DNA of 64,000 nucleotides from Candidatus Aminicenantota bacterium. Lineage in GTDB: Bacteria > Acidobacteriota > Aminicenantia > Aminicenantales > Aminicenantaceae. Within the stretch, counting starts at the first letter, position 1. The number at the start of each line of letters is the position of its first letter. The stretch lies in assembly GCA_020348385.1 (NCBI GenBank), contig CP070750.1, positions 1,558,615 through 1,622,614 on the forward strand, in the 5' to 3' direction. Positions 1-64,000 of the stretch are shown here, piece by piece. Under the pieces are notes generated by a model, which had not been told where the DNA came from, did no database searches, and saw only the letters and a list, made by a program, of their open reading frames with translations. The translations under genes and the position numbers were made by a program.

Positions 1-472
1 TTCCATAGGGGGCGGTGGAAGCATTAGCGTCTATCGGGGTTGTGGCAGCGACTTGCCCTCCTGTCATGGCGTAGTTGAAATTGTTGACACAGATAATCGT
101 GATATCCATATTGCGCCTAGCGGCATGGATGAAGTGATTCCCCCCGATCCCGAAGATATCTCCATCTCCGCTGAATACGACGACTTTTAGATCAGGATTT
201 GCCAACTTCAATCCAGTGGCAAACGGTACAGCTCTGCCATGAGTTGTGTGGAATGAGTCCAGTTTGACATATCCTGCCACACGACCTGTGCATCCAATAC
301 CCGAAACAACAGAAACCTGATCCAAATCAATCTTGCTCTTTTTCAAGGCTTCATTAAAAGACGTGACAACTGTCCCAATTCCACAGCCAGGACACCAGAT
401 GTGAGGAATCCTGTCCATTCTCAGAAATTTTTCCGATGGGCTCTCTGCTTCGCGGCGATCTTCTTTAATCAT
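1..472 (-). CDS. korB: 2-oxoacid:ferredoxin oxidoreductase beta subunit (KorB-type), 3' part missing
   Basis: TPP-binding catalytic subunit of a 2-oxoacid:ferredoxin oxidoreductase, which oxidatively decarboxylates 2-oxoacids to acyl-CoA with ferredoxin as electron acceptor. The visible 157 residues contain WCPGCG near residue 26, GIGCTGR, HTTHGRA, and the TPP/Mg motif GDGD followed by IGGNHFIHAARRN. This set is typical of the KorB/OorB class. The ATG at 472 overlaps the alpha subunit stop in an ATGA arrangement, so the two are translationally coupled. The gene runs off the left edge, so the C-terminus and any gamma subunit lie outside. The substrate (2-oxoglutarate or a branched-chain or aromatic oxoacid) cannot be told from this part. 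Confidence 0.92.
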   Translation of the reverse strand, partial: MIKEDRREAESPSEKFLRMDRIPHIWCPGCGIGTVVTSFNEALKKSKIDLDQVSVVSGIGCTGRVAGYVKLDSFHTTHGRAVPFATGLKLANPDLKVVVFSGDGDIFGIGGNHFIHAARRNMDITIICVNNFNYAMTGGQVAATTPIDANASTAPYG

Positions 473-1635
473 TTTGCGGCCTCCTTGATGACGTTTAAAA
501 TATCATTGGGATCATGAACCCAACCACCCATATGGGGAACATGATAAGTGGCAGCTTTCCCCGCTGTGCATCGTTCCACTTCCAGCACGACCTGTCCATA
601 GTTGATCTCAGGAACGACAAAAGCTTTGATCTTTTTTGCCAACTGCTTTATCCGTTTTTCTGGAAAGGGCCACACAGTTTTCAGCCTCATCGTTCCGATC
701 TTCATACCCGCCTTCCGTGCTAATTGAACAGCACGGATAGCGACACGGGATGTGATTCCGTAGGAAACCACAACTATCTCGGCATTTTCGATCTGATCTT
801 CCTCTATCATGATAATTTTATCTGCATTATCCGTGATTTTGTCGGACAGACGAGGGATCGTCTCGGCCTGACATTCAGCGTTAATGACAGGGTAACCGCG
901 TTCATCATGGGTCAGTCCTGTGGTATGAAAGCGGTAGCCGTCCCCGGCTTTAACCATGAAAGGGATCCCATCTTTATCCAATTTGTAGGGCAGATATTCA
1001 TCCTTAGGTCCCGAGTACCATTTCCTTTCCACGACCTTGATCTCTTCAGCAGGGGGGATAACCACTTTTTCGTGCATGTGCCCCACGCATTCGTCTGTCA
1101 TCACGAACACTGGGACTCGGTAGATTTCAGAAAGATTGAATGCTTCTACGGTCAGATCAAAGCATTCCTGTGGAGAATCAGGGGAAAGAGCGATGATTTT
1201 GTAGTCGCCATGAGATCCCCATCTAACCTGCATCATGTCCTGCTGGCCGGTCAATGTAGGGAGCCCTGTAGATGGTCCACCTCGCTGCACATTGGCTATC
1301 ACCAGCGGGGCTTCCATCATGCAGGCTAGCCCGATATTTTCCATCATCAGGGAAAACCCTGGGCCAGATGTCACAGTCATGGCTTTCTTGCCTCCCCATA
1401 CAGCACCGATCAAGGCAGCGATGGAGCCGATTTCGTCTTCCATCTGGATAAACACACCTCCCACTGAGGGAATCCTTTCTGCGAATCTTTCCGCTGTCTC
1501 TGTTGATGGTGTGATCGGATAACCCGCAAAGAATCGGCATCCTGCAGCGAATCCTCCTTCTGCGATCGCGTAGTCTCCGTCAAGATAATGGGAACCTGTT
1601 AAAACTCCTTTAGGGTCTGCTTTCACCTTTTTCAC
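469..1635 (-). CDS. korA: 2-oxoacid:ferredoxin oxidoreductase alpha subunit (KorA-type)
   Basis: Pyrimidine-binding (alpha) subunit that pairs with the beta subunit encoded next. The 388-residue protein has the N-terminal GNxA-like segment with GYPITPSTE, then [14 protein letters not shown], a [11 protein letters not shown] loop, and a C-terminal transketolase-like domain ending in a PEINYGQ segment, all usual for KorA/VorB. The start is a GTG preceded by GGAGGAAGAAG. It overlaps the ferredoxin gene upstream by 26 bp and the beta gene by 4 bp, giving order ferredoxin-alpha-beta. Length is normal for the separate-alpha form without a fused gamma domain. Confidence 0.93.
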
Positions 1636-1885
1636 CTTCTTCCTCCTCTTCCTTGATGGTCACAAAAATGGCAAATTCAGGGCATATGGATTCGCAAAGC
1701 TGGCAATACACACATGCGTCCTCATCCTTCACAAAAGGAGGATGATAGCCCTTGACATTGAACTCCTCGGACATTTCGAGGACATCTTTGGGACAGTATT
1801 CCACACAAAATGCACATCCTTTACATCTGTCTTTTTTGATGTGAATTTTGCCTTTTATTGGTTTTACATCGCCAAAATAAACCAT
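1610..1885 (-). CDS. korD: 2-oxoacid:ferredoxin oxidoreductase ferredoxin subunit (KorD-type)
   Basis: A 91-residue 2[4Fe-4S] ferredoxin-like subunit. Two clusters are visible: [12 protein letters not shown] near residues 21-32 and [12 protein letters not shown] near residues 58-69. Such delta subunits pass electrons from the catalytic subunits to soluble ferredoxin or to a partner such as the adjacent Hdr-like proteins. The C-terminal tail is rich in Glu and Lys. Its end overlaps the alpha gene by 26 bp, so it is the first Kor gene of the run. The ATG at 1885 lies 7 bp after the stop of the HdrB-like gene. Confidence 0.92.
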
Positions 1886-1892
1886 TTGTTCC

Positions 1893-2771
1893 TCAAATTA
1901 ATCCTTTTTCCTTCAAGATAGGTTTAGGATCTATAAAATTAAGGTCGAACCTTAGAGTCTCCTCAGGGCAACCAAGGGCAATGGCCAATGCTTGCGTGAA
2001 ATACATCACCGGCATGTGTTTGAACTCCGGATATTTTTCGACTGTTTGTTTCTGTCTCTGGTCCAAGTTGAAGGCACACAGCGGGCAGCTGACAACCACC
2101 ATTTCCGCTCCTTGGTCCATGGTAGAAGTGAGAATCTGGTTGGTTCTGTCTGCAATGATATCCGGCTTATCGACTGTCTGATAGGCTCCACAACATTCTG
2201 TTTTGAAAGGGAAATCCACAGAATCGGCACCCAATACAGACATCAGGTCGTCGAGGATTGTCGGATTTTCCATATCGTCGAATCCGATTTCTTTAGGCCG
2301 GACCAAAAGACACCCGTAATAGCTGGCTATTTTGAGTTTTTTTAGCGGCTTGACGACTTTTTGCGCAAGGTTTGCGAATCCTATCTCATCCCTTAAGAAC
2401 TCCAACAAATGAAAGATCTGGACATCACCATCATATTGGACTTCTTCTCTGTCCATGAAGTCGTTCAGTATATCCAGGCTTTCGGGATCGGATTTTACAC
2501 GTTCATTCGCTCTTTTGAGTGTGTTGTAGCACATGGCACAGACAGTCATGACTTTTTCGTAATTGGCTTCCTTGACACGAATAAGGTTTCGGATCGGGGC
2601 AACGTGATGGATTAAATCATCTGTAGTGAGAGAAAAGACGGTCCCGCAGCAGTTCCATCTGTTCAGCTCTTCGACCTCTACTCCGATGGCATTCAAAGAG
2701 CATATGGTTGAGTCTTCAAAGTTTTTTGCGTGATTTTTTAGTGTACAGCCGGGGTAGTAGCTTATTTTCAT
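1893..2771 (-). CDS. hdrB: HdrB-like heterodisulfide reductase subunit B
   Basis: A 292-residue CoB-CoM heterodisulfide reductase subunit B-like protein. It carries two cysteine-rich CCG domains: YYPGC, NCCGT and CAMC in the first half, and YYGC, ECCGA and CPLC in the second. In the family these bind noncubane [4Fe-4S] clusters that reduce disulfides. Bacteria lacking methanogenesis use HdrBC-like pairs in electron-bifurcating or menaquinone-linked complexes. HdrC lies 52 bp upstream and the Kor genes directly downstream in the same direction, so this is probably one operon. No HdrA is visible. The start ATG has AAGGAATTATA before it. Confidence 0.88.
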
Positions 2772-2823
2772 TATAATTCCTTAAATTATTAGGATTATAG
2801 GGTTTATCTGTCATTGCAGATGC

Positions 2824-3231
2824 TTATGATGTGAATTTCCTCATGCTGCAGATGAGAGCGATGGGAGGAATATCTTCTTTTTCTTTATCGGATAGGTTTT
2901 CGACTTTGAGATGATCTTCTCTGTTACGGAGCAAAATCTGGCGTAAGGCTTCGATGACTTCGGCAATGTTGATTCCCTTAGGACAGCGGGCATTGCATGT
3001 CAAACAAGAAGCACAGATCCAAATTGCCTTGGAAGCAAGAAGCTCGTCTTTAAAACCCAGCTGAGCAAATCGGATGATCTGATTCGGGAGTATATCCATA
3101 TCCATGACGGCAGGACATCCTGCGGAACATTTGCCACACTGATAACAGGCGAGGAGATTTTGTCCACTGAGTTCCTGAACCTTGTCGACGAAAGAATCCC
3201 TAATTTTTTTACGAGAAAGATTAATGCGCAT
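2824..3231 (-). CDS. hdrC: HdrC-like 4Fe-4S protein
   Basis: A 135-residue heterodisulfide reductase subunit C-like protein. Two [4Fe-4S] motifs are seen: CYQCGKCSAGCP near residues 29-40 and CASCLTCNARCP near residues 73-84. HdrC delivers electrons to the noncubane clusters of HdrB, encoded next. It is the first gene of the probable hdrC-hdrB-korD-korA-korB operon. A TTGACA-N17-TTTACT promoter lies about 80 bp upstream. No strong Shine-Dalgarno sequence precedes the ATG at 3231. Confidence 0.87.
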   Translation of the reverse strand: MRINLSRKKIRDSFVDKVQELSGQNLLACYQCGKCSAGCPAVMDMDILPNQIIRFAQLGFKDELLASKAIWICASCLTCNARCPKGINIAEVIEALRQILLRNREDHLKVENLSDKEKEDIPPIALICSMRKFTS

Positions 3232-3309
3232 TTGGATGACTCGCGTACAAAGTAATTCTTATAACCTATAGTTTTTATTATGTATTATAGATAGAAATAA
3301 AAACATTAC

Positions 3310-3338
3310 AGTAAAGCACAATAAGCCATACCTGTCAA
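3310..3338 (-). promoter_or_regulatory. Predicted sigma70-type promoter of the hdrC-hdrB-kor operon
   Basis: On the minus strand TTGACA (3338-3333) is followed after 17 bp by TTTACT (3315-3310). This would give a leader of roughly 70 nt before the hdrC start. A second TATAAT-like box lies at 3289-3284. Inferred from consensus match and position only. Confidence 0.5.
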
Positions 3339-3427
3339 GAATTATAGCCTGAATTATTTATAAAAAATGCCGATAAAATCGTTCATTTTCAAGAATACAA
3401 TCTTATAGCTTAATACTTACTTTAAAC

Positions 3428-3469
3428 GCAGGGGTGGGGAGGGTTGGCCGCAGGGGTGGGGAGGGTTGC
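3428..3469 (+). repeat. G-rich intergenic repeat, two tandem units (22-bp period)
   Basis: GCAGGGGTGGGGAGGGTTG occurs at 3428-3446 and again at 3450-3468, a 22-bp period. Each holds the 16-bp core GGTGGGGAGGGTTGGC or nearly so, found at four other intergenic loci here. It lies directly after the stop of the spermidine-synthase-like gene. The four G-runs per unit could form a G-quadruplex. The rest of the 3232-3427 gap is AT-rich and holds only the operon promoter. Confidence 0.85.
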
Positions 3470-3470
3470 A

Positions 3471-5603
3471 TTAGAATTTTCGTCCCCACAAAAGAAAGAG
3501 AAAACAAAAGGAATTGAGCAACAAGATATACTTTGTCAAAAGGGGTAGTCCGAAAAGTGGGATAAGAAAGGAGGAGACAGCCAGCGCGCCTAAAAAGGAG
3601 CCTAATAAATCCACTCCATAGCCGGCCCCATAGTTTTTTTTCTCCTTCAAGTACAAATGATTGGACACGACGAATAAATCTCCTGCGAGATAACCCAAGA
3701 ATGCCAGGTACAGGAAAAAGAAAATTTCAGGAGGTTGAGATTCCAGCCACAAAATCAGCAAGAAAATGAGCAGGATGAACCCAAACTGTATAATGAGAAG
3801 TTCAAGATATCCTTTTTTCTTTCTTTTTTTTCCTCGAAGAGCCCCTAAAAAAAGGCCAATCATGAAAGAAGCAAAAAGCAAGGCTACTTTTTGATAGAGA
3901 TATCCATATAGGGTTTGGAAAGCGATGAGCATGATGATTTCGATGGTTATGGTTGTTAGACCCATCACTGCCAGGGGAAGAAGATAAAATGATGATTTTT
4001 TGTGCCTCCATCCCAAAAAGACCATTATGAGCAGCAATCCGATAAGCGGGACATCGAGCAGCCCAAATCTTCCCAGTCTGGATGTAAGCCGAAACAGAGA
4101 GGATTCCAGCCCATGAAACTGAGAGTTCCACAAAACGGAATTGTAATAATAGCTGATAGGAACAAGATCGAGATTTAGGGATTTTTTGCCTTGATCGAGG
4201 GTTTCTTTCAGCAAACTTAGCCTGAATGGGCTGAGACGGGAGAACAGAGAATGGGAACGGATGTAAGTGTTTTTGAGACTTAGTTGATCGATTTTTCGAG
4301 CCAGTATTTGGTGATCGAGCGATATCGGGGCCGAACTGGCAAGGAAAATGTTGGAATCCCCAGGAACGATACCCATTTCAGGGAAAATATCTTTCAACGT
4401 GAAGTAAAGAGAGGCAAGAAAATTCTGAAGTTCGTCGCTGATGTAATTCTCGGCCGAGGAAACACGGAAAGAGAAAATTCCGTCTGGAGCGAGTTTCTTT
4501 TTAACTTGGGAAAAAAACTCCTTAGTATAAAATCGATTGATCTGAGCAGTGGACGGGTCGGGAAGATTGAGTATGATGGCGTCATAGGTGTCTTGAGTTT
4601 TATTAAGGAAGGCCCGTCCATCCTGGAAATATATATGAATTCTTGGGTTTTTGAGATTAGCAATTTCTTGCTGAGGTAGGTATTTGAGAGACAAACGGAT
4701 TATTTCCGGATCGAGCTCGACATATTCCACCTGGGCTTTTGGGTATTTGAGAACTTGTCCAAGGCTTCCACCGGCTCCGCCTCCGATCAAAAGGACTCTT
4801 TCCGCTTGAGGTCTCTGCAACAGTGCAAAATGTACGGATTCTTCAGATGAAGCAAGATTCGGATAGGAATAGACCAAAAGAGTGTTGTTATACAAGGAGA
4901 GCATTTCTTTTGTTTGAATGACTTGTAATTTACCAAAGGGAGTATCAATGCTCTCGATCATTTCAAACGGTTTCCAATGGATTTTTTGACTGGGGAGATC
5001 AAATATCCCAAAAGCGGCCAGGAAGAGGAGAGCGAAGAGAAAACAGATTTTTTTCTTTCTGTGGTGCATGGTAAGATATATAGTCAGCGATACAATAGCC
5101 CCAATGATTGCGGTCGCCTGCCAGTTTGAAAAAATAGGGATGAAGAAAAAATAAACAGTTATTCCTGCCAATGCGGATCCCAACGATTCCATCAGGTAAA
5201 CTTGGGTGACATTTCCTTTCAGAAATATGGCGTTGAACACGAATAAAACACCGAGTGGAAGGCTGACGATCAACGAAAGAGCTAGCGAAAAGAGAAGCAT
5301 CGGAGTTATTCCTGTTATTTCCCCAGGGAGAGTGTTGAGGATAAAGCGAGAGAATCGCAAGAGGACCAAACATATCGGGAAAAGAAGGATAACAAGATAA
5401 TATATATAGGGAATACGGGAAAAATCCCATGTGATTCTTGAAGCAAAAAGGCTTCCCACCCCTCCCCAGAGGAGCCATGATGCGAGAATAAAACCAAAGG
5501 TTATTTCATTTCCATAAAAATGAACTGAGAATTCTCTAAGCAGGTAGATTTGAAAAGAGAGGGCGAGAAAGCCCAATAGAAAAGGAGGTAGATATTTTTT
5601 CAT
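3471..5603 (-). CDS. Membrane-integrated spermidine synthase-like protein
   Basis: A 710-residue protein with many hydrophobic helices in residues 1-200 and again in roughly 515-710, flanking a soluble polyamine-synthase-like methyltransferase fold. The central domain has VLLIGGGAGGSLGQVL, VEYVELDPEIIRL, FQDGRAFL and DAIILNLPDP, matching the decarboxylated-SAM or SAM pocket of spermidine synthases. Such fused forms are widespread but mostly untested, so true polyamine synthesis is uncertain. It ends a three-gene minus-strand run after the AmrS-like and DUF362 genes; the AmrS stop is 9 bp upstream of the ATG. It may modify a small molecule or lipid at the membrane. Confidence 0.8.
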   Translation of the reverse strand: MKKYLPPFLLGFLALSFQIYLLREFSVHFYGNEITFGFILASWLLWGGVGSLFASRITWDFSRIPYIYYLVILLFPICLVLLRFSRFILNTLPGEITGITPMLLFSLALSLIVSLPLGVLFVFNAIFLKGNVTQVYLMESLGSALAGITVYFFFIPIFSNWQATAIIGAIVSLTIYLTMHHRKKKICFLFALLFLAAFGIFDLPSQKIHWKPFEMIESIDTPFGKLQVIQTKEMLSLYNNTLLVYSYPNLASSEESVHFALLQRPQAERVLLIGGGAGGSLGQVLKYPKAQVEYVELDPEIIRLSLKYLPQQEIANLKNPRIHIYFQDGRAFLNKTQDTYDAIILNLPDPSTAQINRFYTKEFFSQVKKKLAPDGIFSFRVSSAENYISDELQNFLASLYFTLKDIFPEMGIVPGDSNIFLASSAPISLDHQILARKIDQLSLKNTYIRSHSLFSRLSPFRLSLLKETLDQGKKSLNLDLVPISYYYNSVLWNSQFHGLESSLFRLTSRLGRFGLLDVPLIGLLLIMVFLGWRHKKSSFYLLPLAVMGLTTITIEIIMLIAFQTLYGYLYQKVALLFASFMIGLFLGALRGKKRKKKGYLELLIIQFGFILLIFLLILWLESQPPEIFFFLYLAFLGYLAGDLFVVSNHLYLKEKKNYGAGYGVDLLGSFLGALAVSSFLIPLFGLPLLTKYILLLNSFCFLFLLWGRKF

Positions 5604-5612
5604 ATGTGAAAT

Positions 5613-6734
5613 CTAGGCCCAAACTCCAGGAATGGGATTTTCACAGAATTTGCACTTACCATCCAGCATTTCGATTTTTCGGATATGATACTGGATTCTT
5701 TCGATGATGGTATTCTGGCATTTGGGACAGTAAGTGTTTTCAGATTTATGGCCGGGCACGTTTCCGATATAGACATACCGAAGCCCCTCTTGTAATGCAA
5801 CTTTGTGAGCTTCGACCAGTGTTGAGATGGGTGTAGGAGGAAGATTTTTTAAAAGATACATAGGTTGGAATCGGGAAAAGTGAATGGGAACATCCGGACC
5901 GATTTCCCGGAGTATCCATCGGGACAATTTCCGGATTTCTGAGGGTTTGTCGTTAAGCGTGGGGATAACAAGGTAGACAATTTCCAGCCAGACGTTGCTT
6001 TTGGATATTATTTTTATCGCATCGAGCACAGGTTGGAGCTCACCGCGTACGTATTGGGTATAAAAATCTTGGGAAAATGCCTTCAGATCTACCTTGATGG
6101 CATCCACAACCTTTATCAGTTCCACTAGGGGCTCGGGCTTGATGTGTCCTCCTGTAATTACGACGCTTTTGATGTTTTTTTTACGCGCCATTTGGGCTGT
6201 GTCGAACATATATTCATAGAATACTACTGGCTCGGAATAGGTATAAGCTATGACGGGACAGCTGTTTTTTTCAGCCGTAAAAACGACAGCCTCGGGCGGG
6301 AAATCGACGTGGCGAATCTGTTCGGGCCTCACTTGAGATATTTCCCAATTTTGACAGAATTTGCAGTTTACATTGCACCCGGCTGTGGCAATGGACAACG
6401 CGCTGCTGGAAGGTAAAAAATGGAACAGAGGTTTTTTTTCAATCGGATCGATATGCATGGAGCATGCCTTACCGTAGACAAGCGTGTAATAGGTCCCTCC
6501 GATGTTCTCTCTGACACCACAGTAACCCCGTTCCTTATCCCCCAGTTTGCATAGGCGTGGACAAAGAATGCATTCGATTTCTCGATCGGGATGTTTTTTG
6601 TAAAATCGGGCTTCGACCTTGGATAGATTGGAATTTTGGGTGAATGCCTGCATCTCGATAAGCATGGGAGCCAACCCAGAGCAGGTCAACAAACCGGCAG
6701 CTCCAGTGGTCTTTAGGAAGCTCCTTCTATTCAT
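5613..6734 (-). CDS. amrS: AmmeMemoRadiSam system radical SAM enzyme (AmrS-like)
   Basis: A 373-residue radical SAM enzyme. CNVNCKFC at about residues 120-127 is the 4Fe-4S/SAM motif (CxxxCxxC). Upstream lies the family's Cys-rich segment CILCPRLCKLGDKERGYC, and at the C-terminus CPKC and CKFC pairs. The first 20 residues (NRRSFLKTTGAAGLL) look like a twin-arginine signal, unusual for a radical SAM enzyme. The AmmeMemoRadiSam name comes from co-occurrence with AMMECR1 and Memo proteins, neither of which is in this window. The reaction is unknown. The ATG is 1 bp after the stop of the DUF362 gene. Confidence 0.85.
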   Translation of the reverse strand: MNRRSFLKTTGAAGLLTCSGLAPMLIEMQAFTQNSNLSKVEARFYKKHPDREIECILCPRLCKLGDKERGYCGVRENIGGTYYTLVYGKACSMHIDPIEKKPLFHFLPSSSALSIATAGCNVNCKFCQNWEISQVRPEQIRHVDFPPEAVVFTAEKNSCPVIAYTYSEPVVFYEYMFDTAQMARKKNIKSVVITGGHIKPEPLVELIKVVDAIKVDLKAFSQDFYTQYVRGELQPVLDAIKIISKSNVWLEIVYLVIPTLNDKPSEIRKLSRWILREIGPDVPIHFSRFQPMYLLKNLPPTPISTLVEAHKVALQEGLRYVYIGNVPGHKSENTYCPKCQNTIIERIQYHIRKIEMLDGKCKFCENPIPGVWA

Positions 6735-6735
6735 C

Positions 6736-7626
6736 TTACACTACCACTTCCTTGATTTTTATCTTGTCAAAATTGGCTGTTCCCAATCCCATTTTTTCGG
6801 CCGATTTTAAATACCTTGGTTCTCTGTCTTCTTCGCTCAGGGAAGGAAGTCCCTTTTTGGCTCTCAATTTTTCGATGATCTGCCATCCAATCGTGTCAGC
6901 GGCAACGGGATCAAAACTGAAAATCAGCATTCCCTGTTTTTCCGCCCAGCGGGAGTGGTAAGATGGTCCTCGGTGGTACTGGACGATCAACCCATCCAGG
7001 ATAGTAAGCCTGTGTTTTTTCTTGATGAGAGAAGAGGCAAAGACTTCTGCCACATAAGGATCGCAATTCGTGTCATGATATTTGTTGGGATTATGGATGG
7101 CACCAAAATAGTTTTTCATCCCCGCCGTCACCCCTGCCAATCCATGATCTTTGAGGATGGCGAGACTGATGGAGGAGGAGATGTGGTTTGATTGAATCCT
7201 AGAAAAAAGACTGCCGATGTTGAGATGAGAAATAAGATTCTGATTGTAGCCGATACCCTGTGTGTCCGTTCCGAAAACCTTGATACCTCTTCGATTCCAG
7301 TTCAGCTTGTATCCGGCATCCTGAAGTTCACGGTTGGTGCGGTCCCACACGACAACATCCCCATTCTGATCATGGTTGTCTGATAAGAATTGGGCAAGAC
7401 ATAAAGCGACATTGGGGCGGGTGGAGATGCTTTTTCCTCCGATAGTGTTGATTTTGATGCCGACCTTTTCCTTTGTGGGGAGAAAACTGTGGAGGCAGTC
7501 TTTCCATTTGGATTGTCCCGTCAATGTAAAGAGACCCTGTGTATACATTTGTGCGAGGGATTTGTCATTCATTTCAAAGCTTGGGGAGAAGAGATTATTT
7601 CCTCTCGCAATGACCACGGTTGACAT
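6736..7626 (-). CDS. DUF362 domain-containing protein
   Basis: A 296-residue DUF362 protein from the ATG at 7626, which has GAGAAG 6 bp upstream. The sequence shows KVGIKINTIGG, then a DHGLAGVTAGMKNYFG segment and DPVAADTIGW near the end, all typical of DUF362. The extra ferredoxin domain of some members is absent. An in-frame extension to 7863 is possible, but it would run through the promoter and signal peptide of the divergent DUF6599 gene, so I reject it. Function is unknown; DUF362 proteins often sit near radical SAM and iron-sulfur genes, as here. Confidence 0.82.
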   Translation of the reverse strand: MSTVVIARGNNLFSPSFEMNDKSLAQMYTQGLFTLTGQSKWKDCLHSFLPTKEKVGIKINTIGGKSISTRPNVALCLAQFLSDNHDQNGDVVVWDRTNRELQDAGYKLNWNRRGIKVFGTDTQGIGYNQNLISHLNIGSLFSRIQSNHISSSISLAILKDHGLAGVTAGMKNYFGAIHNPNKYHDTNCDPYVAEVFASSLIKKKHRLTILDGLIVQYHRGPSYHSRWAEKQGMLIFSFDPVAADTIGWQIIEKLRAKKGLPSLSEEDREPRYLKSAEKMGLGTANFDKIKIKEVVV

Positions 7627-7780
7627 TTTTATCTTCTCAATCTGGCCTGTTTTCTCTGATTCCAAGGTACTCTTTCCGCTAATCTCTGTCAATAGGAGGC
7701 GTCCCCATTTATTTTTCCTTGAGAATCTGGCAAAATGGTATAAAAAGATGTTTGGAATATTTTCAAAAGGAGTGATTGTT

Positions 7781-8701
7781 ATGAAAAGGCTTAATAAAGG
7801 ACAAACAATAAAATGGCTAAATCTCTTGCTGATTTTATCCTTTTTGTTGTGTGCTCCCAACAATCGCGCGGACCAAGAAACTCCCGTTGTCCTTAAATCT
7901 CTTCTTCCAAGTGTGGAAGGAATGAAATCCAGTGCGTCTCCTGATATTTATTTTCCAGAATCTCTATTTGAATACATTAATGGTGCGGCTGAGATTTACC
8001 TCGCGTATGATTTTAAAGAGTTGATCGTAGCCGAGTACACAAAAAGCGATTCCTCCGAATCTGTCTCTGTGGAAATCTATGATATGGGCAACCATAAGAA
8101 CTCTTTTGGCATCTACAGCGCCGAACGATACCCTGACAACGAATTTATGGATTTGGGAACTCAAGGATACATGGAAAAAGGTGCCTTGAATTTTTTAGTA
8201 GGGAGATATTACGTCAAGCTTCTCTGTTATGATTGCGGAGAGAGGAGCGATCAGTGGCTCCACGCTTTCTCTGAAGAGATCGTGAATCGAGTGGAAAACA
8301 AAAAGGGATTTCCCGCTTATCTACAAACTTTCCCGAAAGATGGATTGATCCCGAATACAGAGAAGTTCATCCTGAGAAACGTCATGGGATATAAATTTCT
8401 CCATGATGGCTATGTCGTCAGCTATAAGATGAAGGAGCTCTCCTTCGATTGTTTTTTGATCGAGGGAAAAGATCCAGAGGAAGCCACAAGTATGTTGAAA
8501 AAATATTTGGATGCAAAAGGGGCTGATTCGGTAGAAAAAATTTCTATAGGATTCCGGGTAAAAGACCGGTATTACAATAACATTTACCTTGCACAGGTAA
8601 ATAACATCCTGTGTGGTGTGATGAAAATCACCGATGATTTAGAAGATGTTGGGGAAAGCTATCTCGAGCAATTGGTCCACTCTGTAAAAAGCCGACTATA
8701 A
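7781..8701 (+). CDS. Secreted DUF6599-like protein
   Basis: A 306-residue exported protein. The ATG at 7781 follows AAAAGGAG and opens a signal peptide (KRLNKGQ, then a hydrophobic LLLILSFLL core, cleavage near NRA). The mature part has YINGAAEIYLAYDF, VEIYDMGNHKNSFGIY and GRYYVKLLCYD, which I recognise as the DUF6599 pattern. Longer in-frame starts back to 7376 would overlap the divergent DUF362 gene and are not believed. The gene is divergent from the DUF362/AmrS/spermidine-synthase-like run. It converges with the HPt gene, 7 bp apart. Function unknown. Confidence 0.8.
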   Translation: MKRLNKGQTIKWLNLLLILSFLLCAPNNRADQETPVVLKSLLPSVEGMKSSASPDIYFPESLFEYINGAAEIYLAYDFKELIVAEYTKSDSSESVSVEIYDMGNHKNSFGIYSAERYPDNEFMDLGTQGYMEKGALNFLVGRYYVKLLCYDCGERSDQWLHAFSEEIVNRVENKKGFPAYLQTFPKDGLIPNTEKFILRNVMGYKFLHDGYVVSYKMKELSFDCFLIEGKDPEEATSMLKKYLDAKGADSVEKISIGFRVKDRYYNNIYLAQVNNILCGVMKITDDLEDVGESYLEQLVHSVKSRL

Positions 8702-8708
8702 ATTCAGG

Positions 8709-9821
8709 TTATTTGAGACGGAGATTGGATAGATAGTCCTGCATCTGACCAATAAAATCTTCAATTTCCTCAGCTTTTTGTTCCTTGGCAAAAGTTTCGA
8801 TCTGGTGGCCAAGCCTACTGATCTTCTCGAATCCATAACACTTTCCTGATCCTTTCATTTTGTGTCCCAGGTCTTCGATTGCACTAAAGTTTTTCTTTTC
8901 CAAGGCATGTCTGATCCTGCGGATATCTTCTTTTCTGTTTTCGAGATACCCGGGAACCAAGGGCTGGATGGATTTATCGAGGTGAATTGTGTCATTCTGT
9001 TCATGTGATGTTTTCACATGCTTCTGGATAATTGTGCCCAGTGTTTCTTGAATTGTGGATTTTTCGACAAAATCGTCGAATCCCGCATCAAGACAAGTCG
9101 TTCCTTTTTCTTTAAATGTGGAGCCAGTGAGAGCGATGATCGGAGTCTCCGGAAGGATATTTTCGATTTCGATCTGACGCATCTGGTTGAGAGCTTCGAA
9201 TCCATCGAGTTCAGGCATATGGATATCTAAAAAGACGATCGAATAGGTTTTTTTTCGGAAGAAGTCCACAGCTTCTCTTCCGTTCCTGGCCATGTCGAGA
9301 TAAAATCCAGCTTGACTGGCATAAAATTTCATCAAAACTTGATTGGGCATCGAATCGTCTGCCGCGAGTATCGTCACGTCGGAGTTTTTGTCCGAATTTA
9401 CCCGGGAAAGGACAGGTTGAGTTTCGCTAGGGATTCCTTCCCATTTTTGATCTATAGACAAACGTTTTCCAGAAGGAAGAATGTTTTTAAATTTTTCGAA
9501 TTCTTTATTGAGTTGAATGAACAAAAGTTTCGATTTCTGGATATTTTCTTCTCTTCCCGATAGTTCGATTTCCTCGGAGGTGCGATGTAGTCCGTTCAAG
9601 CTCATATTTCCGGAGGATCCTCTTAGACTGTGGGCAATTTCTTTTATCGCGATAAAATCACTCCGTTCAATCGCATTTTTGAGTTTGGAATATTTTTCGA
9701 TAAAATCTTCGATGTAGATATCGATCAGTTCTTGGAGAAGATTCTCATCTCCACCGATCCTCTCCATTACGGACGGCAAATCGATTGGGATCGTATCTTT
9801 CCGGCTCTTTTCCTCGGACAT
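8709..9821 (-). CDS. HPt-receiver-HPt phosphorelay protein
   Basis: A 370-residue protein with three phosphotransfer modules: an HPt domain (residues about 10-117, His64 in AHSLRGSSG), a receiver (about 148-265, AADD pocket, Asp199 in FLDIHMPELDG, Lys254), and a second HPt domain (about 290-365, His320 in GHKMKGSG). No kinase or output domain is present, so it should act as a relay or sink. Its first HPt is a close paralog of the next upstream gene, implying tandem duplication. It is last in the five-gene signalling operon, 1 bp after the stop of that paralog. Confidence 0.88.
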   Translation of the reverse strand: MSEEKSRKDTIPIDLPSVMERIGGDENLLQELIDIYIEDFIEKYSKLKNAIERSDFIAIKEIAHSLRGSSGNMSLNGLHRTSEEIELSGREENIQKSKLLFIQLNKEFEKFKNILPSGKRLSIDQKWEGIPSETQPVLSRVNSDKNSDVTILAADDSMPNQVLMKFYASQAGFYLDMARNGREAVDFFRKKTYSIVFLDIHMPELDGFEALNQMRQIEIENILPETPIIALTGSTFKEKGTTCLDAGFDDFVEKSTIQETLGTIIQKHVKTSHEQNDTIHLDKSIQPLVPGYLENRKEDIRRIRHALEKKNFSAIEDLGHKMKGSGKCYGFEKISRLGHQIETFAKEQKAEEIEDFIGQMQDYLSNLRLK

Positions 9822-9822
9822 T

Positions 9823-10218
9823 TTATTTCATGCTCGGCATTTTTTGCTCGATGATCTGTCTCTTTTCGAGAGGGAGAAGGTCTTTGAGTTTAATGAATTC
9901 TTCTTTCAGTCGAACCAACATGAGTTTGGCCTGGTCGATATTATTTTCTTTCCCTGATAGTTCAATCCTATAGGCTGTTTCATGAAGGTAGGTTAAGCTT
10001 AGGTTGCCGGAGGCTCCTTTGAGACTGTGCCCAATTTCTTTGATGTTGTTAAAATCACCCCCTGCTATAGCCTGTTCGAGCAAGGCGTATTTTTCCATGA
10101 AGTCCTCGATGTATATATCGAGTAGTTCTTGGAGAAAGGATTCATCCCCGCCCACTCTTTCCAAGACAGATTCCATATCAATGGATTCCGAATTTTTTAA
10201 ATTATGCATGTCTGACAT
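9823..10218 (-). CDS. HPt domain protein
   Basis: A 131-residue single HPt protein with phospho-accepting His64 in IGHSLKGASGN. The shared stretches LQELLDIYIEDF and IELSGKENNI show that it is the paralog of the N-terminal HPt in the downstream protein. Likely receives phosphate from the second receiver of the hybrid kinase two genes upstream and passes it to the REC-GGDEF proteins. It lies 13 bp after the upstream REC-GGDEF gene. Confidence 0.87.
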   Translation of the reverse strand: MSDMHNLKNSESIDMESVLERVGGDESFLQELLDIYIEDFMEKYALLEQAIAGGDFNNIKEIGHSLKGASGNLSLTYLHETAYRIELSGKENNIDQAKLMLVRLKEEFIKLKDLLPLEKRQIIEQKMPSMK

Positions 10219-10231
10219 TCTGCCTCACCTT

Positions 10232-11182
10232 TTATCCTATTTTTTTATTTATGACGACACAATTACGTCCTTTATTTTTTGCTTCGAGAAGAGCTTCATC
10301 TGCAGCCAGGATGAGCGCTTCTGCTGTGACATCCTTCGTATGGTTCTCTATTGATGTGCCTCCAAGACTGAAAGTAATATTCAGCGAAACGGAATTGTCT
10401 GATATCCTATACATGTGCACCATTTCCCTGAACCGTTCTGCGATAGTTTCCACTTCAGTTAAATTGCAATTGGGGAGAATAACCAAGAGTTCATCCCCTC
10501 CGTATCGACAGATCTCATCATAATTGCGAACATTCTTCTTCAAGAGTCTGGCAGCCTCTTGGAGAACCAAATCCCCGACATGATGGCCATGAGTATCATT
10601 GATGGTTTTGAATTTATCGATATCGATCATGACAATTGCCAACGGATGGTTATCCCTCTGGGCTCGATTGATTTCTTTATCAAGGATGCGAAACATCCTC
10701 TTCCGATTCCAAAGCCCTGTCAGATGATCTCGGGATGCCTGTTCCTGGAGTTGATTTTGCAAATCGACGATCCGTTTTCCTGTTTTTAGTCGAGCTTTCA
10801 ATTCGAGGTGATGGAAGGGTTTTGTGATGTAATCATCCGCGCCGGCAGAAAAGCCTTTGATAAGGTCTTTTTGTTCATCTTTAGCCGTTAAAAGAATGAC
10901 ATAGGTGTATTCCTGATCTTTTTTCTGGTGATCTTTGTTCCGGATTTTTTGGCACAATTGGATACCGTTAATCTCTGGCATCATCCAATCTAGGATTGCG
11001 AGATTTATTTCATTACTTTGTAAAGCTAGCCAAGCCTCCCTTCCGTCTTTTGTCAAGATCACTTCGTACCCCCAATCACGTATATTTTTTTGTAAAATTT
11101 TCGCCGAAACAGAATTATCTTCTGCGATCAAAACCTTTATGATCTTTCCATTTTGTTGATGGGATAACTTTGCCATATTCAT
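10232..11182 (-). CDS. Response regulator diguanylate cyclase (REC-GGDEF)
   Basis: A receiver plus GGDEF protein of 316 residues from the ATG at 11182. The receiver has IAEDN and phospho-acceptor Asp65 in AILDWMMPEING. The GGDEF domain shows DHLTGLWNR, IDIDKFKTIND and an active-site motif written GGDEL at about 228-232. An RNYD inhibitory (I-site) motif lies five residues before it. It should make c-di-GMP from two GTP when phosphorylated; the Leu in place of Phe is a conservative departure. A TTG start at 11218 would overlap the kinase gene by 29 bp; the ATG lies 7 bp after the kinase stop and is preferred. Confidence 0.87.
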   Translation of the reverse strand: MNMAKLSHQQNGKIIKVLIAEDNSVSAKILQKNIRDWGYEVILTKDGREAWLALQSNEINLAILDWMMPEINGIQLCQKIRNKDHQKKDQEYTYVILLTAKDEQKDLIKGFSAGADDYITKPFHHLELKARLKTGKRIVDLQNQLQEQASRDHLTGLWNRKRMFRILDKEINRAQRDNHPLAIVMIDIDKFKTINDTHGHHVGDLVLQEAARLLKKNVRNYDEICRYGGDELLVILPNCNLTEVETIAERFREMVHMYRISDNSVSLNITFSLGGTSIENHTKDVTAEALILAADEALLEAKNKGRNCVVINKKIG

Positions 11183-11189
11183 CGTTTTG

Positions 11190-14100
11190 CTATTGTTCTT
11201 TACCGAATTTTTGGACAACCCGTTCTATTTTAGTGAGAAGTTCGTCTGCCTTGAGGGGCTTCGGGATATAATCGTCCATGCCTGCTTCGAGACACATCTC
11301 TCTATCTCCCTTCATGACATGGGCTGTCATGGCAATGATCGGGGTATACTTGTCTGATTTTTTTTCCTTTTCTCTGATGGCTGCAGTGGCTTCGAATCCA
11401 TTCATGTTGGGCATTTGGATGTCCATAAGGATCACATCAAATATACCTTTATTCATCGCTTTCACCGCTTCTTTCCCGTCCCTCACACCTGTCACTAGGT
11501 GGCCTTGTTTCTCGAGCATAAAATAGGCCACTTTTTGATTCACGATGTTATCCTCGGCGATGAGCACGCGATAGGAATTAAGAGGACCATCTGGCGCTTT
11601 CTCTTTTTCGAGAGGTTCTACGGTAGTTTTGTCCGGTGTTGTTCCGGAAGAAGGAATAGGTGACTGGCTTGTGGTTTTTTGCTCTGGACTCGGAGCTTCT
11701 GCTTCTTTCGGTTTCCCCTCAACAGAAACTTCAAGAACTGTCTTGACCACTTCCAAGAGAGTGGAACTCTTGATGGGTTTAGTCACAAAGGCTGGAGAGC
11801 CAAGCCTTTGCCAAGGGGCTGCGTCTCCTTTGTGATTGGGCGAGGCAAGCAACATTACCGTGGTTTTGGCCATATTCGGGTTGTGTCTCATATGGTCCTG
11901 CAAGATGAAGCTCTCCATGCCTGGTAGATAAGCATCGAATAAATGCATAGAGTAAGGGGAGTTATCTTTATCGGCTCTATCTATGAGGGTTAGAGCTTCC
12001 TCGGCACTTTCCGCCTTCACAACGTTCAAGTTCCAACGTTTTAGCATTTCTTCGAGGATTCGCCTGGTGGAGGCGTTGTCGTCAACAACAAGCACGGGCT
12101 CATGGTCGAAAAGGATGGTCTCGGCTTTCTCTTGTGATTCTGAAGCCCGCAGAGCCAGGCCCAATTTGACTGTAAAATGAAATTGACTCCCTTGATTGGG
12201 CTCACTTTCTACCCAGATACGTCCGCCCATCAACTCAGAAAACTGTCGGGAAATGGAAAGGCCTAATCCTGTCCCGCCAAATTTACGTGTCATCGAACCG
12301 TCAGCCTGAGCAAACGCATCAAATATGATCTTTTGTTTATCCTTCGCAATCCCTATTCCTGTATCTCTGACTGTGAATTGCAGGGAAATGTTCTTAGCCG
12401 TTTTAAGTTCCTTTTTGACCGACACAACCACTTCACCTTCATTGGTGAACTTTATCGCATTAGAAATGAGGTTCACGAGAATTTGTTTCAAACGAGCTGG
12501 ATCGCCGATGACATCAAGATTCATTCCGAGAGGAACGTCACAAATCAAATCTAGTTTTTTCTTAAAAGCATCAAGAACAAGCGGAGTAACCGTATCATAA
12601 ACAAAATCATGGACATTGAACTCGATCGTTTCCAATTCCACTTTTTGCGCTTCCACTTTTGTGAAGTCCAACAGATCATTGATGAGGGTCATCATGGATT
12701 CTGCCGATTTTTTTATACCCGTTATGTATTCTTCCTGTTCAGGAGTTAAATTTGTTTCGAGAACGAGATCAGTCATCCCCAGGATCCCGTTCATTGGTGT
12801 GCGGATCTCATGGCTAATATTGGCAAGAAACTCACTTTTGGCTTGATCAGCGCCTTGAGCCTTTTTTTGAGCTGTTACAAGCTGAGTCACATCTATGAGG
12901 TTCACGATGATGCCCTCGTAACTGTTTTTGAAATAAATCGGTTGGAGACGGAGGATTGTTTCCAGCCCAAATATGGGCCTTTGTATGATTATTGGTTGAG
13001 AATTCGGTGATGTCCGAAAGCTTTCAATGTGGTTTTTTAATGTATCTGAAGGTATCCCTGTGTGGAAATCCCATAGACTTTTTCCGATGACATCTGCTTT
13101 TTCTCTCTTAGCTAGACGGAGGAAATAATCATTCACCTCCACGACAATGTTGTCCCGATCAGCAAATACAACGCCTTCTTCCATGCCGGATATCATGGCT
13201 CCAAGTTTGGCGGTTTCTTTCTGAAGGGCTTCTTCCGTTTTTTTTCGTTCGGTGATGTCTTGGTGTTGAAGCAGATATCCACCAGGATTGTTTTTTTCGT
13301 CTTTTCCGATCGGAGTTATGAGAACATCGAGATAGATCGAACCACTTTTTGAGGTTTCATATATATTGAGTTCCTTGATCCGCTCAAAATCATACAAGGT
13401 CTCGTATCGGGCAATTTCCCCCCTAATCAGCTTGTTCCTTGCTTCCTCCGGCAAGTTGGGATTTTGAAAAAGATTCAGCCGATTCGATGCCTCGATGGCC
13501 TGGATTCCGAATATTTCCAAGCTAGCTTTATTGGAATTGAACAGGTTCCCCGCAGAATCATAAAGTTCGATACCAATCGGAGACTCTTCGAATATATTCC
13601 GGAAGTGTTCTTCGCTTTTTTTAAGCGATTCTTCCGCCTTCTTGCGTTCTGTGATATCACGGAGCACCCCCTCCACACCGATGGATTGGCTGTTCTCATC
13701 GAATAGCACCCTTGCATTGACCGATGTGTGTATTCTCCTCCCGTCCTTGGACACGAGACTTAATTCGTAGTCGTTTGCGAATCCTTCTTCTTTTAACTTG
13801 GCTACTAGAGCATCGCGATCATGAGGACTTTTATAAAAATCCGTTACCGGATGCCCGATAACCTCTTCGGGAGAATACCCGGCCTGGTTTAAAACAGAAG
13901 GGCTTATTTCTGTGATTAGGCCATCCCTGTCTGTTCGGTAATAGACATCGTGGAAGGATTCAAAAATCAACCTGTACTTTTCGGCATTCTCCTTGAGTTG
14001 GTCTTCTACCCATTTCTTATCGGTTATGTCCTTATCCACTCCCCGGTATCCAAATATCTCTCCCTGGTCACTCAATATGGGAACCCCGTTCGTAACAAGA

Positions 14101-14846
14101 AGAACTTTTTTCCCCTCTTTGGTTAGATTCCAGTTTTCCAATTCGACAATCGGTTTTTTTTCTTGGAAGAGATGTGAAAAGATTTCTCTTACTCGAATAG
14201 CCTCTTCTGGCGGCATCAGATCAAAAGGGAATTTCCCGATAATTTCTTCCGGTTCGTACCCAAGAATTTGTTTAACTCTTCCTGATGCAAAGGTATATTT
14301 TCCCTCTTTGTCCACTTCCCAGATCCAGTCAGCAGAGCTGAGGGCAATATCCTGAAATCTTTTTTCAGAATTTCTAAGGACTTCTATCATTTTTTTCTGT
14401 TCCGAGATATCTCGATAAATCCCATAGACCGCTTCCAATTTTCCATCGACGATTATGGGAGAGGTGAGAATGGACACATTGATCAGCCGGCCGTCTTTCC
14501 GCCGACGGATCGTTTCCAATCTCAATTTTTCGCCGCGGATTGTCCGTTGCGTGATGAAAAGAGCCTGATCTTGAGCATCGCTGGGAGCGACCAATGTGTC
14601 GATATGCTGCCCGATTATTTCCTCATCAGAGTATCCGAACATTCTCAGGAACTCGCTGTTAACTCGTATGACATTTCCTTGTTTATTAGCCAGAACTATA
14701 GCTTCTTGAGCGCTTTCGAATAATTGGTCGACATAAGCTTTTTCGATCTGCAGCTTTTTTTCCAGGTCTATAGAAGTATTTTGTGCAGAAGGAGAGCGCA
14801 ACTCCTTTTCAATATTTTCTAAAAAAATGTCTTTTTTGTCTCGCAT
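11190..14846 (-). CDS. Hybrid histidine kinase with five PAS domains and two receivers
   Basis: A 1218-residue BarA-like hybrid sensor kinase. No membrane segments are visible, so it is likely cytosolic. PAS domains lie at about residues 36-150, 157-275, 285-403, 408-535 and 543-660. Next come HisKA (His679 in [13 protein letters not shown]), HATPase_c ([22 protein letters not shown]), receiver 1 (VVDDN; Asp971 in [10 protein letters not shown]) and receiver 2 (IAEDN; Asp1142 in [12 protein letters not shown]). Pro/Ser/Thr-rich residues 1045-1085 link the receivers. It lacks its own HPt domain, which matches the HPt genes downstream. SD is weak (AATAAA before the ATG). Confidence 0.9.
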
Positions 14847-14858
14847 TTTATTTCTGAA

Positions 14859-15758
14859 CTAAAGGCCCTTGGAAAGAATGATTCTATCTCGACCTTTCTT
14901 TTTTGCTAACAGTAGGGCTTTATCACTTGCCTGAATTAGCTCCATTCTGGAGAATTGAAGAGACATCTCATTGGATACACACCCGATACTGATGTTGATT
15001 TTCAGAGAGCCGACCTCTGTGGGAATTTTTGTTTTAACCACAGAGTCGTAAAGTCGTTTAGCGATATTTTTAGCCTCCTTGTTTCCACAGTTAGGGAGGA
15101 CGACAAGAATTTCGTCTCCTCCATAGCGGCCGATCCTATCGTAAGGCCTAATGGCATTTTTTAGTCGGCCTGCCACTTCGACTAGGACTTCATCTCCAAT
15201 CAGGTGCCCGTAACGGTCATTTATTCGTTTGAAATGATCGATATCGATCATCACGACACCGGTTGGTGTGTTCTCTCTCTCTCCTCTTTTTAGTTCTGTG
15301 TCTAGGAAATCAAAAATTTTGTTCCTATTCCACAATTTTGTCAAGTTATCTAAGCTGGCAAGCCTGATCCGCTTATCCTCGTTCTTGATGATTCGTTCTC
15401 CGTTCTGGACACGGTATTTGAGTTCCACGAAGCTGTAAGGCTTGGTCATGTAATCATCGGCTCCAGTTGACAAGCCTTGGATGATATCGTCCTGCCCCCC
15501 CCTTCCTGTAAGCAGAATGATATATATGTACTTTGAGGCCTCCTTCTGATACTCATTACGGATCTTTTGTGAGAGCTCAATCCCATCTATCCCTGGCATA
15601 TTCCAATCGAGAATGGCTAAACGGATATTGTTCGCTCTGGCAAGTTCCCATGCTTCGTTGCCATCTCTGGCGGAAACCACATCATAGCCCCATTCCTTGA
15701 GGTTGTTCTCGAGGGCTTTACATGAAATAAAATCATCTTCGGCTATTAATATTTTCAT
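14859..15758 (-). CDS. Response regulator diguanylate cyclase (REC-GGDEF)
   Basis: A 299-residue receiver-GGDEF protein, paralog of the one at 10232-11182. The receiver has IAEDD and Asp51 in AILDWNMPGIDG; the GGDEF domain has IDIDHFKRIND and GGDEI at about 213-217 with an RPYD I-site at 204-207. Predicted to make c-di-GMP under control of the hybrid kinase. It is the first gene of the signalling operon, 12 bp before the kinase gene. Confidence 0.88.
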   Translation of the reverse strand: MKILIAEDDFISCKALENNLKEWGYDVVSARDGNEAWELARANNIRLAILDWNMPGIDGIELSQKIRNEYQKEASKYIYIILLTGRGGQDDIIQGLSTGADDYMTKPYSFVELKYRVQNGERIIKNEDKRIRLASLDNLTKLWNRNKIFDFLDTELKRGERENTPTGVVMIDIDHFKRINDRYGHLIGDEVLVEVAGRLKNAIRPYDRIGRYGGDEILVVLPNCGNKEAKNIAKRLYDSVVKTKIPTEVGSLKINISIGCVSNEMSLQFSRMELIQASDKALLLAKKKGRDRIILSKGL

Positions 15759-15891
15759 TTTGCTTTATATATTGCCTTTCTTCTACAAATTTGTGCTTAT
15801 CTTTTCCACTTCTCCATGATTTTATACAGGAGAAAATGAGGGTCAATCGCCTTTCAAGGTGAATAGAGGGGTGATATTCTCTCTCCTGCGG

Positions 15892-15926
15892 TCACCTCTG
15901 GGGAGGGGCTATTCCATCTGAGGTGA
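15892..15926. repeat. Inverted repeat in the divergent intergenic region
   Basis: TCACCTC (15892-15898) pairs with GAGGTGA (15920-15926) around a 21-nt G-rich loop. It lies between the divergent REC-GGDEF and AI-2E-type permease genes and could be an operator or an RNA hairpin. No further function is visible. Confidence 0.35.
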
Positions 15927-16002
15927 TAGGATTGAGACTAGGCAAAATATGACTTTTGTTTCGACTGGCAATGGACTATAATAATGCCCATAGGTTCCTA
16001 AT

Positions 16003-17043
16003 ATGCAGGGCAACAAAGTTGTTACGGCCTCGTTGTTGATAATCGTCATTTTTATTGGCGGAGTGGTGCTCCGGTTGGCCAAGCCAGTGCTTTTTCCGTT
16101 TTGTCTTGCCGTTTTTCTCTCGTTTGTGTTTGCTCCTTTAGAGGATTATTTAACCCGCCTCAGGATTCCTCGTGCTGTCTCCATCATTTTTATCTTGATC
16201 TTAACTTTTTTCATCCTTTATCTGTTGGCATCTCTTATCTACACAACAGGGAAAGCCTTTGCTGCTGAACTTCCCAAATACAGCCAAAAAGTCAGTTCTG
16301 TGCTTACATCTATCCAGGAACGGTACAACATTTCGGGAGCCGAATGGCAGCCGTTTGATTGGGCCAACCAGTTCGATTTGAGCAAAGTAGGCGGATTCCT
16401 ACTGGAAGCTTTGGGTCCCTTTTTTGCCTTTGTCTCGAATCTTTTTCTGGTTTTATTGTTCATGATTTTTATTTTGGCAGGGAGAGGCCAGATCGTTCCA
16501 AAAATCAACCATGCTTTTACCAAAGAGAGAGCTTCGAAAGTTTGCGGGGTTATCCAAAATATCGACAGCCAGATTCAACGTTATCTTGCGATTAAAACTG
16601 TCGTGAGCTTTTTTACAGGTGTTTTTGCTCTGATTGTTTTAATACTATTCGGGGTAGATTTTGCCATCCTGTTTGGATTGTTAACGTTTATTCTAAACTA
16701 TATCCCAAATATCGGATCCTTTATTGCGACTGCCTTTCCGGTTTTTATCGCTATTTTTCAGTTTGAAACCATATGGCCGGCAATCTGGATCCTCGGGATT
16801 CTTGTATTGATACAGCAGATAATGGGAACGATTGTTGAACCAAGGCTGATTGGCGAAGGATTAGACATCAGTCCTCTTGTCATACTTTTTTTTCTGTTTT
16901 TCTGGGGGTGGTTGTGGGGAATACCTGGCATGATATTGGCTGTCCCGATCGCGGCTATCGTTAAAATCGTAACAAGCAATATTCCAGAACTTGAATTTAT
17001 TGCTGTATTCATGAGCAAGGGAAAGGAACCTAAGTTATCGTAA
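16003..17043 (+). CDS. AI-2E family transporter (PerM-like permease)
   Basis: A 346-residue inner-membrane protein with about eight hydrophobic helices in the AI-2E exporter/PerM pattern: N-terminal helix pair, a soluble segment (about residues 80-145), then ILNYIPNIGSFIA and a C-terminal GEGLDISPLVIL-type helix pair. Some members are sodium/proton antiporters, so the substrate is not certain. A TATAAT box at 15977-15982 would start a leader of about 14 nt carrying AGG before the ATG. The 3' end overlaps the convergent zinc-ribbon gene by 14 bp. Confidence 0.85.
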   Translation: MQGNKVVTASLLIIVIFIGGVVLRLAKPVLFPFCLAVFLSFVFAPLEDYLTRLRIPRAVSIIFILILTFFILYLLASLIYTTGKAFAAELPKYSQKVSSVLTSIQERYNISGAEWQPFDWANQFDLSKVGGFLLEALGPFFAFVSNLFLVLLFMIFILAGRGQIVPKINHAFTKERASKVCGVIQNIDSQIQRYLAIKTVVSFFTGVFALIVLILFGVDFAILFGLLTFILNYIPNIGSFIATAFPVFIAIFQFETIWPAIWILGILVLIQQIMGTIVEPRLIGEGLDISPLVILFFLFFWGWLWGIPGMILAVPIAAIVKIVTSNIPELEFIAVFMSKGKEPKLS

Positions 17044-17680
17044 GAACTTTTTTTTGTCGGCTAAGATCTTTCATTTTCGCAAATCTCTCTGTAACTGCCT
17101 GAATGTAGGTGCTCCCTTCCAGGTTGCCCCTTGCCAGATATTTCACGGCACCAATAATTCTATCCAGCACTTTCAGCTTTTCTTGCTGGGAGTAATTTAG
17201 AGGTTTTCCGGTCATGATGATCCGCCCTTCGAAACGACATTGCTCAATCATGTGGTACATGGCTTCGCCCAAATCGTTTTGAGGTTTCAAGGTTTCATCA
17301 GGCAAGAGAACGAGGCCTCTACCTTTCTCTATTTTATCTCTAGCATATTCCAATGCAAGCAAAGCTTCCCTGTCATTTAAGGAGGGACTTCTTTCTGCAA
17401 ATTCTTTTACTGGGGTTTCAATATGAAAAGCTAACCAGGCCATCCGTTCGTCTTTGAGAAGATCCTCTTCCTCTGAGCTTGGGAGCCGCTGAGATAAGTG
17501 TTGTTTTTCGACGATCCGTTTTTCCTGATAGGATTTATGTTTGGATAGGAATGAACAGTTCGTTGGACAATGGACCTCTTTTTCTCGAACCTGGCCACAG
17601 CATAAGCTGCATATCGATTCATCCAATGCCGGACAGAGTCTTTTGGCTTTGCGGTTGTTGCATCGGGAACATTTTTTCAT
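17030..17680 (-). CDS. Hypothetical protein with N-terminal Cys-rich zinc-binding region
   Basis: A 216-residue protein of unknown function. The first 45 residues hold eight cysteines (CSRC, CPALDESICSLCC, CPTNC), suggesting one or two zinc sites. The rest is helical with no motif I recognise. It follows the Mth938-like gene by 4 bp and ends the rnc-pyr-ribF minus-strand run. The N-terminal cluster resembles zinc-binding headers seen in many uncharacterised proteins, so no pathway can be assigned. Confidence 0.65.
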   Translation of the reverse strand: MKKCSRCNNRKAKRLCPALDESICSLCCGQVREKEVHCPTNCSFLSKHKSYQEKRIVEKQHLSQRLPSSEEEDLLKDERMAWLAFHIETPVKEFAERSPSLNDREALLALEYARDKIEKGRGLVLLPDETLKPQNDLGEAMYHMIEQCRFEGRIIMTGKPLNYSQQEKLKVLDRIIGAVKYLARGNLEGSTYIQAVTERFAKMKDLSRQKKVLTIT

Positions 17681-17684
17681 GATT

Positions 17685-18023
17685 TTAACAAGTGAGATGG
17701 AAAGCGGCGACGATTTTTTTCTGATTGGACAGGGTGTTAAACAGTTCCACAGCTTTTTGGGTTTTTTCGATGATAAGGTCGAATTTTGCGGATTTAGCGT
17801 GCAGAACGACCTCTTTATCCACTTCCATCAGTCCCCAATACCCGGTTCCGACAATGAGCACATCGAATTTTTCTTTGAGAATTTCATGAAGATCATCCAA
17901 ACAGAGATGATGACCTGCTTTTCTCCACCAGGATGCGTCTATTCTGTTCGGAAAAACAATCAAATCAGAAGTATAGATCTCTCCGGAAATTTCCATTCGT
18001 CCAAAGGAATAAGAATCAACCAC
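17685..18023 (-). CDS. Mth938-like (DUF498) domain protein
   Basis: A 112-residue single-domain protein with the Mth938/NDUFAF3 pattern: DSYSFGRMEISGEIYTSDL at the N-terminus, a central DVLIVGTGYWG and a C-terminal LFNTLSNQKKIVAAFHLTC. The bacterial role is unknown; the eukaryotic relative is a complex I assembly factor. The start overlaps the rnc stop region by 8 bp. Confidence 0.8.
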   Translation of the reverse strand: MVDSYSFGRMEISGEIYTSDLIVFPNRIDASWWRKAGHHLCLDDLHEILKEKFDVLIVGTGYWGLMEVDKEVVLHAKSAKFDLIIEKTQKAVELFNTLSNQKKIVAAFHLTC

Positions 18024-18765
18024 GTTTTTTCTTCAATAGGAATGTGTCAGCCGTGAATACCCTCATTTTTCTACCTAAAAGACTCTTGAGAGCTTTTTGC
18101 GCCGCTTTTTGCTCTGCTTCTTTTTTGGAACTCCCCGTGGCTTTCGCCAGGGATTTTTTCTTCAGGAAAACTTCCACGGTAAACTGTTTTTTATGATCTG
18201 GTCCTCTTGATGTAACCATTTTGTAATTCGGCGCAGGAAGGCTCTCTTTCTGGAAATACTCTTGAAGTGCAGATTTGTAATTGTTGATCAAAAACTTGTT
18301 CACGTTGATTTTTTTAAAAAAAGGCTTAAGATGGCCCATGACAAAATCTTTGGATTGGTGAAATCCGCCATCCAAATAGATAGCAGCAATCACAGCCTCA
18401 AATGCCCCCGCCAGGATTGTCTTTTTATTCCTCCCTCCACTCTTTTCCTCACCTTTCCCCAGTAAAATGGATTTATCCAGCTTTATCTGTTGGGCAAAGG
18501 AGGAGAGGGAGGATGTGCTGGCAACCGTGGATTTCAGCTTTGAGAGTTCTCCCTCTGAAACTCCCGGGTAAGCTGTCACAAGAAAATCCGCCACCACCAA
18601 ACCCAAAACAGAATCTCCTAAAAATTCGAAAACCTCGTTATCCGCGAGGTCCTCTTCTTGGCTCTCGTAAGCAAAAGAACGATGGGTCAAGGCGATTTGA
18701 AGCAATTCTCTGTTTTGGAATCTGTACCTGATTTTCTTTTCGAAGGAGTCCCATTTTTTTTTCAT
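18016..18765 (-). CDS. rnc: Ribonuclease III
   Basis: Double-strand-specific endoribonuclease that processes rRNA precursors and structured mRNAs. The 249-residue protein has the catalytic signature EVFEFLGDSVLGLV near residue 45, with its Glu and Asp residues for Mg2+, and the second acidic patch AFEAVIAAIYLDGG. A C-terminal dsRBD (about 165-235) contains KKEAEQKAAQKALK. It is 7 bp after pyrC's start region, in one minus-strand run with the pyr genes. Confidence 0.95.
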   Translation of the reverse strand: MKKKWDSFEKKIRYRFQNRELLQIALTHRSFAYESQEEDLADNEVFEFLGDSVLGLVVADFLVTAYPGVSEGELSKLKSTVASTSSLSSFAQQIKLDKSILLGKGEEKSGGRNKKTILAGAFEAVIAAIYLDGGFHQSKDFVMGHLKPFFKKINVNKFLINNYKSALQEYFQKESLPAPNYKMVTSRGPDHKKQFTVEVFLKKKSLAKATGSSKKEAEQKAAQKALKSLLGRKMRVFTADTFLLKKKRG

Positions 18766-18772
18766 CGGGTAT

Positions 18773-20047
18773 TCACGAATAGACTATTTTTCCACCGACA
18801 ATAGTCATGACTGGAGCTCCTTTTAATTTCCATCCATGAAAGGGACTATTCCGGCTTTTGGAGAGGAACCGGCTGGTATCGATAATGACTTCCTTCTGAA
18901 GCTTGAGAATGGTCAAATCAGCATCGGCGCCAACGCTGATCTTCCCTTTATTCTTAAGTCCAAGAATCTTTGCCGGAATGGTAGAAATCATCGCAATAAA
19001 TTTATCCAACGGAAGGATGTTTTTATTTACCAGTTTATCCAACAAGAGGGGAACAGCCGTCTCCAAACCATTGATACCGAACGGAGCCTTATCCAGTTCG
19101 ACATCTTTTTCATCGGGAGTATGAGGGGCATGATCCGTAGCAAAAGTATCGATCCATCCTTCCCTGATAGCATCGATGAGAGCTTCGACATCCTGCTCAC
19201 TGCGAAGAGGGGGATTAACTTTCAGGTTGGTGTCAAAGCTCTCCAACGAGGCATCGGTAAGGAAAAGATGATGGGGAGTGATCTCAGCTGTTATCTTGGT
19301 GTCTTGTTGTTTGGCAAATTTAAGGAGATCCACCGCTCCCTTGACACTGAGGTGGGCTATGTGGACCTTCGCTCTGGTTTCCTTCGCAAGTATGATATCT
19401 CGGGCAACCAAAATTTCTTCGGATGAGGCAGGAATAGCCTTGATTCCCAATTTGAGAGATGTTTTTCCTTCATGCATAATTCCCTCTGCACTCAGGTTCC
19501 TATCCTCACAATGATCGATGATTGGAACATCGAGGAGTCGGGAATATTCCAGAGCTCTCCGCATTACAAGGCTATTTTCGATCGGATGTCCATCATCGGA
19601 AAATGCAATCGCCCCGGCATCTCGCAAATCAGCCATATCCGTGATTTCTTCTCCGCGAAGTCCCCGTGTGACGGCTGCGATCGGCAATATATTGACCACA
19701 GCATTCCGCTTGGCTTCTGAAATGATTAATTCCGTGACTCCGCGAGAATCGTTCACAGGAGCTGTGTTCGGCATGCATGCAATGGAGGTAAAGCCCCCTT
19801 TTGCCGCAGCGAGAGAGCCTGTTTTTATTGTTTCTTTTTCTTCTTGGCCTGGTTCTCGTAGGTGGGCATGCATATCGATGAAACCAGGTGCCACAACCAA
19901 TCGAGATGCGTCAATGATTTTTGTGCCATCTCCTTCGATCTTAGGTTTAATCTCTGTGATTTTTCCTCGGTCGATCAGAATATCTAGAGTTTCGTCAACA
20001 TGGGAAGCGGGATCGATGACCCTTCCGTTTTTAATCAGTAGTCTCAC
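18773..20047 (-). CDS. pyrC: Dihydroorotase (class I)
   Basis: Third enzyme of pyrimidine synthesis, cyclising carbamoyl-aspartate to dihydroorotate. The 424-residue class I form shows the zinc motif [10 protein letters not shown] near residue 60, [24 protein letters not shown] and the C-terminal GADADLTIL common to amidohydrolases. It overlaps pyrB by 17 bp, so pyrB and pyrC are coupled. In several bacteria this class associates physically with PyrB. Confidence 0.95.
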
Positions 20048-20969
20048 GCTCTTTTCCTCCTAGCAAAAGGTATAAAACAGCCATCCTGACAGCAATACCG
20101 TTTTCTACTTGTCTAAGAATGACAGATTTTGCCGAATCAGCCAAATCGGCCGAAATTTCCACTCCTCTGTTTATCGGACCTGGATGCATTATGATCGCAT
20201 TCCTTTTTGCCCGACGAAACCTTTTTGGAGTTAAACTGAAAATGTCTTTGTATTCCCTGAGTGAAGGAAACAGGTTCTTTTGTTGTCTCTCCGATTGAAT
20301 TCGCAACATCATGATGACATCCGCCCCTTGGATCGCTCGGTCGAGATCGTAATCACATGCGATACCGAATTCTTTGAATTCTTCAGGGAGAAGAGCAGGG
20401 GGGCCAACACAGGCGATTTCAGCGCCCATTTTACTCAGGAGAAAGATGTTAGACCGGGCTACGCGGCTGTGGAGGATATCTCCAACGATTAGTATTTTTA
20501 AGCCTTCAAGTTTTTTTTTCTGTTGTCTGATCGTAAAAGCATCCAGGAGTGCTTGTGTTGGGTGTTCGTGTGCTCCGTCTCCCGCATTGATGACATGAGA
20601 TCTGCAAAAGGTGCTGATATAGTGTGGTACGCCAGGACAGTTATGCCTGATGATGAGGGCATCCGACTGCATTGACTCTAAGTTGAGCACTGTATCCTTT
20701 AGCGTTTCTCCTTTGACCACACTGCTGAATTGCCTGTTGAAATTGATGATATCGGCACTCAGTCTTTTTGCTGCCAACTCAAAAGAACTTCTTGTTCGGG
20801 TGCTTGGTTCAAAAAACAAGTTGATAATTGTTTTCCCCCTGAGTATAGGGACTTTTTTCACCTCTCGAGTTGATATCTCAACAAAGGATTCTGCGGTATC
20901 CAGGATCGTCAGGATGTCCTTTTTAGGTAAGAATTCTATGCCGAGAAGGTGTTTGTGGTCAAAAGGCAC
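20031..20969 (-). CDS. pyrB: Aspartate carbamoyltransferase catalytic subunit
   Basis: Commits carbamoyl phosphate and aspartate to pyrimidine synthesis. The 312-residue protein has the carbamoyl phosphate loop [31 protein letters not shown] and [11 protein letters not shown]. No pyrI regulatory subunit is nearby; the adjacent pyrR suggests control by RNA-binding PyrR instead. It lies 10 bp downstream of pyrR. Confidence 0.96.
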
Positions 20970-20979
20970 AGGTGTCCTC

Positions 20980-21534
20980 CTATGTGGTATCGACGGGTTC
21001 GGTTATCAGGACCTCATCGGTTTCATCAATTTCTTTGAGATGAACCTGCACGATCTCTCGCTTGGATGTGGGAAGAAATTTTCCCACATAATCGGCCCTG
21101 ATAGGAAGTTCACGGTGGCCTCGATCGATCAAGATAAAAAGTTGTATGCTTTTTGGGCGTCCCAGGTCGATCAGGCTGTCCATGGCTGCGCGTATGGTTC
21201 TTCCCGTGAAAAGAACATCATCCACAAGAAGAATATCTTTATCGACTACCGAAAAGTCGATTTCTGTTTTTTTAACCATGTGTTGGGCTTCAAGCTCCGA
21301 AAAATCATCTCTGTAAAGTGTGATATCTAGCACTCCCACGGGAATTTTAATGTTTTCCAATTCTTTTATCATACTAGATACTCGCTTTCCGAGATATATG
21401 CCTCTAGTTCGTATTCCCACGATGACGAGGGAACTCAGATCCCGGTTGCGTTCGATGATTTCTGTGGCCATGCGATGAAGAGCTCTTTTGATTTTGCGTG
21501 CATCCATGACTCTGGCTTTAATTTTTTCTGCCAT
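20980..21534 (-). CDS. pyrR: PyrR bifunctional pyrimidine operon regulator / uracil phosphoribosyltransferase
   Basis: A 184-residue PRT-fold protein. The PRPP loop is [19 protein letters not shown], and the PyrR-typical RxxRExPI-like stretch [15 protein letters not shown] is present. In Gram-positive models PyrR binds UMP and attenuates the pyr mRNA. The 142-nt gap upstream (21535-21676) is AT-rich and I could not identify a clear anti-antiterminator stem. A GGGAG lies 5 nt before the ATG. It is first of pyrR-pyrB-pyrC-rnc. Confidence 0.93.
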
Positions 21535-21676
21535 TATGACTCCCTATCATGCCGAATTATTAACATGGGATAAACGTCCATGCTCGTTCAAAAAACAAGG
21601 GGGAAATAAAGTTCGCAAAACTGCGGTGAAAAGGCTCATACATTCATTAAAAAAATGCAACATATTGTTTAAAAAG

Positions 21677-22609
21677 TCAAGATGGGGAATTTTGTTTCTG
21701 GAAAAAGGCTTGGGTTATTTCAAGGTCTTCTTTTATCCGGAGGGAAAGGGCCTCAGACGTCTCAAATTTTTTTTCCTCCCTGATCTTTTTCAAAAAAAAC
21801 ACACGTAGCTTTTTTTTGTACAGACTTTTATTGTAATCGATGACATAAGATTCGATCATGATGTCTTTTTCGTTGAAGGTGGGTTTGCTTCCCACATGAG
21901 TGATGGATGGATATGCTCTGGACCCGATACGCACTTTGGAAATAAAAACACCCGGAGGTGAGATATCATTTGAGGGGTGAATGTTGGCGGTCGGAAAACC
22001 AAGCCTTTTTCCACGGGATTTTCCTCTGATGACGGTTCCCTCGATTTCGTACGGTCTTCCGAGGAACAGGTTGGCCTTTTCGATCTCACCCAAGTGGAGG
22101 AGCTTTCGAATCAAACTGCTGCTGACCACAGATCCTTGAATTGTCACGGGAGGTATGGATTGGACAGAAAATCCGCAATGGGAAGCCCATTCTCGGAGTT
22201 TTACAACATCCCCATCTCTGTCTTTTCCAAATCTAAAATTATCTCCGACTATGACTTTTTTTGCTTTGAGTTTTTGGACGATGATCGTCCTGATAAATTC
22301 TTCTGCAGTGATCTGGGAGAGGTTTTGATCAAAGGATAAAACGATAGTCATTTGAACACCGGATTTTTTGATCTCATCCAGCCGTTGCTCGATTGTCTGG
22401 AGTAGCTCAATCTTTCTTTTGGCAAGGATTTTGGCAGGGTGGGGGTGGAAGGTGAGCAAAAGGGGAAAGAGATTGCTTTTTTTTGCATCCTCGATGAGAA
22501 CGCGCACTATTTTTTGGTGGCCCAGATGAACACCGTCAAAATTCCCTATGGCAACAGCACAGTTATCTGGGGGAGAGGGGATGTCTTTAAGACTTTTTAT
22601 TCCTTGCAT
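21677..22609 (-). CDS. ribF: Bifunctional riboflavin kinase / FAD synthetase
   Basis: Makes FMN from riboflavin and then FAD. The 310-residue RibF has the N-terminal FAD synthetase domain with AIGNFDGVHLGHQKIV and the SSLIRKLL motif (ISSTxIR-like). The C-terminal riboflavin kinase domain has GRGKSRGKRLGFPTAN-type residues (GKSRGKRLGFPTANI) and Glu in ESYVID. It lies 21 bp after the DUF1844 gene and starts the run that continues to pyrR after a 142-bp gap. No FMN riboswitch is seen upstream. Confidence 0.94.
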   Translation of the reverse strand: MQGIKSLKDIPSPPDNCAVAIGNFDGVHLGHQKIVRVLIEDAKKSNLFPLLLTFHPHPAKILAKRKIELLQTIEQRLDEIKKSGVQMTIVLSFDQNLSQITAEEFIRTIIVQKLKAKKVIVGDNFRFGKDRDGDVVKLREWASHCGFSVQSIPPVTIQGSVVSSSLIRKLLHLGEIEKANLFLGRPYEIEGTVIRGKSRGKRLGFPTANIHPSNDISPPGVFISKVRIGSRAYPSITHVGSKPTFNEKDIMIESYVIDYNKSLYKKKLRVFFLKKIREEKKFETSEALSLRIKEDLEITQAFFQKQNSPS

Positions 22610-22630
22610 GAAGTCATGAAATACATGAAG

Positions 22631-22933
22631 TTATAATTTTATTATATTGGCTTTTTCCATGTATACCAGCTTAAGCTGATGAAGACTCGCGTCTATAAAT
22701 TGTTCCTCATCCGTTTGCAAATTCCCTTTGGTTTTTTCTTTGAGCAAGTCCAGAAGTTCGATCAATCTCTTTGCAAGATCAAGATTATTGTCTTCTTTTT
22801 TCTCTTTGCCTTCCTCGATTTGTCCGAGCAAGATCAATCCCTGGCTGAAAAATGGGAGCACAAGAGAACTGAATTCTAAGGGGGGAAGAACAAACGGAGC
22901 ATCGTCAGTTTTTTCCTTTTTGTTTTCGCTCAT
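22631..22933 (-). CDS. DUF1844 domain-containing protein
   Basis: A 100-residue helical protein with the DUF1844 pattern: FSSLVLPFFSQGLILLG, then DLAKRLIELLDLLKEKTKGNL and DASLHQLKLVY. Function is unknown. The ATG has GGAGAAAAGC before it. It is first in the run with ribF. Confidence 0.82.
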   Translation of the reverse strand: MSENKKEKTDDAPFVLPPLEFSSLVLPFFSQGLILLGQIEEGKEKKEDNNLDLAKRLIELLDLLKEKTKGNLQTDEEQFIDASLHQLKLVYMEKANIIKL

Positions 22934-23222
22934 GCTTTTCTCCGTTTTAAAGAGTCTCGGGTGAAATATCAGGATTGAAATTTATCCCAGCTTACGCTAT
23001 CCTGAATTTTTCATCAATGTTTTTTCCCTTTGAACGAGCCAACTTTGCTGGGCTGGGAAGGTCGGCTTCTTTGTTGTGACCTATTTGCGCTGGAACACCA
23101 CACTTGCATGGATTACGTCTCGCATCTTCAGCTTACTCGGCTCGTGAATTATCCGGCAACTTTGATTGAGCTGGAAAAAAAATAATAACCCATAAATATA
23201 ATTTATTCAAGGAAGTAGAATC
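22934..23222. other. 289-bp divergent intergenic region, no gene seen
   Basis: Between the DUF1844 and mazG genes. A TCAGGAT/ATCCTGA inverted repeat (22969-22975 and 22999-23005) lies near the DUF1844 side. Two imperfect copies of a CAACTTTG...GCTGG segment occur near 23040 and 23169. A TATAAT box at 23197-23202 lies before mazG without a good -35. I see no ORF or RNA gene. Confidence 0.5.
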
Positions 23223-24008
23223 ATGGAAGATTCCGGAATCGCCGGTGAAAAATTTGCTCGATTGGTCGAAATCTTGGATGTCCTCCGTAGCGAAGAGGGC
23301 TGTCCCTGGGATAGGGAACAGGATGAAAAGACCATCACAAACTTTTTTTTGGAAGAGGTTTATGAAGCTGTTGAAGCGTTGTACTCACAGGATTATGCCT
23401 CTCTCGCAGAAGAGTTGGGGGATGTTATGATGGAGGTCGTTTTTTTAGCCAGGATCGCCAGGGAAAAAAAGAAATTCACGATATCAGATATCCTGGAAGG
23501 CATCAATAACAAAATGATCCGACGACATCCTCATGTCTTCGGGAATGCAAATCAGAAGGATTCAGCAAGAGTAAGGCAAGTTTGGAACGAACAAAAACAA
23601 GCGGAAAAGGAGAGAGAGTCGGCGTTGGATGGGATAACAAAATCCAATCCTGCCCTTCTTACCGCTTTTCAGGTGGGTATGCGTGTCTCTTCCTTCGGAT
23701 TCGACTGGAGCCATCCGATGGATGTCCTTCAAAAGGTCAAAGAAGAGGTGGCTGAGCTTGAGAAAGCGATCCAAAGGAAACAGGAAGAAGAGATCTTTGA
23801 CGAAATCGGAGATATTCTATTTTCCCTGGCCAATCTGTCCCGGCACTTTGATGTGAATCCTGAGATCGCCTTAAGAGAAGCCAACAAGAAATTCATGCGA
23901 AGATTTCAATATGTCGAAAAAAAAATAAAACAGGAAGACAGAGATTGGGGACAGGTCAGTTTGGAGGAAATGGATAGAATTTGGGAAGAGGCGAAGGAAC
24001 AAGAATAG
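23223..24008 (+). CDS. mazG: MazG nucleoside triphosphate pyrophosphohydrolase
   Basis: A 261-residue MazG that hydrolyses (d)NTPs to monophosphate and pyrophosphate, a housecleaning role. Two MazG domains are visible: residues about 15-105 with GCPWDREQ, EEVYEA and EELGDVMMEVVF, and about 160-250 with EEVAELEKA and DEIGDILFSLANL. Both EExxE/D metal sites look intact. AAGGAAG lies before the ATG. It converges on prfB with a 3-bp gap. Confidence 0.95.
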   Translation: MEDSGIAGEKFARLVEILDVLRSEEGCPWDREQDEKTITNFFLEEVYEAVEALYSQDYASLAEELGDVMMEVVFLARIAREKKKFTISDILEGINNKMIRRHPHVFGNANQKDSARVRQVWNEQKQAEKERESALDGITKSNPALLTAFQVGMRVSSFGFDWSHPMDVLQKVKEEVAELEKAIQRKQEEEIFDEIGDILFSLANLSRHFDVNPEIALREANKKFMRRFQYVEKKIKQEDRDWGQVSLEEMDRIWEEAKEQE

Positions 24009-24011
24009 TCG

Positions 24012-25143
24012 TTAGGATTTGTTTTCTTTCCTGAGAAGGAGGTTGGATTTGATAAACTCCTCGATATCGCCATCCAAAACACGTTCCACATCTCCGATTT
24101 CCACGTTTGTCCTCAAGTCTTTGATCATCCGGTAGGGATGAAGAACATAGGAACGAATCTGATTCCCCCAAGCGATTTCTGATTTGGCGTCTTCCAATTT
24201 TTCTTTTTTTTCCATCTTTTTTTTCTTTTCGAGCTCATACAACCTAGCCATCAACACCTTCATGGCAGTAGCCTTGTTTTTGTGTTGCGACCTTTCATTT
24301 TGACATTGGACGACTATTCCTGTGGGCAGGTGGGTAATTCTCACAGCCGAATCCGTGACATTCACGTGTTGTCCTCCACGTCCCGATGCTCTGTAAGTGT
24401 CGATTCGCATGTCCTCTGGATTGATGTTGATTTCGATGTTGTCTTCGACTTCTGGATAAACAAAAACCGCAGCAAAGGATGTGTGCCGTCTTTTGTTTGC
24501 ATCAAAAGGGGAAATCCTGACCAGGCGATGAACACCGGATTCCTGGCTTAAGTTACCATAAGCATGGTCTCCCACGACACGGACTGTCGCGCTCTTGAGC
24601 CCCGCTTCTTCTCCGGGCTGCAAATCAAGCACTTCGGCTTTGAATCCTTTTCTCTCAGCATATCTCAGGTACATACGGAGCAGCATTTGGGCCCAGTCCT
24701 GGGATTCCGTCCCCCCCGCTCCAGGATGTATTGTCAAAAGGGCATTGCGCGGATCATCGGTATCGTCAAACAGGGCTTGCAGCTTGGCTTCTTCCATCTC
24801 CTTATGGAAATTGATGAGATTTTTTGTTATCTCTTCTTGAACATTTTCTCCTTCTTCCATCAGTTCAACCAGAACTTCCAGCTCCTCTTTTCCTTCCATT
24901 ATCCGTGAATAGAGATGAATTTCCCTTTCTAAAGCTTTTTTATTTTTTTGGAGGGACTGTAAGCTATCCTGATCTTTCCATATTTCTGGGGAGGCTAGCT
25001 GTTTGTCGAGTTCCTGCAGTTCTGATTTTTTCTGAGGGAGGTCAAAGAAAACCTCGAACTTCATCGAATTCAGACAGAGCCTCTCTGATCTTTATCAGAA
25101 ATTCTGAGGCGCTTTTTTTAGGATCTTGACTTTTTGTCGTCAT
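24012..25143 (-). CDS. prfB: Peptide chain release factor 2, with programmed +1 frameshift
   Basis: Release factor for UGA/UAA codons. The main frame (25064 to 24012) carries GGTESQDWAQML, the catalytic GGQ loop GRGGQHVN and HLPTGIVVQCQNERSQ. Upstream, a 33-codon frame starts at ATG 25143 and ends at a TGA at 25044-25042 inside CTT TGA C, preceded by GAGG four bases before CTT. A +1 slip joins the frames as ...RGFL-DLPQKK..., matching E. coli RF2 exactly at this point. The total would be about 376 residues. The ATG at 25064 alone would lose the conserved N-terminal helix. The start overlaps lnt by 26 bp. Confidence 0.93.
25041..25053 (-). promoter_or_regulatory. RF2 autoregulatory +1 frameshift site
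   Basis: On the minus strand the sequence is GAGG-TTTT-CTT-TGA-C, with slippery CTT (25047-25045), UGA (25044-25042) and an internal Shine-Dalgarno-like GAGG. Low RF2 slows termination at UGA and favours the shift into the main frame. Seen directly; function follows from the well-studied E. coli site. Confidence 0.9.
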
Positions 25144-26659
25144 TTTTTCTAGAAGCTAGTGCTAGAATAAGGAATACGGAGCCCAAAGTCAAGCTCGATA
25201 GAGGGATGAAATCTCCGTAACGTGTGTAGGGGGTGAGGATGTCCATTGGGGCAATCGTTTCTGTGAGATAGGTTTGGGTCATCATCTCGGCCCGAGAAAG
25301 AACGCGGCCATAGGGATCGATGATTCCACTAACACCTGTCGTTGCGGATCTGAGTAGAAAACGTCTGTTCTCCACAGCCCTAACCACGGCGATCGCAAAA
25401 TGTTGGAAGGGAGCTGAGGATGTTCCATACCAGCCGTCATTGGTAATGGTGACAAGGAAATCTGCGCCATTTTTGACAAATTTTCTGACTAAATTTGGAA
25501 AAATGATTTCATAACAGATAGGTGTTCCAAACTTTTTTCCTTCGAATTGATGAAGTACAAAGGCGTTTCCTGACGAGAGCTCCCCGATTGCATGAGTCAT
25601 TTTTTCGATGAAAAAAAAGATTTTTTTGTAGGGTGTGTATTCCCCAAAGGGGACAAGGTGTATTTTGTAATATTGACTCATAGAGAGATCCGGATGCAAG
25701 CATAAGGCTGTGTTGTAATAATGTGGGAGCTGTTGGGATATAACCGTTTCGTTCGTGCCGAGAAGAAGAGTGGCTCCGGATTCCTGGACAAATCGTGAAA
25801 GCTCGTACTTCAATTCTGGATAGATATTGTGGGAACAGCTAAAGCATAAAGGCACAGAAAATTCCGGCCATATTATAAGACGGGATCCCTGTTTGTTGGC
25901 CTCAAAGGATAAATGCAAATGTTGGTTGAAGATGTCTCTTATCTGAAAGTCAGAGATTTGATCCCATTGGATCTCGGAAGAAACATTGCCTTGGATGACA
26001 GATGCCTGGAAGGATTCTTCCATGGGTGGATTGTTTTTCATGACCATCCACCCTCCGAAATGGAGGAGCACCACAAGGATGAGGCCCAGAAAAAATGGAG
26101 TTCTGCGCCCATGAATCATCGAATAGACAAACAAACTCTGGAAGAGCACCAAAATGAGTGAGAGTCCATAAATTCCAGTAAGAGATGCCATTTGAAGAAA
26201 CCAGAGATTGTTGTGCTGGCTGTATCCTAGAAGTCCCCAAGGAAAACCCGTTAAAAAGTGGGTGAGGATGTACTCGAATCCAATCCATATGCAGGGAGCC
26301 AGTAGAAAAATCAGCCGGGGAAATGAGCGTTGAATTTTGGCAAAAAACCAGGCAAAAAGGGCCCAAAAAAGGGCAAGAAAAAAAGCAAACACGGCGTAGA
26401 TCAAAAGGCTTATCCCGATGGAAAGATTTCCGTAATGGTTAGGTACTGCGGGAATCCAATAAATCAAGATGGCATTGAACGTGATGCCCCCAAGAAATCC
26501 GAGTAAAAAGGATTGTTTCGATGATTTATTGTGCAGAGCAAGGAAAAGGGGGATAAGGGATATCCAGCATAAAAAGGAAAGATTGAACTTGGGGAAAGAC
26601 AGTGCTGTCAAAGCACCGGAAATGACCACCAGAAGTATGTGGATCCATCTTATTTTCAA
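25118..26659 (-). CDS. lnt: Apolipoprotein N-acyltransferase
   Basis: Inner-membrane enzyme that N-acylates lipoproteins, needed for their sorting to the outer membrane. The 513-residue protein has about six N-terminal membrane helices and a nitrilase-type domain with the triad Glu (IIWPEF), Lys (YYKIHLVPFGEYTP) and Cys (TPICYE). The start is a TTG with GAGG six bases before it. It follows the SPOR gene by 52 bp and overlaps prfB. Confidence 0.94.
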   Translation of the reverse strand: MKIRWIHILLVVISGALTALSFPKFNLSFLCWISLIPLFLALHNKSSKQSFLLGFLGGITFNAILIYWIPAVPNHYGNLSIGISLLIYAVFAFFLALFWALFAWFFAKIQRSFPRLIFLLAPCIWIGFEYILTHFLTGFPWGLLGYSQHNNLWFLQMASLTGIYGLSLILVLFQSLFVYSMIHGRRTPFFLGLILVVLLHFGGWMVMKNNPPMEESFQASVIQGNVSSEIQWDQISDFQIRDIFNQHLHLSFEANKQGSRLIIWPEFSVPLCFSCSHNIYPELKYELSRFVQESGATLLLGTNETVISQQLPHYYNTALCLHPDLSMSQYYKIHLVPFGEYTPYKKIFFFIEKMTHAIGELSSGNAFVLHQFEGKKFGTPICYEIIFPNLVRKFVKNGADFLVTITNDGWYGTSSAPFQHFAIAVVRAVENRRFLLRSATTGVSGIIDPYGRVLSRAEMMTQTYLTETIAPMDILTPYTRYGDFIPLSSLTLGSVFLILALASRKNDDKKSRS

Positions 26660-26711
26660 AAAGCGCCTCTTTAATTTCGGTCAGATCGCTTTTCGATGTC
26701 CAGTTTGTTTT

Positions 26712-27296
26712 CTATCGGATTATCAGGTAATCAGTCTCTTTTTTGTTCTCTTGTTGGGCAAGCTTATCCCGTGCATCTTCGGCCAGAGCCCTGGTTGCAT
26801 ATCCACCTAAACGCACACGGTAGAGCTTCCTTCTATCCGAGGGAGAAGGCTCGATAACAACGGCATTGTATCCTTTCTGTTTGTACTCTTCTGCGAGCTT
26901 ATTTGCATTTTGCTGGTTGCTGTAAGCTCCGATCTGGATCCAGTAGGCATTTTGGCTCGGGGATGATACGGTAGGCTTGGGGGGTTCCACTTTGGGTTTA
27001 ACGATCGGTTCAGCCTCGATTTTTTCCTGTTGGACTTTGTCCTCTCCTGCTTTTTTGTGAGATTCCAACTCCTGGCCGATCGGATCACCTGATTCTTTTT
27101 GGGGGACGGGTTTCTGTTCAATGATTTGTTCTGCAGGTTTTCCTGCCAGTTGTGTCTCTTCCACGATTTTTCCTTGTTTTTTTCCCACTGACACTCCGAG
27201 GAGGAAGACCACGATGCCCAGAACCAGAATCGCGATAAATATCAGAATAAGCTGGGAACTGGAAAGCTGAAGTTCTCTGTAATCTTTGTTACTCAT
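26712..27296 (-). CDS. SPOR domain membrane protein
   Basis: A 194-residue protein with a short cytoplasmic N-terminus, one membrane helix (about residues 14-36, LILIFIAILVLGIVVFLLGV), a Lys/Glu/Pro-rich linker (about 40-110) and a C-terminal SPOR domain (YWIQIGAYSNQQNANKLAEEY). SPOR domains bind denuded peptidoglycan at the division septum, so an FtsN-like or other cell-division role is likely. It lies 13 bp after the slipin gene. Confidence 0.85.
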   Translation of the reverse strand: MSNKDYRELQLSSSQLILIFIAILVLGIVVFLLGVSVGKKQGKIVEETQLAGKPAEQIIEQKPVPQKESGDPIGQELESHKKAGEDKVQQEKIEAEPIVKPKVEPPKPTVSSPSQNAYWIQIGAYSNQQNANKLAEEYKQKGYNAVVIEPSPSDRRKLYRVRLGGYATRALAEDARDKLAQQENKKETDYLIIR

Positions 27297-27309
27297 ATCA
27301 CGCTCTTCC

Positions 27310-28065
27310 TTATTTTATCTCTTTATTTCCTGTTAAAAAGGCTTTCAACATGTCGATCGGAAGGGGAAAAACAATCGTGGAATTTTTTTCCGTCGCAATT
27401 TCTGCAAGTGTTCCCAAAAATCTCAACTGAAGCGCCTGGGGATTGGTGGAGATGATATCTGCTGCCTGTTTGAGTTTGTCAGCAGCCTGGAACTCACCGT
27501 CAGCATGAATGACCTTGGCTCTTCTTTCCCTTTCTGCTTCAGCCTGTCTGGCAATGGCTCTGACCATGTTTTCCGGAAGATCCACATGCTTCATTTCGAC
27601 GAGTTGAACTTTGATACCCCATGGATCGGTGTGTTTGTCGATAATCTCTTGAAGCTGGGCGTTGAGTTTTTCCCTTTCAGATAGGAGCTCATCCAGTTCA
27701 ACTTCACCGAGTACACTTCTCAAGGTTGTCTGGGCAAGTTGAGATGTGGCGAATAAAAAGTCTTGGACTTCCAGGACCGCTTTTTGAGGATCCATCACGC
27801 GAAAGTAGACCACAGCATTGACCTTAACGGAAACATTGTCTTTGGTGATGACATCCTGAGGAGGAATATCCATGACTACGATCCGTAGGCTCACACGGAC
27901 AATCCGATCGATGGGGGGGAAGACCAAGATCAGACCCGGTCCTTTTGGCTTTTCAAGAACCCGGCCAAGTCGAAAAATCACACCCCTTTCGTATTCTCTT
28001 AAGACTTTGATGGCATTCAACAAGTAAAGGACAATTAAGGAAACGATTATTATCCCTGTATACAT
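27310..28065 (-). CDS. Slipin / stomatin-like SPFH protein
   Basis: A 251-residue SPFH protein with an N-terminal membrane helix and the slipin core [23 protein letters not shown] and a coiled region [22 protein letters not shown]. It is usually paired with the NfeD-type membrane protease encoded next upstream (28149-29426), which cleaves slipins; the pair is thought to act in membrane quality control. An excellent GGAGGTGAAGG lies before the ATG. Confidence 0.93.
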
Positions 28066-28148
28066 CCTTCACCTCCTCATTCCAAGGTTTGTCCTATTAT
28101 AGTATGAAAATTCCGATTTTTACCAGCAAAGCTTCAATTTTCTTTATT

Positions 28149-29426
28149 TCAGGCTTTGGTGACCTTGATTTTCAAGTTTTTTAGGACTTCGACGACTTGG
28201 ACTTCTTCTCCTTTGAGTATTTCCTGGTCTGCTTCTGCATTCCAAAGTTCGCCGTGTACGAATACTTTGCCTCTTGGGGTTAAATCGCTCTGGGCCACAC
28301 CAATCTCTCCGATCAGCCCTTCTTTTCCAGTATGGACTCTGTTGGCAAGAGCTCGGACAGCGATAAAAATCAAGAAAAGAAAGATCAAAGATAGACCGAC
28401 GGCTACAGGGATGATGAATTTCAAGCTTGGCCTGAGTTCCGGTATAGGGGCATCTATGAGCATTATGGATCCGATGACCATGGCAATGATTCCTCCTACT
28501 GATAAAATTCCATAACTCTGAATTTTTATTTCAAGGATAAATAGCCCAATCGCCAGGAGAATCAGGATCAAGCCGACGTAGTTGATCGGGAGAATTTGAA
28601 ACGAAAAAATAGCCAAAAGAAGGGAAATGCCTCCCAACACGCCAGGAAGGATAGCTCCTGGATTGGAGAATTCGAAGTAAAGTCCTAGCAGTCCAAGCAT
28701 TAAGAGGATGTAGGCCAGATTAGGGTTGGAGATGGTCAAAAGGAATTTTTGGCGAGCAGTCATGGGGAGTTCTATGACCTGTTCCCCTTTAAGATCAAGC
28801 ATCTGTTCTTTTCCATCGAATCGCTTGATGGTTCTCCCGTCAAAAAAATCGATGATATCCGTCACATCCTGAGCGATAAGATCGATCAGATTTCCCTCGA
28901 GGGCTTCTGTTTCCGTGTAAGAGGCGCTTTTCCGGACAGCATCCTCGGCCATCGTTGTGTTCCTTCCTCTTTTGTCTGCGATGGATTTGATGTAAGAGAC
29001 GGCATCGTTTGTGATCTTATCCGACATGGTCTCGTCCATCTGCTGACCTGTGATGGACACGCCCACAGGATGAGCCGCTCCTGTGTTTGTTCCAGGGGAC
29101 ATGATAAAAAGGTCGCATGCGATGGAAATAAAAAAGCCTGCTGAAGCAGCTCTGGCTCCGTTAGGACTGATATAGGCAGCTATGGGAACCTCGGAACTCA
29201 AGATGCGTTCGATGATATCCCTCATCGAAGAGTCCAGTCCTCCAGGAGTGTTTAATACCATGATGACCAAAGGTGCATTTTCGTCTTCTGCTTTTTCGAT
29301 GGCGTTTTGGATGTATTCGGATGTTACCGGATGAATGGGTGCATCGATGATGATTTTCAGGATAGTGGAATAGCCGGATAGAGGAATGAGAGCGACGATA
29401 AAAAGAATAAAGATGAATCTTTTCAC
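28149..29426 (-). CDS. NfeD-family membrane serine protease (ClpP-like/NfeD fusion)
   Basis: A 425-residue long-form NfeD. After a signal-like N-terminus it has a ClpP-like protease domain with NTPGG, the nucleophile region ARAASAGFFI and GTNTGAAHPV. About five membrane helices follow (residues about 220-350), then a C-terminal NfeD OB-fold (GLIGEIGVA, LTPRGKVFVHGELW). The ORF can be read from TTG 29459, but that codon lies inside the -35 box of a near-perfect promoter. I therefore place the start at GTG 29426, ten bases after TATAAT, which implies a leaderless mRNA. First gene of nfeD-slipin-SPOR-lnt-prfB. Confidence 0.88.
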   Translation of the reverse strand: MKRFIFILFIVALIPLSGYSTILKIIIDAPIHPVTSEYIQNAIEKAEDENAPLVIMVLNTPGGLDSSMRDIIERILSSEVPIAAYISPNGARAASAGFFISIACDLFIMSPGTNTGAAHPVGVSITGQQMDETMSDKITNDAVSYIKSIADKRGRNTTMAEDAVRKSASYTETEALEGNLIDLIAQDVTDIIDFFDGRTIKRFDGKEQMLDLKGEQVIELPMTARQKFLLTISNPNLAYILLMLGLLGLYFEFSNPGAILPGVLGGISLLLAIFSFQILPINYVGLILILLAIGLFILEIKIQSYGILSVGGIIAMVIGSIMLIDAPIPELRPSLKFIIPVAVGLSLIFLFLIFIAVRALANRVHTGKEGLIGEIGVAQSDLTPRGKVFVHGELWNAEADQEILKGEEVQVVEVLKNLKIKVTKA

Positions 29427-29435
29427 TTTAAGTTC

Positions 29436-29464
29436 ATTATAGAAGTGGCCCAAAGGCAAGTCAA
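29436..29464 (-). promoter_or_regulatory. Near-consensus sigma70 promoter of the NfeD gene
   Basis: Minus strand TTGACT (29464-29459), exactly 17 bp spacer, TATAAT (29441-29436). Expected transcription start is about 29429, two to three bases before the GTG at 29426. Confidence 0.75.
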
Positions 29465-29473
29465 TATTTTATC

Positions 29474-29502
29474 TTGACTTTTTATTTTCAATAATTTATT
29501 TA
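29474..29502 (+). promoter_or_regulatory. Possible promoter of the HU gene
   Basis: TTGACT at 29474-29479 followed at 17 bp by the weaker TATTTA (29497-29502) in a very AT-rich stretch. It is back-to-back with the NfeD promoter, the two -35 boxes being 9 bp apart. Confidence 0.45.
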
Positions 29503-29541
29503 TTATTTGTCATTTAACACCAAATCCGAGAGGAGACCTCA

Positions 29542-29808
29542 ATGATCAAAAACGATATCGCCCTCAGTATCGAAAAGAATTCGGAGTTCAATAGAGCTAA
29601 AGCCCTGCAAATCGTGGAATCTATCCTGGAGTCTTTAAAGGACGCTCTTGAAAATGAGGAAAAAATCGAAATTCGAGGATTTGCCAGTTTTAAAGTGGTT
29701 TCCAAGAAAACAGGATTTGGCAGAGATATAAGAAGAAAAAAACAAATCAAGATTAAGAGAGGAAAGCGAATTAAGTTCAGACCAGGGCAGGAACTTAAAA
29801 ATATCTAA
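29542..29808 (+). CDS. HU-family DNA-binding protein
   Basis: An 88-residue HU/IHF-type nucleoid protein. It has the helical dimerisation half and the DNA-clasping arm with EIRGFASFKVV and TGFGRDIRRKKQIKIKRGKRIKFRPGQEL. The arm resembles the HU signature, though GRNP is replaced by GRDI. GAGAGGAG lies before the ATG. It bends DNA in the nucleoid; the conserved Pro of the arm tip appears missing. Confidence 0.92.
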   Translation: MIKNDIALSIEKNSEFNRAKALQIVESILESLKDALENEEKIEIRGFASFKVVSKKTGFGRDIRRKKQIKIKRGKRIKFRPGQELKNI

Positions 29809-29843
29809 CCCGACCATATGGGGATTGTTTTCTTTTCCATTCC

Positions 29844-30806
29844 ATGAGCAAATACAAGTTTAAACCTTTTGCCAGAGATGGATTGAAGACCTATCCCATC
29901 AAATCGAGGAAAAGCAAAGTGCAAATCGCTGATTTCGCTGAGGCATTTTCACCGGATAGATCTTTCTCTCGTTTTGTCGAAAGCTTGCCGAATATCTTGG
30001 CTGGAAAGGATTTCAAGGATTTTCTCCAGCTGATGGAAAAGGCAAAAATCAGGCAAAAAACCACAATTTTTGCGTTGGGCGCCCATGTCATGAAGGTGGG
30101 TTTGAATCCTCTGATCCTGAAACTGATGGAGGAAGGATGGATTACGGCTTTGGCTATGAATGGAGCAGGAATCATCCATGATTTCGAGATTGCCCTAGCA
30201 GGGCATACTTCTGAAGATGTGGCAACTCAAATTAAGGAAGGCCGATTTGGAATGGCTGAGGAAACCGGGGAATTATTGAACAATGCCATAAACTCTGCGA
30301 AAGAAAATGAACTGGGTCTGGGAGAAGCCGTTGGTGAGTTTATAGAGAACTCTGATTTTGCGCATAAGGACCTCAGCATCCTTGCGGTGGCCTACAAGCT
30401 TAACATCCCGACGACTGTGCATGTGGCCATCGGGACCGATATCATTCATTTCCACCAAAAAGCTGATGGAGAAGCCTTGGGGAATGCCTCAATGCGGGAT
30501 TTTTTCTTGTTTTGTTCTCTCTGTGAAAATCTTGAGGGTGGAGGAATTTTTATCAACATCGGTTCCGCAGTGATTCTTCCAGAAATCTTCCTTAAAGCTG
30601 TTACTTATGTAAGGAATAGGGGAGTGGCTCTCGAGGATTTTTCGACCGCTGTGTTTGACTTTCACCACCAATACAGACCCTTCGAAAATGTTGTGAAAAG
30701 ACCCTTGGGAAAAAAGGGGAGAGGTTTTTATTTTATCGGCCATCATGAGATCATGATTCCCCTTTTGGCGTCTTCCCTTCGATCTTTCTCCCCACACAAG
30801 GATTAA
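29844..30806 (+). CDS. Deoxyhypusine synthase-like protein
   Basis: A 320-residue protein. Its segments MNGAGIIHDFEIALAG and SEDVATQIKEG, a later HVAIGTDIIHFHQ and the C-terminal IGHHEIMIPLL suggest a Rossmann-type fold related to deoxyhypusine/homospermidine synthases. I recognise these from bacterial proteins annotated as DHS-like; true DHS activity needs eIF5A, which bacteria lack, so the substrate is unknown. It follows HU by 35 bp on the same strand and may share its transcript. The assignment is moderate. Confidence 0.45.
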   Translation: MSKYKFKPFARDGLKTYPIKSRKSKVQIADFAEAFSPDRSFSRFVESLPNILAGKDFKDFLQLMEKAKIRQKTTIFALGAHVMKVGLNPLILKLMEEGWITALAMNGAGIIHDFEIALAGHTSEDVATQIKEGRFGMAEETGELLNNAINSAKENELGLGEAVGEFIENSDFAHKDLSILAVAYKLNIPTTVHVAIGTDIIHFHQKADGEALGNASMRDFFLFCSLCENLEGGGIFINIGSAVILPEIFLKAVTYVRNRGVALEDFSTAVFDFHHQYRPFENVVKRPLGKKGRGFYFIGHHEIMIPLLASSLRSFSPHKD

Positions 30807-30823
30807 GGCAAACGTGTGTTTGT

Positions 30824-31456
30824 TTATTCTTTTGTTTCTTCAAAGGACTTGAGCTCAAAGTCGATCATGAGATTCCTGTAAACCTTTTCAGCCTGTTCCA
30901 ATGTCTGCTTGAGGGAACCAGAAGTATCGATGCTGTAATCGGCAAATCCGAGTTTTTCTTCGGGTGACATCTGGCTGTTGATTTTTTCCAAAGCTTTTTT
31001 CCTATCTATGGCGTCTCTTTCAATCAGTCTTTTGAGTTGTGTCTGTTTATTACAGTGGACAACGATGATTTTATCGAAGAATCCTGCATATCCGGCTTCT
31101 ATCGTTAATGCGGCCACAGACACAAAAATTTTGTAATGCCCTTCTTGATCTATCTTTTCGATGAGTTCTGTTTTTTTTGCCATCACCATGGGATGAAGAA
31201 GATCGTTGAGAAATTGTAGCTCTTGCCTGTCGGCAAAAACGATCGCACCCAGAGCATCCCGATTTATGGTTTTGTCCGGATTGAGGATTTTTTCCCCAAA
31301 ATGCGAAATGATAGCTTTCCAGGCTGGCTGGTTTGGAGCTTGGAGTTCGTGGGCGAGAATATCCGACTCATGTATGTAGCAGCCCAATTGTTCCCATACC
31401 TGGGCAATGACGGATTTTCCTGTGGCAATTCCCCCAGTTAAAGCAACAACTAGCAT
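30824..31456 (-). CDS. coaE: Dephospho-CoA kinase
   Basis: Last step of coenzyme A synthesis. The 210-residue protein has the P-loop LTGGIATGKSVIAQV, ESDILAHEL (DAD-like acidic motif) and the DRKKALEKINSQMS lid. Length is normal. It converges on the DHS-like gene with 17 bp between. Confidence 0.95.
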   Translation of the reverse strand: MLVVALTGGIATGKSVIAQVWEQLGCYIHESDILAHELQAPNQPAWKAIISHFGEKILNPDKTINRDALGAIVFADRQELQFLNDLLHPMVMAKKTELIEKIDQEGHYKIFVSVAALTIEAGYAGFFDKIIVVHCNKQTQLKRLIERDAIDRKKALEKINSQMSPEEKLGFADYSIDTSGSLKQTLEQAEKVYRNLMIDFELKSFEETKE

Positions 31457-31480
31457 ATCAAGTAAAATTGGAAGAGGTTT

Positions 31481-31903
31481 TTACTGATCGACGTCTTCTT
31501 TGTCTTCTGTGATGAATTTGAACTTCTTGCTGAATCGGAGAGCTACGCCCTGTTTTTTCCCTTTTTTATCTGCTTTTTCAAGACGGACTGTAAGTCCTCC
31601 CAGCTGGAGTTTGACTTTCTTGTCTGGGCTTAATTCACTGGGGACTTCGATAACGAGATTCAGCTTGGATCCGACGGTTACGCCTGAGTCTAGACAAAAG
31701 TAAGCTCCTGTTGAGCTTATGTTTTCCAGGATGGTTTTTTCTTTGAAGTTTTTACCCTCGCCGCCCTTGCCTTCTACAATAGCAGGAAGGGGAAGATCAA
31801 AGCGCCACTCCCGACGGCGGTCTATGGCAACATCGGAGGGAGGTTTGACTTTTTTTTGCACGCTTTTTTTGGCTTTTGGTTTTGATGATGATGTTTTTGT
31901 CAT
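31481..31903 (-). CDS. PilZ domain protein
   Basis: A 140-residue protein with a Lys/Ser-rich basic N-terminus and a PilZ domain from about residue 28. Both c-di-GMP motifs are visible: RREWR (RxxxR) and NISSTG (D/NxSxxG). It probably binds c-di-GMP, made by the REC-GGDEF proteins at 10232-15758 or others. It is one of three paralogs here and follows the LuxR-type regulator by 14 bp. Confidence 0.8.
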   Translation of the reverse strand: MTKTSSSKPKAKKSVQKKVKPPSDVAIDRRREWRFDLPLPAIVEGKGGEGKNFKEKTILENISSTGAYFCLDSGVTVGSKLNLVIEVPSELSPDKKVKLQLGGLTVRLEKADKKGKKQGVALRFSKKFKFITEDKEDVDQ

Positions 31904-31917
31904 GTTTACCTCATGGG

Positions 31918-32607
31918 TTAAAACAGAGCGGAGTTAATAGCATAAAGTGCGAGCTGAAGTCTGCTGTGTGTATCAAGTTTTGCATATATGCTTTTGATGT
32001 GAGATCGAACCGTATTTTTGCTGATGAACATGGCTTCCGCGATTTCATCATTGCTTTTTCCCTGGCCAATCAGCCTGAGGACTTGAAATTCTGTGGGAGT
32101 GAGTTGATCGAGTGTTTTTTCTTTGAGATCTCGGCCGACAACCGATATGATACGGTCCATAATGCTACTCATTTTGTCACGAGGCAGCCAAATTTCCCCT
32201 TTGTGGATGATCTGGATGGCATCTGATAGCTGATTCGAAGGATCGTTCAAATCGAAATATCCTCTCACGCCTGTGTTCATCAAGCTCACAATTTCTTCCT
32301 GAGAGGGGATGTTGCCTAAAAGCATTAATTGAGATGCTGGATGTCCTTTCAATAGCTCTCTTATCGCTTTGCAGATCTCGCGAATGTTGGGCAAAGGTTC
32401 GGATTTGGCAAAAAGAATGACATCTGGTTTTAATGCTTTGATGGATTCGAGAAAAGATTCGATCGTGCTCTTTTCGATGTTTATCACTTCGATATCTGGA
32501 GAAGACTCCATCGCTTTTAAAATACCAGAAAGAATGAGGTCTGAAGGGCAATAGATGAGAACCTTGATCTTTTTTTCGGTTGCTTCCGAAGCTTTCTTTT
32601 TATTCAT
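31918..32607 (-). CDS. LuxR/NarL-type regulator with degenerate receiver
   Basis: A 229-residue regulator with a receiver-like domain (residues about 14-130) and a LuxR-type HTH (about 158-222: LTPTEFQVLRLIGQGKSNDEIA and KNTVRSHIKSIYAKL). The receiver lacks the acidic pair (IYCPSD in place of a DD pair), the phospho-acceptor Asp (LFAKSEPLP, with Ala67 at the expected site), and the usual Thr and Lys. It cannot be phosphorylated in the normal way and may respond to a ligand or protein. It shares a transcript with the adjacent PilZ gene. Confidence 0.87.
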   Translation of the reverse strand: MNKKKASEATEKKIKVLIYCPSDLILSGILKAMESSPDIEVINIEKSTIESFLESIKALKPDVILFAKSEPLPNIREICKAIRELLKGHPASQLMLLGNIPSQEEIVSLMNTGVRGYFDLNDPSNQLSDAIQIIHKGEIWLPRDKMSSIMDRIISVVGRDLKEKTLDQLTPTEFQVLRLIGQGKSNDEIAEAMFISKNTVRSHIKSIYAKLDTHSRLQLALYAINSALF

Positions 32608-32669
32608 TGCTGTCCTTCTTAAATTCCCCCGTTTCTGTTAAATTTCTCATTTATGTTTGGCGCAACGGT

Positions 32670-32698
32670 ATGTTAATAAAACAGAAATTCATTGTCAA
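32670..32698 (-). promoter_or_regulatory. Predicted promoter of the LuxR-type regulator/PilZ operon
   Basis: Minus strand TTGACA (32698-32693), 17 bp spacer, TAACAT (32675-32670). Predicted start near 32663 gives a leader of about 55 nt before the ATG at 32607. Confidence 0.55.
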
Positions 32699-32759
32699 GG
32701 GAAGACTTGAAAGAGGGTGATAAAATCTAACCCCCCCCTAAATTGGATTATATGGAGAG

Positions 32760-33173
32760 TTAGTCGGTGGGTCGTATTTTGAAAGTCCTATCCAACTGAA
32801 TGGAAATGAGTTGGCTGTTTTTTTTGTTCGTGTTAGCTTGCACCAATTTGACGGTTCCGGAAATCATCAAGTTGAGTCGATTTTCAAGGATGATGGTTTT
32901 GGGTATGTGAAGACTTATGCATAGAGGTGTTCCGATTAAAACTTTGGAATTGAGCCAAAAAAGAGCGTTTTGTGCACTGATTGATAGGACTTTGGTGTTT
33001 TCTTCGAATTTTTTACCCTTGACATCATTCCCGGACACCAAAGCAGGAAGAGAGAGCTCAAAAGACCGCTCTCTCTTCGAGACTTTGGCAGCGCCTTGGA
33101 TGGAGGGTTTATGTGATAGTCTTTCTGTTCTCATTTTCGTTTGGATTGTGGCAGATGTTTCAAACATGTTCAA
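32760..33173 (-). CDS. Degenerate PilZ-like protein
   Basis: A 137-residue paralog of the PilZ protein at 31481-31903. The layout is shared: ELSLPALVSGNDVKGKKFEENT matches LPLPAIVEGKGGEGKNFKEKT, followed by the same strand pattern. The RxxxR motif is lost (KRERSF) and NxSxxG reads SISAQNA, so c-di-GMP binding is doubtful. The start is either TTG 33173 or ATG 33167; GGAGAAG upstream spaces better to the TTG. Confidence 0.65.
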   Translation of the reverse strand: MNMFETSATIQTKMRTERLSHKPSIQGAAKVSKRERSFELSLPALVSGNDVKGKKFEENTKVLSISAQNALFWLNSKVLIGTPLCISLHIPKTIILENRLNLMISGTVKLVQANTNKKNSQLISIQLDRTFKIRPTD

Positions 33174-33184
33174 TCGCTTCTCCA

Positions 33185-33201
33185 GATGAATTACGGGGTG
33201 A
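33185..33201 (+). promoter_or_regulatory. Repeated 17-bp motif upstream of the second PilZ-like gene
   Basis: GATGAATTACGGGGTGA. A copy with one mismatch (GATGATTTACGGGGTGA) lies at 33715-33731 upstream of the third PilZ-like gene. Possible shared operator. Confidence 0.4.
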
Positions 33202-33270
33202 TTTTTTTTTGTTTTTTATCATCGAAAGAGGTTAAGCCTGTGACTAGCTGCATACTCAGTTTTTCGTCCC

Positions 33271-33642
33271 TTATGTACGTATTTTCTCGTCGTCTTTGAT
33301 GATATATTTATTCTCGAATTTCAAAGAGACCCTATGTCGTGGGTCTTCATTCTTTGGTGCTTCGACAAAGACTACTTTTCCTTTGATAATGAGCTTCAGG
33401 TTTTTTTCATCGGAGAGCTTAGGCGGGAGATCTATGATGAGCCTTAGTTCGCTTCCCTCAACCACAGAATTCGCCATCCAAAAGGACGATCCGCTGTGGC
33501 TGATGTAGGTAAGCACCGTTTTTTCATCGAAATCCTTCCCTTTAGTATCTTTGCCCTGAATCTGGGTGTTTAGCGGGATGCTGAATCCCTGCTCTCCATC
33601 TCCCAGTTGGCGGAAATCAAATGCTGTTGATTTTTTTGCCAT
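33271..33642 (-). CDS. Degenerate PilZ-like protein
   Basis: A 123-residue third paralog. GKDTKGKDFDEKTVLTYISHSGSSFWM aligns with the other two. The RxxxR region has no arginine (GDGEQGFSIPL), while the SxxG half (ISHSG) remains. Direct c-di-GMP binding is unlikely. Divergent from proS; its upstream region carries two inverted repeats (33665-33683 and 33704-33731). Confidence 0.65.
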   Translation of the reverse strand: MAKKSTAFDFRQLGDGEQGFSIPLNTQIQGKDTKGKDFDEKTVLTYISHSGSSFWMANSVVEGSELRLIIDLPPKLSDEKNLKLIIKGKVVFVEAPKNEDPRHRVSLKFENKYIIKDDEKIRT

Positions 33643-33664
33643 GTTTGCTTCCTTTTCTTTAGTA

Positions 33665-33731
33665 TGGCAAAGTTAAATTGCCACAATTTATTTGGGTGGT
33701 CAATCACCCCTTTGGATGATTTACGGGGTGA
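33665..33731. promoter_or_regulatory. Two inverted repeats in the PilZ3/proS divergent region
   Basis: TGGCAA (33665-33670) pairs with TTGCCA (33678-33683), and TCACCCC (33704-33710) pairs with GGGGTGA (33725-33731) across 14 nt. The second arm is part of the 17-bp motif also found at 33185-33201. These look like operator sites, but no binding protein can be named. Confidence 0.4.
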
Positions 33732-33795
33732 ATTTGACAACATTTTTCTCCTCATCCTCTCACCCTTGTCTTTGAAGCATTACCGGTGGTGCAAA

Positions 33796-33824
33796 TTGAC
33801 AAAAAAACTATCTGCGGATAGAAT
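33796..33824 (+). promoter_or_regulatory. Predicted sigma70 promoter of proS
   Basis: TTGACA (33796-33801), 17 bp spacer, TAGAAT (33819-33824). Expected start near 33831, about 22 nt before the GTG of proS. Confidence 0.7.
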
Positions 33825-33852
33825 GGCAAAAGATTTACAAGTGGAGTGAGAA

Positions 33853-35298
33853 GTGAACAAAGAGGAACGATTTGTCACGGCGATAACGCCAAAAAGCGAA
33901 GATTTCTCGCGATGGTACACGGAGATAATCCGGAGAGCCGAATTAGCCGACTATGCACCGATGAAGGGGATGATGGTTATAAGACCATATGGGTATGCCA
34001 TATGGGAAAACATACAGCGGCTTCTCGATGGCCGGATTAAAGAGTCCGGGCATATGAATGCCTATTTTCCTCTGTTTATACCTGAGACATTTCTCCAAAA
34101 GGAGACCGAACACCTTGAGGGATTTTCGCCCGAGGTGGCATGGGTGACCCATGGAGGAGAAGAGGAGCTGGAGGAAAGGCTGGCGGTGCGCCCGACTTCT
34201 GAGGCTATCATCGGCAATATGTACTCTAAGTGGATCAAATCATGGAGAGATTTGCCTGTGTTGATCAATCAATGGGCGAATATAGTCAGATGGGAAAAGG
34301 TCACCAGGCCTTTTTTGAGAACGACGGAATTCCTCTGGCAAGAAGGTCATACAGCTCATGAGACTGCCGAGGAAGCGGAAAAAGAAACGCTGATGATCCT
34401 CGATCTTTACAGAGAGTTTGTCGAAGCTGAGCTGGCCATTCCTGTACTATTAGGAAGGAAAACAGCTAGAGAACGGTTTGCCGGGGCGCTGGAGACATAT
34501 GCCATCGAAGCTTTGATGTCAGATGGAAAGGCACTCCAAATGGGGACATCTCACAACCTTGGCCAGCATTTCTCCAAAGTTTTCAACATCCGTTTCGAGG
34601 ACAGGGACCAAAAACTCCGGTATGCTTGGCAAACGTCCTGGGGAGTATCCACCCGATTGGTTGGAGCTGTCATCATGTCTCACGGAGATGATTCTGGTCT
34701 GAAGTTTCCTCCGAGGATTGCACCTGTCCAAATAGTGATCATCCCGATTTCTCTTGGCAACTGGAAAAAAGAAGTTCTTCCGATAGCACAGGAATTGGAA
34801 CAGGGGCTGAAGAAGAAGGGGTGGAGGGTTAAATTGGACGCCAGGGAGGAGTTTACGCCAGGATGGAAATTTTCAGAATACGAAATGAGAGGGATTCCAC
34901 TAAGGATTGAAATCGGACCGAGGGACATCCAAAACAACCAAGCGGTTGTAGTCAGGAGAGATACTATGACTAAGGAGTCCATAGATCTGGATTCCCTTTA
35001 TGAAAAAATCCCGCAGATTTTATCTGATATCCAGGATTCTATGTTGGCAAAAGCCCGGATATTCCAAGCCGAAAACACCCATGAGGTTGACAACTATCAA
35101 GATTTTAAGTCTACCCTGGAATCGAAAAGAGGATTTTTAAAAACCTTTTGGTGTGGAAACCAGGAATGTGAAGACAAGATAAAGGAAGAGACAATGGCTA
35201 CAATCCGTGTGGTCCCCCTTGAACTAAAAGAAAAGGGCAAATGTGTCCTTTGCCAATCTGATGCGAACCAATGGGTATATTTTGCCAGAGCCTACTGA
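33853..35298 (+). CDS. proS: Prolyl-tRNA synthetase, short archaeal/eukaryal-type
   Basis: A 481-residue class II synthetase charging tRNA-Pro. It lacks the editing insertion of the long bacterial form and begins with the archaeal-type FSRWYTEIIRRAELADYAP. Class II motifs are visible: MVIRPYGYAIWE (motif 1 region), RPTSEAIIGNM, FLRTTEFLWQEGHTAH (motif 2) and GVSTRLVGAVIMSHGDD (motif 3). The C-terminal zinc-binding extension has cysteines in CGNQECED and CVLCQ. The start is GTG with GGAGTGAG upstream. Acts in the cytosol. Confidence 0.96.
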   Translation: MNKEERFVTAITPKSEDFSRWYTEIIRRAELADYAPMKGMMVIRPYGYAIWENIQRLLDGRIKESGHMNAYFPLFIPETFLQKETEHLEGFSPEVAWVTHGGEEELEERLAVRPTSEAIIGNMYSKWIKSWRDLPVLINQWANIVRWEKVTRPFLRTTEFLWQEGHTAHETAEEAEKETLMILDLYREFVEAELAIPVLLGRKTARERFAGALETYAIEALMSDGKALQMGTSHNLGQHFSKVFNIRFEDRDQKLRYAWQTSWGVSTRLVGAVIMSHGDDSGLKFPPRIAPVQIVIIPISLGNWKKEVLPIAQELEQGLKKKGWRVKLDAREEFTPGWKFSEYEMRGIPLRIEIGPRDIQNNQAVVVRRDTMTKESIDLDSLYEKIPQILSDIQDSMLAKARIFQAENTHEVDNYQDFKSTLESKRGFLKTFWCGNQECEDKIKEETMATIRVVPLELKEKGKCVLCQSDANQWVYFARAY

Positions 35299-35300
35299 GA

Positions 35301-35329
35301 TTGAACTTTTTTCCCGCCTGTTATATCAT
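35301..35329 (+). promoter_or_regulatory. Possible promoter of pcm
   Basis: TTGAAC (35301-35306), 17 bp spacer, TATCAT (35324-35329), starting just after the proS stop. The predicted start is at about 35336, at the base of the hairpin at 35335-35351. Confidence 0.4.
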
Positions 35330-35334
35330 TTTTT

Positions 35335-35351
35335 AAGAAGTCCGACTTCTT
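35335..35351 (+). terminator. Hairpin between proS and pcm
   Basis: AAGAAGT-CCG-ACTTCTT is a perfect 7-bp stem with a 3-nt loop, preceded by a T-run and followed by only two or three Ts. It may be a weak terminator of proS or a 5' stabiliser of pcm mRNA. Confidence 0.35.
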
Positions 35352-35372
35352 TGATGTGCACTTTGCGAGTCT

Positions 35373-36008
35373 ATGTCGATGAGGGATTTTAAAAAAGAAA
35401 GAGAAAGGATGGTCCGTTCGCAGCTCGCTGCCCGTGGTATAAAAGATGCGAAAGTCTTGGATACGATGAAAAAAGTCCCCCGTCATCTGTTTGTTCCGGA
35501 GAGTATGCTCTCTCTTTCATACAGCGATGAACCTCTTCCAATAGGAGAGGGCCAGACGATTTCCCAACCATACATCGTGGCCTATATGACGGAAGTTCTT
35601 GCATTACAAGGGGGAGAGCGTGTTCTCGAGATTGGGACAGGTTCCGGATACCAAACAGCTATCCTTGCCGAAATTGCTCAACAAGTTTTCACAGTGGAGT
35701 TGGTAGGGGCTCTGTCACATAGAGCTCAGGAGGCTTTAAAAAGATTAAAATACACGAATATCCTTTTTAAAATAGGAGATGGGACCTTTGGTTGGGAAGA
35801 GCAAGCTCCTTTCGATGCCATTATGGTTACTGCGGCACCAGATGAGGTTCCGAAATCTCTCAAGGAACAGTTGAAAATCGGCGGAAGAATGATCATACCC
35901 GTGGGCACGGCCATCCAAGAGTTGGTTTTTGTTACACGGGGGAAGAATAAATTCAAAAGGAAAAAATTGCTTCCCGTTCGTTTTGTTCCCCTAGTAACAA
36001 CTCATTGA
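35373..36008 (+). CDS. pcm: Protein-L-isoaspartate O-methyltransferase
   Basis: Repairs isoaspartyl residues in aged proteins using SAM. The 211-residue protein has the SAM motif VLEIGTGSGYQTAILAE, the N-terminal VPRHLFVPE and QPYIVAYMTE signature, and DAIMVTAAPDEVP. Full length for the family. Two possible ATGs (35373 and 35379); no strong SD. Downstream of proS by 74 bp. Confidence 0.94.
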   Translation: MSMRDFKKERERMVRSQLAARGIKDAKVLDTMKKVPRHLFVPESMLSLSYSDEPLPIGEGQTISQPYIVAYMTEVLALQGGERVLEIGTGSGYQTAILAEIAQQVFTVELVGALSHRAQEALKRLKYTNILFKIGDGTFGWEEQAPFDAIMVTAAPDEVPKSLKEQLKIGGRMIIPVGTAIQELVFVTRGKNKFKRKKLLPVRFVPLVTTH

Positions 36009-36028
36009 GTAAGACTGGAAGGATATAA

Positions 36029-36487
36029 TTGGCACGAAAAGTATTTGCATTATCGGCTTTTATTCTAGTGCTATTTTCTTTAATAGGAGCCCATCCAGTG
36101 TCCAAAAAGTTTGTCAAAATCTATTTCCCTGATGGCGATTCCGTTACGGCTGAACTAAGTGTTACTCCGGAAGAAAGAGCGCGAGGCCTTATGTACCGTA
36201 AAAATATGGGATTCGACCAGGGGATGCTCTTTATTTTTGACGAAGAAGGCTTTCATTCATTCTGGATGAAAAATATGATAATCTCTCTCGATTTCATCTG
36301 GTTAGATAAGGAAAAAAGAATTGTTCATTTCGAACAGGATGTCCTGCCATGCAAACAGGAGCCCTGTCCTACATATACATCGAAAGTTCCTGCCTTGTTT
36401 GTTTTGGAGCTAATAGCTGGTAGTGTCGAAAAAAGGAAACTGAAGATGTTTGACCGTCTTGACTTTATCCTCCCCAATATACAATAG
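36029..36487 (+). CDS. Exported DUF192 family protein
   Basis: A 152-residue protein with an N-terminal signal peptide (ARKVFALSAFILVLFSLIGAHP) and a DUF192 domain: SVTPEERARGLMYRKNM, MLFIFDEEGFHSFWMKNM, SLDFIWLD and a C-terminal VLELIAG. Function is unknown. The start is TTG 36029 with GGAAGGAT upstream. It lies 20 bp after pcm, so probably cotranscribed. Confidence 0.88.
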   Translation: MARKVFALSAFILVLFSLIGAHPVSKKFVKIYFPDGDSVTAELSVTPEERARGLMYRKNMGFDQGMLFIFDEEGFHSFWMKNMIISLDFIWLDKEKRIVHFEQDVLPCKQEPCPTYTSKVPALFVLELIAGSVEKRKLKMFDRLDFILPNIQ

Positions 36488-36508
36488 GAGACAGGTCCGA
36501 TAAAGTGG

Positions 36509-36524
36509 GGCGGGGAGGGTTGGC
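36509..36524 (+). repeat. G-rich intergenic repeat, one 16-bp unit
   Basis: GGCGGGGAGGGTTGGC, preceded by GTGG. Same family as 3428-3469. It sits between the convergent DUF192 and secreted hypothetical genes. Confidence 0.8.
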
Positions 36525-36530
36525 CTACGG

Positions 36531-37040
36531 TTAGCGGATTTCGAAATCGATGATGTGGGTGGCTGATTTTTCAGTCAGTCTGTCCTTTAAGGTTGCCTTG
36601 AATTTGTATTTCCCCGAAGGGAGCATTCCCTTGAGTTCAATGCTGTTTTGTGCAAACAGGTCCATGACAGGTTTTTGGGTTGTGTAATGAAAGGTGAGGA
36701 TATCATTCCAGTGGGAGACGACCTCTCCGTTATCCTTGAGAAGAGTCATATCCTGCGTGTACCAGATTTCGTAAAGCCCATCCTTCCTATTTGTGAAAAC
36801 ATTGACGGGCTCATAGTAAATCAACAGCGTTCCATTCTTGTCGAGGATGGGTGTCGGTAGAGGGACATAGGAAGCAAACCCCATGATTTTTGAACACATG
36901 GTAAAATTGGTATACCCCAACTTCCCATTGTTTTGAAGATCTATGATTTTTTCCTTCAGTTTTAAAATTTCATCTTCTTGGGCGAAAGCCCACCCAAAAA
37001 TGATTAAAGTCACAATAACCAGACATAATCCTTTTTTCAT
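36531..37040 (-). CDS. Secreted hypothetical protein
   Basis: A 169-residue protein with a signal peptide (KKGLCLVIVTLIIFGWAFAQ) and a mature part of mixed strands ending in KFKATLKDRLTEKSATHIIDFEIR, which suggests a beta-sandwich. I do not recognise a family. It overlaps the lpxB stop by 4 bp (ATGA), so it is the last gene of the rpsO-pnp-pseudopilin-lpxB operon. Confidence 0.65.
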   Translation of the reverse strand: MKKGLCLVIVTLIIFGWAFAQEDEILKLKEKIIDLQNNGKLGYTNFTMCSKIMGFASYVPLPTPILDKNGTLLIYYEPVNVFTNRKDGLYEIWYTQDMTLLKDNGEVVSHWNDILTFHYTTQKPVMDLFAQNSIELKGMLPSGKYKFKATLKDRLTEKSATHIIDFEIR

Positions 37041-38191
37041 GTTGCCTCCTTCAAAATTTCCTGATTTTTGACAATTTCTTCCAATTCTCGAGCTGCATTT
37101 TCTGAGGCCGTTTTTTCTCCGAGAGTTTGGCGGATTTTTTCGTACTCAAATTTTATTGCGGATCTCACTCTTTCTGATCCAAGGATTTTTCGCGTTTCAC
37201 CCAAGATGTTTTCAACCGTGAAATCCCTCTGGATCAATTCGGGGATAATCTTTTTGCCCGCAAGAATATTCACGATACTGAAATTTTTTATTTTCATGAG
37301 TCTAATTCCTGCGTAATAAGAAAGGGGGGAGATGCGGTAAAAGGCTACTTGAGGAGTCCCCAGCAGGGCGGCTTCTAAGTTTGCTGTGCCGCAGGAGGAA
37401 AGCGTGATATCACTGTAGGCCATGGCTTCGTATCCATCCTGGGAAAGGATTCGAACATCAGGGGATGGTTTACTTAGGAATGAGGTCACAAAGTCTTGAC
37501 TAAGATTTTCTGCAAGAGGAAGAAGAAACTGGGTTTTCCATTCCTTTTCGATTTTTTTCATGGCTTCAGCTAGAACAGCCATGTGGAATTTTATTTCGCT
37601 TTTTCTACTACCGGGAAGAATAGCTATTAATTTATTCTCCGGATCCAGCCGGTATTTATGGAAGAATTCTTCCTTAGGTATAGTGACTTTCGTTCTCTCT
37701 TTCAAGGGATGGCCAACATACGCTGCCGGGATCCCGCATTCTGCGTATATTTTTTCTTCAAAGGGAAAAATCAAAAGCATTTTATCCACGGCTTTTTTTA
37801 TGCTTTTTAGCCTTCTCTTCCGCCATGCCCAAACAGTGGGGCTGATGTAATACAAAACAGGAATAGATGCCCTTTTGAGATGTTTGGCCAGCCGAAGGTT
37901 AAAATCGGGAGAATCGATCAAAACGGCCGCAACAGGCCGATGTTGGATAGTTTCCTTTTTTATTCGGCGAAAAATTGCCTTTATACGGGGGAGATGGGAG
38001 ATGATTTCAAAAAAACCGACGACCGCAAGATCTTCAACAGAGTAGAGAAGGGTTACGTCTTGCTCGGCCATATTTTTCCCCCCGATACCGAAGAAAGTGA
38101 AAGATGACTGGAGATGCTTGAACTGGCGTATTAGGTTTGCGCCGTATTTTTCTCCTGAGTTTTCCCCCGCTACGATCAGAATCGATCTCAT
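37037..38191 (-). CDS. lpxB: Lipid-A-disaccharide synthase
   Basis: Glycosyltransferase that condenses UDP-2,3-diacylglucosamine with lipid X in lipid A synthesis at the inner membrane. The 384-residue protein has GENSGEKYGANLI, DSPDFNLRLAKHLK, YYISPTVWAWRKRR, LPGSRKSEIKFHM and SSCGTANLEAALLGTPQVAFYR. Its ATG overlaps the preceding pseudopilin stop by one base (TAATG). Its presence shows that this organism makes lipid A. Confidence 0.95.
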   Translation of the reverse strand: MRSILIVAGENSGEKYGANLIRQFKHLQSSFTFFGIGGKNMAEQDVTLLYSVEDLAVVGFFEIISHLPRIKAIFRRIKKETIQHRPVAAVLIDSPDFNLRLAKHLKRASIPVLYYISPTVWAWRKRRLKSIKKAVDKMLLIFPFEEKIYAECGIPAAYVGHPLKERTKVTIPKEEFFHKYRLDPENKLIAILPGSRKSEIKFHMAVLAEAMKKIEKEWKTQFLLPLAENLSQDFVTSFLSKPSPDVRILSQDGYEAMAYSDITLSSCGTANLEAALLGTPQVAFYRISPLSYYAGIRLMKIKNFSIVNILAGKKIIPELIQRDFTVENILGETRKILGSERVRSAIKFEYEKIRQTLGEKTASENAARELEEIVKNQEILKEAT

Positions 38192-38793
38192 TAATTGTTT
38201 TCTTTTTGACCGTAATAGATGATCTCAGGCATTTTATTTGGATCCTGTCCGTAGAAAAAAAGCCACTTGTCGTAGCTTTTTTGTTCATAATAGATTTTGA
38301 TTGAATTCTGGGTTGATGCGCTTACCACGCCTATGATCTGAGGGAAGTCTATTGCGGAAAGCGCTGCTTGTGGAGCGATAAGCACCCTCTGGACTGATAA
38401 AGCTGACCTCGCACTTCTTTGTGTCGTTGCTTGATCTCTTGTCCTGGAGCCTCTGGTTGTCCGCCTTGTTGGTTGACGCGTTCTGCTAGATGCTGGCGCC
38501 TGAGACATGAGGATAAGGTTCCATTTACCATCTGGAGACATCGGGTCCTCAAACAGTTTCCGCAAGCATTTCTCCTCGATCAGTTCTTCGAAATCTCTGG
38601 GAAATGCTCCCGGTTTTTTGCTTTGGAAGAGGCGGATGGCCTCCACGTATTGTTTTCCCCTGAAAATCAACTCCTCTTCTTTTTCCCTCTGAATTTGAGT
38701 TTGCCACACAGGGACAGCGATCATCAAACCGATGCTCATCACAAATACCGCGAACATCAAAAGGAGTATTGTGTACCCGTCCGATTTTTTCAT
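38191..38793 (-). CDS. Type II secretion-type pseudopilin (third of three)
   Basis: A 200-residue protein with a prepilin-like N-terminus: short basic start (KKSDGYTILLLMFAVFVMSIGLMIAVPVW) and a long hydrophobic helix. Glu at position 5 after the cleavage site is replaced, and the Gly of GFTLIE is present as GYTIL. The C-terminal region has FPRDFEELIEEK and MSPDGKWNL, as in GspG-like domains, then an Arg/Ser/Thr-rich stretch (about residues 100-135). The ATG at 38793 has GGAG upstream; a longer ORF to 38877 would overlap the neighbour. Confidence 0.72.
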   Translation of the reverse strand: MKKSDGYTILLLMFAVFVMSIGLMIAVPVWQTQIQREKEEELIFRGKQYVEAIRLFQSKKPGAFPRDFEELIEEKCLRKLFEDPMSPDGKWNLILMSQAPASSRTRQPTRRTTRGSRTRDQATTQRSARSALSVQRVLIAPQAALSAIDFPQIIGVVSASTQNSIKIYYEQKSYDKWLFFYGQDPNKMPEIIYYGQKENN

Positions 38794-38818
38794 CTTTATC
38801 GAACTCCTGAGCAAAACC

Positions 38819-39223
38819 TTACCAGGTGTTGTAAATTGTTCCTTCTGTGCTGATGTCATCTGAGCCAGATTGAACATCCATGATTCCTGGCATGGTACCT
38901 GCAGTCATTTCCTCCATGGTCATAACTTGGGGAATTTCTACCCAGGTTTCGGCCGATTTTGTCATCGGGTCGATCGGGATGCGGAATAAATATTCTTCCT
39001 CCACGAGCGTTTGGAGGGATTGGGGGTATTTTCCCTTGTCCACTAGGTACTGGTTGATTAGTTTTCTCATTATGAACAGGTTTTCTTTCAAAGTCGCCTC
39101 GCGGGTTCTTTTGGTAGCATTTTTAAACTGAGGCAGGCCTAAACCAACCAGTATCCCGATCAGAGTAACGACAATAATCAGTTCGATCAGAGTGAATCCT
39201 TTTTCCCTTAATTCGCTGTTCAT
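38819..39223 (-). CDS. GspG-like pseudopilin (second of three)
   Basis: A 134-residue pseudopilin with the prepilin motif EKGFTLIELIIVVTLIGILVGLGLPQF, including the Glu after the cleavage site. FPQSLQTLVEEEYL-like KGKYPQSLQTLVEEE and DPMTKSAETW match the GspG body, but the usual calcium-binding C-terminus is replaced by a Met-rich stretch. The ATG at 39223 with AGGAG 11 bases upstream is preferred over an overlapping GTG at 39235. Confidence 0.82.
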   Translation of the reverse strand: MNSELREKGFTLIELIIVVTLIGILVGLGLPQFKNATKRTREATLKENLFIMRKLINQYLVDKGKYPQSLQTLVEEEYLFRIPIDPMTKSAETWVEIPQVMTMEEMTAGTMPGIMDVQSGSDDISTEGTIYNTW

Positions 39224-39228
39224 CAGAT

Positions 39229-39762
39229 TTACCACTCCTTGTATTTTGTCCCGTCAAGGGCAATGCCCAGACTTTTGGTATAGACGTCATAGACGTTTTC
39301 ACCTCCCCAGCTTTGGCTGTCTGGGTCATCCTGGTAAGATCTCAGCCCCCAATCATAAGAATTGGTCATTGGGTCTTTTGGAATTCTTCTCAAAAATTTA
39401 ATGATTTTTGTATCGTCAGCCTGGTCTCGTCGTGAGCTGCTTCGTTGCGAACCTCCTGCCAACTCTCTTCCAGGTTGCGCCCCGCCACTTACTTCCACAC
39501 CTTCAACGAGTGTTTCAAGATCAGGTGGGTACCCCTCGGTGTTGTCTTCGAACTCGATTCTGTTTTCGTCGGCAAGCTTTTTGTAGGCGTCGATCGCTTC
39601 TCTTATAGTCCTCAAATTTCTTCTCAATTCGATTTCCTTTTCTCTTTTGATGGCGGTTTTAGCCAGTGGGATAGCGACGGCAGCCAAGATAGCAAGAATG
39701 GTAAAGGTGACGATCATCTCGATTAGAGTGAATCCCTTCTGATTTTTTTCGAGCTTAGCCAT
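39229..39762 (-). CDS. GspG-like pseudopilin (first of three)
   Basis: A 177-residue pseudopilin with QKGFTLIEMIVTFTILAILAAVAIP as prepilin signal and helix, and RREKEIELRRNLRTIREAIDAYK in the stem. The body has YPPDLETLVEG and RRIPKDPMTNSYDWG, as in GspG, with an Arg/Ser/Gly/Gln-rich insertion (about residues 95-115). It lies 9 bp after pnp. The prepilin peptidase and secretion ATPase are not in the window. Confidence 0.85.
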   Translation of the reverse strand: MAKLEKNQKGFTLIEMIVTFTILAILAAVAIPLAKTAIKREKEIELRRNLRTIREAIDAYKKLADENRIEFEDNTEGYPPDLETLVEGVEVSGGAQPGRELAGGSQRSSSRRDQADDTKIIKFLRRIPKDPMTNSYDWGLRSYQDDPDSQSWGGENVYDVYTKSLGIALDGTKYKEW

Positions 39763-39771
39763 AGCTCACCG

Positions 39772-41934
39772 TTAAAATCGATTTTTATTTCTGCGGTCGT
39801 CGTGACTAAAATTTCTCTTTTTATAAGGTCGGTTATTATCCGTGGACCCAGAGGGGCGGGGCTCCAGAACTTTTTTGCTCAATTTGATTTTATTGTCTTC
39901 GTCGACGGCTAAAACTTTCACCTTGACTGTTTGTCCCAGCTTCATGACATCTCGGGTGTGCCTGATCCTGTGATGGGCGATTTCTGAAATGTGGAGCAGC
40001 CCAACAATGTTGGGAAGAATTTCCACAAAAGCGCCGTATTCTTCGATACGCACGACTTTTCCTGTGTAGGTCTTTCCCACTTCTGCTTCGACAGTTATCT
40101 CTCGGATCATTTCCCTGGCCTTCTCGGCAGCTTCTACATCTGTTGACGCGATGGTGATTTTTCCAGTTTCATCGATGTCTATCTTTGCCCCAGTCTGAGC
40201 AAGGATTTTTTTGATGTTCTTGCCGGCGGGCCCGATGACCTCGGAAACTTTTTCCGGATTGATAACTAGATACAGAATTCGTGGCGCAAAGGGGGAGATG
40301 TCAGGACGAGGTGCAGGTATGGCTTGTTTCATCTTTTCCAAAACATTTAGTCGCGCAACACGCGCTTTGTGTAGACCTTCTCTGAGAATATCAAGATTGA
40401 TCGATGTGATCTTGAGATCGAGTTGGATGGCTGTGATTCCTTTTTCTGTGCCGGCCACTTTAAGATCCATGTCTCCGATGTGATCCTCCAGCCCGGCAAT
40501 ATCGGTGAGGATAGCATACCGCTCATCTTCCTTAATAAGGCCAATGGCCATCCCTGCCACTATCATGGATAGAGGGACTCCGGCATCCATTAATGAGAGG
40601 ATGCCCCCACAGACTGTTGCCATGGAGGAAGATCCGTTTGACTCTAGAATATCTGAAACAATGCGGACTGTGTAGGGGAAGTCTTCCTCGTCTGGAATAG
40701 AAGGAAGAATGGATTTTTCTGCCAATGCCCCGTGGCCGATTTCTCTCCGACCGGGACCTCTCAAAAAAGAAACTTCGCCCACACTGAAAGGAGGGAAATT
40801 ATAGTGAAGCATAAACCTCTTTTCCCCTTCTTCTCCCAAGCCGTCGATCCTCTGGACATCTTCGAAGGTCCCGAGAGTTACAGTGGCCAAACATTGTGTT
40901 TCGCCTCTTGTGAAAAGGGCTGAACCATGGGTGCGAGGAAGCATACCTACTTCGATGGAAATGGGCCTTATATCGTCAAAATCCCTCCCATCCGCTCTTT
41001 TTCCTTTGTCGAGGATCAGACTCCTGACTAGTTTTTTTTGGATCTCATAGAAAATCTGTGTGGTTTCATCTATTTCTTCTTCATTTTCTTCCGGGATGTC
41101 TGACTTGAGGTTCTCCAAGATTTGTTTGGTCTTAATATCTCTTTCCTTTTTCAACTTAATCTGGAAAGATTCCAGGAGTTCTGCCGTGATTTGGCTTTCG
41201 ATTTTTTCTAATTTTGCCTGATCTATCTTAGGGATCTCGTATTCCCTCTTTTGTATATTCATTTCCTGATAAAGATCTTTTTGGGCCTGTATGATTTTTT
41301 TTATCGGTTCCTGAGCATGAAATACAGCTTCCAGGATTTTCTCCTCTTCGATCTCCTTACCTCCGGCTTCCATCATGACGATTCCATCTTCAGTACCCGC
41401 TACGACCATGTTGAGAGGGCTTTGATCCAGTTGGCTTTTCGTCGGATTTATGACATATTCATTGTTGATATAGCCAACTTTGACAGCTCCCATCGGGGTT
41501 GTGAACGGGATATCTGAAAAATACAAAGCTGCCGAGGCCCCTATTATCCCCAGCGTGTCCGACTCGTTCTCCAAATCTGCAGAAAGAAGAAGGGCAACGA
41601 TCTGTGTGTCGAAATAATATCCTTCAGGAAAAAGGGACCGGACGGGCCTGTCGATCATGCGACTTATGAGAATTTCTCTCTCCGAAGGTCTTCCTTCGCG
41701 TTTGAAAAAACCCCCAGGAATTTTTCCTGCTGCATAGGTGTTTTCACGATAATCCACGATCAGGGGAAGAAATGCTTTTTTTTCTTTGACTTCCTTCTTT
41801 GACGTAGCGGAGACAAACATGATGGTATCTCCATAACGAATCAAGGCCGATCCATCTGCTTGCTTCCCGATTTTATGTATTTCTATGGACAGAGTTCGGT
41901 TGTTGATATCAATATTGATTTTTTGATCTGACAT
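39772..41934 (-). CDS. pnp: Polyribonucleotide nucleotidyltransferase (PNPase)
   Basis: 3'-5' phosphorolytic exoribonuclease of the RNA degradosome. The 720-residue protein has two RNase PH domains (IGKQADGSALIRYGDT near residue 17, GFFKREGRPSEREILISRMIDRP, and the second core with RTHGSALFTRGETQ), the KH domain PEKVSEVIGPAGKNIKKI and the C-terminal S1 domain VGKTYTGKVVRIEEYGAFVE. The Lys/Arg/Asn-rich tail is short. It follows rpsO, the classic rpsO-pnp pair. Confidence 0.97.
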   Translation of the reverse strand: MSDQKINIDINNRTLSIEIHKIGKQADGSALIRYGDTIMFVSATSKKEVKEKKAFLPLIVDYRENTYAAGKIPGGFFKREGRPSEREILISRMIDRPVRSLFPEGYYFDTQIVALLLSADLENESDTLGIIGASAALYFSDIPFTTPMGAVKVGYINNEYVINPTKSQLDQSPLNMVVAGTEDGIVMMEAGGKEIEEEKILEAVFHAQEPIKKIIQAQKDLYQEMNIQKREYEIPKIDQAKLEKIESQITAELLESFQIKLKKERDIKTKQILENLKSDIPEENEEEIDETTQIFYEIQKKLVRSLILDKGKRADGRDFDDIRPISIEVGMLPRTHGSALFTRGETQCLATVTLGTFEDVQRIDGLGEEGEKRFMLHYNFPPFSVGEVSFLRGPGRREIGHGALAEKSILPSIPDEEDFPYTVRIVSDILESNGSSSMATVCGGILSLMDAGVPLSMIVAGMAIGLIKEDERYAILTDIAGLEDHIGDMDLKVAGTEKGITAIQLDLKITSINLDILREGLHKARVARLNVLEKMKQAIPAPRPDISPFAPRILYLVINPEKVSEVIGPAGKNIKKILAQTGAKIDIDETGKITIASTDVEAAEKAREMIREITVEAEVGKTYTGKVVRIEEYGAFVEILPNIVGLLHISEIAHHRIRHTRDVMKLGQTVKVKVLAVDEDNKIKLSKKVLEPRPSGSTDNNRPYKKRNFSHDDRRNKNRF

Positions 41935-41954
41935 TATTCCCCCGGGGCCTCAGC

Positions 41955-42221
41955 CTATTTTCTGAGTTTAAGCTTTTTAATCACGGCTTCGTAGCGTTTG
42001 ATATCTTCATTCTTCAGGTATTCCAGAAGTCTTTTCCTTCGTCCAACCATTTTCAAAAGGCCTGTCCGGGAGTGATGGTCCTTTTTATGGGTTGAGAAAT
42101 GTTGGGTTAAGTAATTGATTCTATTGGTAAGAATAGCAATTTGTACTTCTGGCGAGCCTGTATCTTTTGGATGCACTTTAAAAGACTTGATAATTTTTTC
42201 TTTTTCTTCTTTATCCAGCAC
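41955..42221 (-). CDS. rpsO: 30S ribosomal protein S15
   Basis: An 88-residue protein matching the family length. It has [49 protein letters not shown] and the C-terminal IKKLKLRK. The reading frame extends to 42323, but the conserved start is the GTG at 42221 with AAGGAGAC upstream; the extension covers the promoter and leader. First gene of the rpsO-pnp-pseudopilin-lpxB run. Confidence 0.95.
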
Positions 42222-42250
42222 TAAAATAGTCTCCTTAGGTAGTGTTGATA

Positions 42251-42267
42251 TAATTCTAGTAGAATTA
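42251..42267. promoter_or_regulatory. Palindrome in the rpsO leader
   Basis: TAATTCTA-G-TAGAATTA is a perfect 8-1-8 inverted repeat about 5-20 nt after the predicted start of the rpsO transcript. As RNA it would form a 6-bp stem with a 5-nt loop. It could be an operator or an S15-responsive element; no match to a known S15 binding site is claimed. Confidence 0.35.
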
Positions 42268-42278
42268 GAACTTATCCT

Positions 42279-42308
42279 ATCATAAAAGTATACTGATGTA
42301 AATCTCAA
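42279..42308 (-). promoter_or_regulatory. Predicted promoter of the rpsO-pnp operon
   Basis: Minus strand TTGAGA (42308-42303), 18 bp spacer, TATGAT (42284-42279), giving a leader of about 50 nt before the GTG of rpsO. Confidence 0.55.
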
Positions 42309-42318
42309 AAAGTTAACG

Positions 42319-42350
42319 GCCAACCCACTCCACCGCCAACCCGCCCCATC
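42319..42350 (-). repeat. G-rich intergenic repeat, two 16-bp tandem units (C-strand on plus)
   Basis: GCCAACCCACTCCACC (42319-42334) is followed directly by GCCAACCCGCCCCATC (42335-42350). It lies between the divergent rpsO and DUF1648-like genes. The 361-bp gap 42222-42583 otherwise holds the rpsO promoter and no gene. Confidence 0.85.
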
Positions 42351-42583
42351 CCATCATTAAGGTGGCAAGGATGTATCTCATGAGTTGTATTTGTATACTG
42401 CGATTAGGCTGCAACGAAGTTGATGCAGTAGGATCAACGTGCCTGTAAGGTAAAAGCCGCCGATGCTATCTTTCATTTCAGGAAATAATTTCATATTCAC
42501 CATGATGTTAGGGCGGCTTGGCTTGAGGCATTGAGGTGTCAGGGCTTTTGTATTATTATAAAAACGGTTTTGCTTTATTGAGA

Positions 42584-43054
42584 ATGCGTGTGAAAAACCG
42601 AGCACATAAAATACTTCTGTCATTTAACTTGATTCTTTTAACCATATCTTGGATCATGGCTTTTTATGCCTATTCCAGGCTCCCCGCGAGGATGCCTCTG
42701 TGGCTTAATTTTTTCGGCCAGGAGCCGATTATCTCTGACAAATCACCCGCTTTTTTCGTCTATGTTTTGGTTCAAACGCTTCTGTTTGTTGTTTTTCTGT
42801 ATTTGGTTCGAGTCAAACATCGAAAAGTTCGGTCAGCCCAGTCTTTTGCTGTTCAGAGTTTGCAGAAGGAAATTATTTTGTTGGTATCGATTTTTTTTCA
42901 ACTGATATTTATTCATGTTCAGAGAAGTCTGATTCTTCTGGCTCATGGAGTGGGGAGGGGCATACGGCCTTATTATTTTTACTCTGTTTTTGGGATCATT
43001 CTGATCCTTATCCCGTACTACCGCATGCGGTTAAGGGCATTACGAAATGTCTAA
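42584..43054 (+). CDS. Small integral membrane protein (DUF1648-like)
   Basis: A 156-residue protein with about four hydrophobic helices. The N-terminal YSRLPARMPLWLNFFGQEP resembles the short DUF1648 motif (helix then LP..P.HF/WNFxG). Function unknown. The start is placed at ATG 42584 because its basic N-terminus leads straight into a helix; an upstream GTG at 42536 is possible. The 3' end overlaps the convergent Lys/Glu-rich gene by 4 bp. Confidence 0.6.
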   Translation: MRVKNRAHKILLSFNLILLTISWIMAFYAYSRLPARMPLWLNFFGQEPIISDKSPAFFVYVLVQTLLFVVFLYLVRVKHRKVRSAQSFAVQSLQKEIILLVSIFFQLIFIHVQRSLILLAHGVGRGIRPYYFYSVFGIILILIPYYRMRLRALRNV

Positions 43055-43659
43055 TTTTCGAGAAAACGTTTCCTTTTTAACAGTTCCTGGGCATACTTAG
43101 AATCCAGACCGCCCATTTTCTCCTTTACTTCTTTTAGCTTTGCCTCTACTTCTTCTAATGTCATCCTGTTGATTTTTTTCTTTTTGGCAGGGGCAACCTC
43201 TTCAGCTACGGGCGGAGCTTCCTTTACCTCTTCCCTTTTTTCTTCAGGCTCTTCTGCTGGTTTCTCCATCTCTGTTTTTTCTTCTTCTTTCTCTTCTTTT
43301 TTTTCTTCTTCTGGCTTTTTATCGGGTTCAGCCTTTTCTTCGGGTTCAGTTTCAGCCTTGGCTTCTTTTTCTTCTTTTTTTTCTTCTTCTTTTTCTTCTT
43401 CTTCCGGTTTCTTTTCCGGCTTTTCCGTTTTTTCTTCGGGTTCTTTTATTTCTTCTTTTGTTTCTTTGTCTTCAAGTTCCTTTTCCTCTTTTTCTACCTC
43501 TGCTTCTTCTTTTTTTGGCTTTTCTGCCTTTTTCGGTACTTCCTTTTTTCCCTCTTTTTTCGGCTTGGTTTTCTTCTCTGGTTTTTTTCCCTTTTCTTCT
43601 TGAGAGACTTCGCTTTGTTTGGTCTTGTCTTTTTGTTCTTCTTTTTTATTTTCAGCCAT
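43051..43659 (-). CDS. Lys/Glu/Pro-rich low-complexity protein
   Basis: A 202-residue protein in which residues 1-150 are almost only Lys, Glu and Pro with a few Ala and Thr, likely disordered. Residues about 160-202 form an ordinary-composition helix pair (NRMTLEEVEAKLKEV, GGLDSKYAQELLKRKRFL). GAAGGAAAG lies before the ATG, supporting translation. The purine-strand bias could reflect slippage or expansion. Function unknown; the C-terminal segment is the only likely conserved part. No family recognised. Confidence 0.65.
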   Translation of the reverse strand: MAENKKEEQKDKTKQSEVSQEEKGKKPEKKTKPKKEGKKEVPKKAEKPKKEEAEVEKEEKELEDKETKEEIKEPEEKTEKPEKKPEEEEKEEEKKEEKEAKAETEPEEKAEPDKKPEEEKKEEKEEEKTEMEKPAEEPEEKREEVKEAPPVAEEVAPAKKKKINRMTLEEVEAKLKEVKEKMGGLDSKYAQELLKRKRFLEN

Positions 43660-43850
43660 TGTTCTTTCCTTCCGATCTTAATCCTGAATTAAATCATCGA
43701 CTTTTTTATGAATAATCCGGATTCTATTCAAATGGAAAAATTTAGTTAATTAGCTTACCAAAAATTCCTCTAAAAATAAACACTAAGGTGAAGCTTCTCT
43801 TTACCCTTGTCAAGTTTGTGCACACATTTGAGGAGATGAAAGAGCTCTCC

Positions 43851-43879
43851 TTGCACTTGGAATATGAATTTAGTATAGT
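43851..43879 (+). promoter_or_regulatory. Predicted promoter of waaA
   Basis: TTGCAC (43851-43856), 17 bp spacer, TATAGT (43874-43879). The waaA ATG at 43889 is only ten bases beyond, so the transcript would have at most a few leader bases. Confidence 0.5.
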
Positions 43880-43888
43880 CTGGGAAAC

Positions 43889-45160
43889 ATGTACGGACTC
43901 TATTCGATCCTTCTTTTATTTTCGTTGATTGTGTATTTCCCTATTTATTTCGTAAGGTCCTGTATAATAAGACGAGAGGGCCTCCGGTTTCGCCAAAGGT
44001 GTGGGTTCTTATTAAAAAAGAAGTCTTCACAAAAAAGATCCATCTGGATACATGCGGTTTCCGTCGGGGAGGTTCTTTCGCTCCAGCATTTGATCGTGCT
44101 GATCAAACAAAAACATCCCGATTGGATCATCCAATTTTCCTGTCTTACAGATACAGGTTTCCGTATAGCAAAGGAAAAGCTGAAGGATGTCGATGATATT
44201 TTTTTTGTGCCGTTGGACTTCCGGCTCATCGTCAGTAAATTCTTTCGCTATCTGAAACCGGATGTATTTATTTTGGCCGAATCAGAATTCTGGCCGAACC
44301 TTTTGCGCGAAGCAGACAGGAAAACAAATGGAGTTCTTCTTATCAATGGCCGGATTTCCTCCCGTTCGTTCAGACGTTATCAAAAGGTGCGGTTTTTGAT
44401 AAATCGCATCTTATCCCACATCAGTCTCTTTTTGGTCCAGACCAAAAGAGACAAAAAAATGCTGGAGGAAATTGGCGTTGATCCCAATGTTATCCGAGTT
44501 GCCGGCAACTTAAAAGCTGAGATCGAACTCCCAATCCTTGAACAACAGGAAATAGAAAAATTGCAAGGAAGCGTAAACATACCAGAGGGAGCAAAGGTTA
44601 TCGTTGCCGGCAGTGTCCGAAAGGGAGAAGAGGAACTGTTGCTTAAAGCTTTTTCCTGTGCACGGGAGGAAAATCAGGAACTTTTGTTGATCCTTGCTCC
44701 CAGGCACCCCGATAGAACAAACGAAGTGGAAAAAATATGCCAGAAATATCCGTTGGGGATCCTAAGAAGGACAGGAGTCTATTCAGGAGCAGAATGGGAT
44801 GTTCTAATTTTGGACACGCTGGGGGAGCTGGCCAAATTTTATGCTTTGTCGGATGTGGCATTCGTGGGAGGGAGTCTAGTACCTTGGGGAGGCCATAATT
44901 TACTTGAGCCAGCTTACTATGCGAAACCTATATTTTTTGGCCCTCATATGGATAATTTTGCCCATCTTAGCGAGATCTTCGTCGAAGCCGGGGCCGCACG
45001 GATTGTCAAAAACAAGGCTGACCTGGTAAGGATGTTTTCTTTGCAGGATGAAACGGAATACCTTGAGATGGGGCAGAAGGCCAAATCAACCTTGCTATCT
45101 TTGCAGGGAGCCACTGATAAAACCCTTCAAGCTATTGATTCTTTAATGGACACTCAATAA
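43889..45160 (+). CDS. waaA: 3-deoxy-D-manno-octulosonic acid (Kdo) transferase
   Basis: Adds Kdo to lipid A precursors on the inner membrane. The 423-residue protein has an N-terminal membrane helix and the KdtA/WaaA pattern: IHAVSVGEVLSLQHLI, AESEFWPNLLREADR, NGRISSRSF, and the GT-B half with VGGSLVPWGGHNLLEPAYY. No SD is seen; a promoter lies ten bases upstream. It overlaps nothing and is followed by the PAP2 gene after 4 bp, so the two are probably cotranscribed. Confidence 0.94.
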   Translation: MYGLYSILLLFSLIVYFPIYFVRSCIIRREGLRFRQRCGFLLKKKSSQKRSIWIHAVSVGEVLSLQHLIVLIKQKHPDWIIQFSCLTDTGFRIAKEKLKDVDDIFFVPLDFRLIVSKFFRYLKPDVFILAESEFWPNLLREADRKTNGVLLINGRISSRSFRRYQKVRFLINRILSHISLFLVQTKRDKKMLEEIGVDPNVIRVAGNLKAEIELPILEQQEIEKLQGSVNIPEGAKVIVAGSVRKGEEELLLKAFSCAREENQELLLILAPRHPDRTNEVEKICQKYPLGILRRTGVYSGAEWDVLILDTLGELAKFYALSDVAFVGGSLVPWGGHNLLEPAYYAKPIFFGPHMDNFAHLSEIFVEAGAARIVKNKADLVRMFSLQDETEYLEMGQKAKSTLLSLQGATDKTLQAIDSLMDTQ

Positions 45161-45164
45161 AAAG

Positions 45165-46010
45165 ATGATTAAAGTTATTTCGCTCAAACGCTATCTCGCT
45201 TTTATGATCGTCCTGGTCTTTGTTTTTTCGATTGTTTTTCCTCAAAAATTGATCTGTGAAGAGACAAGGCCCAAAGATTACAGATTAAACAAAGAATTTT
45301 TAATTGGCTTTGGCAACGATGTTTATAATGTCGTTACGGCTCCAGGAAATTGGGAAGGGAAGGATTGGTGGCGCCTGACGGCAGTGTTGGGAACCGGAGC
45401 CCTGTTGTATGCCTTTGACCAAAAAATCCATGACTGGTCCCAAGACCGCCGCACTTCGGAAACTGAAGATTGGGCTCGTTTTGGCTCCACCTTTGGCAAT
45501 GGCCTATTTTTGGGAGGATTGATTACCTCTCTTTATTTGGGTGGGGAGATTTTCGACGAAAAGAGCTTGCGGAAAACAGCGCTTCTGAGTTTGGAAAGTT
45601 GGCTGACTGCGGGAGCTGTAGTGCTCAGCCTAAAAGCTGTCTTAGGGCGTGCCAGGCCATATACTGGTTTGGGATCCCACCATTTTGAGCCATTTTCTTT
45701 CAGTTCAAGATACTATTCCTTTCCCTCAGGTCACGCTGCCTCTGCCTTTGCTGTGGCCACGGTTATCGCCGACCAAACAGATTTCATACTGGCTGATGTA
45801 TTGGCGTATTCGTTGTCGACTTTGGTGGCCGTATCCCGAGTTCATCAGAGCAAGCACTGGGCTTCGGATATTTTTATCGGAGCTGCCATCGGGTATTTTA
45901 TAGGAAAAAAGATATGCTCTTTGCATCGGGATAAAGATTCGGAAAATTTTCAGCTGGGACTCAACCTGAGCCCGAATGCCAAGGGGATAACCATAAAATT
46001 TTCCTTCTAA
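45165..46010 (+). CDS. PAP2-family membrane phosphatase
   Basis: A 281-residue protein with an N-terminal signal-like helix and a PAP2 domain. All three catalytic motifs are intact: KAVLGRARP (KxxxxxxRP), PSGH, and SRVHQSKHWASD (SRxxxxxHxxxD). It likely removes phosphate from a lipid such as undecaprenyl pyrophosphate or lipid A in the periplasm. It is 4 bp after waaA, which hints at envelope lipid work. Confidence 0.9.
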   Translation: MIKVISLKRYLAFMIVLVFVFSIVFPQKLICEETRPKDYRLNKEFLIGFGNDVYNVVTAPGNWEGKDWWRLTAVLGTGALLYAFDQKIHDWSQDRRTSETEDWARFGSTFGNGLFLGGLITSLYLGGEIFDEKSLRKTALLSLESWLTAGAVVLSLKAVLGRARPYTGLGSHHFEPFSFSSRYYSFPSGHAASAFAVATVIADQTDFILADVLAYSLSTLVAVSRVHQSKHWASDIFIGAAIGYFIGKKICSLHRDKDSENFQLGLNLSPNAKGITIKFSF

Positions 46011-46030
46011 ACCACTGCAGTGCCCGTCTC

Positions 46031-46051
46031 AGCCAAATCCTTCGATTGGCT
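46031..46051. terminator. Possible bidirectional hairpin between convergent PAP2 and alr
   Basis: AGCCAAATC-CTTC-GATTGGCT forms an 8-bp stem with one bulged A. No long T-run follows, so termination is uncertain. Confidence 0.35.
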
Positions 46052-46093
46052 ATTCATTAAGGAATCTGACTCTATGTTATAGGCTCAAATTCC

Positions 46094-47326
46094 TTATAAC
46101 TCATAGTTGGATTCAAGGGTTCTTCTAGGCAGGAGGGGATTGAGTCTCAACAATATTTTATAGGTCGAAATAGATTCCCAATCAGCCAATTGATTCGCGA
46201 ATATAGTATGTGGTCCTTGTGATCCGATCAAGATCACTTCATCTCCGACACCAACTGGGGAATCGAGATCCAGACGAACCTCCAAATGATTGGCTGTGAT
46301 GTCACCGATGAGCGGATATTTCTGTCCTTTGATCAGTACCCACCCCTTTCCCACGATACTGTATGGATAGCCATCGGAATACCCGACCGGGATGACAGCC
46401 ATTTTTTCCTTTGTTTTTGCTGTGTAGGCCCGGTGGTAAGAAACAGAATCACCGGGACGGAGTATCTTAACGGCCGCCACTCGGCTTTTGAATTGGAGGA
46501 TAGGCTTGAGGGATAGATGGTCTTCTTTTTGTGTTTTTTGGTTTGGGTAATAGCCGTACAGGAGGATACCTGGTCTGACCATGTCTAGAAAGGATGATCC
46601 GGCCGTGAAAATGCCCGCGCTGCTGTAAGCGTGTTTCAAGCCGATTCGGATACCATTTTGTTCGGCTTTTTGGCAAACGGAAAGGAATCGCTCCATCTGG
46701 ACTTTGTCGAATTGCGGATCTTCCGTTAGAGTCGTTGATATTCCCTGGATCCGGATGCCTTCTAGAGAGGCAACTTTTTCGATATAACCCCCGGCTTTAT
46801 GATAGGGGAGGCCCATCCGTCCCATGCCCGTATCGATGTGGATATGGGCTTCGATCTTTTTACTCGCTTTTTGGGCATTCTGGCTGAGGATTTGGACATC
46901 ATCCGTGAATATGGACTGGGATATCCCGTGTTTTACCATGAGATCGGCATCCTCCGTATACATTGGGCCAAAATTCAAGATCGGACACCTCACCCCCGAT
47001 TCCCGGAGTTGGATGGCTTCGGAAAGCTTGCAAACCATCAAGGCATCGATACCTGATTTATCCAAGAATCGTCCCACTTCCTGCAACCCATGTCCGTAGG
47101 CATTGGCTTTAATCACTGCCATAACCGGGACACTGACACGTTGTTTGATTGTATTGAGATTCCATGCCATGTTCGGCAGATTCAATTCAATCCATGTGTC
47201 TTGGACAGGTTCATTTGACTTTTTTGGATGAACGGAAACATAAGGTTTAAGAGATTTTTCCATTGCGAGGCAAGTTGGGAGACCGAGGCCTGAGGCGATT
47301 AAAAATTCTCTTCTAGAAAATGGCAT
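46094..47326 (-). CDS. alr: Alanine racemase with Tat-type signal
   Basis: A 410-residue PLP-dependent racemase. The core has VIKANAYGHG with the PLP lysine, the HIDTGMGRMG segment, and VSYHRAYT...IPVGYSDGYP around the catalytic Tyr. C-terminal ITANHLEVRLD is typical. The start at ATG 47326 has GGAGGGGAAA upstream and opens with FSRREFLIASGLGL, a twin-arginine motif (SRREFL). That suggests export, more like periplasmic broad-specificity racemases than cytosolic Alr. A further in-frame start at 47353 is less likely. Divergent from the M23 peptidase. Confidence 0.87.
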   Translation of the reverse strand: MPFSRREFLIASGLGLPTCLAMEKSLKPYVSVHPKKSNEPVQDTWIELNLPNMAWNLNTIKQRVSVPVMAVIKANAYGHGLQEVGRFLDKSGIDALMVCKLSEAIQLRESGVRCPILNFGPMYTEDADLMVKHGISQSIFTDDVQILSQNAQKASKKIEAHIHIDTGMGRMGLPYHKAGGYIEKVASLEGIRIQGISTTLTEDPQFDKVQMERFLSVCQKAEQNGIRIGLKHAYSSAGIFTAGSSFLDMVRPGILLYGYYPNQKTQKEDHLSLKPILQFKSRVAAVKILRPGDSVSYHRAYTAKTKEKMAVIPVGYSDGYPYSIVGKGWVLIKGQKYPLIGDITANHLEVRLDLDSPVGVGDEVILIGSQGPHTIFANQLADWESISTYKILLRLNPLLPRRTLESNYEL

Positions 47327-47406
47327 TTTCCCCTCCAAAATTTTACTCTCCAATTCTAACCGATTTTATGCCGAAAAATAAACATGCCTACCGAATAATT
47401 CAGGGA

Positions 47407-47435
47407 TTGGTTTTGGGATTTTGATTGGGTATAAT
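47407..47435 (+). promoter_or_regulatory. Predicted promoter of the M23 peptidase gene
   Basis: TTGGTT (47407-47412), 17 bp spacer, perfect TATAAT (47430-47435). The ATG at 47443 lies eight bases later, suggesting a leaderless transcript. Confidence 0.5.
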
Positions 47436-47442
47436 CAAAAGG

Positions 47443-48330
47443 ATGCGAAAAATAATCTTGTTCAAGATCGTCTTTTTTATCGCTGGTTTCTCTTGCCTTT
47501 TCTCGCTCCAGGATACCGACGGTTCAGGCTTTGCCGATAGCGATGTGACCCTGGATTTTCGATCCCTTCAACAGGGAGATATCGTCCGTGTTTCAGTAGA
47601 AGGAAAGGGGATCATAAGGAAAGCGGAAGTTCTGTTTCTGGGTGAAACATACATCATGGGGAGAGGGGAAGAATCTGGCCATTGGCTGGCGTTTCTCGGG
47701 CTTGACCTCGGAATAAAGAGCGGAACATACACGATAGAAGTTTCCCTTCTTTTTAATGATGGACATCACCGCAATATCCGTAGAGAAATTCTTGTCAAGA
47801 ACAGGGAATTCACGACAAAAAAGCTCTGGGTAGAACAAGATTATGTGACACCACCACAGGATGCGTTGGATAGAATTCAATGGGAATCCGAACTCTTGGG
47901 CCAAATCTATGACATCTTCACGCTTCAATGGTATGGGGAAGGTCCGTTTATCATCCCGTCAGATGGGGAACCCAATGACAATTTTGGAGAGAGAAGAATT
48001 TTCAACAACGAACCCCGATCCCCACACAGCGGAGTGGATATATCCTCTCCGCACGGAACCCCCGTTAAGGCGTCCAATTCCGGAAGAGTCGTGTTGGCTA
48101 AGAATCTGTATTTCGCGGGAAATACGATCATCCTCGACCACGGCTTGGGCGTTTTTACATCCTACCTTCATATTTCCAATATCTTGGTCGAAAGAGGAGA
48201 AATGGTCAGGAAAGGAGATATCATCGGGGAGGTCGGGGCAACAGGCCGTGTAACCGGCCCACATCTTCACTGGGGAGTGAAAGTATCAGGAAGCCGAATC
48301 GATCCCTATTCCCTCCTCAGCCTTAATTAA
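47443..48330 (+). CDS. M23 family metallopeptidase
   Basis: A 295-residue exported peptidoglycan hydrolase. After a signal peptide (RKIILFKIVFFIAGFSCLF) there is an Ig-like N-terminal region and a C-terminal M23 domain (about residues 180-290). The Zn motifs are HSGVD and HLHWG, with GRVVLAKNLYFAGNTIILDHG between. The lysostaphin-type domain normally cuts peptide cross-bridges. The start is ATG 47443; TTG 47425 lies upstream of the -10 box. It is divergent from alr, and its stop codon lies inside a REP-like element. Confidence 0.9.
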   Translation: MRKIILFKIVFFIAGFSCLFSLQDTDGSGFADSDVTLDFRSLQQGDIVRVSVEGKGIIRKAEVLFLGETYIMGRGEESGHWLAFLGLDLGIKSGTYTIEVSLLFNDGHHRNIRREILVKNREFTTKKLWVEQDYVTPPQDALDRIQWESELLGQIYDIFTLQWYGEGPFIIPSDGEPNDNFGERRIFNNEPRSPHSGVDISSPHGTPVKASNSGRVVLAKNLYFAGNTIILDHGLGVFTSYLHISNILVERGEMVRKGDIIGEVGATGRVTGPHLHWGVKVSGSRIDPYSLLSLN

Positions 48331-48451
48331 TTGGGGACAAGATACGTTTTCACCAATTATACAGCCACTGAACAGGAGTCATATTCATGACTGGTTTTGA
48401 AACAAAGACATTAATAAACCTTAATTGATGAAAACGTATCCTGTCCCCATT
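48329..48451. repeat. REP/MITE-like 123-bp inverted-repeat element
   Basis: Left arm 48329-48359 and right arm 48421-48451 are 31 bp each and pair with about three mismatches and one indel. The shared core reads GGGGACARGATACGTTTTCA. This motif resembles the ends seen with REP-associated (Y1-type) transposases. No transposase gene is in the window. The left arm begins in the stop codon of the M23 gene. Confidence 0.8.
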
Positions 48452-48458
48452 CCAATCA

Positions 48459-48487
48459 TTGACAACGGGGTTTGGGGTCTCTATAGT
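48459..48487 (+). promoter_or_regulatory. Near-consensus sigma70 promoter of the phosphoglycerate mutase gene
   Basis: TTGACA (48459-48464), exact 17 bp spacer, TATAGT (48482-48487). It starts 8 bp after the REP-like element. Predicted start near 48494. Confidence 0.75.
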
Positions 48488-48513
48488 ATAGGCTTAAAAA
48501 AAATGGGTGCCTG

Positions 48514-50118
48514 ATGAGTGACAAGATAGATTTCAACAAGGATATCCCGATGGTGGAAGCGATCCGACAAGCCTACAAAGAAGGCCAGGAAGATGAGGCT
48601 TTGGAACCACTTGTCGCTGTCGATTCCGCTGGCCATCCCACAGGTCGTTTTCAAGATGGTGATTCCGTAATCTTTTATGATATTCGCGGAGAAAGAGAGA
48701 TTGAAATAACCGAGAGCCTGACAGATCCTCAGTTCGATCACTTCCAGACCGGCAAAGATATTCGGCTCCATTTTGTGACCATGATCGAGTACAATTCTGC
48801 CCTGGACGTCAAGGTTGCCTTCAAGCCGGACAAAGAAATCCGGAATACCTTGGCAGAAATGATAACAAAAGCTGGGATGAAACTCCTGAAGATAACAGAA
48901 TCTGAAAAAGTCATCCACGTGGGGTATTTTCTGAACGGGAAAAAGGAGAAAAAATTTCCTGGAGAAAAAATGGTTGTTATCCCATCTCCGGAAGGCGTGG
49001 CGAATTATGCTTTGACTCCGGAGATGAGCGCGCCAGAAGTTGCCGATGAAATTTGTTCAAGTCTCGATAATCCCGACTTTCCTGTGATTGTGGCCAACAT
49101 GTCCAATGTGGATGTTGTAGGGCATATTGAGGACCAAGAAGCGATCCTGAAAGCTGTGCAAGCTGTGGATCAAGCCCTAAAGAAAATATTGGAAGCCTGT
49201 GAACAGAAGGAAATAACGCTCATCGTCACGGCCGATCATGGCACCGTGGAGGAATGGTTATATCCTGACGGCGCGGTTAACACCGGGCACACCAAAAATC
49301 CAGTTCCCTTTATCCTAGCCGATTTTTCCTCGGAAAATCCCTCTCGATGGACCTTGAGAAAAAAGGGGGAATTAACAGATGTTGCCCCGACTGTTCTGGA
49401 ATTACTCGGTCTTCAAAAGCCTGAAGAGATGACCGGGTTCAGTTTGATCGAAAATTTCCCAAAGTCTGAATTATCCGGAAGAAAGATTCTCCTTTTGATA
49501 TTGGACGGATGGGGAATGAGGGAAGAAGAACAGGGCAATCTTATACAAAAGGCCCAAACTGAAACCTTCGATCGCATCTGGGCCCAGTTTCCTCATACCC
49601 AACTGGAAGCTGCGGGAGAGTCGGTGGGTATGCCTCCCGGCACGGTTGGGAATTCTGAATCAGGCCATCTCCACATCGGCGCAGGCCGACGTATTTTTTT
49701 GGATAGAGTCAAAATCGACAAAGCGATCGAAGACAAAAGCTTTTTTCAAAATCCTTCAATTATCTGGGCCATGGAAAAAGCGAAAGAGTCAAATAACGCC
49801 TTGCATCTTTTGGGGATCGTTTCCCACTACAGCTCTCATGGCACGATTGATCATCTGTTTGCCTTGTTGCGTATGGCAAAAAAATTAGGCGTAAATAAGG
49901 TGTTCGTTCATGCTTTACTCGGGCGACGAGGGGAGAGGCCGGAAAGCGGAGCGATCTATGTGGCCAAAGTGTCAGATATGTGCCGGGAACTTGGCTTGGG
50001 GGAAGTAGTCACAGTAATCGGACGTTTCTGGGCCTTGGATCGGGAATTCAATTGGGACCGGGTTGAGAAAACCTACAGAGCCTTGATCCAAGGAGAGGGA
50101 ACGCCAGTGCCTCGTTAA
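48514..50118 (+). CDS. Circularly permuted cofactor-independent phosphoglycerate mutase
   Basis: A 534-residue iPGM-type protein with swapped halves. Residues 1-312 match the second half of normal iPGM: VEAIRQAY, GRFQDGDSVIFYDIRGER, HFVTMIEYN, EKVIHVGYF, DVVGH, TADHG, GHTKNPVPF, then TDVAPTVLELLGL and MTGFSLI. Residues 323-530 match the first half: LLLILDGWG, PHTQLEAAGESVG, GNSESGHLHIGAG, TIDHLFALLRMAKK, GRFWALDREFNWDRVEK, ending GEG. Metal ligands D200, H204, D241, H242, H259, D331 and catalytic S381 are kept. The substrate loop DGRD reads GRRG (470-473) and SDGGVHSH is altered. It should interconvert 2- and 3-phosphoglycerate or a related phosphate. A 3-codon ORF ends over its ATG. Confidence 0.9.
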   Translation: MSDKIDFNKDIPMVEAIRQAYKEGQEDEALEPLVAVDSAGHPTGRFQDGDSVIFYDIRGEREIEITESLTDPQFDHFQTGKDIRLHFVTMIEYNSALDVKVAFKPDKEIRNTLAEMITKAGMKLLKITESEKVIHVGYFLNGKKEKKFPGEKMVVIPSPEGVANYALTPEMSAPEVADEICSSLDNPDFPVIVANMSNVDVVGHIEDQEAILKAVQAVDQALKKILEACEQKEITLIVTADHGTVEEWLYPDGAVNTGHTKNPVPFILADFSSENPSRWTLRKKGELTDVAPTVLELLGLQKPEEMTGFSLIENFPKSELSGRKILLLILDGWGMREEEQGNLIQKAQTETFDRIWAQFPHTQLEAAGESVGMPPGTVGNSESGHLHIGAGRRIFLDRVKIDKAIEDKSFFQNPSIIWAMEKAKESNNALHLLGIVSHYSSHGTIDHLFALLRMAKKLGVNKVFVHALLGRRGERPESGAIYVAKVSDMCRELGLGEVVTVIGRFWALDREFNWDRVEKTYRALIQGEGTPVPR

Positions 50119-50185
50119 GAGGGAACTTTTTTTCGGAATATACGTATTTTGTTTAAGAATACCTTGATAAGAAACTGCTGAATCG

Positions 50186-51097
50186 ATGAGCGTAGAAATC
50201 CAACAAATCCATTTTAGCTACGGGAAAATCAAAGCCCTGAATGGGATAGACATCCGCTTACCCCAGGGTGCCATCGGTCTTTTAGGCCCCAATGGCGCGG
50301 GAAAAAGCACTCTTCTGCGTATTTTGCTGGGTTTCCTCGTTCCGGACAGCGGCGAGGGGAGTGTCCTGGGATATGATATCAGGAGTCAGCAAGCCATGAT
50401 CCGGCGTTATGTGGGATACATGCCCGAGGACGACTGTTTCATTCCAGGAATGGATGCGGTTTCCTTCACATCTTATATGGGAGAGCTCTCCGGAATGCCC
50501 CGCCAGGAGGCCATGAAGCGATCCCATGAAGTTCTTTATTATGTCGGACTGGAAGAAAGCCGCTACCGCATGCTGGAGACCTATTCGGCCGGAATGCGAC
50601 AGCGTCTCAAACTGGCCCAATCCATCGTGCACGATCCCAAACTTATTTTTCTGGATGAACCCACCAGCGGACTGGATCCTCAAGGGAGAAAGGAAATCTT
50701 GGAGCTGATAATGGATATCTCCTCCAAAAAGGACATCCAGGTTCTGATCTCTTCCCACATCCTCCCCGACATCGAACAAACCTGTTCATACGTGGTGATC
50801 CTGAACAAAGGAGAAATGGCGGCTGAAGGTCAGATCAGCGAACTCAAGCAGGTCCAATACAGTCTTTATGAACTGAAAATCAAAGGGGAGGAACAGGCAT
50901 TTCTGGATAGATTGGCAAGCATGGACAGCCAGGTGGAACAGACTGAGGATAAGCTATTGAAGGTTTATCTTTCCCCAGGCACGGATCCCCAAGACATTTT
51001 TAAGATTGCGGTCGAGGAAAAGGTTCAGATTCGACATTTTGTCAAAAGCCAGACATCGCTGGAGGATCTGTTCGCCAAAGTGGTGGGAGTGGATTGA
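50186..51097 (+). CDS. ABC transporter ATP-binding protein (first pair)
   Basis: A 303-residue ATPase of the CcmA/NatA type. Walker A is GPNGAGKST at about residues 34-42, the signature YSAGMRQRLKLAQ and Walker B LIFLDEPTSGLDP. The C-terminal 80 residues are the usual variable extension. The stop overlaps the next permease's ATG by one base (TGATG), so the two are coupled. It probably forms an exporter or a gliding/lipid-type permease complex; substrate unknown. Confidence 0.92.
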   Translation: MSVEIQQIHFSYGKIKALNGIDIRLPQGAIGLLGPNGAGKSTLLRILLGFLVPDSGEGSVLGYDIRSQQAMIRRYVGYMPEDDCFIPGMDAVSFTSYMGELSGMPRQEAMKRSHEVLYYVGLEESRYRMLETYSAGMRQRLKLAQSIVHDPKLIFLDEPTSGLDPQGRKEILELIMDISSKKDIQVLISSHILPDIEQTCSYVVILNKGEMAAEGQISELKQVQYSLYELKIKGEEQAFLDRLASMDSQVEQTEDKLLKVYLSPGTDPQDIFKIAVEEKVQIRHFVKSQTSLEDLFAKVVGVD

Positions 51098-51966
51098 TGA
51101 CGATCAAAGAGAGAGGGTATGCCCACTGGGACGGTGAGCTTCAGGACGGAAGGTTTCCCTGGTGGCCGATAACTCGGATTGGCATCAGATTGACGTTCAA
51201 GAGAAAGTTTTTTAAATTTTTCTTTGGGTTCACACTGATTCCTGCTTTAGTTTGGCTTGTGGGGATTTATGTGTCCGAGAGGCTAGAAGATTTTAAGTTT
51301 ATGATGGAAGGGGAAACGGATTTTTTAAACGTGAATCCCCTGTATTTCAAAACGTATTTTACCAATGATTTTTTGCTGTTCATGGTCGTCATGATCCTGG
51401 TTTTCTGCGGGGCTGGCCTGATCGCCGATGACCTCAGGCACAATGCTCTCCAACTCTACTTCGCCCGTCCTCTCAAAAAGCGGGATTATCTGACGGGCAA
51501 GGCGGCCGTCATCTTTTTCTTCCTGTTTATCGTGACGTTGATCCCAGGGATTGTGTTCATTCTCTTCAAGCTGATATTCGCCGGCAATTTTCAATTTTTC
51601 GCCTCTTATCCCTGGTTGATTCTGTCTGTCATTGCCTACTCAGTGCTGATAACGACCTTTTTCGCTTTTTATACCCTGCTTCTTTCCTCCATCGGGAAAA
51701 ACCGGAGATACGTGTCGATCCTTATCTTCGGCGTCTATATCTTCTCTGATATTTTTTCTGCAATATTTAAGGAAATTTTCCGGAGCCATTACTTTTATCT
51801 CCTATCGATCAAATCCAACCTTCAGCAGGTCGGTGCGGTTTTATTCGATCAACGAACTCCTTGGAACATTCCCTGGTATTATTCGCTTACGGTTATCATC
51901 GCCATCTGCTTGTTTTCTGCCTACATTCTCAAACAGAGGGTCAGGGGAGTGGAGATCATCAAATGA
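51097..51966 (+). CDS. ABC transporter permease (first pair)
   Basis: A 289-residue ABC-2-type membrane protein with about six hydrophobic helices. The typical DDLRHNALQLYFARPLKKRDYLTGK segment follows the second helix. It ends in an ATGA overlap with the next ATPase, so four genes at 50186-53703 form one operon. Confidence 0.85.
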   Translation: MTIKERGYAHWDGELQDGRFPWWPITRIGIRLTFKRKFFKFFFGFTLIPALVWLVGIYVSERLEDFKFMMEGETDFLNVNPLYFKTYFTNDFLLFMVVMILVFCGAGLIADDLRHNALQLYFARPLKKRDYLTGKAAVIFFFLFIVTLIPGIVFILFKLIFAGNFQFFASYPWLILSVIAYSVLITTFFAFYTLLLSSIGKNRRYVSILIFGVYIFSDIFSAIFKEIFRSHYFYLLSIKSNLQQVGAVLFDQRTPWNIPWYYSLTVIIAICLFSAYILKQRVRGVEIIK

Positions 51967-52889
51967 CGGCCATTATCCAAACTCAAAATCTATCCAAATG
52001 GTACGGAAATGTCCTGGGATTAAGCGATGTGACTCTAGAGATAGAACAAGGTATCACAGGAATTCTGGGGCCCAACGGTGCAGGAAAATCGACGTTCCTC
52101 AAGTTGATAACCGGACAGATTAAATCCAACATCGGCTCGGTCACCATAATGGGCCAACCGGTCTGGAATAATTATCCTCAATTTTCGGAGATCGGATTTT
52201 GCCCTGAACAGGATTCTTTTTATGGGGAGATGACAGGCTGGCAATTTCTCACAAGCCTTTTGCGGCTTTATCACCTCTCGTCGACAGAGATCGAAAAAAA
52301 AGCGGATAAGGCCCTGGAAATCGTCGAACTGAGCGAGGACAAAAATCGTGCCGTTCGATCTTACAGCCGGGGGATGCGGCAGAGACTCAAGGTTGCCCAA
52401 TCCATCGCTCACGACCCCAAGATCATCATCCTGGATGAGCCTTTGAACGGTTTGGATCCTTTAGGACGACGCAAGATCATACGGCTGATCAAGGAGTACA
52501 AAGGGGAGGGGAGGACCATTGTCGTTTCCAGCCACGTGCTCCCAGAGATCGAAGCCATGACAAATCAGATCATCCTAATTCACCAGGGAAAGATTTTTGC
52601 CCAGGGCGACATCCACTACATCCGTGACCTGATCGAAACTCACCCCCACATCATCTCGATCAGGTGCAGCGATCCCCGGCAGCTCGCCCAGAAGTTTATC
52701 CATCACGATTTTGTGTTGAAGGTCAATTTCGGTCTGAAAAAAGGAGTTCTTCTTGTCGAGACCAACAGCCGGGATAAGTTTTTTGGCCTTTTGCCTTCGC
52801 TTTTTGTGGAGAATCAAATAGAAGTGGAGGAGATTACCTCCCCCGATGACAACCTTCAGGCCGTTTTTGATTATTTGATAGGGAAATGA
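51963..52889 (+). CDS. ABC transporter ATP-binding protein (second pair)
   Basis: A 308-residue ATPase from ATG 51963, which overlaps the permease stop as ATGA. Walker A GPNGAGKST is at about residues 37-45, signature YSRGMRQRLKVAQ and Walker B IIILDEPLNGLDP. A longer reading frame from 51861 lies wholly inside the permease gene and is not believed. Close in design to the first ATPase, probably from duplication. Confidence 0.92.
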   Translation: MTAIIQTQNLSKWYGNVLGLSDVTLEIEQGITGILGPNGAGKSTFLKLITGQIKSNIGSVTIMGQPVWNNYPQFSEIGFCPEQDSFYGEMTGWQFLTSLLRLYHLSSTEIEKKADKALEIVELSEDKNRAVRSYSRGMRQRLKVAQSIAHDPKIIILDEPLNGLDPLGRRKIIRLIKEYKGEGRTIVVSSHVLPEIEAMTNQIILIHQGKIFAQGDIHYIRDLIETHPHIISIRCSDPRQLAQKFIHHDFVLKVNFGLKKGVLLVETNSRDKFFGLLPSLFVENQIEVEEITSPDDNLQAVFDYLIGK

Positions 52890-52890
52890 G

Positions 52891-53703
52891 ATGAGTCCGA
52901 GTTTTAAACGTAAGATCGGGTTTTTCGCCAAATCGACAAAAGATGTGTTTTCCTTTTTCTTTTCCCTGGCTAAAAAATCACGTAGGACAAAAATCTTTTT
53001 TATCTTGAGTTTTCTTCCTGTATTCATGGCATTTGTCGTGAAATTCTCCCAGATATTCCAGCTGAGCCGAGATATCGAGGGCATCTACATCTTCAACAAC
53101 ATGATCATTGCTTTTTACCTGCAATTCTTGATCCTGATCTTGGCGTTATTCTATGGGTCCTCGGTTACATCAGAGGAATTAGAGGGGAAAACACTGACCT
53201 ATTTGACCACCCGCCCTGTTTCGAAATCGGCCATTATCGTCGGGAAATATTTGGCTTATACGGCGCTTATCATATTCATGGTCACTCTGGGAGTCGTGTT
53301 TTCTTTTCTGGTTTTAAACCTGAGCGAATTGCGCAGTGTTTCTTTATACAAAATCCTGTTCAGGGATGTGGCAGTCCTTGCTCTGGGATTGATGTGTTAC
53401 ACGGCGTTTTTCACGTTCGTCGGCACGATCCTCAAGAAATCGATCATGTTCGGGCTGATTTTCAGCTTTGGCTGGGAAAATGTGATCCAATATTTTCCAG
53501 GCTCTACCCAGAAATTCACGATCGTCCACTATCTCAAGTCGCTGTTGCCATCGGTTTCGCGGGGGCGATTTTCTTTCCTGCTCTTTCGGCTCGAACCGAG
53601 TTCCACAGGAACTTCCATCTTTATGCTTTTCCTGATTGCCGCCGTGTTTATCGTCCTCGCCTGTGTACTTTTCACATACAAAGAATACATCCTGAAAGAT
53701 TAA
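52891..53703 (+). CDS. ABC transporter permease (second pair)
   Basis: A 270-residue ABC-2-type permease with about six helices. EELEGKTLTYLTTRPVSKSAIIVGKY after the second helix is typical of NatB/CcmB-like subunits. It lies 1 bp after the ATPase stop. With the first pair it could build a heteromeric transporter of two ATPases and two permeases. Confidence 0.85.
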   Translation: MSPSFKRKIGFFAKSTKDVFSFFFSLAKKSRRTKIFFILSFLPVFMAFVVKFSQIFQLSRDIEGIYIFNNMIIAFYLQFLILILALFYGSSVTSEELEGKTLTYLTTRPVSKSAIIVGKYLAYTALIIFMVTLGVVFSFLVLNLSELRSVSLYKILFRDVAVLALGLMCYTAFFTFVGTILKKSIMFGLIFSFGWENVIQYFPGSTQKFTIVHYLKSLLPSVSRGRFSFLLFRLEPSSTGTSIFMLFLIAAVFIVLACVLFTYKEYILKD

Positions 53704-53817
53704 CCTAGCCAACCTACCCCACCCCACATATAAGGATGTATGAACTTGAGGAATAGTATTTTTGCAAAGGAATTGGGCAGTCCAATATGGTTGGAGTAGG
53801 GTGGGTTGGTCAGGTCA
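53701..53817. repeat. Large inverted repeat built from two G-rich repeat units
   Basis: GCCAACCTACCCCACC (53708-53723) and the opposite-strand AGTAGGGTGGGTTGGT (53795-53810) lie at the ends of a near-palindrome whose arms extend from the TAACCTA at 53701 to the GGTCA at 53817. The loop is about 60 nt. It sits between the convergent ABC permease and DUF4097 genes and may act as a two-way terminator. Confidence 0.75.
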
Positions 53818-53847
53818 GTTCGATGGGAGGAAGAAGAAGCAGGATTT

Positions 53848-54852
53848 TTATCTGATATGGATATCTCCGTCTGCAGTCCGGATTCTCAGCCGGCCATTTC
53901 CTTCGTTTATGCGACCTGACTTACTCACCCGGTCTTCCCTATAATCCTCTATATCATCCAGGTCTATTCGGATATAATCCGTATCATCGGCAGAGATGTG
54001 AAAAGACAGGGAAAAACCTTCTTCGAGGTTGACAGCAACATTCCCATCATCCGTCCGGATATCGGCATCAAGGATTTCACTGGCCAAAAGATCTAGGCCT
54101 ATATCCCCGTCTTCGGCTCGTATGATCAATCCAGTTGCTGTGATTTGCTTCGTGTCAATGTTCCCATCATCCACGGTGATATCGAAGGTTCCTTTTGATG
54201 TAGTCATAGTGATATCTCCATCATTAGCCTCCATTCGGCAGCGAGTCAAATCACACGCTGTTAGAAAGATATCACCGTCGTCCACTTCGATCATGAGCTC
54301 CCCTTTGAGGTTATCGATTTCGATATCGCCGTCATCTCCTCGGATTTCGGTTTTATCCCCGCTGAGATTCTGCAATGTGATGTCGCCGTCGTCGATTCGG
54401 CAATTGATTTCCGCTGCCCAACCTGATATATCCACATTGCCATCATCCCCACCTAGGTCCAATCGGATGTAATTGGGAGCGTGAATTTCGTAGACATACT
54501 CGTATTGTTTTTTGTTATAAAAACCGATAGTTCCCCTGGATGTTTCCTTCCCAGTGACATATACGGTGTTGCCGGTTTGTCGGAAATCAACGTTGAAGTC
54601 ATCCTTGCTGCCCAACCGGATCCCTACGGCATCGATAGCTGCCCTATAGCGTACTTTCACATCGATGATGTCTTTATCCCATGGAGTCAACCGCACATTT
54701 CCATCGCCATGCCGGAGACGCAGGGAATCTCCCCGCTTGACATCGAAGGTCTGATGGAAATCTTTATTGATGTCTTTGGCTAAAGCCGTCCCGCCATGTA
54801 CAGAAAAGATCAGCAGAGAAAGGATAAAAAGAGCTAAAAATTTTTTTGTCAT
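53848..54852 (-). CDS. DUF4097-type beta-strand repeat protein
   Basis: A 334-residue exported protein with signal peptide (TKKFLALFILSLLIFSVHGGTALA). The mature part has at least eight short repeats with the core DDGDI or DDGNV, each followed by a strand, as in DUF4097/adhesin-like right-handed beta-solenoids. The ATG at 54852 follows AGGAAGAAG. Longer in-frame starts up to 54993 would run through the G-rich repeat and are not accepted. Function unknown; such proteins are often periplasmic or cell-surface. Confidence 0.82.
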   Translation of the reverse strand: MTKKFLALFILSLLIFSVHGGTALAKDINKDFHQTFDVKRGDSLRLRHGDGNVRLTPWDKDIIDVKVRYRAAIDAVGIRLGSKDDFNVDFRQTGNTVYVTGKETSRGTIGFYNKKQYEYVYEIHAPNYIRLDLGGDDGNVDISGWAAEINCRIDDGDITLQNLSGDKTEIRGDDGDIEIDNLKGELMIEVDDGDIFLTACDLTRCRMEANDGDITMTTSKGTFDITVDDGNIDTKQITATGLIIRAEDGDIGLDLLASEILDADIRTDDGNVAVNLEEGFSLSFHISADDTDYIRIDLDDIEDYREDRVSKSGRINEGNGRLRIRTADGDIHIR

Positions 54853-54928
54853 GATATTCTTCTTCCTATGGGCGTTATTCATCCTTCTTTTGTGTATACG
54901 AAAACAGGCCCGCGATTGTTCCCTCCTG

Positions 54929-54960
54929 GCCAACCCACCCCACCGCCAACCCACCCCACC
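54929..54960 (-). repeat. G-rich intergenic repeat, two perfect 16-bp tandem units
   Basis: GCCAACCCACCCCACC at 54929-54944 and identical at 54945-54960. It is upstream of the DUF4097 gene. The 223-bp gap 54853-55075 otherwise holds no gene. Confidence 0.9.
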
Positions 54961-55075
54961 CATACAAAAATGTTGGGGAGAGATGTGGTTCAATCCGCAA
55001 ATGATCTTAGTAGAATCGTAGTATTTAATGAAAGCTATAACTTAGTTATTGGAGATGTTTATTCAATATTTGGAA

Positions 55076-56065
55076 TCAGTTGATCTCTTTTTCCTCTTCA
55101 GGTTTATCCGCCTGGAGCTTATTGATCAATTCTTCTGGTATCTCAGCGAAGATTTTGACATGATCATCACCAGAACTGATCTGAATAGCGTTCAGCAACT
55201 CACCGATTTCAGGTTTTTCACCAGCAGCCATAGCACCGAAAGATTTTATCCCAGTCAATGCTTCGGCTACCTGCTTGTTGCTGTCTGTGTCCGGGCCCAT
55301 AGCCAAGATTTCTGCGATGATGTTCTGATTTTTGTAGTCGAAATACAAGGCAATGGCGCTGATGGACTTCAAAGCCCCCATCATCGGATTGGATGATGCT
55401 GCCTTTTCCATGGTCTCTGGTGGAAGAAGAATGGCACCCCAGAGCATGGCGTCTTTATTGGTTTTGTCGATGATCGCCGAAAGGTCTTCATTTTTGAAGA
55501 CATTGTCTTTCTTTTTATCCAATACATCCAGCACGGATTTCACATGGATCTCGTTACCAGCGACGATGTTCGATTCGTCGATGAACGAAAACTCGACAGG
55601 ATTTCCTTCTTGCCATATCTTGTAGAGGGTGTAATCTCCGTATTGTTCCTCTTGGATTTCCTGCCCCTCTTCGGCTGTTTTTTCCTTTATCAATCCCAGA
55701 ACGATCTCAGGATCGTATTTCATGTTGATAACAGCGACTCCCTCTTGGTCCTCACCTTCTAAATCTCCAGCTATGCCGATGGCGACGTAGTAGATATCTT
55801 TTTGAGGATCGATGCCTGATTTTTCCACGAATTCCAGGTATTTCTGATAGTTTTCGTCATCCTTAATCATTTTGTCAGCAAACTCTGTGGACATGGCGTT
55901 ATTGACATCCACAAAAAAGACTCCCTGGACATCGGCAGGGATAAGGTTGAGAATATCTGTCGCTTTGGCTGTTCCTGCTTTGGGAACATCGGCGTCCTTT
56001 TTGCAAGACACAAAACAGAATAAAGCCAAACATAAAACTAAACCCATTACTGTGATTCTTTTCAT
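55076..56065 (-). CDS. Predicted lipoprotein of unknown function
   Basis: A 329-residue protein with a lipobox signal (LCLALFCFVSC, Cys21, followed by KKD), so likely lipid-anchored at the cell envelope. The mature part begins with PADVQGVFFVDVNNA, resembling DUF3352-type proteins that start with a VPADT-like motif. No catalytic motif seen. It is minus strand between DUF4097 and the membrane protein genes. Confidence 0.7.
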   Translation of the reverse strand: MKRITVMGLVLCLALFCFVSCKKDADVPKAGTAKATDILNLIPADVQGVFFVDVNNAMSTEFADKMIKDDENYQKYLEFVEKSGIDPQKDIYYVAIGIAGDLEGEDQEGVAVINMKYDPEIVLGLIKEKTAEEGQEIQEEQYGDYTLYKIWQEGNPVEFSFIDESNIVAGNEIHVKSVLDVLDKKKDNVFKNEDLSAIIDKTNKDAMLWGAILLPPETMEKAASSNPMMGALKSISAIALYFDYKNQNIIAEILAMGPDTDSNKQVAEALTGIKSFGAMAAGEKPEIGELLNAIQISSGDDHVKIFAEIPEELINKLQADKPEEEKEIN

Positions 56066-56149
56066 ACGTATCGCCTCCTAATCGCAAAATACAATGGATT
56101 TCGAAGTGACTATATCAGAAAAGTCGACCAAAGAGCAAGAAAAAAATCC

Positions 56150-57091
56150 TTACTTCAAATATCTGTAAAGCTCCATTTGTGAGGAGTAGAGCCAGCAGCG
56201 GATCCAGATAAGGCCGAAGATGAAAATTTGTTGGAACAGGAACGCAAGAGCGATACCCAAAAAGGAAGATTGGGAGATGAGCCCCTGGATCAGGACATAG
56301 ATCAAGGTGAATACGACCTGCACGAGGAACAGAAGATAAAAAAGGCCGAGAGTGGAGCCGAGATGCCGGCCAACGAATCCGAATGCGCCTGCTGCAGATG
56401 TCAGGACATTCGGGCTATCTTCCTCGACGATCTTGATACGGCCGTAGTCGAAAACCATCTGGATGAACAAAAAAAGGAAAAATACGACCGCGTTGAATAC
56501 CAATCCCCAATAGAACGGGGTAACCTCAGAGATAGCGGTCTCTCTCATACCGCTCAAAATGGAATCCAGGCTGCCCTTTACAACCTGGTCGATCATCAGA
56601 AAAATGACCCAGGAGATCAGCATCAGAAGAAAAAATCGGAAAAAATAAGAACCGGCTCCTCGGAAAAAAGACCCCAAAGAAAATTTAGCTTCTCTTTTTT
56701 TGAAAAGGGATAGGATACCGCCGGCAAAAAAAGTATGAAGGATAATGTACAGAAATCCATAGATCAGGATAATAGGGGGAAGATCGAAAACCCGCAATTG
56801 AATCAGGCCTTCCAGGTTGTTAAGGATGGCTCCCTTTCCGATTATCGAAGGTGTAAACGTCCGCTCTAAGCCTTGAGCATCATCCCTGTATTCCTCCCAC
56901 CATAAATAGTCGAAGCCCTCGGCCATCCTTTCTCCGACAAGGCTGTTGCCGAAAGAGTCTTTCAAGGAGTGATACATCGGGATCGCGAGTATCAGGGAGA
57001 AGGCGAGGTTGACCACAAGAAGGAGAATGATCATTCGCATTAATCTGCCCGTGTTTTGGAATCCCTTGAAAAAATTTATAAAAACTTTCAT
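56150..57091 (-). CDS. Integral membrane protein of unknown function
   Basis: A 313-residue protein with about six hydrophobic helices and a soluble loop (about residues 45-85). The ATG at 57091 follows GGAGGAAATAC, a strong SD; a longer ORF to 57148 overlaps the M1 peptidase gene and is rejected. It is probably coupled to that gene (22 bp apart). No family recognised. Confidence 0.7.
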   Translation of the reverse strand: MKVFINFFKGFQNTGRLMRMIILLLVVNLAFSLILAIPMYHSLKDSFGNSLVGERMAEGFDYLWWEEYRDDAQGLERTFTPSIIGKGAILNNLEGLIQLRVFDLPPIILIYGFLYIILHTFFAGGILSLFKKREAKFSLGSFFRGAGSYFFRFFLLMLISWVIFLMIDQVVKGSLDSILSGMRETAISEVTPFYWGLVFNAVVFFLFLFIQMVFDYGRIKIVEEDSPNVLTSAAGAFGFVGRHLGSTLGLFYLLFLVQVVFTLIYVLIQGLISQSSFLGIALAFLFQQIFIFGLIWIRCWLYSSQMELYRYLK

Positions 57092-57113
57092 GTATTTCCT
57101 CCAGTTCAGTGGT

Positions 57114-59096
57114 TCAACCGCCGAATAAGGTGAAAAACTCCATGGCATGCTGAAGCCATATCAGCCATTGGGAAGCCCATTTGTAGGGGGCGATTTTGTT
57201 GGGTTCTCGTACCATGCTGTTGTTGGAGCGGTTCACATCGATCACCAGTTTGAATTCAGGATCAACGACGGCTTTGACGATCCTGCTGGGCCCAGAATAC
57301 CGGAATTTTTTCCATCTGTAATCACCGTCCCATTTTTCCCGGATCTCGGAACCATCTTCGAAAACAACCATAATTTCGACAGGGGTTTTGACCTCTCCCA
57401 GCCGGCGCACAAGAACATCAGACTCGTAGGTCTTGGCGTTCTCTTTATTGGAGCGAGATTCCCTGTATTCCCCGTTGAACCAACCTGTCTGCTGTCTCGG
57501 TCTTATGCTCGATATGCTTCCAATGGCATAGTCCAGTTTCCCTGATCCATACACAAATTGATCCAGGAACCAGCTCATGTCCTGGGCGGCGAATTCGGAA
57601 ACGATATCATAAAAATCCTGCGGCTTTGGATGTTTGAACCACCAGCGTTGGGAGTAGGATTTGATCATATTGCCAAAGAGATTCTCTCCCAAGTATCTCT
57701 TGAGGGTTCTCAGCATAAGCTCTCCTTTGGCATAGGAGTTGGCACCGTAGCTTCCTTCCATGAATTGCCAGGCAAACCGTTGCATGTCGTCCCTGTCCGA
57801 GGTCTGGCGGTGCCTGGAAATTCCGTCCGATTCGATAGGGATGTTCACATCCCTAAAAGTGAACGGAATCCCAAAATATGTTTTGGAATATACAGGGGCC
57901 CCGTAGGCGGTGTAGTATACCTCGGTATCGAGGAAGGAGGTGAAGCCCTCGTCCATCCAAGCGTTTTCGAATTCGTTGCTTCCGACCAGCCCGAAAAAAT
58001 AACCGTGGCCGAACTCATGGATGGTTACACGTTCCGGACTGGAGATCCCCTTCCGGGTGATGAAATAAGCCCCACCCGTGAAAAAGGTGGGGTACTCCAT
58101 CCCGCCTGATCGGCTGTTGTAGGCCGGATCCACACATGTGGCTGTGGTGTAGGGATAATCACCGTAGAATAGACTGCAGTATTTGATCGCATTTTTGACC
58201 GCGTTCATGTACCGGTCCTTAAGATTTTTGTGGTAGGGTTGGAGGAGAAGGGTGATTTCCGTCGTTTTCCCTGGCGCAAACTCAAAATCTTCTGTGAATT
58301 CGAGCAGATGAGGACTGGCAGTCCAAGCAAAGTCATGGACACTGCGCTGGAAGAAATGGTGAGTTGTGGTCCCGTCGCCGTTATCGGTTTTTTCACGGTG
58401 TTCGCCCGTGGCCCCAACGATCATAGCGGCGGGGAGTGTGATTTTGACATCGTAGGTTCCGTAGTCAGCATAAAATTCTCCAGGTGAGTGATATTGATGA
58501 CAGTTCCATTCCCCATTCTCGAACACGCCGATTTTCGGGAACCACTGGGCAATAAAATAATTGTCTTTGTAAACGCCTGTACGGCTTATCGGACGAGGAA
58601 CTTTGGACAAGAATTCGATACGAAGTTCGATGGTTTGTCCTGGCTCAACAGGTTGAGGAAGTTTCACGAAGAATACAGTCTGGTCATGGGGATTATCGTT
58701 GTCCGGTTGCTGGAATGCCATGGTTGGGGATAAGTCGATCTCTGCGAAGTTCTCTTTATCGATCATGCGGATGGAATCGACACGACAATATCCCCAATCT
58801 TCCAGTCTGAAACCTGTCAAACCTCTACCCCTTTGGCGTTGCTCAGAAAAAAATGTACTCATGTTGTTCTTGAAGGCGTTCCAATACAAATGAAACCAAA
58901 GTTCATCTGTCGGGTGTTCTGTTTCGTTTGTCCAGGTTAGGAACTCTTCACCGGTTATCGTTTTCCTTTCTGTATCCAGCACAACATTCATGGTATAATT
59001 GGCGACCTGCTTGCAAAAAGGTTCATCGGAAAACGAGAGGAAAGTGGCGAGAAAGAGGAGCGAGAAAAGCAGCAATCCCAAAATTTTCTTAGGCAA
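57114..59096 (-). CDS. M1 family metallopeptidase
   Basis: A 660-residue secreted-type aminopeptidase. A signal peptide (PKKILGLLLFSLLFLATFLSFS) is followed by the M1 N-terminal domain, then the zinc motif HEFGHGYFFG and the third ligand in NAWMDEG (HExxH-18-E). The start is TTG 59096, five bases after AAGGAGG; a longer ORF to 59174 has no SD. It probably cleaves N-terminal residues from peptides outside the cytosol. Confidence 0.92.
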   Translation of the reverse strand: MPKKILGLLLFSLLFLATFLSFSDEPFCKQVANYTMNVVLDTERKTITGEEFLTWTNETEHPTDELWFHLYWNAFKNNMSTFFSEQRQRGRGLTGFRLEDWGYCRVDSIRMIDKENFAEIDLSPTMAFQQPDNDNPHDQTVFFVKLPQPVEPGQTIELRIEFLSKVPRPISRTGVYKDNYFIAQWFPKIGVFENGEWNCHQYHSPGEFYADYGTYDVKITLPAAMIVGATGEHREKTDNGDGTTTHHFFQRSVHDFAWTASPHLLEFTEDFEFAPGKTTEITLLLQPYHKNLKDRYMNAVKNAIKYCSLFYGDYPYTTATCVDPAYNSRSGGMEYPTFFTGGAYFITRKGISSPERVTIHEFGHGYFFGLVGSNEFENAWMDEGFTSFLDTEVYYTAYGAPVYSKTYFGIPFTFRDVNIPIESDGISRHRQTSDRDDMQRFAWQFMEGSYGANSYAKGELMLRTLKRYLGENLFGNMIKSYSQRWWFKHPKPQDFYDIVSEFAAQDMSWFLDQFVYGSGKLDYAIGSISSIRPRQQTGWFNGEYRESRSNKENAKTYESDVLVRRLGEVKTPVEIMVVFEDGSEIREKWDGDYRWKKFRYSGPSRIVKAVVDPEFKLVIDVNRSNNSMVREPNKIAPYKWASQWLIWLQHAMEFFTLFGG

Positions 59097-59317
59097 TATT
59101 GCCTCCTTAATCCGTGATTTTTTCCATATTATTAAAGATGTCTTTTTTTCGCAAGCAAAAGAGCAGTTGGACAATCTGGTACATCATCCTGTGAATTTTC
59201 CGCCTTGCTTCAGCGAGGAAAATAGAGGAACCATGCCCGCTCGCTTCCGGATGGCCTTTGTATCAGATTATCCACCTATGAAGACTTCAAAAAAAAATAA
59301 TATAACAAGGAGTGATT

Positions 59318-61372
59318 ATGAGATTTAGCAGAAAAATTTTCTTGGGATGTTTCATGGTCGTTTTACTTTCAGGATTTATGCAGTCAGAAGAACCGTTGGC
59401 ATCGAAAAAGCTAGTCCAGGCGCTCACGCAAGAGGTTTCTGGTGAGAGAGCATTCAACTACACGGTTTTGATCTCCCTCTATGATCGAATCCAGGCCTGT
59501 GAGGGGTGGCGAGATGCAGCGGAGATGATCAAAACGGAATTGGAGAGGATCGGTTATAAGGATGTGGAGATAGAAGGATGGCCGTCAAACGGGTCCAGAT
59601 ATTATTACACATACAGAACCCCTATCGGATGGAGGGCTAAAAATGCCGAGCTTTGGATGGTTTCGCCAGAAAATGAGAGGTTATGTTCCTATGAAGAAAT
59701 ACCGCTGACATTGGTCAAGCACAGCAATTCGGCAGATGTGGAAGCGGAACTCGTAGATGTGGGCACTGGAGTCGGTGAAAAAGCATATGAAGGAAAGGAT
59801 GTAGCAGGAAAGATTGTCCTGGCAACAGCTTATACCGGTACAGTGATGAGAGAAGCTGTGTTCAAACGTGGGGCCTTGGGTGTTGTGACATGGTATTCTC
59901 CCGAAACCCGGCCAGGATACCCGAACATGATCCGTTACACCGCCATCTGGCCGACTTGGGAAGAAAAGGATAATGTGGGTTTTGGGTTTAATGTCAGCAA
60001 ACTCCAGGGATGGAATTTGAAAAAGGCTTTGGATGAAGGCAAAAAAGTCGTTTTAAAAGCCAAAGTGGAAGCCGAGTATTATGATGGCCAGGTCGAAGTG
60101 TTGTCGGCGGCATTTCCTGGGTCTGAGGAGCCAGAAAAAGAAGTCATGATCATTGGTCACCTCTGCCATCCAACACCGAGTGCCAATGACAATGCCAGCG
60201 GGAGCGGCGGCATGCTCGAGATGGCCAGGGCTTTGATGGAAATGGTTGACAAGGGTCAGATTGATGCTCCCAAACGAACCATCCGATTTCTTTGGGTGCC
60301 TGAGTTTGCCGGCACTGTGCCTTACATTAAGGCTCATCTAGAAAGGATGCGAAATACGCTAGCTGTCATCAACTGTGACATGATCGGTGAAGACTTCCAT
60401 CTTACAGGTGGCATTTTTAATATCATTTGCACACCAGATTCGATGCCCTCTTATCTTAACGATGTTGTGGTGAATTTTACCAAGCTGGCTGAAAGAATGA
60501 GTCTGCGTAGCACGAATGGAAGCAGTCATCCCTTTGCCTACAGGATATTGCCCTTTAGTGGTGGAAGCGACCACTATATTTTCAATGATGGTGCATTAAA
60601 GGTTCCTTCTGTGATGTTCAATCGTGACGATATTTTCCATCACACCAGTCTCGATACACCGGATAAGGTGGATCCAACAGAGTTGCGCCGTGTCTGTTTT
60701 ATAGCCTTGGGATCCACTTATTATTTGGCCTGTGCCTCTGAGATGGAGGCCAAGAATATGGCCCAGCTTATCGCAAGAAATGGCCTATCTCGACTGGCTG
60801 AGGATTATTACGACAGTCTTTTGACTATGGAGAAAACTCAAGTTCCAGAAGAAGTCCATACGTCCTATGCCCAAGTTTTGAACGTAATCCAACATTCTAC
60901 CCAAAGGGAGCTGGATTCTGTTTTGTCCACTCTTTTGTTTGCAGATGATGCCTCGACGAAAGAAGAGATACGCAATTCTATCGGTAACATTAAAAACATG
61001 AGTGCGTCGTTCACGAATGATGCGCAGACCAAGTATGGGCGGCTTTGTCAAAAAATCGGTGTAAAAACCAAAAAAGTATCCTTGTCCGAAGATCAGCAAA
61101 AATGGGACAAGATCATACCCATGAGAAATAAGGACTTCGTATGTCCCCTCGAGACAGATTATGTTGAGGATAAACTCGGAAAGGGGGTTTTTTCTGGGAT
61201 TGATTTAGGCCGTTACGGAACATACGAAGCCCTGAATTTTGTGGACGGCAGGCGAAGCGTCCTGGATATTGCCAAAGCCGTATCTGCAGAGTATGGGCCG
61301 GTCGACCCGAATACAGTTTTGGCGTTCTTTAAAATTCTCGAAAAAGCTGAATTGCTTACTTTTAAGAAATAA
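59318..61372 (+). CDS. M28 family aminopeptidase with C-terminal extension
   Basis: A 684-residue secreted peptidase. After a signal peptide (RFSRKIFLGCFMVVLLSGF) it has an inserted PA-like segment (residues about 110-210) and the M28 zinc core: HLCHPTPSANDNASG, PEF, CDMIGED and HHTSLD. The last 100 residues include FVDGRRSVLDIAKAVSAE, a winged-helix-like fold uncommon in M28 enzymes. AAGGAG precedes ATG 59318; a GTG at 59312 overlaps this SD. It starts 1 bp before the nitroreductase, so they are coupled. Confidence 0.88.
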   Translation: MRFSRKIFLGCFMVVLLSGFMQSEEPLASKKLVQALTQEVSGERAFNYTVLISLYDRIQACEGWRDAAEMIKTELERIGYKDVEIEGWPSNGSRYYYTYRTPIGWRAKNAELWMVSPENERLCSYEEIPLTLVKHSNSADVEAELVDVGTGVGEKAYEGKDVAGKIVLATAYTGTVMREAVFKRGALGVVTWYSPETRPGYPNMIRYTAIWPTWEEKDNVGFGFNVSKLQGWNLKKALDEGKKVVLKAKVEAEYYDGQVEVLSAAFPGSEEPEKEVMIIGHLCHPTPSANDNASGSGGMLEMARALMEMVDKGQIDAPKRTIRFLWVPEFAGTVPYIKAHLERMRNTLAVINCDMIGEDFHLTGGIFNIICTPDSMPSYLNDVVVNFTKLAERMSLRSTNGSSHPFAYRILPFSGGSDHYIFNDGALKVPSVMFNRDDIFHHTSLDTPDKVDPTELRRVCFIALGSTYYLACASEMEAKNMAQLIARNGLSRLAEDYYDSLLTMEKTQVPEEVHTSYAQVLNVIQHSTQRELDSVLSTLLFADDASTKEEIRNSIGNIKNMSASFTNDAQTKYGRLCQKIGVKTKKVSLSEDQQKWDKIIPMRNKDFVCPLETDYVEDKLGKGVFSGIDLGRYGTYEALNFVDGRRSVLDIAKAVSAEYGPVDPNTVLAFFKILEKAELLTFKK

Positions 61373-61373
61373 A

Positions 61374-61919
61374 ATGTCTGTGAATAAGCTCATCTCACAG
61401 AGGAGGAGCATCCGCCGGTATCTAAAGAACCCTGTCGAACGGAAGAAAATCCTGGAGTGTTTGGAAGCCGCCCGCCTGGCTCCTTCGGCAGACAATGTCC
61501 AACCCTGGCGATTCCTTGTCATAGATGATCCAGAGATTAAAGATAAGTTTTCGAAGGCGGTTTTTTCCGGGATCTATTCTGTGTCGAAGTTTGCAGCAAA
61601 AGCACCCATTCTGATCGTGATTCTGGCCCGTCTGGATATCATCGCCAATCGGATCGGCAAACAAATCCAGGGAGTGAACTTTTATCTGATCGATGTGGGT
61701 ATTGCTGGCGAGCACATCGTGCTTCAAGCAGAAGAATTGGGGCTCGGGACCTGCTGGATTGGGTGGTTCAATTCCCGAAAAGCCAGAAAAGTCCTGAATA
61801 TACCGAAAAAGTACAAAATCGTTTCTCTTCTATCGATCGGGTATTATGAAAAAAGGCCCCATAAGGAAAAGAAACGAAAGGCGCTGGAAGATATCGCCTG
61901 GTTCAACAAAATCGATTGA
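61374..61919 (+). CDS. Nitroreductase family protein
   Basis: A 181-residue FMN enzyme with RRSIRRYLKNPV, APSADNVQPWRFLVI and LGTCWIGWF. Members reduce nitro groups, or flavins and quinones, with NAD(P)H. The ATG at 61374 lies 1 bp after the M28 stop; a longer ORF from 61239 is inside the M28 gene. It abuts the convergent lysA-like gene (stop codons directly adjacent). Confidence 0.9.
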   Translation: MSVNKLISQRRSIRRYLKNPVERKKILECLEAARLAPSADNVQPWRFLVIDDPEIKDKFSKAVFSGIYSVSKFAAKAPILIVILARLDIIANRIGKQIQGVNFYLIDVGIAGEHIVLQAEELGLGTCWIGWFNSRKARKVLNIPKKYKIVSLLSIGYYEKRPHKEKKRKALEDIAWFNKID

Positions 61920-63221
61920 CTAGATGAATATTTCTTTCGGGATGTCTCTCAAGTTGAAGTGAGAGGCCATGCTGCGACAATAAGCGCCTGCTATTAGAAC
62001 TGCCAGGACATCACCTCTTTGAGGAGGTGACATCAAAATCTCCTTTCCAAAAACATCCCCAGTTTCACAGAGATTGCCGGCCACTGTAATCTTGACTCTT
62101 TTTTTTGCATTGAGTCGAGAACAATTGATAATCGGATGTTCAGCTTGGGGATAAAGGGCTGGCCTTGGAATCGATGTGAATGTTCCTCCATTGACACAGG
62201 CAAAAAGGTTGCCATGGCTTTCTTTCATGTACATAACACTCAAAAGCAGGATGCCTGCATCTGCGACTAGATATTTTCCCGGTTCTAGGGCAATGGCTTT
62301 TACTTTGAGGTCAGATTGATGGATCTTTTTTGTGATTAACTTTATGTATCTTTCTAAAGGAAAAGCTTTCTCATCTGTAGAATAACGGGGCCCAAATCCT
62401 CCTCCAAAATCCAGAAATTCAAGATTGAAACCGTGTTTTTGGGCTTCGTGGGCTTTCTGTATCATTTTCACCACAGCCAACTTAACCATATCGTAGTCCC
62501 CAGCAATCCATCCTGAACCCAAGTGTTGGTGAAGTCCATTGGGAACAAAGCCATATGCTGATGCCCTTGCAAGAACGGGGATGACTTTACTTTCCTCGAT
62601 TCCGAATTTGACAGGAGTACCATCTGGTGATTTTGTCCCAGCCGTAGTGGTCTTGGGGCTGAATCCTCTACCGACCCCTGGATTCCATCGGATGGCGACT
62701 TTGATGGTTTTGTGTTTGAAATGCTGCTCTTTGACCTCTTTCATCAGTTCCAACTGCTCGCAGGCGTCGATGGTGACTGTCACATCTTCTTGCTCAAAAA
62801 CGCGCACGAGGTCTTTTTTGCTCACGCTTGTTCCTGTGAACAGAATATTTTTCCCAGGAAAACCTAGTTCCCGAGCCCTCTCGACCTCGCCAGGAGAGAC
62901 AGCATCAATCCAAGCCCCCTCTTTTCTGAGGGTTTTGAGGATCTGAGGATGGGCATTGGCCTTCATGGCGTAGTAAATCCGAGTTTCCAAAGAAGAGTTC
63001 CTTCGCAAAAGCCTCTGTATTCTATGGAAATGGGAAAGGATCTGGTCTTTGCTGTAAACAAAAAGAGGAGTGCCATGTTCATTGGCAATTTGAGACGATT
63101 CTTTATCGCCTAGGTATAGTTTTCCCCGTTTAATACGAAGGAATTGATTTTCCCACCAGACCATTTTTGTTTCGGTGTTTTCGATAGGTGGCTGAGGTTG
63201 AGACTCAGCCTCTGATTTCAT
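61920..63221 (-). CDS. lysA: Diaminopimelate decarboxylase-like protein
   Basis: A 433-residue fold-III PLP decarboxylase. YYAMKANAHPQIL holds the PLP Lys; LHQHLGSG, LDFGGGFG and ALEPGKYLVADAG follow, with CETGDVF near the end. The class includes lysA (meso-DAP to lysine) and ornithine, arginine and carboxynorspermidine decarboxylases; lysA is the best guess. It has an N-terminal stretch of about 20 residues before the domain. It overlaps the aminotransferase by 17 bp. Confidence 0.8.
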   Translation of the reverse strand: MKSEAESQPQPPIENTETKMVWWENQFLRIKRGKLYLGDKESSQIANEHGTPLFVYSKDQILSHFHRIQRLLRRNSSLETRIYYAMKANAHPQILKTLRKEGAWIDAVSPGEVERARELGFPGKNILFTGTSVSKKDLVRVFEQEDVTVTIDACEQLELMKEVKEQHFKHKTIKVAIRWNPGVGRGFSPKTTTAGTKSPDGTPVKFGIEESKVIPVLARASAYGFVPNGLHQHLGSGWIAGDYDMVKLAVVKMIQKAHEAQKHGFNLEFLDFGGGFGPRYSTDEKAFPLERYIKLITKKIHQSDLKVKAIALEPGKYLVADAGILLLSVMYMKESHGNLFACVNGGTFTSIPRPALYPQAEHPIINCSRLNAKKRVKITVAGNLCETGDVFGKEILMSPPQRGDVLAVLIAGAYCRSMASHFNLRDIPKEIFI

Positions 63222-64000
63222 GTATCATCTCTTCAATAAGAGCTAGGGCTTTTTCCAGTCTCTGTTTTTCTTCACCATACCCGATGCGGAGATAACGATC
63301 CATCTCAAAATGATCTCCTGGAACGATCAACACACTTTTTTTCTCACGAATCCTGTCGACGAGTTCTGTTGAGTTTATGTCCAGATTATAACGGGGGAAT
63401 ACGATCGCCCCTGCTTCTGGAGGAATGCAATGGAATGATTCCTCGTGTTTTTTCAGCCAAGATTTTACGATACCAATGTTCTCATTCAAAATCGTTCGTG
63501 TTCTTTCGAGGATTTTGTCTCTATTTCCCGGCGTCAACGCAATTCTTGCTAGGCGATCGCTCACGGCACTGATAGATATGGTGGTGTAATCATGATAAGG
63601 CCAGACTTTGTTGGCGAAACCTTCGGGGCCCATGATCCATCCCATCCTCAATCCCGGAAGACCATAAGCTTTAGAAAGACCGTTGGAAACAACGACTTTT
63701 TCATAATCCCCAAAAAAGCTTGGAGTCGTCTGTTTGTCCAGTTCAGCCCCTTGGTATACCTCATCGGCAAAGATCCATGCATCGTTTTTTTTCGCAAGGT
63801 GCAGGATTGTATCTCGGGTTTCTTGGCTCAGCCTACTACCTGTCGGATTGTTGGGATTTGTGACACAAATGATTTTTGTGTTGGGTGTAACCAGATTTTG
63901 CAATTCATCTGGATCAGGATTCCAATCCAGGTCTTCTTTGAGCGCAAATGTCTTCACATTCGCCCCAAAAGCCCGCATCAATCCCCATAATTGCATGTAA
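63205..64000 (-). CDS. Class I/II aminotransferase, 5' end missing
   Basis: The C-terminal 265 or so residues of a PLP aminotransferase. CVTNPNNPTGSRLS, WIFADEVYQGAEL and the PLP Lys in VVVSNGLSKAYGLPGLRMGW are visible. The start lies beyond 64000. With the overlapping lysA-like gene it probably acts in lysine/DAP or aspartate-family metabolism, or takes part in peptide catabolism; substrate not resolved. Confidence 0.88.
   Translation of the reverse strand, partial: YMQLWGLMRAFGANVKTFALKEDLDWNPDPDELQNLVTPNTKIICVTNPNNPTGSRLSQETRDTILHLAKKNDAWIFADEVYQGAELDKQTTPSFFGDYEKVVVSNGLSKAYGLPGLRMGWIMGPEGFANKVWPYHDYTTISISAVSDRLARIALTPGNRDKILERTRTILNENIGIVKSWLKKHEESFHCIPPEAGAIVFPRYNLDINSTELVDRIREKKSVLIVPGDHFEMDRYLRIGYGEEKQRLEKALALIEEMIHEIRG

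Follow-up and report, generated by a model that had tools for sequence, protein, structure and literature searches.

The locus occupies positions 3471 to 8701 of the window, the whole 64,000-nucleotide stretch of DNA that was analysed, and comprises three genes on the minus strand and a divergent fourth gene on the plus strand. The first minus-strand gene in reading direction encodes a DUF362 protein of 296 residues (6736..7626; Pfam DUF362, 66.4 bits, cut-off 24), whose start is most likely the ATG at 7626, in agreement with the starts of its relatives. It is followed, after 1 bp, by the gene for a 373-residue AmrS radical-SAM enzyme with a Tat signal (5613..6734; TIGR04337, 384.2 bits, cut-off 220) and, after another 9 bp, by that for a 710-residue, MFS-like membrane protein in which a SAM-type domain of the spermidine-synthase fold is inserted after helix 7 and before helix 8 (3471..5603; Pfam Spermine_synth, 104.7 bits), here called MFS-SpdSyn. 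A divergent intergenic region of 154 bp (7627..7780) leads to the plus-strand gene for a two-domain DUF6599 protein of 306 residues with a hydrophobic N-terminus (7781..8701; Pfam DUF6599, 153.7 bits, cut-off 27). All four families named by the first-pass annotation are thus present, and the gaps of 1–9 bp that it had reported were borne out. A promoter and terminator scan of 3100–8800 gave no excess over shuffled sequences.

Gene order and the accessory proteins

The order DUF362, Tat-AmrS, 'spermidine synthase' is kept beyond the host lineage, Ca. Aminicenantes; L089, from an Acidobacteriaceae assembly, and genome G070 are examples of relatives with the set. Among the best 80 AmrS relatives, 72 of 76 testable loci have DUF362 on the same strand no more than 700 bp upstream of AmrS, and 65 of 78 have a SpdSyn-like gene no more than 700 bp downstream. 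As a control, the stretch read around each of 40 cytosolic AmrS loci contained neither neighbour (0/40). The packing of the three genes is therefore not due to chance, and the refutation named for the first-pass proposal, a gene order conserved in no relative, did not come about. Of 39 testable Aminicenantes-type loci, just 20 keep the Hdr/Kor genes further downstream, and therefore neighbourhood alone can mislead; HdrCB/Kor was considered as a candidate electron source. A membrane polyferredoxin of the Zixibacteria type was rejected as a fixed partner, as the host's own genome holds only weak matches to it (33 bits at best).

DUF6599 was present and divergent as first annotated, but is not a core member of the cluster. 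Of 53 Aminicenantes-type loci, 43 have it as the divergent gene next door and the remaining 10 are cut short upstream; it is found at 0 of 24 testable other loci, which makes it an Aminicenantes-type addition. A DUF6599 search matched 45 of the 80 loci, although the matches at L078 and L080 have 23% identity and belong to a different cluster. In its AF2 model (pLDDT 90.8), the C-terminal domain resembles the PknH ectodomain, TM1622 and RseB/MucB, and the N-terminal domain resembles TP0453. Our literature search returned no paper on DUF6599.

The DUF362 protein has no signal of its own, whereas an RR signal is often present in relatives that are of neither the Aminicenantes nor the Zixibacteria type; co-export with AmrS is possible. 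A PDB sequence search with the protein gave no match up to an E-value of 1, and a literature search found no paper joining DUF362 with radical SAM. Pfam places DUF362 in the same clan, CL0471, as DUF2088/LarA (lactate racemase), according to a passage of PMC11770544; the comparison with the nickel-pincer enzymes of the LarA superfamily covers clan membership.

A membrane protein with an altered spermidine-synthase domain

The AF2 model of MFS-SpdSyn (pLDDT 92.1) places seven helices before and seven after the SpdSyn-like domain (residues 214–482; 4158..4964, minus strand). Structural comparison revealed fold matches of the model to spermidine synthases (3anx, Z 29.7, rmsd 2.9, 290 residues aligned) and to MFS proteins, namely SV2A (9okg, Z 26.2, rmsd 4.0, 330 aligned over model residues 1–709) and PfHT1 (6rw3, Z 19.9, rmsd 4.3, 333 aligned); at the sequence level, no MFS Pfam family matched up to an E-value of 0.1. 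The closest named architecture is NF037959, a fused MFS/spermidine synthase, for which the protein scores 39 bits, below the cut-off of 40; we know of no function for that family.

The domain is predicted to lie on the periplasmic face. In a count of loop charges on a helix map set from the AF2 model, 49 of 49 sequences carried more Lys and Arg in the loops on the N-terminal side than in those opposite (mean 18.2 versus 2.4; per residue, 0.266 versus 0.051). This bias is clear only with the AF2 helix count, and a simple hydropathy-plus-charge topology model preferred the outside placement in only 25 of 63 sequences (median difference −1.0; +5.2 for the window's protein).

The residues of the domain were compared in complete sequences longer than 550 residues, namely the window's own and those of 62 of the 109 loci that gave a hit, L035 and L120 lying on the same contig. 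The ribose-binding acid (E296) and the adenine-contacting D328 are kept in 34 of 34 Aminicenantes-type sequences, the window's included. Conversely, the acidic residue of the GxG[D/E]G motif, which binds the decarboxylated SAM (dcSAM) substrate, is Ala277 within GGGAGG here (residues 274–279; 4767..4784, minus strand), and Asp or Glu occupies that position in none of the 34. The first catalytic Asp of DxxDP, present at the aligned position of the solved spermidine synthase chains 1uir and 1iy9, is replaced by Asn346 (4566..4568, minus strand) and is found in 1 of the 34. Among the 29 SpdSyn-like sequences that are more distant, 7 have the acidic residue and 8 the catalytic Asp at the aligned position. 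The protein also falls below the NCBIfam aminopropyltransferase equivalog cut-offs (141.6 of 472, 122 of 260 and 101.7 of 249.55 bits), and two soluble spermidine synthases with intact motifs are encoded elsewhere in the host genome. Judged by these residues, MFS-SpdSyn is no polyamine synthase, and the activity suggested by the first-pass name is not supported. That a membrane-bound aminopropyltransferase stands beside AmrS by chance would agree with the Pfam match and the fold match, yet the lost residues, the scores and the two soluble enzymes leave it very improbable. Relative to true spermidine synthases, with which it shares the fold and the adenosyl-binding residues, the domain also differs in being inserted between MFS-like helices and in its predicted periplasmic position.

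A second reading of the same residues deserves more weight. As described in passages of PMC10349129, NHMT, a fungal 7-TM enzyme that methylates the N-terminal histidine of LPMOs, carries seven transmembrane segments before a SpdS-like domain, is devoid of the acidic residue of GxG[D/E]G, resides in the ER and has secreted proteins as its substrates. MFS-SpdSyn may similarly be a SAM-dependent methyltransferase, or another SAM group transferase, for a secreted substrate, i.e. a pathway enzyme rather than a supplier of SAM. The retained adenosyl-binding residues, the seven helices before the domain and the same loss of the acid are consistent with this. The likeness, as far as those passages describe NHMT, appears to comprise layout and motif loss, as the soluble domain of NHMT is C-terminal and is not followed by seven further helices. 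Moreover, fourteen helices in an MFS-like fold seem more than an anchor, and SAM would still be needed outside. We consider this methyltransferase reading a tentative but real possibility.

Predicted export of AmrS and its co-occurring partners

The N-terminus of the window's AmrS (MNRRSFLKTTGAAGLLTCSGLAPML) begins MNRRSFLK and has its RR motif ahead of a hydrophobic stretch. This twin-arginine signal region (residues 1–30; 6645..6734, minus strand) scores 21.7 bits for Pfam TAT_signal (cut-off 22.7) and lies at the cut-off of TIGR01409, 16.7; signal peptides were otherwise judged by hydropathy and by eye. The RR motif is found in 76 of the 80 AmrS relatives, and in the remaining four the N-terminus falls outside the match. 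A second AmrS in the same genome is cytosolic. The radical-SAM motif CNVNCKFC (C120–C127; 6354..6377, minus strand) conforms to CxxxCxxC, which is kept at 80 of 80 named loci. The exported AmrS clade likewise shows it in 84 of 84 rows; for our tree, rows were cut at the first C..C...C motif, so that these three cysteines are kept by construction. The tree leaves out odd-numbered loci below L063 and three repeats (L035/L120, L044/L122 and L073/L127 are pairs from the same contigs), and it gives a single origin of AmrS export threshold support only (80). Decay of AmrS after export was rejected, as the radical-SAM and other cysteines are kept.

Between the Tat signal and the core, 8 of 32 exported AmrS loci of the phylum, forming one clade (support 99) that includes L145, carry a CxxCH haem motif, which occurs in 0 of 20 cytosolic AmrS. 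Haem attachment is periplasmic, and the position of this motif after the Tat signal argues for a periplasmic location. The window's AmrS lies outside the CxxCH clade, and the motif is missing from Aminicenantes AmrS, with 0 of the 80 named loci carrying it.

The first-pass annotation had noted the absence of AMMECR1 and Memo, the usual AmrS partners, and had suggested looking for them elsewhere. The absence holds for the window; the genome, by contrast, encodes two AMMECR1 and three Memo domains, one of each within a single fusion gene. Both Pfam domains of this Memo-AMMECR1 fusion exceed their cut-offs, and the protein bears a signal peptide. Neither Memo nor AMMECR1 adjoins AmrS in the host genome, the fusion being unlinked. 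Of the 80 named loci, however, 11 have an exported Memo or Memo-AMMECR1 gene beside AmrS or beside the DUF362-AmrS pair, and in the phylum sample Memo and AMMECR1 lie within the stretch read at 24 of 32 loci with exported AmrS.

Across 99 genomes of the phylum, 33 encode a Tat-AmrS by score. The line between exported and cytosolic AmrS (357.6 versus 353 bits) was chosen with the scores in view; a subsequent reading of the N-terminus at each of the 32 fetched loci showed the twin arginine in every case. Two RR-bearing AmrS fall outside the line, a lower-scoring one of genome G020 and the second such copy of G005 (L163, L171). Exported AmrS and the exported fusion occur together in 33 genomes, with 0 having AmrS only, 5 the fusion only and 61 neither (Fisher p 2.5e-21), where only long-frame AMMECR1 hits were taken in for genomes without exported AmrS. 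A hydrophobic signal-like segment is present in the fusion of 33 of 33 genomes with exported AmrS, and in G012, G075 and G096 the tblastn match to the fusion spans both domains. For MFS-SpdSyn at 264 bits or more, the counts are 32 both, 1 AmrS only (G093), 4 MFS-SpdSyn only and 62 neither (p 1.9e-20), and by family 21/1/0/29 (p 1.9e-13); this cut was set after seeing the scores, with 60 of 99 genomes having some match at an E-value of 1e-30 or better and 24 of these falling below the cut at 152 bits or less. In three genomes (G007, G045 and G096), the exported fusion is accompanied by neither exported AmrS nor MFS-SpdSyn.

These genome-wide counts bear on whether the genes are neighbours with no functional link. 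The incomplete conservation of Hdr/Kor downstream would suit such a reading, but the co-occurrence holds with genes on different contigs (e.g. G042, G066, G015, G033 and G098), and of eight families mixed for exported AmrS, three (f8, f12 and f28) vary in parallel for MFS-SpdSyn. A fourth, f36, does not, and in f10, f22, f33 and f37 MFS-SpdSyn occurs in a genome without a scored exported AmrS. A chance neighbourhood is contradicted by the co-occurrence, the gene order and the empty control loci, and we give the reading next to no credence.

The Tat signal could alternatively serve as an uncleaved anchor that holds AmrS at the cytoplasmic face of the membrane, where it would use cytoplasmic SAM. 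RR-bearing N-termini are not always cleaved, and this arrangement would dispense with periplasmic SAM. It fits poorly with the conserved CxxCH directly after the signal in one clade, the signal-like segment of the partner fusion in every genome with exported AmrS, and the predicted outside position of the SpdSyn-like domain, and we regard it as improbable.

A putative extracytoplasmic AmmeMemoRadiSam system

Taken together, our analysis favours, with a probability of roughly 0.6, an exported AmmeMemoRadiSam system that has a membrane protein of its own as SAM partner and of which this locus encodes three parts; the extracytoplasmic location is predicted from sequence and structural models. The likeness to the AmmeMemoRadiSam set (TIGR04337 AmrS, Memo and AMMECR1) lies in an AmrS well above its family cut-off, the presence of Memo and AMMECR1 in the same genome, and the retained radical-SAM cysteines. 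It differs in that AmrS at this locus has a Tat signal, Memo and AMMECR1 form one signal-peptide-bearing fusion, MFS-SpdSyn and DUF362 join the set, and separate cytosolic AmrS, Memo and AMMECR1 genes are also present in the host genome. The AmmeMemoRadiSam set also goes by the name 'Memo-Ammecr1 systems', for which PMC7159879 cites Burroughs et al. 2019.

In the exported system that we propose, AmrS would fold with its Fe-S clusters in the cytoplasm and then be exported by Tat, as its signal and the haem-c motif of one related clade suggest. DUF362, signal-less here, would probably be co-exported with it. The MFS-like protein would show its SAM-binding domain at the outer face and either deliver SAM to AmrS or itself use it on the substrate of AmrS. 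Of these we prefer a role in delivering or handling SAM, because MFS-SpdSyn is present nearly wherever AmrS is exported, even unlinked. The 5'-deoxyadenosyl radical of AmrS may then act on a substrate in the envelope, probably on the outer side of the inner membrane, the Memo-AMMECR1 fusion, acting outside and encoded elsewhere in the genome, would process the product, and DUF6599 may bind a ligand in the periplasm. We also considered AmrS as the activase of a periplasmic glycyl-radical enzyme. The first-pass idea of one envelope-located pathway using SAM chemistry twice stands as a reading with two SAM-fold proteins, to which gene order, co-occurrence in 99 genomes, signal sequences, the predicted outside position of the SAM-fold domain and the haem-c motif in one AmrS clade all point.

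Some observations point away from export: the DUF362 protein is signal-less here, the Memo-AMMECR1 gene is unlinked in the host genome, and the haem motif is missing in Aminicenantes AmrS. We know of no periplasmic SAM pool and would not expect SAM outside the inner membrane. A bolder form of the proposal has radical-SAM chemistry taking place in the periplasm, carried out by exported AmrS, which in one clade would bear a c-type haem, and exported Memo-AMMECR1, while the MFS transporter with its altered SpdSyn domain outside exports SAM and hands it over; this more specific version we regard as rather unlikely, if worth stating.

Memo and AMMECR1 are conserved into humans and disease-linked, and to our knowledge the AmrS-Memo-AMMECR1 set has no established reaction. 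An exported copy with co-inherited partners would narrow the question: the substrate should be reachable from outside the inner membrane, SAM should be present there, and two further proteins matter. We are aware of no earlier dedicated SAM export route, nor of a radical-SAM enzyme outside the bacterial cytoplasm, and our literature search for periplasmic or exported radical-SAM enzymes gave no match. If true, the system would provide the first example of each, and SAM chemistry could no longer be assumed to end at the inner membrane, since a radical reaction dependent on SAM would take place in the periplasm.

Gene order around an AmrS with a Tat signal

Within the window, open reading frames and families matched the tight cluster described by the first-pass annotation: a membrane polyamine-synthase-like protein (710 residues, 3471-5603, minus strand; here MFS-SpdSyn, for its spermidine-synthase-like domain among MFS-like helices), the radical-SAM enzyme AmrS with a Tat signal (5613-6734, minus strand), DUF362 (6736-7626, minus strand) and a divergent, secreted DUF6599 protein (7781-8701, plus strand). 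The gaps are 1 bp between DUF362 and AmrS and 9 bp between AmrS and the SpdSyn-like gene; comparison with relatives set the DUF362 start at the ATG at 7626, while DUF6599 starts at 7781. The source genome is a single contig of 4.35 Mb, and its nearest named relatives are Candidatus Aminicenantes (AmrS identity 90-91%). Because LpxB and a Kdo transferase are also encoded in the window, the host cell is suggested to possess an LPS-bearing outer membrane, which implies a periplasm.

The gene-order check proposed in the first-pass annotation was run on the best 80 of 577 AmrS relatives from a search of genome contigs (the named loci), and the order DUF362-AmrS-SpdSyn-like was kept in relatives, Zixibacteria included (taxa here as labelled in the database). 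In this set, 72 of 76 testable loci had DUF362 on the AmrS strand no more than 700 bp upstream, and 65 of 78 had the SpdSyn-like gene at most 700 bp downstream. Split by type, the testable counts were 49/50 and 51/51 in the 53 Aminicenantes-type loci (L011-L062 plus L090, some of them labelled Acidobacteria), against 23/26 and 14/27 in the 27 others. The DUF362-AmrS pair also occurs in Latescibacterota, Calditrichia and KSB1, and the AmrS-SpdSyn-like pair in one 'Deltaproteobacteria' contig (L076) that begins at AmrS. DUF6599 was the divergent neighbour in 43 of the 53 Aminicenantes-type loci, the remaining 10 having less than 2.2 kb of sequence upstream, and in 0 of 24 testable loci of other types. 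The downstream KorA, KorD, HdrB and HdrC-like genes (469-3231), a 2-oxoacid oxidoreductase beside heterodisulfide-reductase-like subunits, were kept as HdrC-HdrB-Kor in 20 of the 39 Aminicenantes-type loci that could be tested and in 0 of the 18 of other types, and by this count are a local neighbour rather than a core part. Adjoining DUF6599 is a run of HPt-like, response-regulator/GGDEF and 1218-residue hybrid histidine kinase genes (8709-15758), the first of which had an upstream match in 15 of the 80 named relatives. Elsewhere in the window, 29844-30806 gave a weak deoxyhypusine synthase match (25.8 bits versus a cut-off of 27).

Partners and co-occurrence across the phylum

The reported lack of AMMECR1 and Memo held for the window but not for the genome, where two AMMECR1, three Memo and two AmrS genes exceeded the cut-off. 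One encodes a 487-residue Memo-AMMECR1 fusion with a hydrophobic N-terminal signal and both Pfam domains over cut-off; since the remaining AMMECR1, Memo and AmrS genes appear cytosolic, the genome looks to hold two sets, one exported and one cytosolic. The third Memo protein (L005:1483-2715, ~2.222 Mb), with an extra N-terminal domain of ~110 residues, falls outside the exported set. Among the 80 named loci, 11 have a signal-bearing Memo(-AMMECR1) gene either immediately after AmrS or divergent from DUF362, some of these genes being cut at a contig end. In other phylum members, cytosolic AmrS adjoins AMMECR1 and/or Memo-like genes (L188, L193, L194, L167).

All co-occurrence comparisons used the same 99 genomes of the phylum. 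By score, 33 carry AmrS of the window's kind (exported AmrS), and a twin arginine was present in all fetched AmrS N-termini of the 32 genomes other than the window's. All 33 encode the fusion in a single frame with a hydrophobic segment ahead of Memo (12-residue mean hydropathy 1.75 to 3.91, weakest in G028 and G093), and 32 of 33, with G093 the exception, have a strong MFS-SpdSyn match (at least 264 bits), often on a different contig. Fisher tests against exported AmrS gave p = 1.9e-20 for MFS-SpdSyn (1.9e-13 counted by family) and 2.5e-21 for the fusion (1.8e-12 by family), AMMECR1 matches in genomes without exported AmrS having been fetched and read only where they lay in long frames. G007, G045 and G096 are exceptions that have the fusion without exported AmrS. 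The strong MFS-SpdSyn form occurs in four further genomes, namely G020, with an RR-bearing AmrS of lower score; G086, with an AmrS fragment beside it at a contig end; G021, with an AmrS fragment ~3 kb away on the same contig; and G076, which is 82% complete. Any MFS-SpdSyn match at E 1e-30, weaker ones (at most 152 bits) included, was found in 60 of 99 genomes. The stretches read around the 32 exported AmrS loci contained the fusion in 24, DUF362 in 19 and a SpdSyn-like gene in 17, and DUF362 or SpdSyn-like genes were found near 0 of 40 cytosolic AmrS loci in the same sample (3.5 to 11.5 kb read).

In an AmrS tree built by a quick method without bootstrap, the exported sequences formed one group of 84 (support 80, L167 counted as cytosolic), which fits, without proving, one origin of AmrS export in the sample. 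Eight of the 32 exported loci of the phylum (L141, L144-L148, L150, L151), forming one clade (support 99), carry a conserved CxxCH between the Tat signal and the AmrS core; the motif was found at this position in 0 of 80 named and 0 of 20 cytosolic loci, and is missing from the window's AmrS. As attachment of c-type haem takes place outside the inner membrane, the motif supports true export of AmrS in that clade, whose members are possibly haem-c radical-SAM enzymes, and suggests an electron donor.

The membrane SpdSyn-like protein

The AF2 model (49 sequences, pLDDT 92.1) comprises seven helices, a spermidine-synthase fold (214-482) and seven further helices. It matched spermidine synthases (3anx, Z 29.7, rmsd 2.9, 290 aligned) and, over the whole chain, the MFS proteins SV2A (Z 26.2, rmsd 4.0, 330 aligned) and PfHT1 (Z 19.9, rmsd 4.3, 333 aligned); in SV2A, too, a lumenal loop holds a large domain. 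With helices mapped from the model, all 49 sequences carried more K+R in the loops of the N-terminal side than in those of the other side (mean 18.2 versus 2.4), from which both termini are predicted to lie inside and the SAM-fold domain outside. An earlier, simple hydropathy-plus-charge topology model without this helix map favoured the outside placement in 25 of 63 sequences.

All 34 Aminicenantes-type sequences lack the acidic residue of GxG[D/E]G, and 33 of them lack the first catalytic Asp; the acid that binds ribose and the Asp for adenine are retained in all 34. Of the 29 other sequences, 7 have the acidic GxG[D/E]G residue, 8 have the catalytic Asp, and each of the two adenosyl residues is present in 28. 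PMC10349129 states that spermidine synthases require this D/E to use decarboxylated SAM, and that it is absent from NHMT, a fungal membrane N-terminal histidine methyltransferase acting on secreted proteins. Two tandem soluble spermidine synthases with GGGEG and GGGDG motifs and the catalytic Asp are encoded elsewhere in the genome (~3.765 Mb, L242:2939-4668). Given these losses, the retained adenosyl residues and the soluble enzymes, SAM itself is the likely ligand of the membrane protein and would be bound on the outer side.

DUF362, DUF6599 and a putative envelope pathway

DUF362 belongs to the Pfam clan of LarA/DUF2088 (PMC11770544). Its Aminicenantes and most Zixibacteria forms start at the core without a signal; relatives outside these types frequently bear their own RR signal (for example L064, L070, L071, L079, L086, L088, L129, L134, L140). 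The window's genome has 12 DUF362 and five DUF6599 genes, and four of the five DUF6599 matches have a DUF362 match within ~1.6 kb; at 926/928 kb other genes lie between the two. Two of the pairs outside the window's cluster (L238:6332-8130, ~782 kb; L240:5540-7441, ~80 kb) combine an RR signal on DUF362 with a Sec-like signal on DUF6599. Because such pairs recur with these signals, a periplasmic DUF362-DUF6599 unit is likely, a general two-protein arrangement is suggested, and it becomes plausible that a DUF362 lacking a signal is exported along with AmrS. The DUF6599 model folds confidently. Its C-terminal half is similar to domains found in the periplasm or outside the cell (PknH, Z 12.6, rmsd 3.0, 128 aligned; TM1622, 10.9; TiME, 10.2; RseB/MucB, ~8.8) and the N-terminal half to the lipoprotein TP0453 (Z 9.0, rmsd 3.2, 114 aligned), a likeness that reveals no function. 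Zixibacteria-like loci L078-L082 have a second cluster near that of exported AmrS, with DUF362, a Fer4_5-type membrane polyferredoxin and, in L078-L080, DUF6599; the window's genome gave only weak matches to this polyferredoxin.

The AmmeMemoRadiSam system (AmrS, Memo and AMMECR1) is of a known kind, and the mostly open-access literature searched yielded no exported version with these partners, which is no proof that none has been described. As far as sequence and models reach, components, signals, residues, order, co-occurrence and domain placement are established. The proposed single envelope pathway with SAM chemistry stands as a reading of gene order, co-occurrence, signals and SAM-fold domain placement; polyamine-synthase activity is not supported, the residues being lost. 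Beyond this, we infer that AmrS would be exported, that DUF362 would leave with it and that SAM would be available outside the inner membrane; the role of the MFS part and the order of the steps are likewise proposals. SAM in the periplasm is the weakest point; the strongest hint comes from the joint inheritance of two unrelated SAM-type domains and a signal-bearing partner, all of them placed there.

Follow-up and report, generated by a model that had tools for sequence, protein, structure and literature searches.

The stretch of DNA analysed here (the window) comprises 64,000 nucleotides of a Candidatus Aminicenantota genome (contig CP070750.1, positions 1,558,615 to 1,622,614 of the forward strand). 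The open reading frame at 48514-50118 on the plus strand is a single intact gene with an ATG start, 534 amino acids plus a stop and no internal stop. Its product is related to the cofactor-independent phosphoglycerate mutase (PGM) iPGM/GpmI, with the two halves of the protein in swapped order. The features of the locus are listed below, with site equivalents given as residue here = residue in standard iPGM.

48459..48487, plus strand: near-consensus sigma-70-type promoter, TTGACA-17-TATAGT, directly upstream of the start codon
48514..50118, plus strand: circularly permuted iPGM-like gene (ORF; Pfam, NCBIfam and PDB sequence searches)
48550..49449, plus strand: residues 13-312, the former C-terminal half (alignment), holding the second part of the transferase domain followed by the larger share of the phosphatase domain; R58/R61 = R261/R264, K132 = K336, D200 = D403, H204 = H407, D241/H242 = D444/H445, H259 = H462
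49450..49473, plus strand: residues 313-320, new linker between the old C- and N-termini
49474..50103, plus strand: residues 321-530, the former N-terminal half (alignment); D331 = D12, S381 = nucleophile S62, H442 = H123, R472 = R153, R504 = R185, R510 = R191
49921..49935, plus strand: residues 470-474, GRRGE, replacing D151-G-R-D154-(T/V/A) of standard iPGMs (alignment)
50104..50115, plus strand: residues 531-534, the new C-terminal end, a remnant of the old linker beyond GEG

A TTGAC(A)...CTATAGTATAGGCTT element recurs upstream of the permuted genes of many relatives, and the argument for the promoter is this recurrence across loci; such sites are no more numerous in the region than expected by chance. 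An inverted pair, GGGGACA(A/G)GATACGTTTTC, with copies about 80 bases apart (48333-48448), lies a short way upstream of the promoter and resembles a small repeat or REP-like element. The neighbourhood is conserved in Aminicenantia, with an M23 peptidase upstream and ABC transporter genes downstream. This is not so in families f10, f15 and f29, so the neighbours give no lead to the substrate, and no hint of one was found in the neighbourhoods compared from Aminicenantia, f10, f15 and f29. In the window, the downstream genes (50186-52889, plus strand) encode two ABC ATPases, with membrane proteins between and after them, syntenic in most of the Aminicenantia compared. An alanine racemase is encoded at 46094-47353 on the minus strand (TIGR00492, 295 bits against a cut-off of 168); it has an N-terminal twin-arginine-like signal, SRREFLIA, and is possibly exported, which is unusual for Alr. 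A similar alanine racemase gene was present in 2 of the 20 neighbourhoods compared.

Standard iPGMs have the order phosphatase N-terminal part, transferase insert, phosphatase C-terminal part. This order is absent here, and the C-terminal half comes first. Sequence searches of Pfam, of NCBIfam (TIGR01307) and of the PDB all returned two stretches with the order swapped; a standard-order alignment over the full length, which would speak against a permutation, was looked for in these searches and none was found. Query residues 13-312 matched TIGR01307 at 213-504, and the match to B. stearothermophilus iPGM (1ejj) placed query 14-312 on 217-509 and query 321-530 on 2-211 (415 bits in total, E=3e-123). 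The iPGM_N domain (PF06415) begins at query residue 401. The TIGR01307 score, obtained as two swapped stretches, was 502.5 bits against a curated cut-off of 330.65. Both halves therefore match the parent iPGM in swapped order inside one continuous ORF. The cut point is the GEG/(P)LEAI linker (B. stearothermophilus 212-216) within the transferase domain, and the cut is clean, since this linker, the site of the new termini, is the only part of the parent left uncovered. The new linker at 313-320 (about 8 residues) differs in sequence and length between relatives. The initial annotation had proposed this architecture: the C-terminal half before the N-terminal half, which the Pfam, TIGR01307 and 1ejj alignments bear out; a cut at the GEG/VEAI linker inside the transferase domain, placed there also by the 1ejj alignment; and a short linker joining the old termini.

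It is vanishingly improbable that an assembly or reading artefact produced the swapped order. The homologs with the same order that the initial annotation proposed to look for were found, unbroken over their full length, in dozens of assemblies made independently; they are 52-85% identical, and the linker is collinear in 41 of 41 aligned permuted copies. Because 44 copies from separate genomes share the order, an error near the linker is ruled out.

An AlphaFold2 model calculated on the alignment of permuted proteins (pLDDT 89.8, pTM 0.81) gave 22 PDB matches at E<0.001, all to iPGM entries. The matches cover about 230-330 columns with TM scores of 0.37-0.49; the aligner is sequential, so about half was aligned, as expected when such an aligner meets a permutant. 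The phosphatase domain of standard iPGM is discontinuous, and the domain bounds follow the established anatomy of the enzyme. On these bounds, the permutation keeps both crossings, and the alignments show that it makes the phosphatase domain contiguous and splits the transferase domain between the termini.

The metal ligands (D12, D403, H407, D444, H445 and H462 in standard numbering) and the nucleophile S62 are kept in all 44 permuted copies, in line with the initial annotation, which had recognized the ligands and the catalytic Ser381. H123, R153, R185, R191, R261, R264 and K336 are kept in 43-44 of the 44. As the dimetal/serine phosphotransfer centre is intact, phosphoserine at Ser381 should still form. 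The substrate loop at 151-154 reads DGRD in 33 of 33 standard sequences, which include Pseudomonadota, Bacillota and Bacteroidota, and GRRG in 44 of 44 permuted ones, followed there by an invariant E and then K/R-P-E-S. With the change from DGRD to GRRG, which the initial annotation had not noted, Asp154 is lost. In B. stearothermophilus iPGM, Asp154 is the base that activates the substrate hydroxyl, a role reportedly derived from the work of Jedrzejas and co-workers on 1ejj. Around His123 (120-124), the GGVHS of standard enzymes is YSSHG in the permuted ones; beside Arg191, DRD is changed to DRE (E192 occurs in some standard copies too); and between Arg261 and Arg264, D263 is E in permuted copies.

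A site was scored as clade-switching when the permuted and the standard group were each fixed, to 90% or more, for a different residue. Of the 17 such sites, 14 are no more than 4 residues away from a catalytic residue, compared with 3.1 expected, a figure seen in 0 of 20,000 random draws. Distance was taken along the sequence rather than in three dimensions, and the draws ignore the clustering of conserved sites near catalytic residues. A shared ancestral stem also fixes many changes together. The cluster has the pattern of a retuned active site, which is not proof of one. Because the transferase pocket differs from that of iPGM, mutase activity on 3-/2-phosphoglycerate cannot be assumed.

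The genome, a single 4.35 Mb contig, carries one permuted copy, and no standard-order iPGM was found on that contig. The closest named relative copy, from a Candidatus Aminicenantes MAG, is 85% identical and has the same order, and the 44 permuted copies come from separate genomes, mainly of Candidatus Aminicenantes relatives. In a search of 60 genomes of relatives (this genome included), the permuted gene or fragments of it were found in 48, mostly as one collinear match, a count that excludes three weak non-specific matches. In the class and phylum surveys, several families of Aminicenantia showed the permuted order, as did f10 within the class and, outside it, f29 and f15, the latter in 2 of 12 genomes. 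The f15 genome G315 carries both forms of iPGM, standard and permuted, on different contigs, and in another genome, G349, the permuted copy is the only iPGM found. The permuted gene is absent from many near-complete f6 relatives. Other strong matches in Acidobacteriota consisted of two separate pieces, and 16 proteins extracted from the phylum had the standard order, at about 40% identity. The whole-genome searches covered Acidobacteriota; beyond the phylum, one six-pattern scan covered GTDB contigs, plasmids and viral contigs. No relatives were found in the viral contigs scanned. In the plasmid scan 45 records matched, all below 60% identity; the 12 matches listed were two-piece, and the 7 that were fetched all read as standard order with DGRD.

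For tree building, the permuted proteins were rotated into standard order, and 44 permuted and 33 standard sequences were analyzed by IQ-TREE. All permuted sequences fall into a single clade (UFBoot 100), whose stem measures 0.68 substitutions per site. FastTree trees of the separate halves recovered monophyly in both, with support of 0.93 for the N-terminal half and, weakly, 0.35 for the C-terminal half. The trees show that the permuted clade is monophyletic, with a single origin. The f29 copies cluster with those of f10 (99), whereas support for where the f15 copies belong is low (58). Since most f15 members have the standard order, its permuted copies were likely acquired by transfer between lineages; the donor is not fixed. 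We infer that the permutation took place early in Aminicenantia history or in a donor, followed by inheritance and by passage to a few other Acidobacteriota. Tandem duplication followed by terminal loss, which the initial annotation had put forward, is a plausible route, of which no intermediate was seen. Between the window copy and that of a genus mate, dN is 0.08 and dS 0.97; these values indicate a conserved, functional gene under strong purifying selection.

The genome also encodes enolase and, on the same contig, another phosphoglycerate mutase.

L131:952-2208, minus strand: intact archaeal-type PGM of this genome (NF003160, 550 bits against a cut-off of 468)

The initial annotation had asked whether the permuted gene is a dedicated paralog or the only glycolytic mutase of the organism, and had suggested a search for a normal gpmI or gpmA. 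Neither was found, and the archaeal-type PGM was found instead. With this gene present, the permuted gene as the only PGM of the genome was rejected as the favoured reading, and a dedicated paralog is the likely one. Cofactor-dependent PGM, considered as a backup, was not found in this genome, and among the relatives searched it scored above cut-off only in G022 and G031. In the archaeal-type PGM of this genome, Glu occupies the His position of the DxAGHDG motif of the archaeal enzyme (3idd). We take this His to be a metal ligand, and because Glu replaces it, the activity of this PGM stands as annotation only. Among the 48 relatives that carry the permuted gene, 42 have at least part of an archaeal-type PGM, the rest being mostly incomplete assemblies. 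The near-complete f6 relatives without the permuted gene retain it, so the permuted enzyme is not required for the PGM step as annotated. The permuted enzyme was also considered as a substitute for a missing phosphoserine phosphatase. No serB above cut-off was found in the 60 relatives; as it is missing with and without the permuted gene alike, its absence is uninformative.

Some relatives carry a second high-scoring apgM homolog, PGM-like in appearance. The one tested (L032:1501-2670, plus strand) is homoserine-kinase-like, with TIGR02535 above cut-off, and was rejected as an extra PGM. It lies directly downstream of an ORF resembling threonine synthase and invites misannotation as a PGM.

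Compared with known enzymes, the protein is homologous over both halves to iPGM/GpmI (TIGR01307; 1ejj, 1o98, 2ify) at about 40% identity, and shares its dimetal/Ser centre and its phosphate- and carboxylate-binding Arg/Lys/His residues. It differs in the swapped halves, in GRRG(E) for DGRD, and in other invariant site changes at 120-124, 187-192, 263, 404 and 447. The archaeal-type PGM (TIGR00306/NF003160) found elsewhere in the genome belongs to the same alkaline-phosphatase superfamily, but is unpermuted and has another transferase domain; the match of the query to TIGR00306 was local, 32 bits over a C-terminal stretch only. Homoserine-kinase-like homologs of the archaeal-type PGM (TIGR02535) and PhpG (NF038358) show that the superfamily has been re-used for other small-molecule phosphate or phosphonate transfers, but they belong to the archaeal-type branch, have the standard order and show only weak local similarity to the query.

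The gene at 48514-50118 is a true natural circular permutant of iPGM, of ancient date and inherited across a clade, in which the substrate loop has been remodelled invariantly. Because neither the standard domain order nor the DGRD loop was found when tested, we class it within the iPGM fold family as a permuted branch and do not call it a gpmI ortholog. In the proposed mechanism, Ser381 would take its phosphate from a small phosphorylated carboxylic acid bound by R58, R61, K132, R472, R504 and R510. The D151-G-R-D154 loop, which would position and deprotonate the glycerate hydroxyl, is replaced by the equally invariant GRRGE(K/R)PES together with other site changes, and the enzyme most likely moves or removes phosphate on a related, different small phospho-acid, while the archaeal-type PGM would cover glycolysis.

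The residues that the permuted protein retains could also belong to a working phosphoglycerate mutase isozyme, in which the permutation is neutral and the changed loop, though specific to the lineage, still holds glycerate. The metal ligands, the Ser, His123 and all six Arg/Lys contacts are kept, and with them the Arg/His contacts to 3-phosphoglycerate; TIGR01307 is passed well above its cut-off; the predicted promoter is strong and the gene apparently monocistronic, which is typical of a housekeeping gene; the genome has lower glycolysis with enolase; and G349 has this as its sole iPGM. The role of Asp154 could have passed to E474, its neighbour in the loop, or to E511. Against these points are the loop, DGRD in 33 of 33 standard sequences and invariantly different in 44 of 44 permuted ones, the clustering of switching sites at the active site, the archaeal-type PGM already present in this genome and most relatives, and the lack of the permuted gene in many near-complete f6 relatives. 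We regard an isozyme as possible, at less than an even chance. The missing Asp154, as the presumed activator of the acceptor hydroxyl, would also suit a phosphatase, whose dimetal/Ser centre hydrolyses small phosphate esters and returns no phosphate to an acceptor, or a decayed remnant. This is unlikely, since an enzyme acting purely as a phosphatase would have no use for a conserved transferase pocket, and strong purifying selection and invariant transferase-domain residues, including the new invariant loop, speak against decay.

We consider that the permuted enzyme probably acts on another small phospho-acid rather than as a second PGM. The fuller reading is slightly favoured: a new subfamily, founded by one ancient iPGM permutation with the substrate loop replaced afterwards or in a coupled step, that would act as a phosphomutase or phosphotransferase on such a phospho-acid across Aminicenantia and would have moved into other Acidobacteriota.

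In the open-access literature, which leaves most subscription journals outside, we found no paper joining phosphoglycerate mutase with a circular permutation of its own, and neither the iPGM papers nor the 702-genome survey searched mention one. To our knowledge, few enzymes of central metabolism are natural circular permutants, and this permuted iPGM occurs widely in an entire class of bacteria. Nature has thereby set up a test of whether the open/closed hinge cycle of iPGM is constrained by domain topology. The permuted iPGM is also an annotation trap, as it passes the curated gpmI cut-off while being permuted and lacking the loop invariant in every standard iPGM examined; databases, in which it is annotated as gpmI, probably mislabel a distinct enzyme as an ordinary phosphoglycerate mutase. 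If its substrate does differ, the permuted enzyme would give the alkaline phosphatase superfamily a new activity, from a group that is mostly uncultured.
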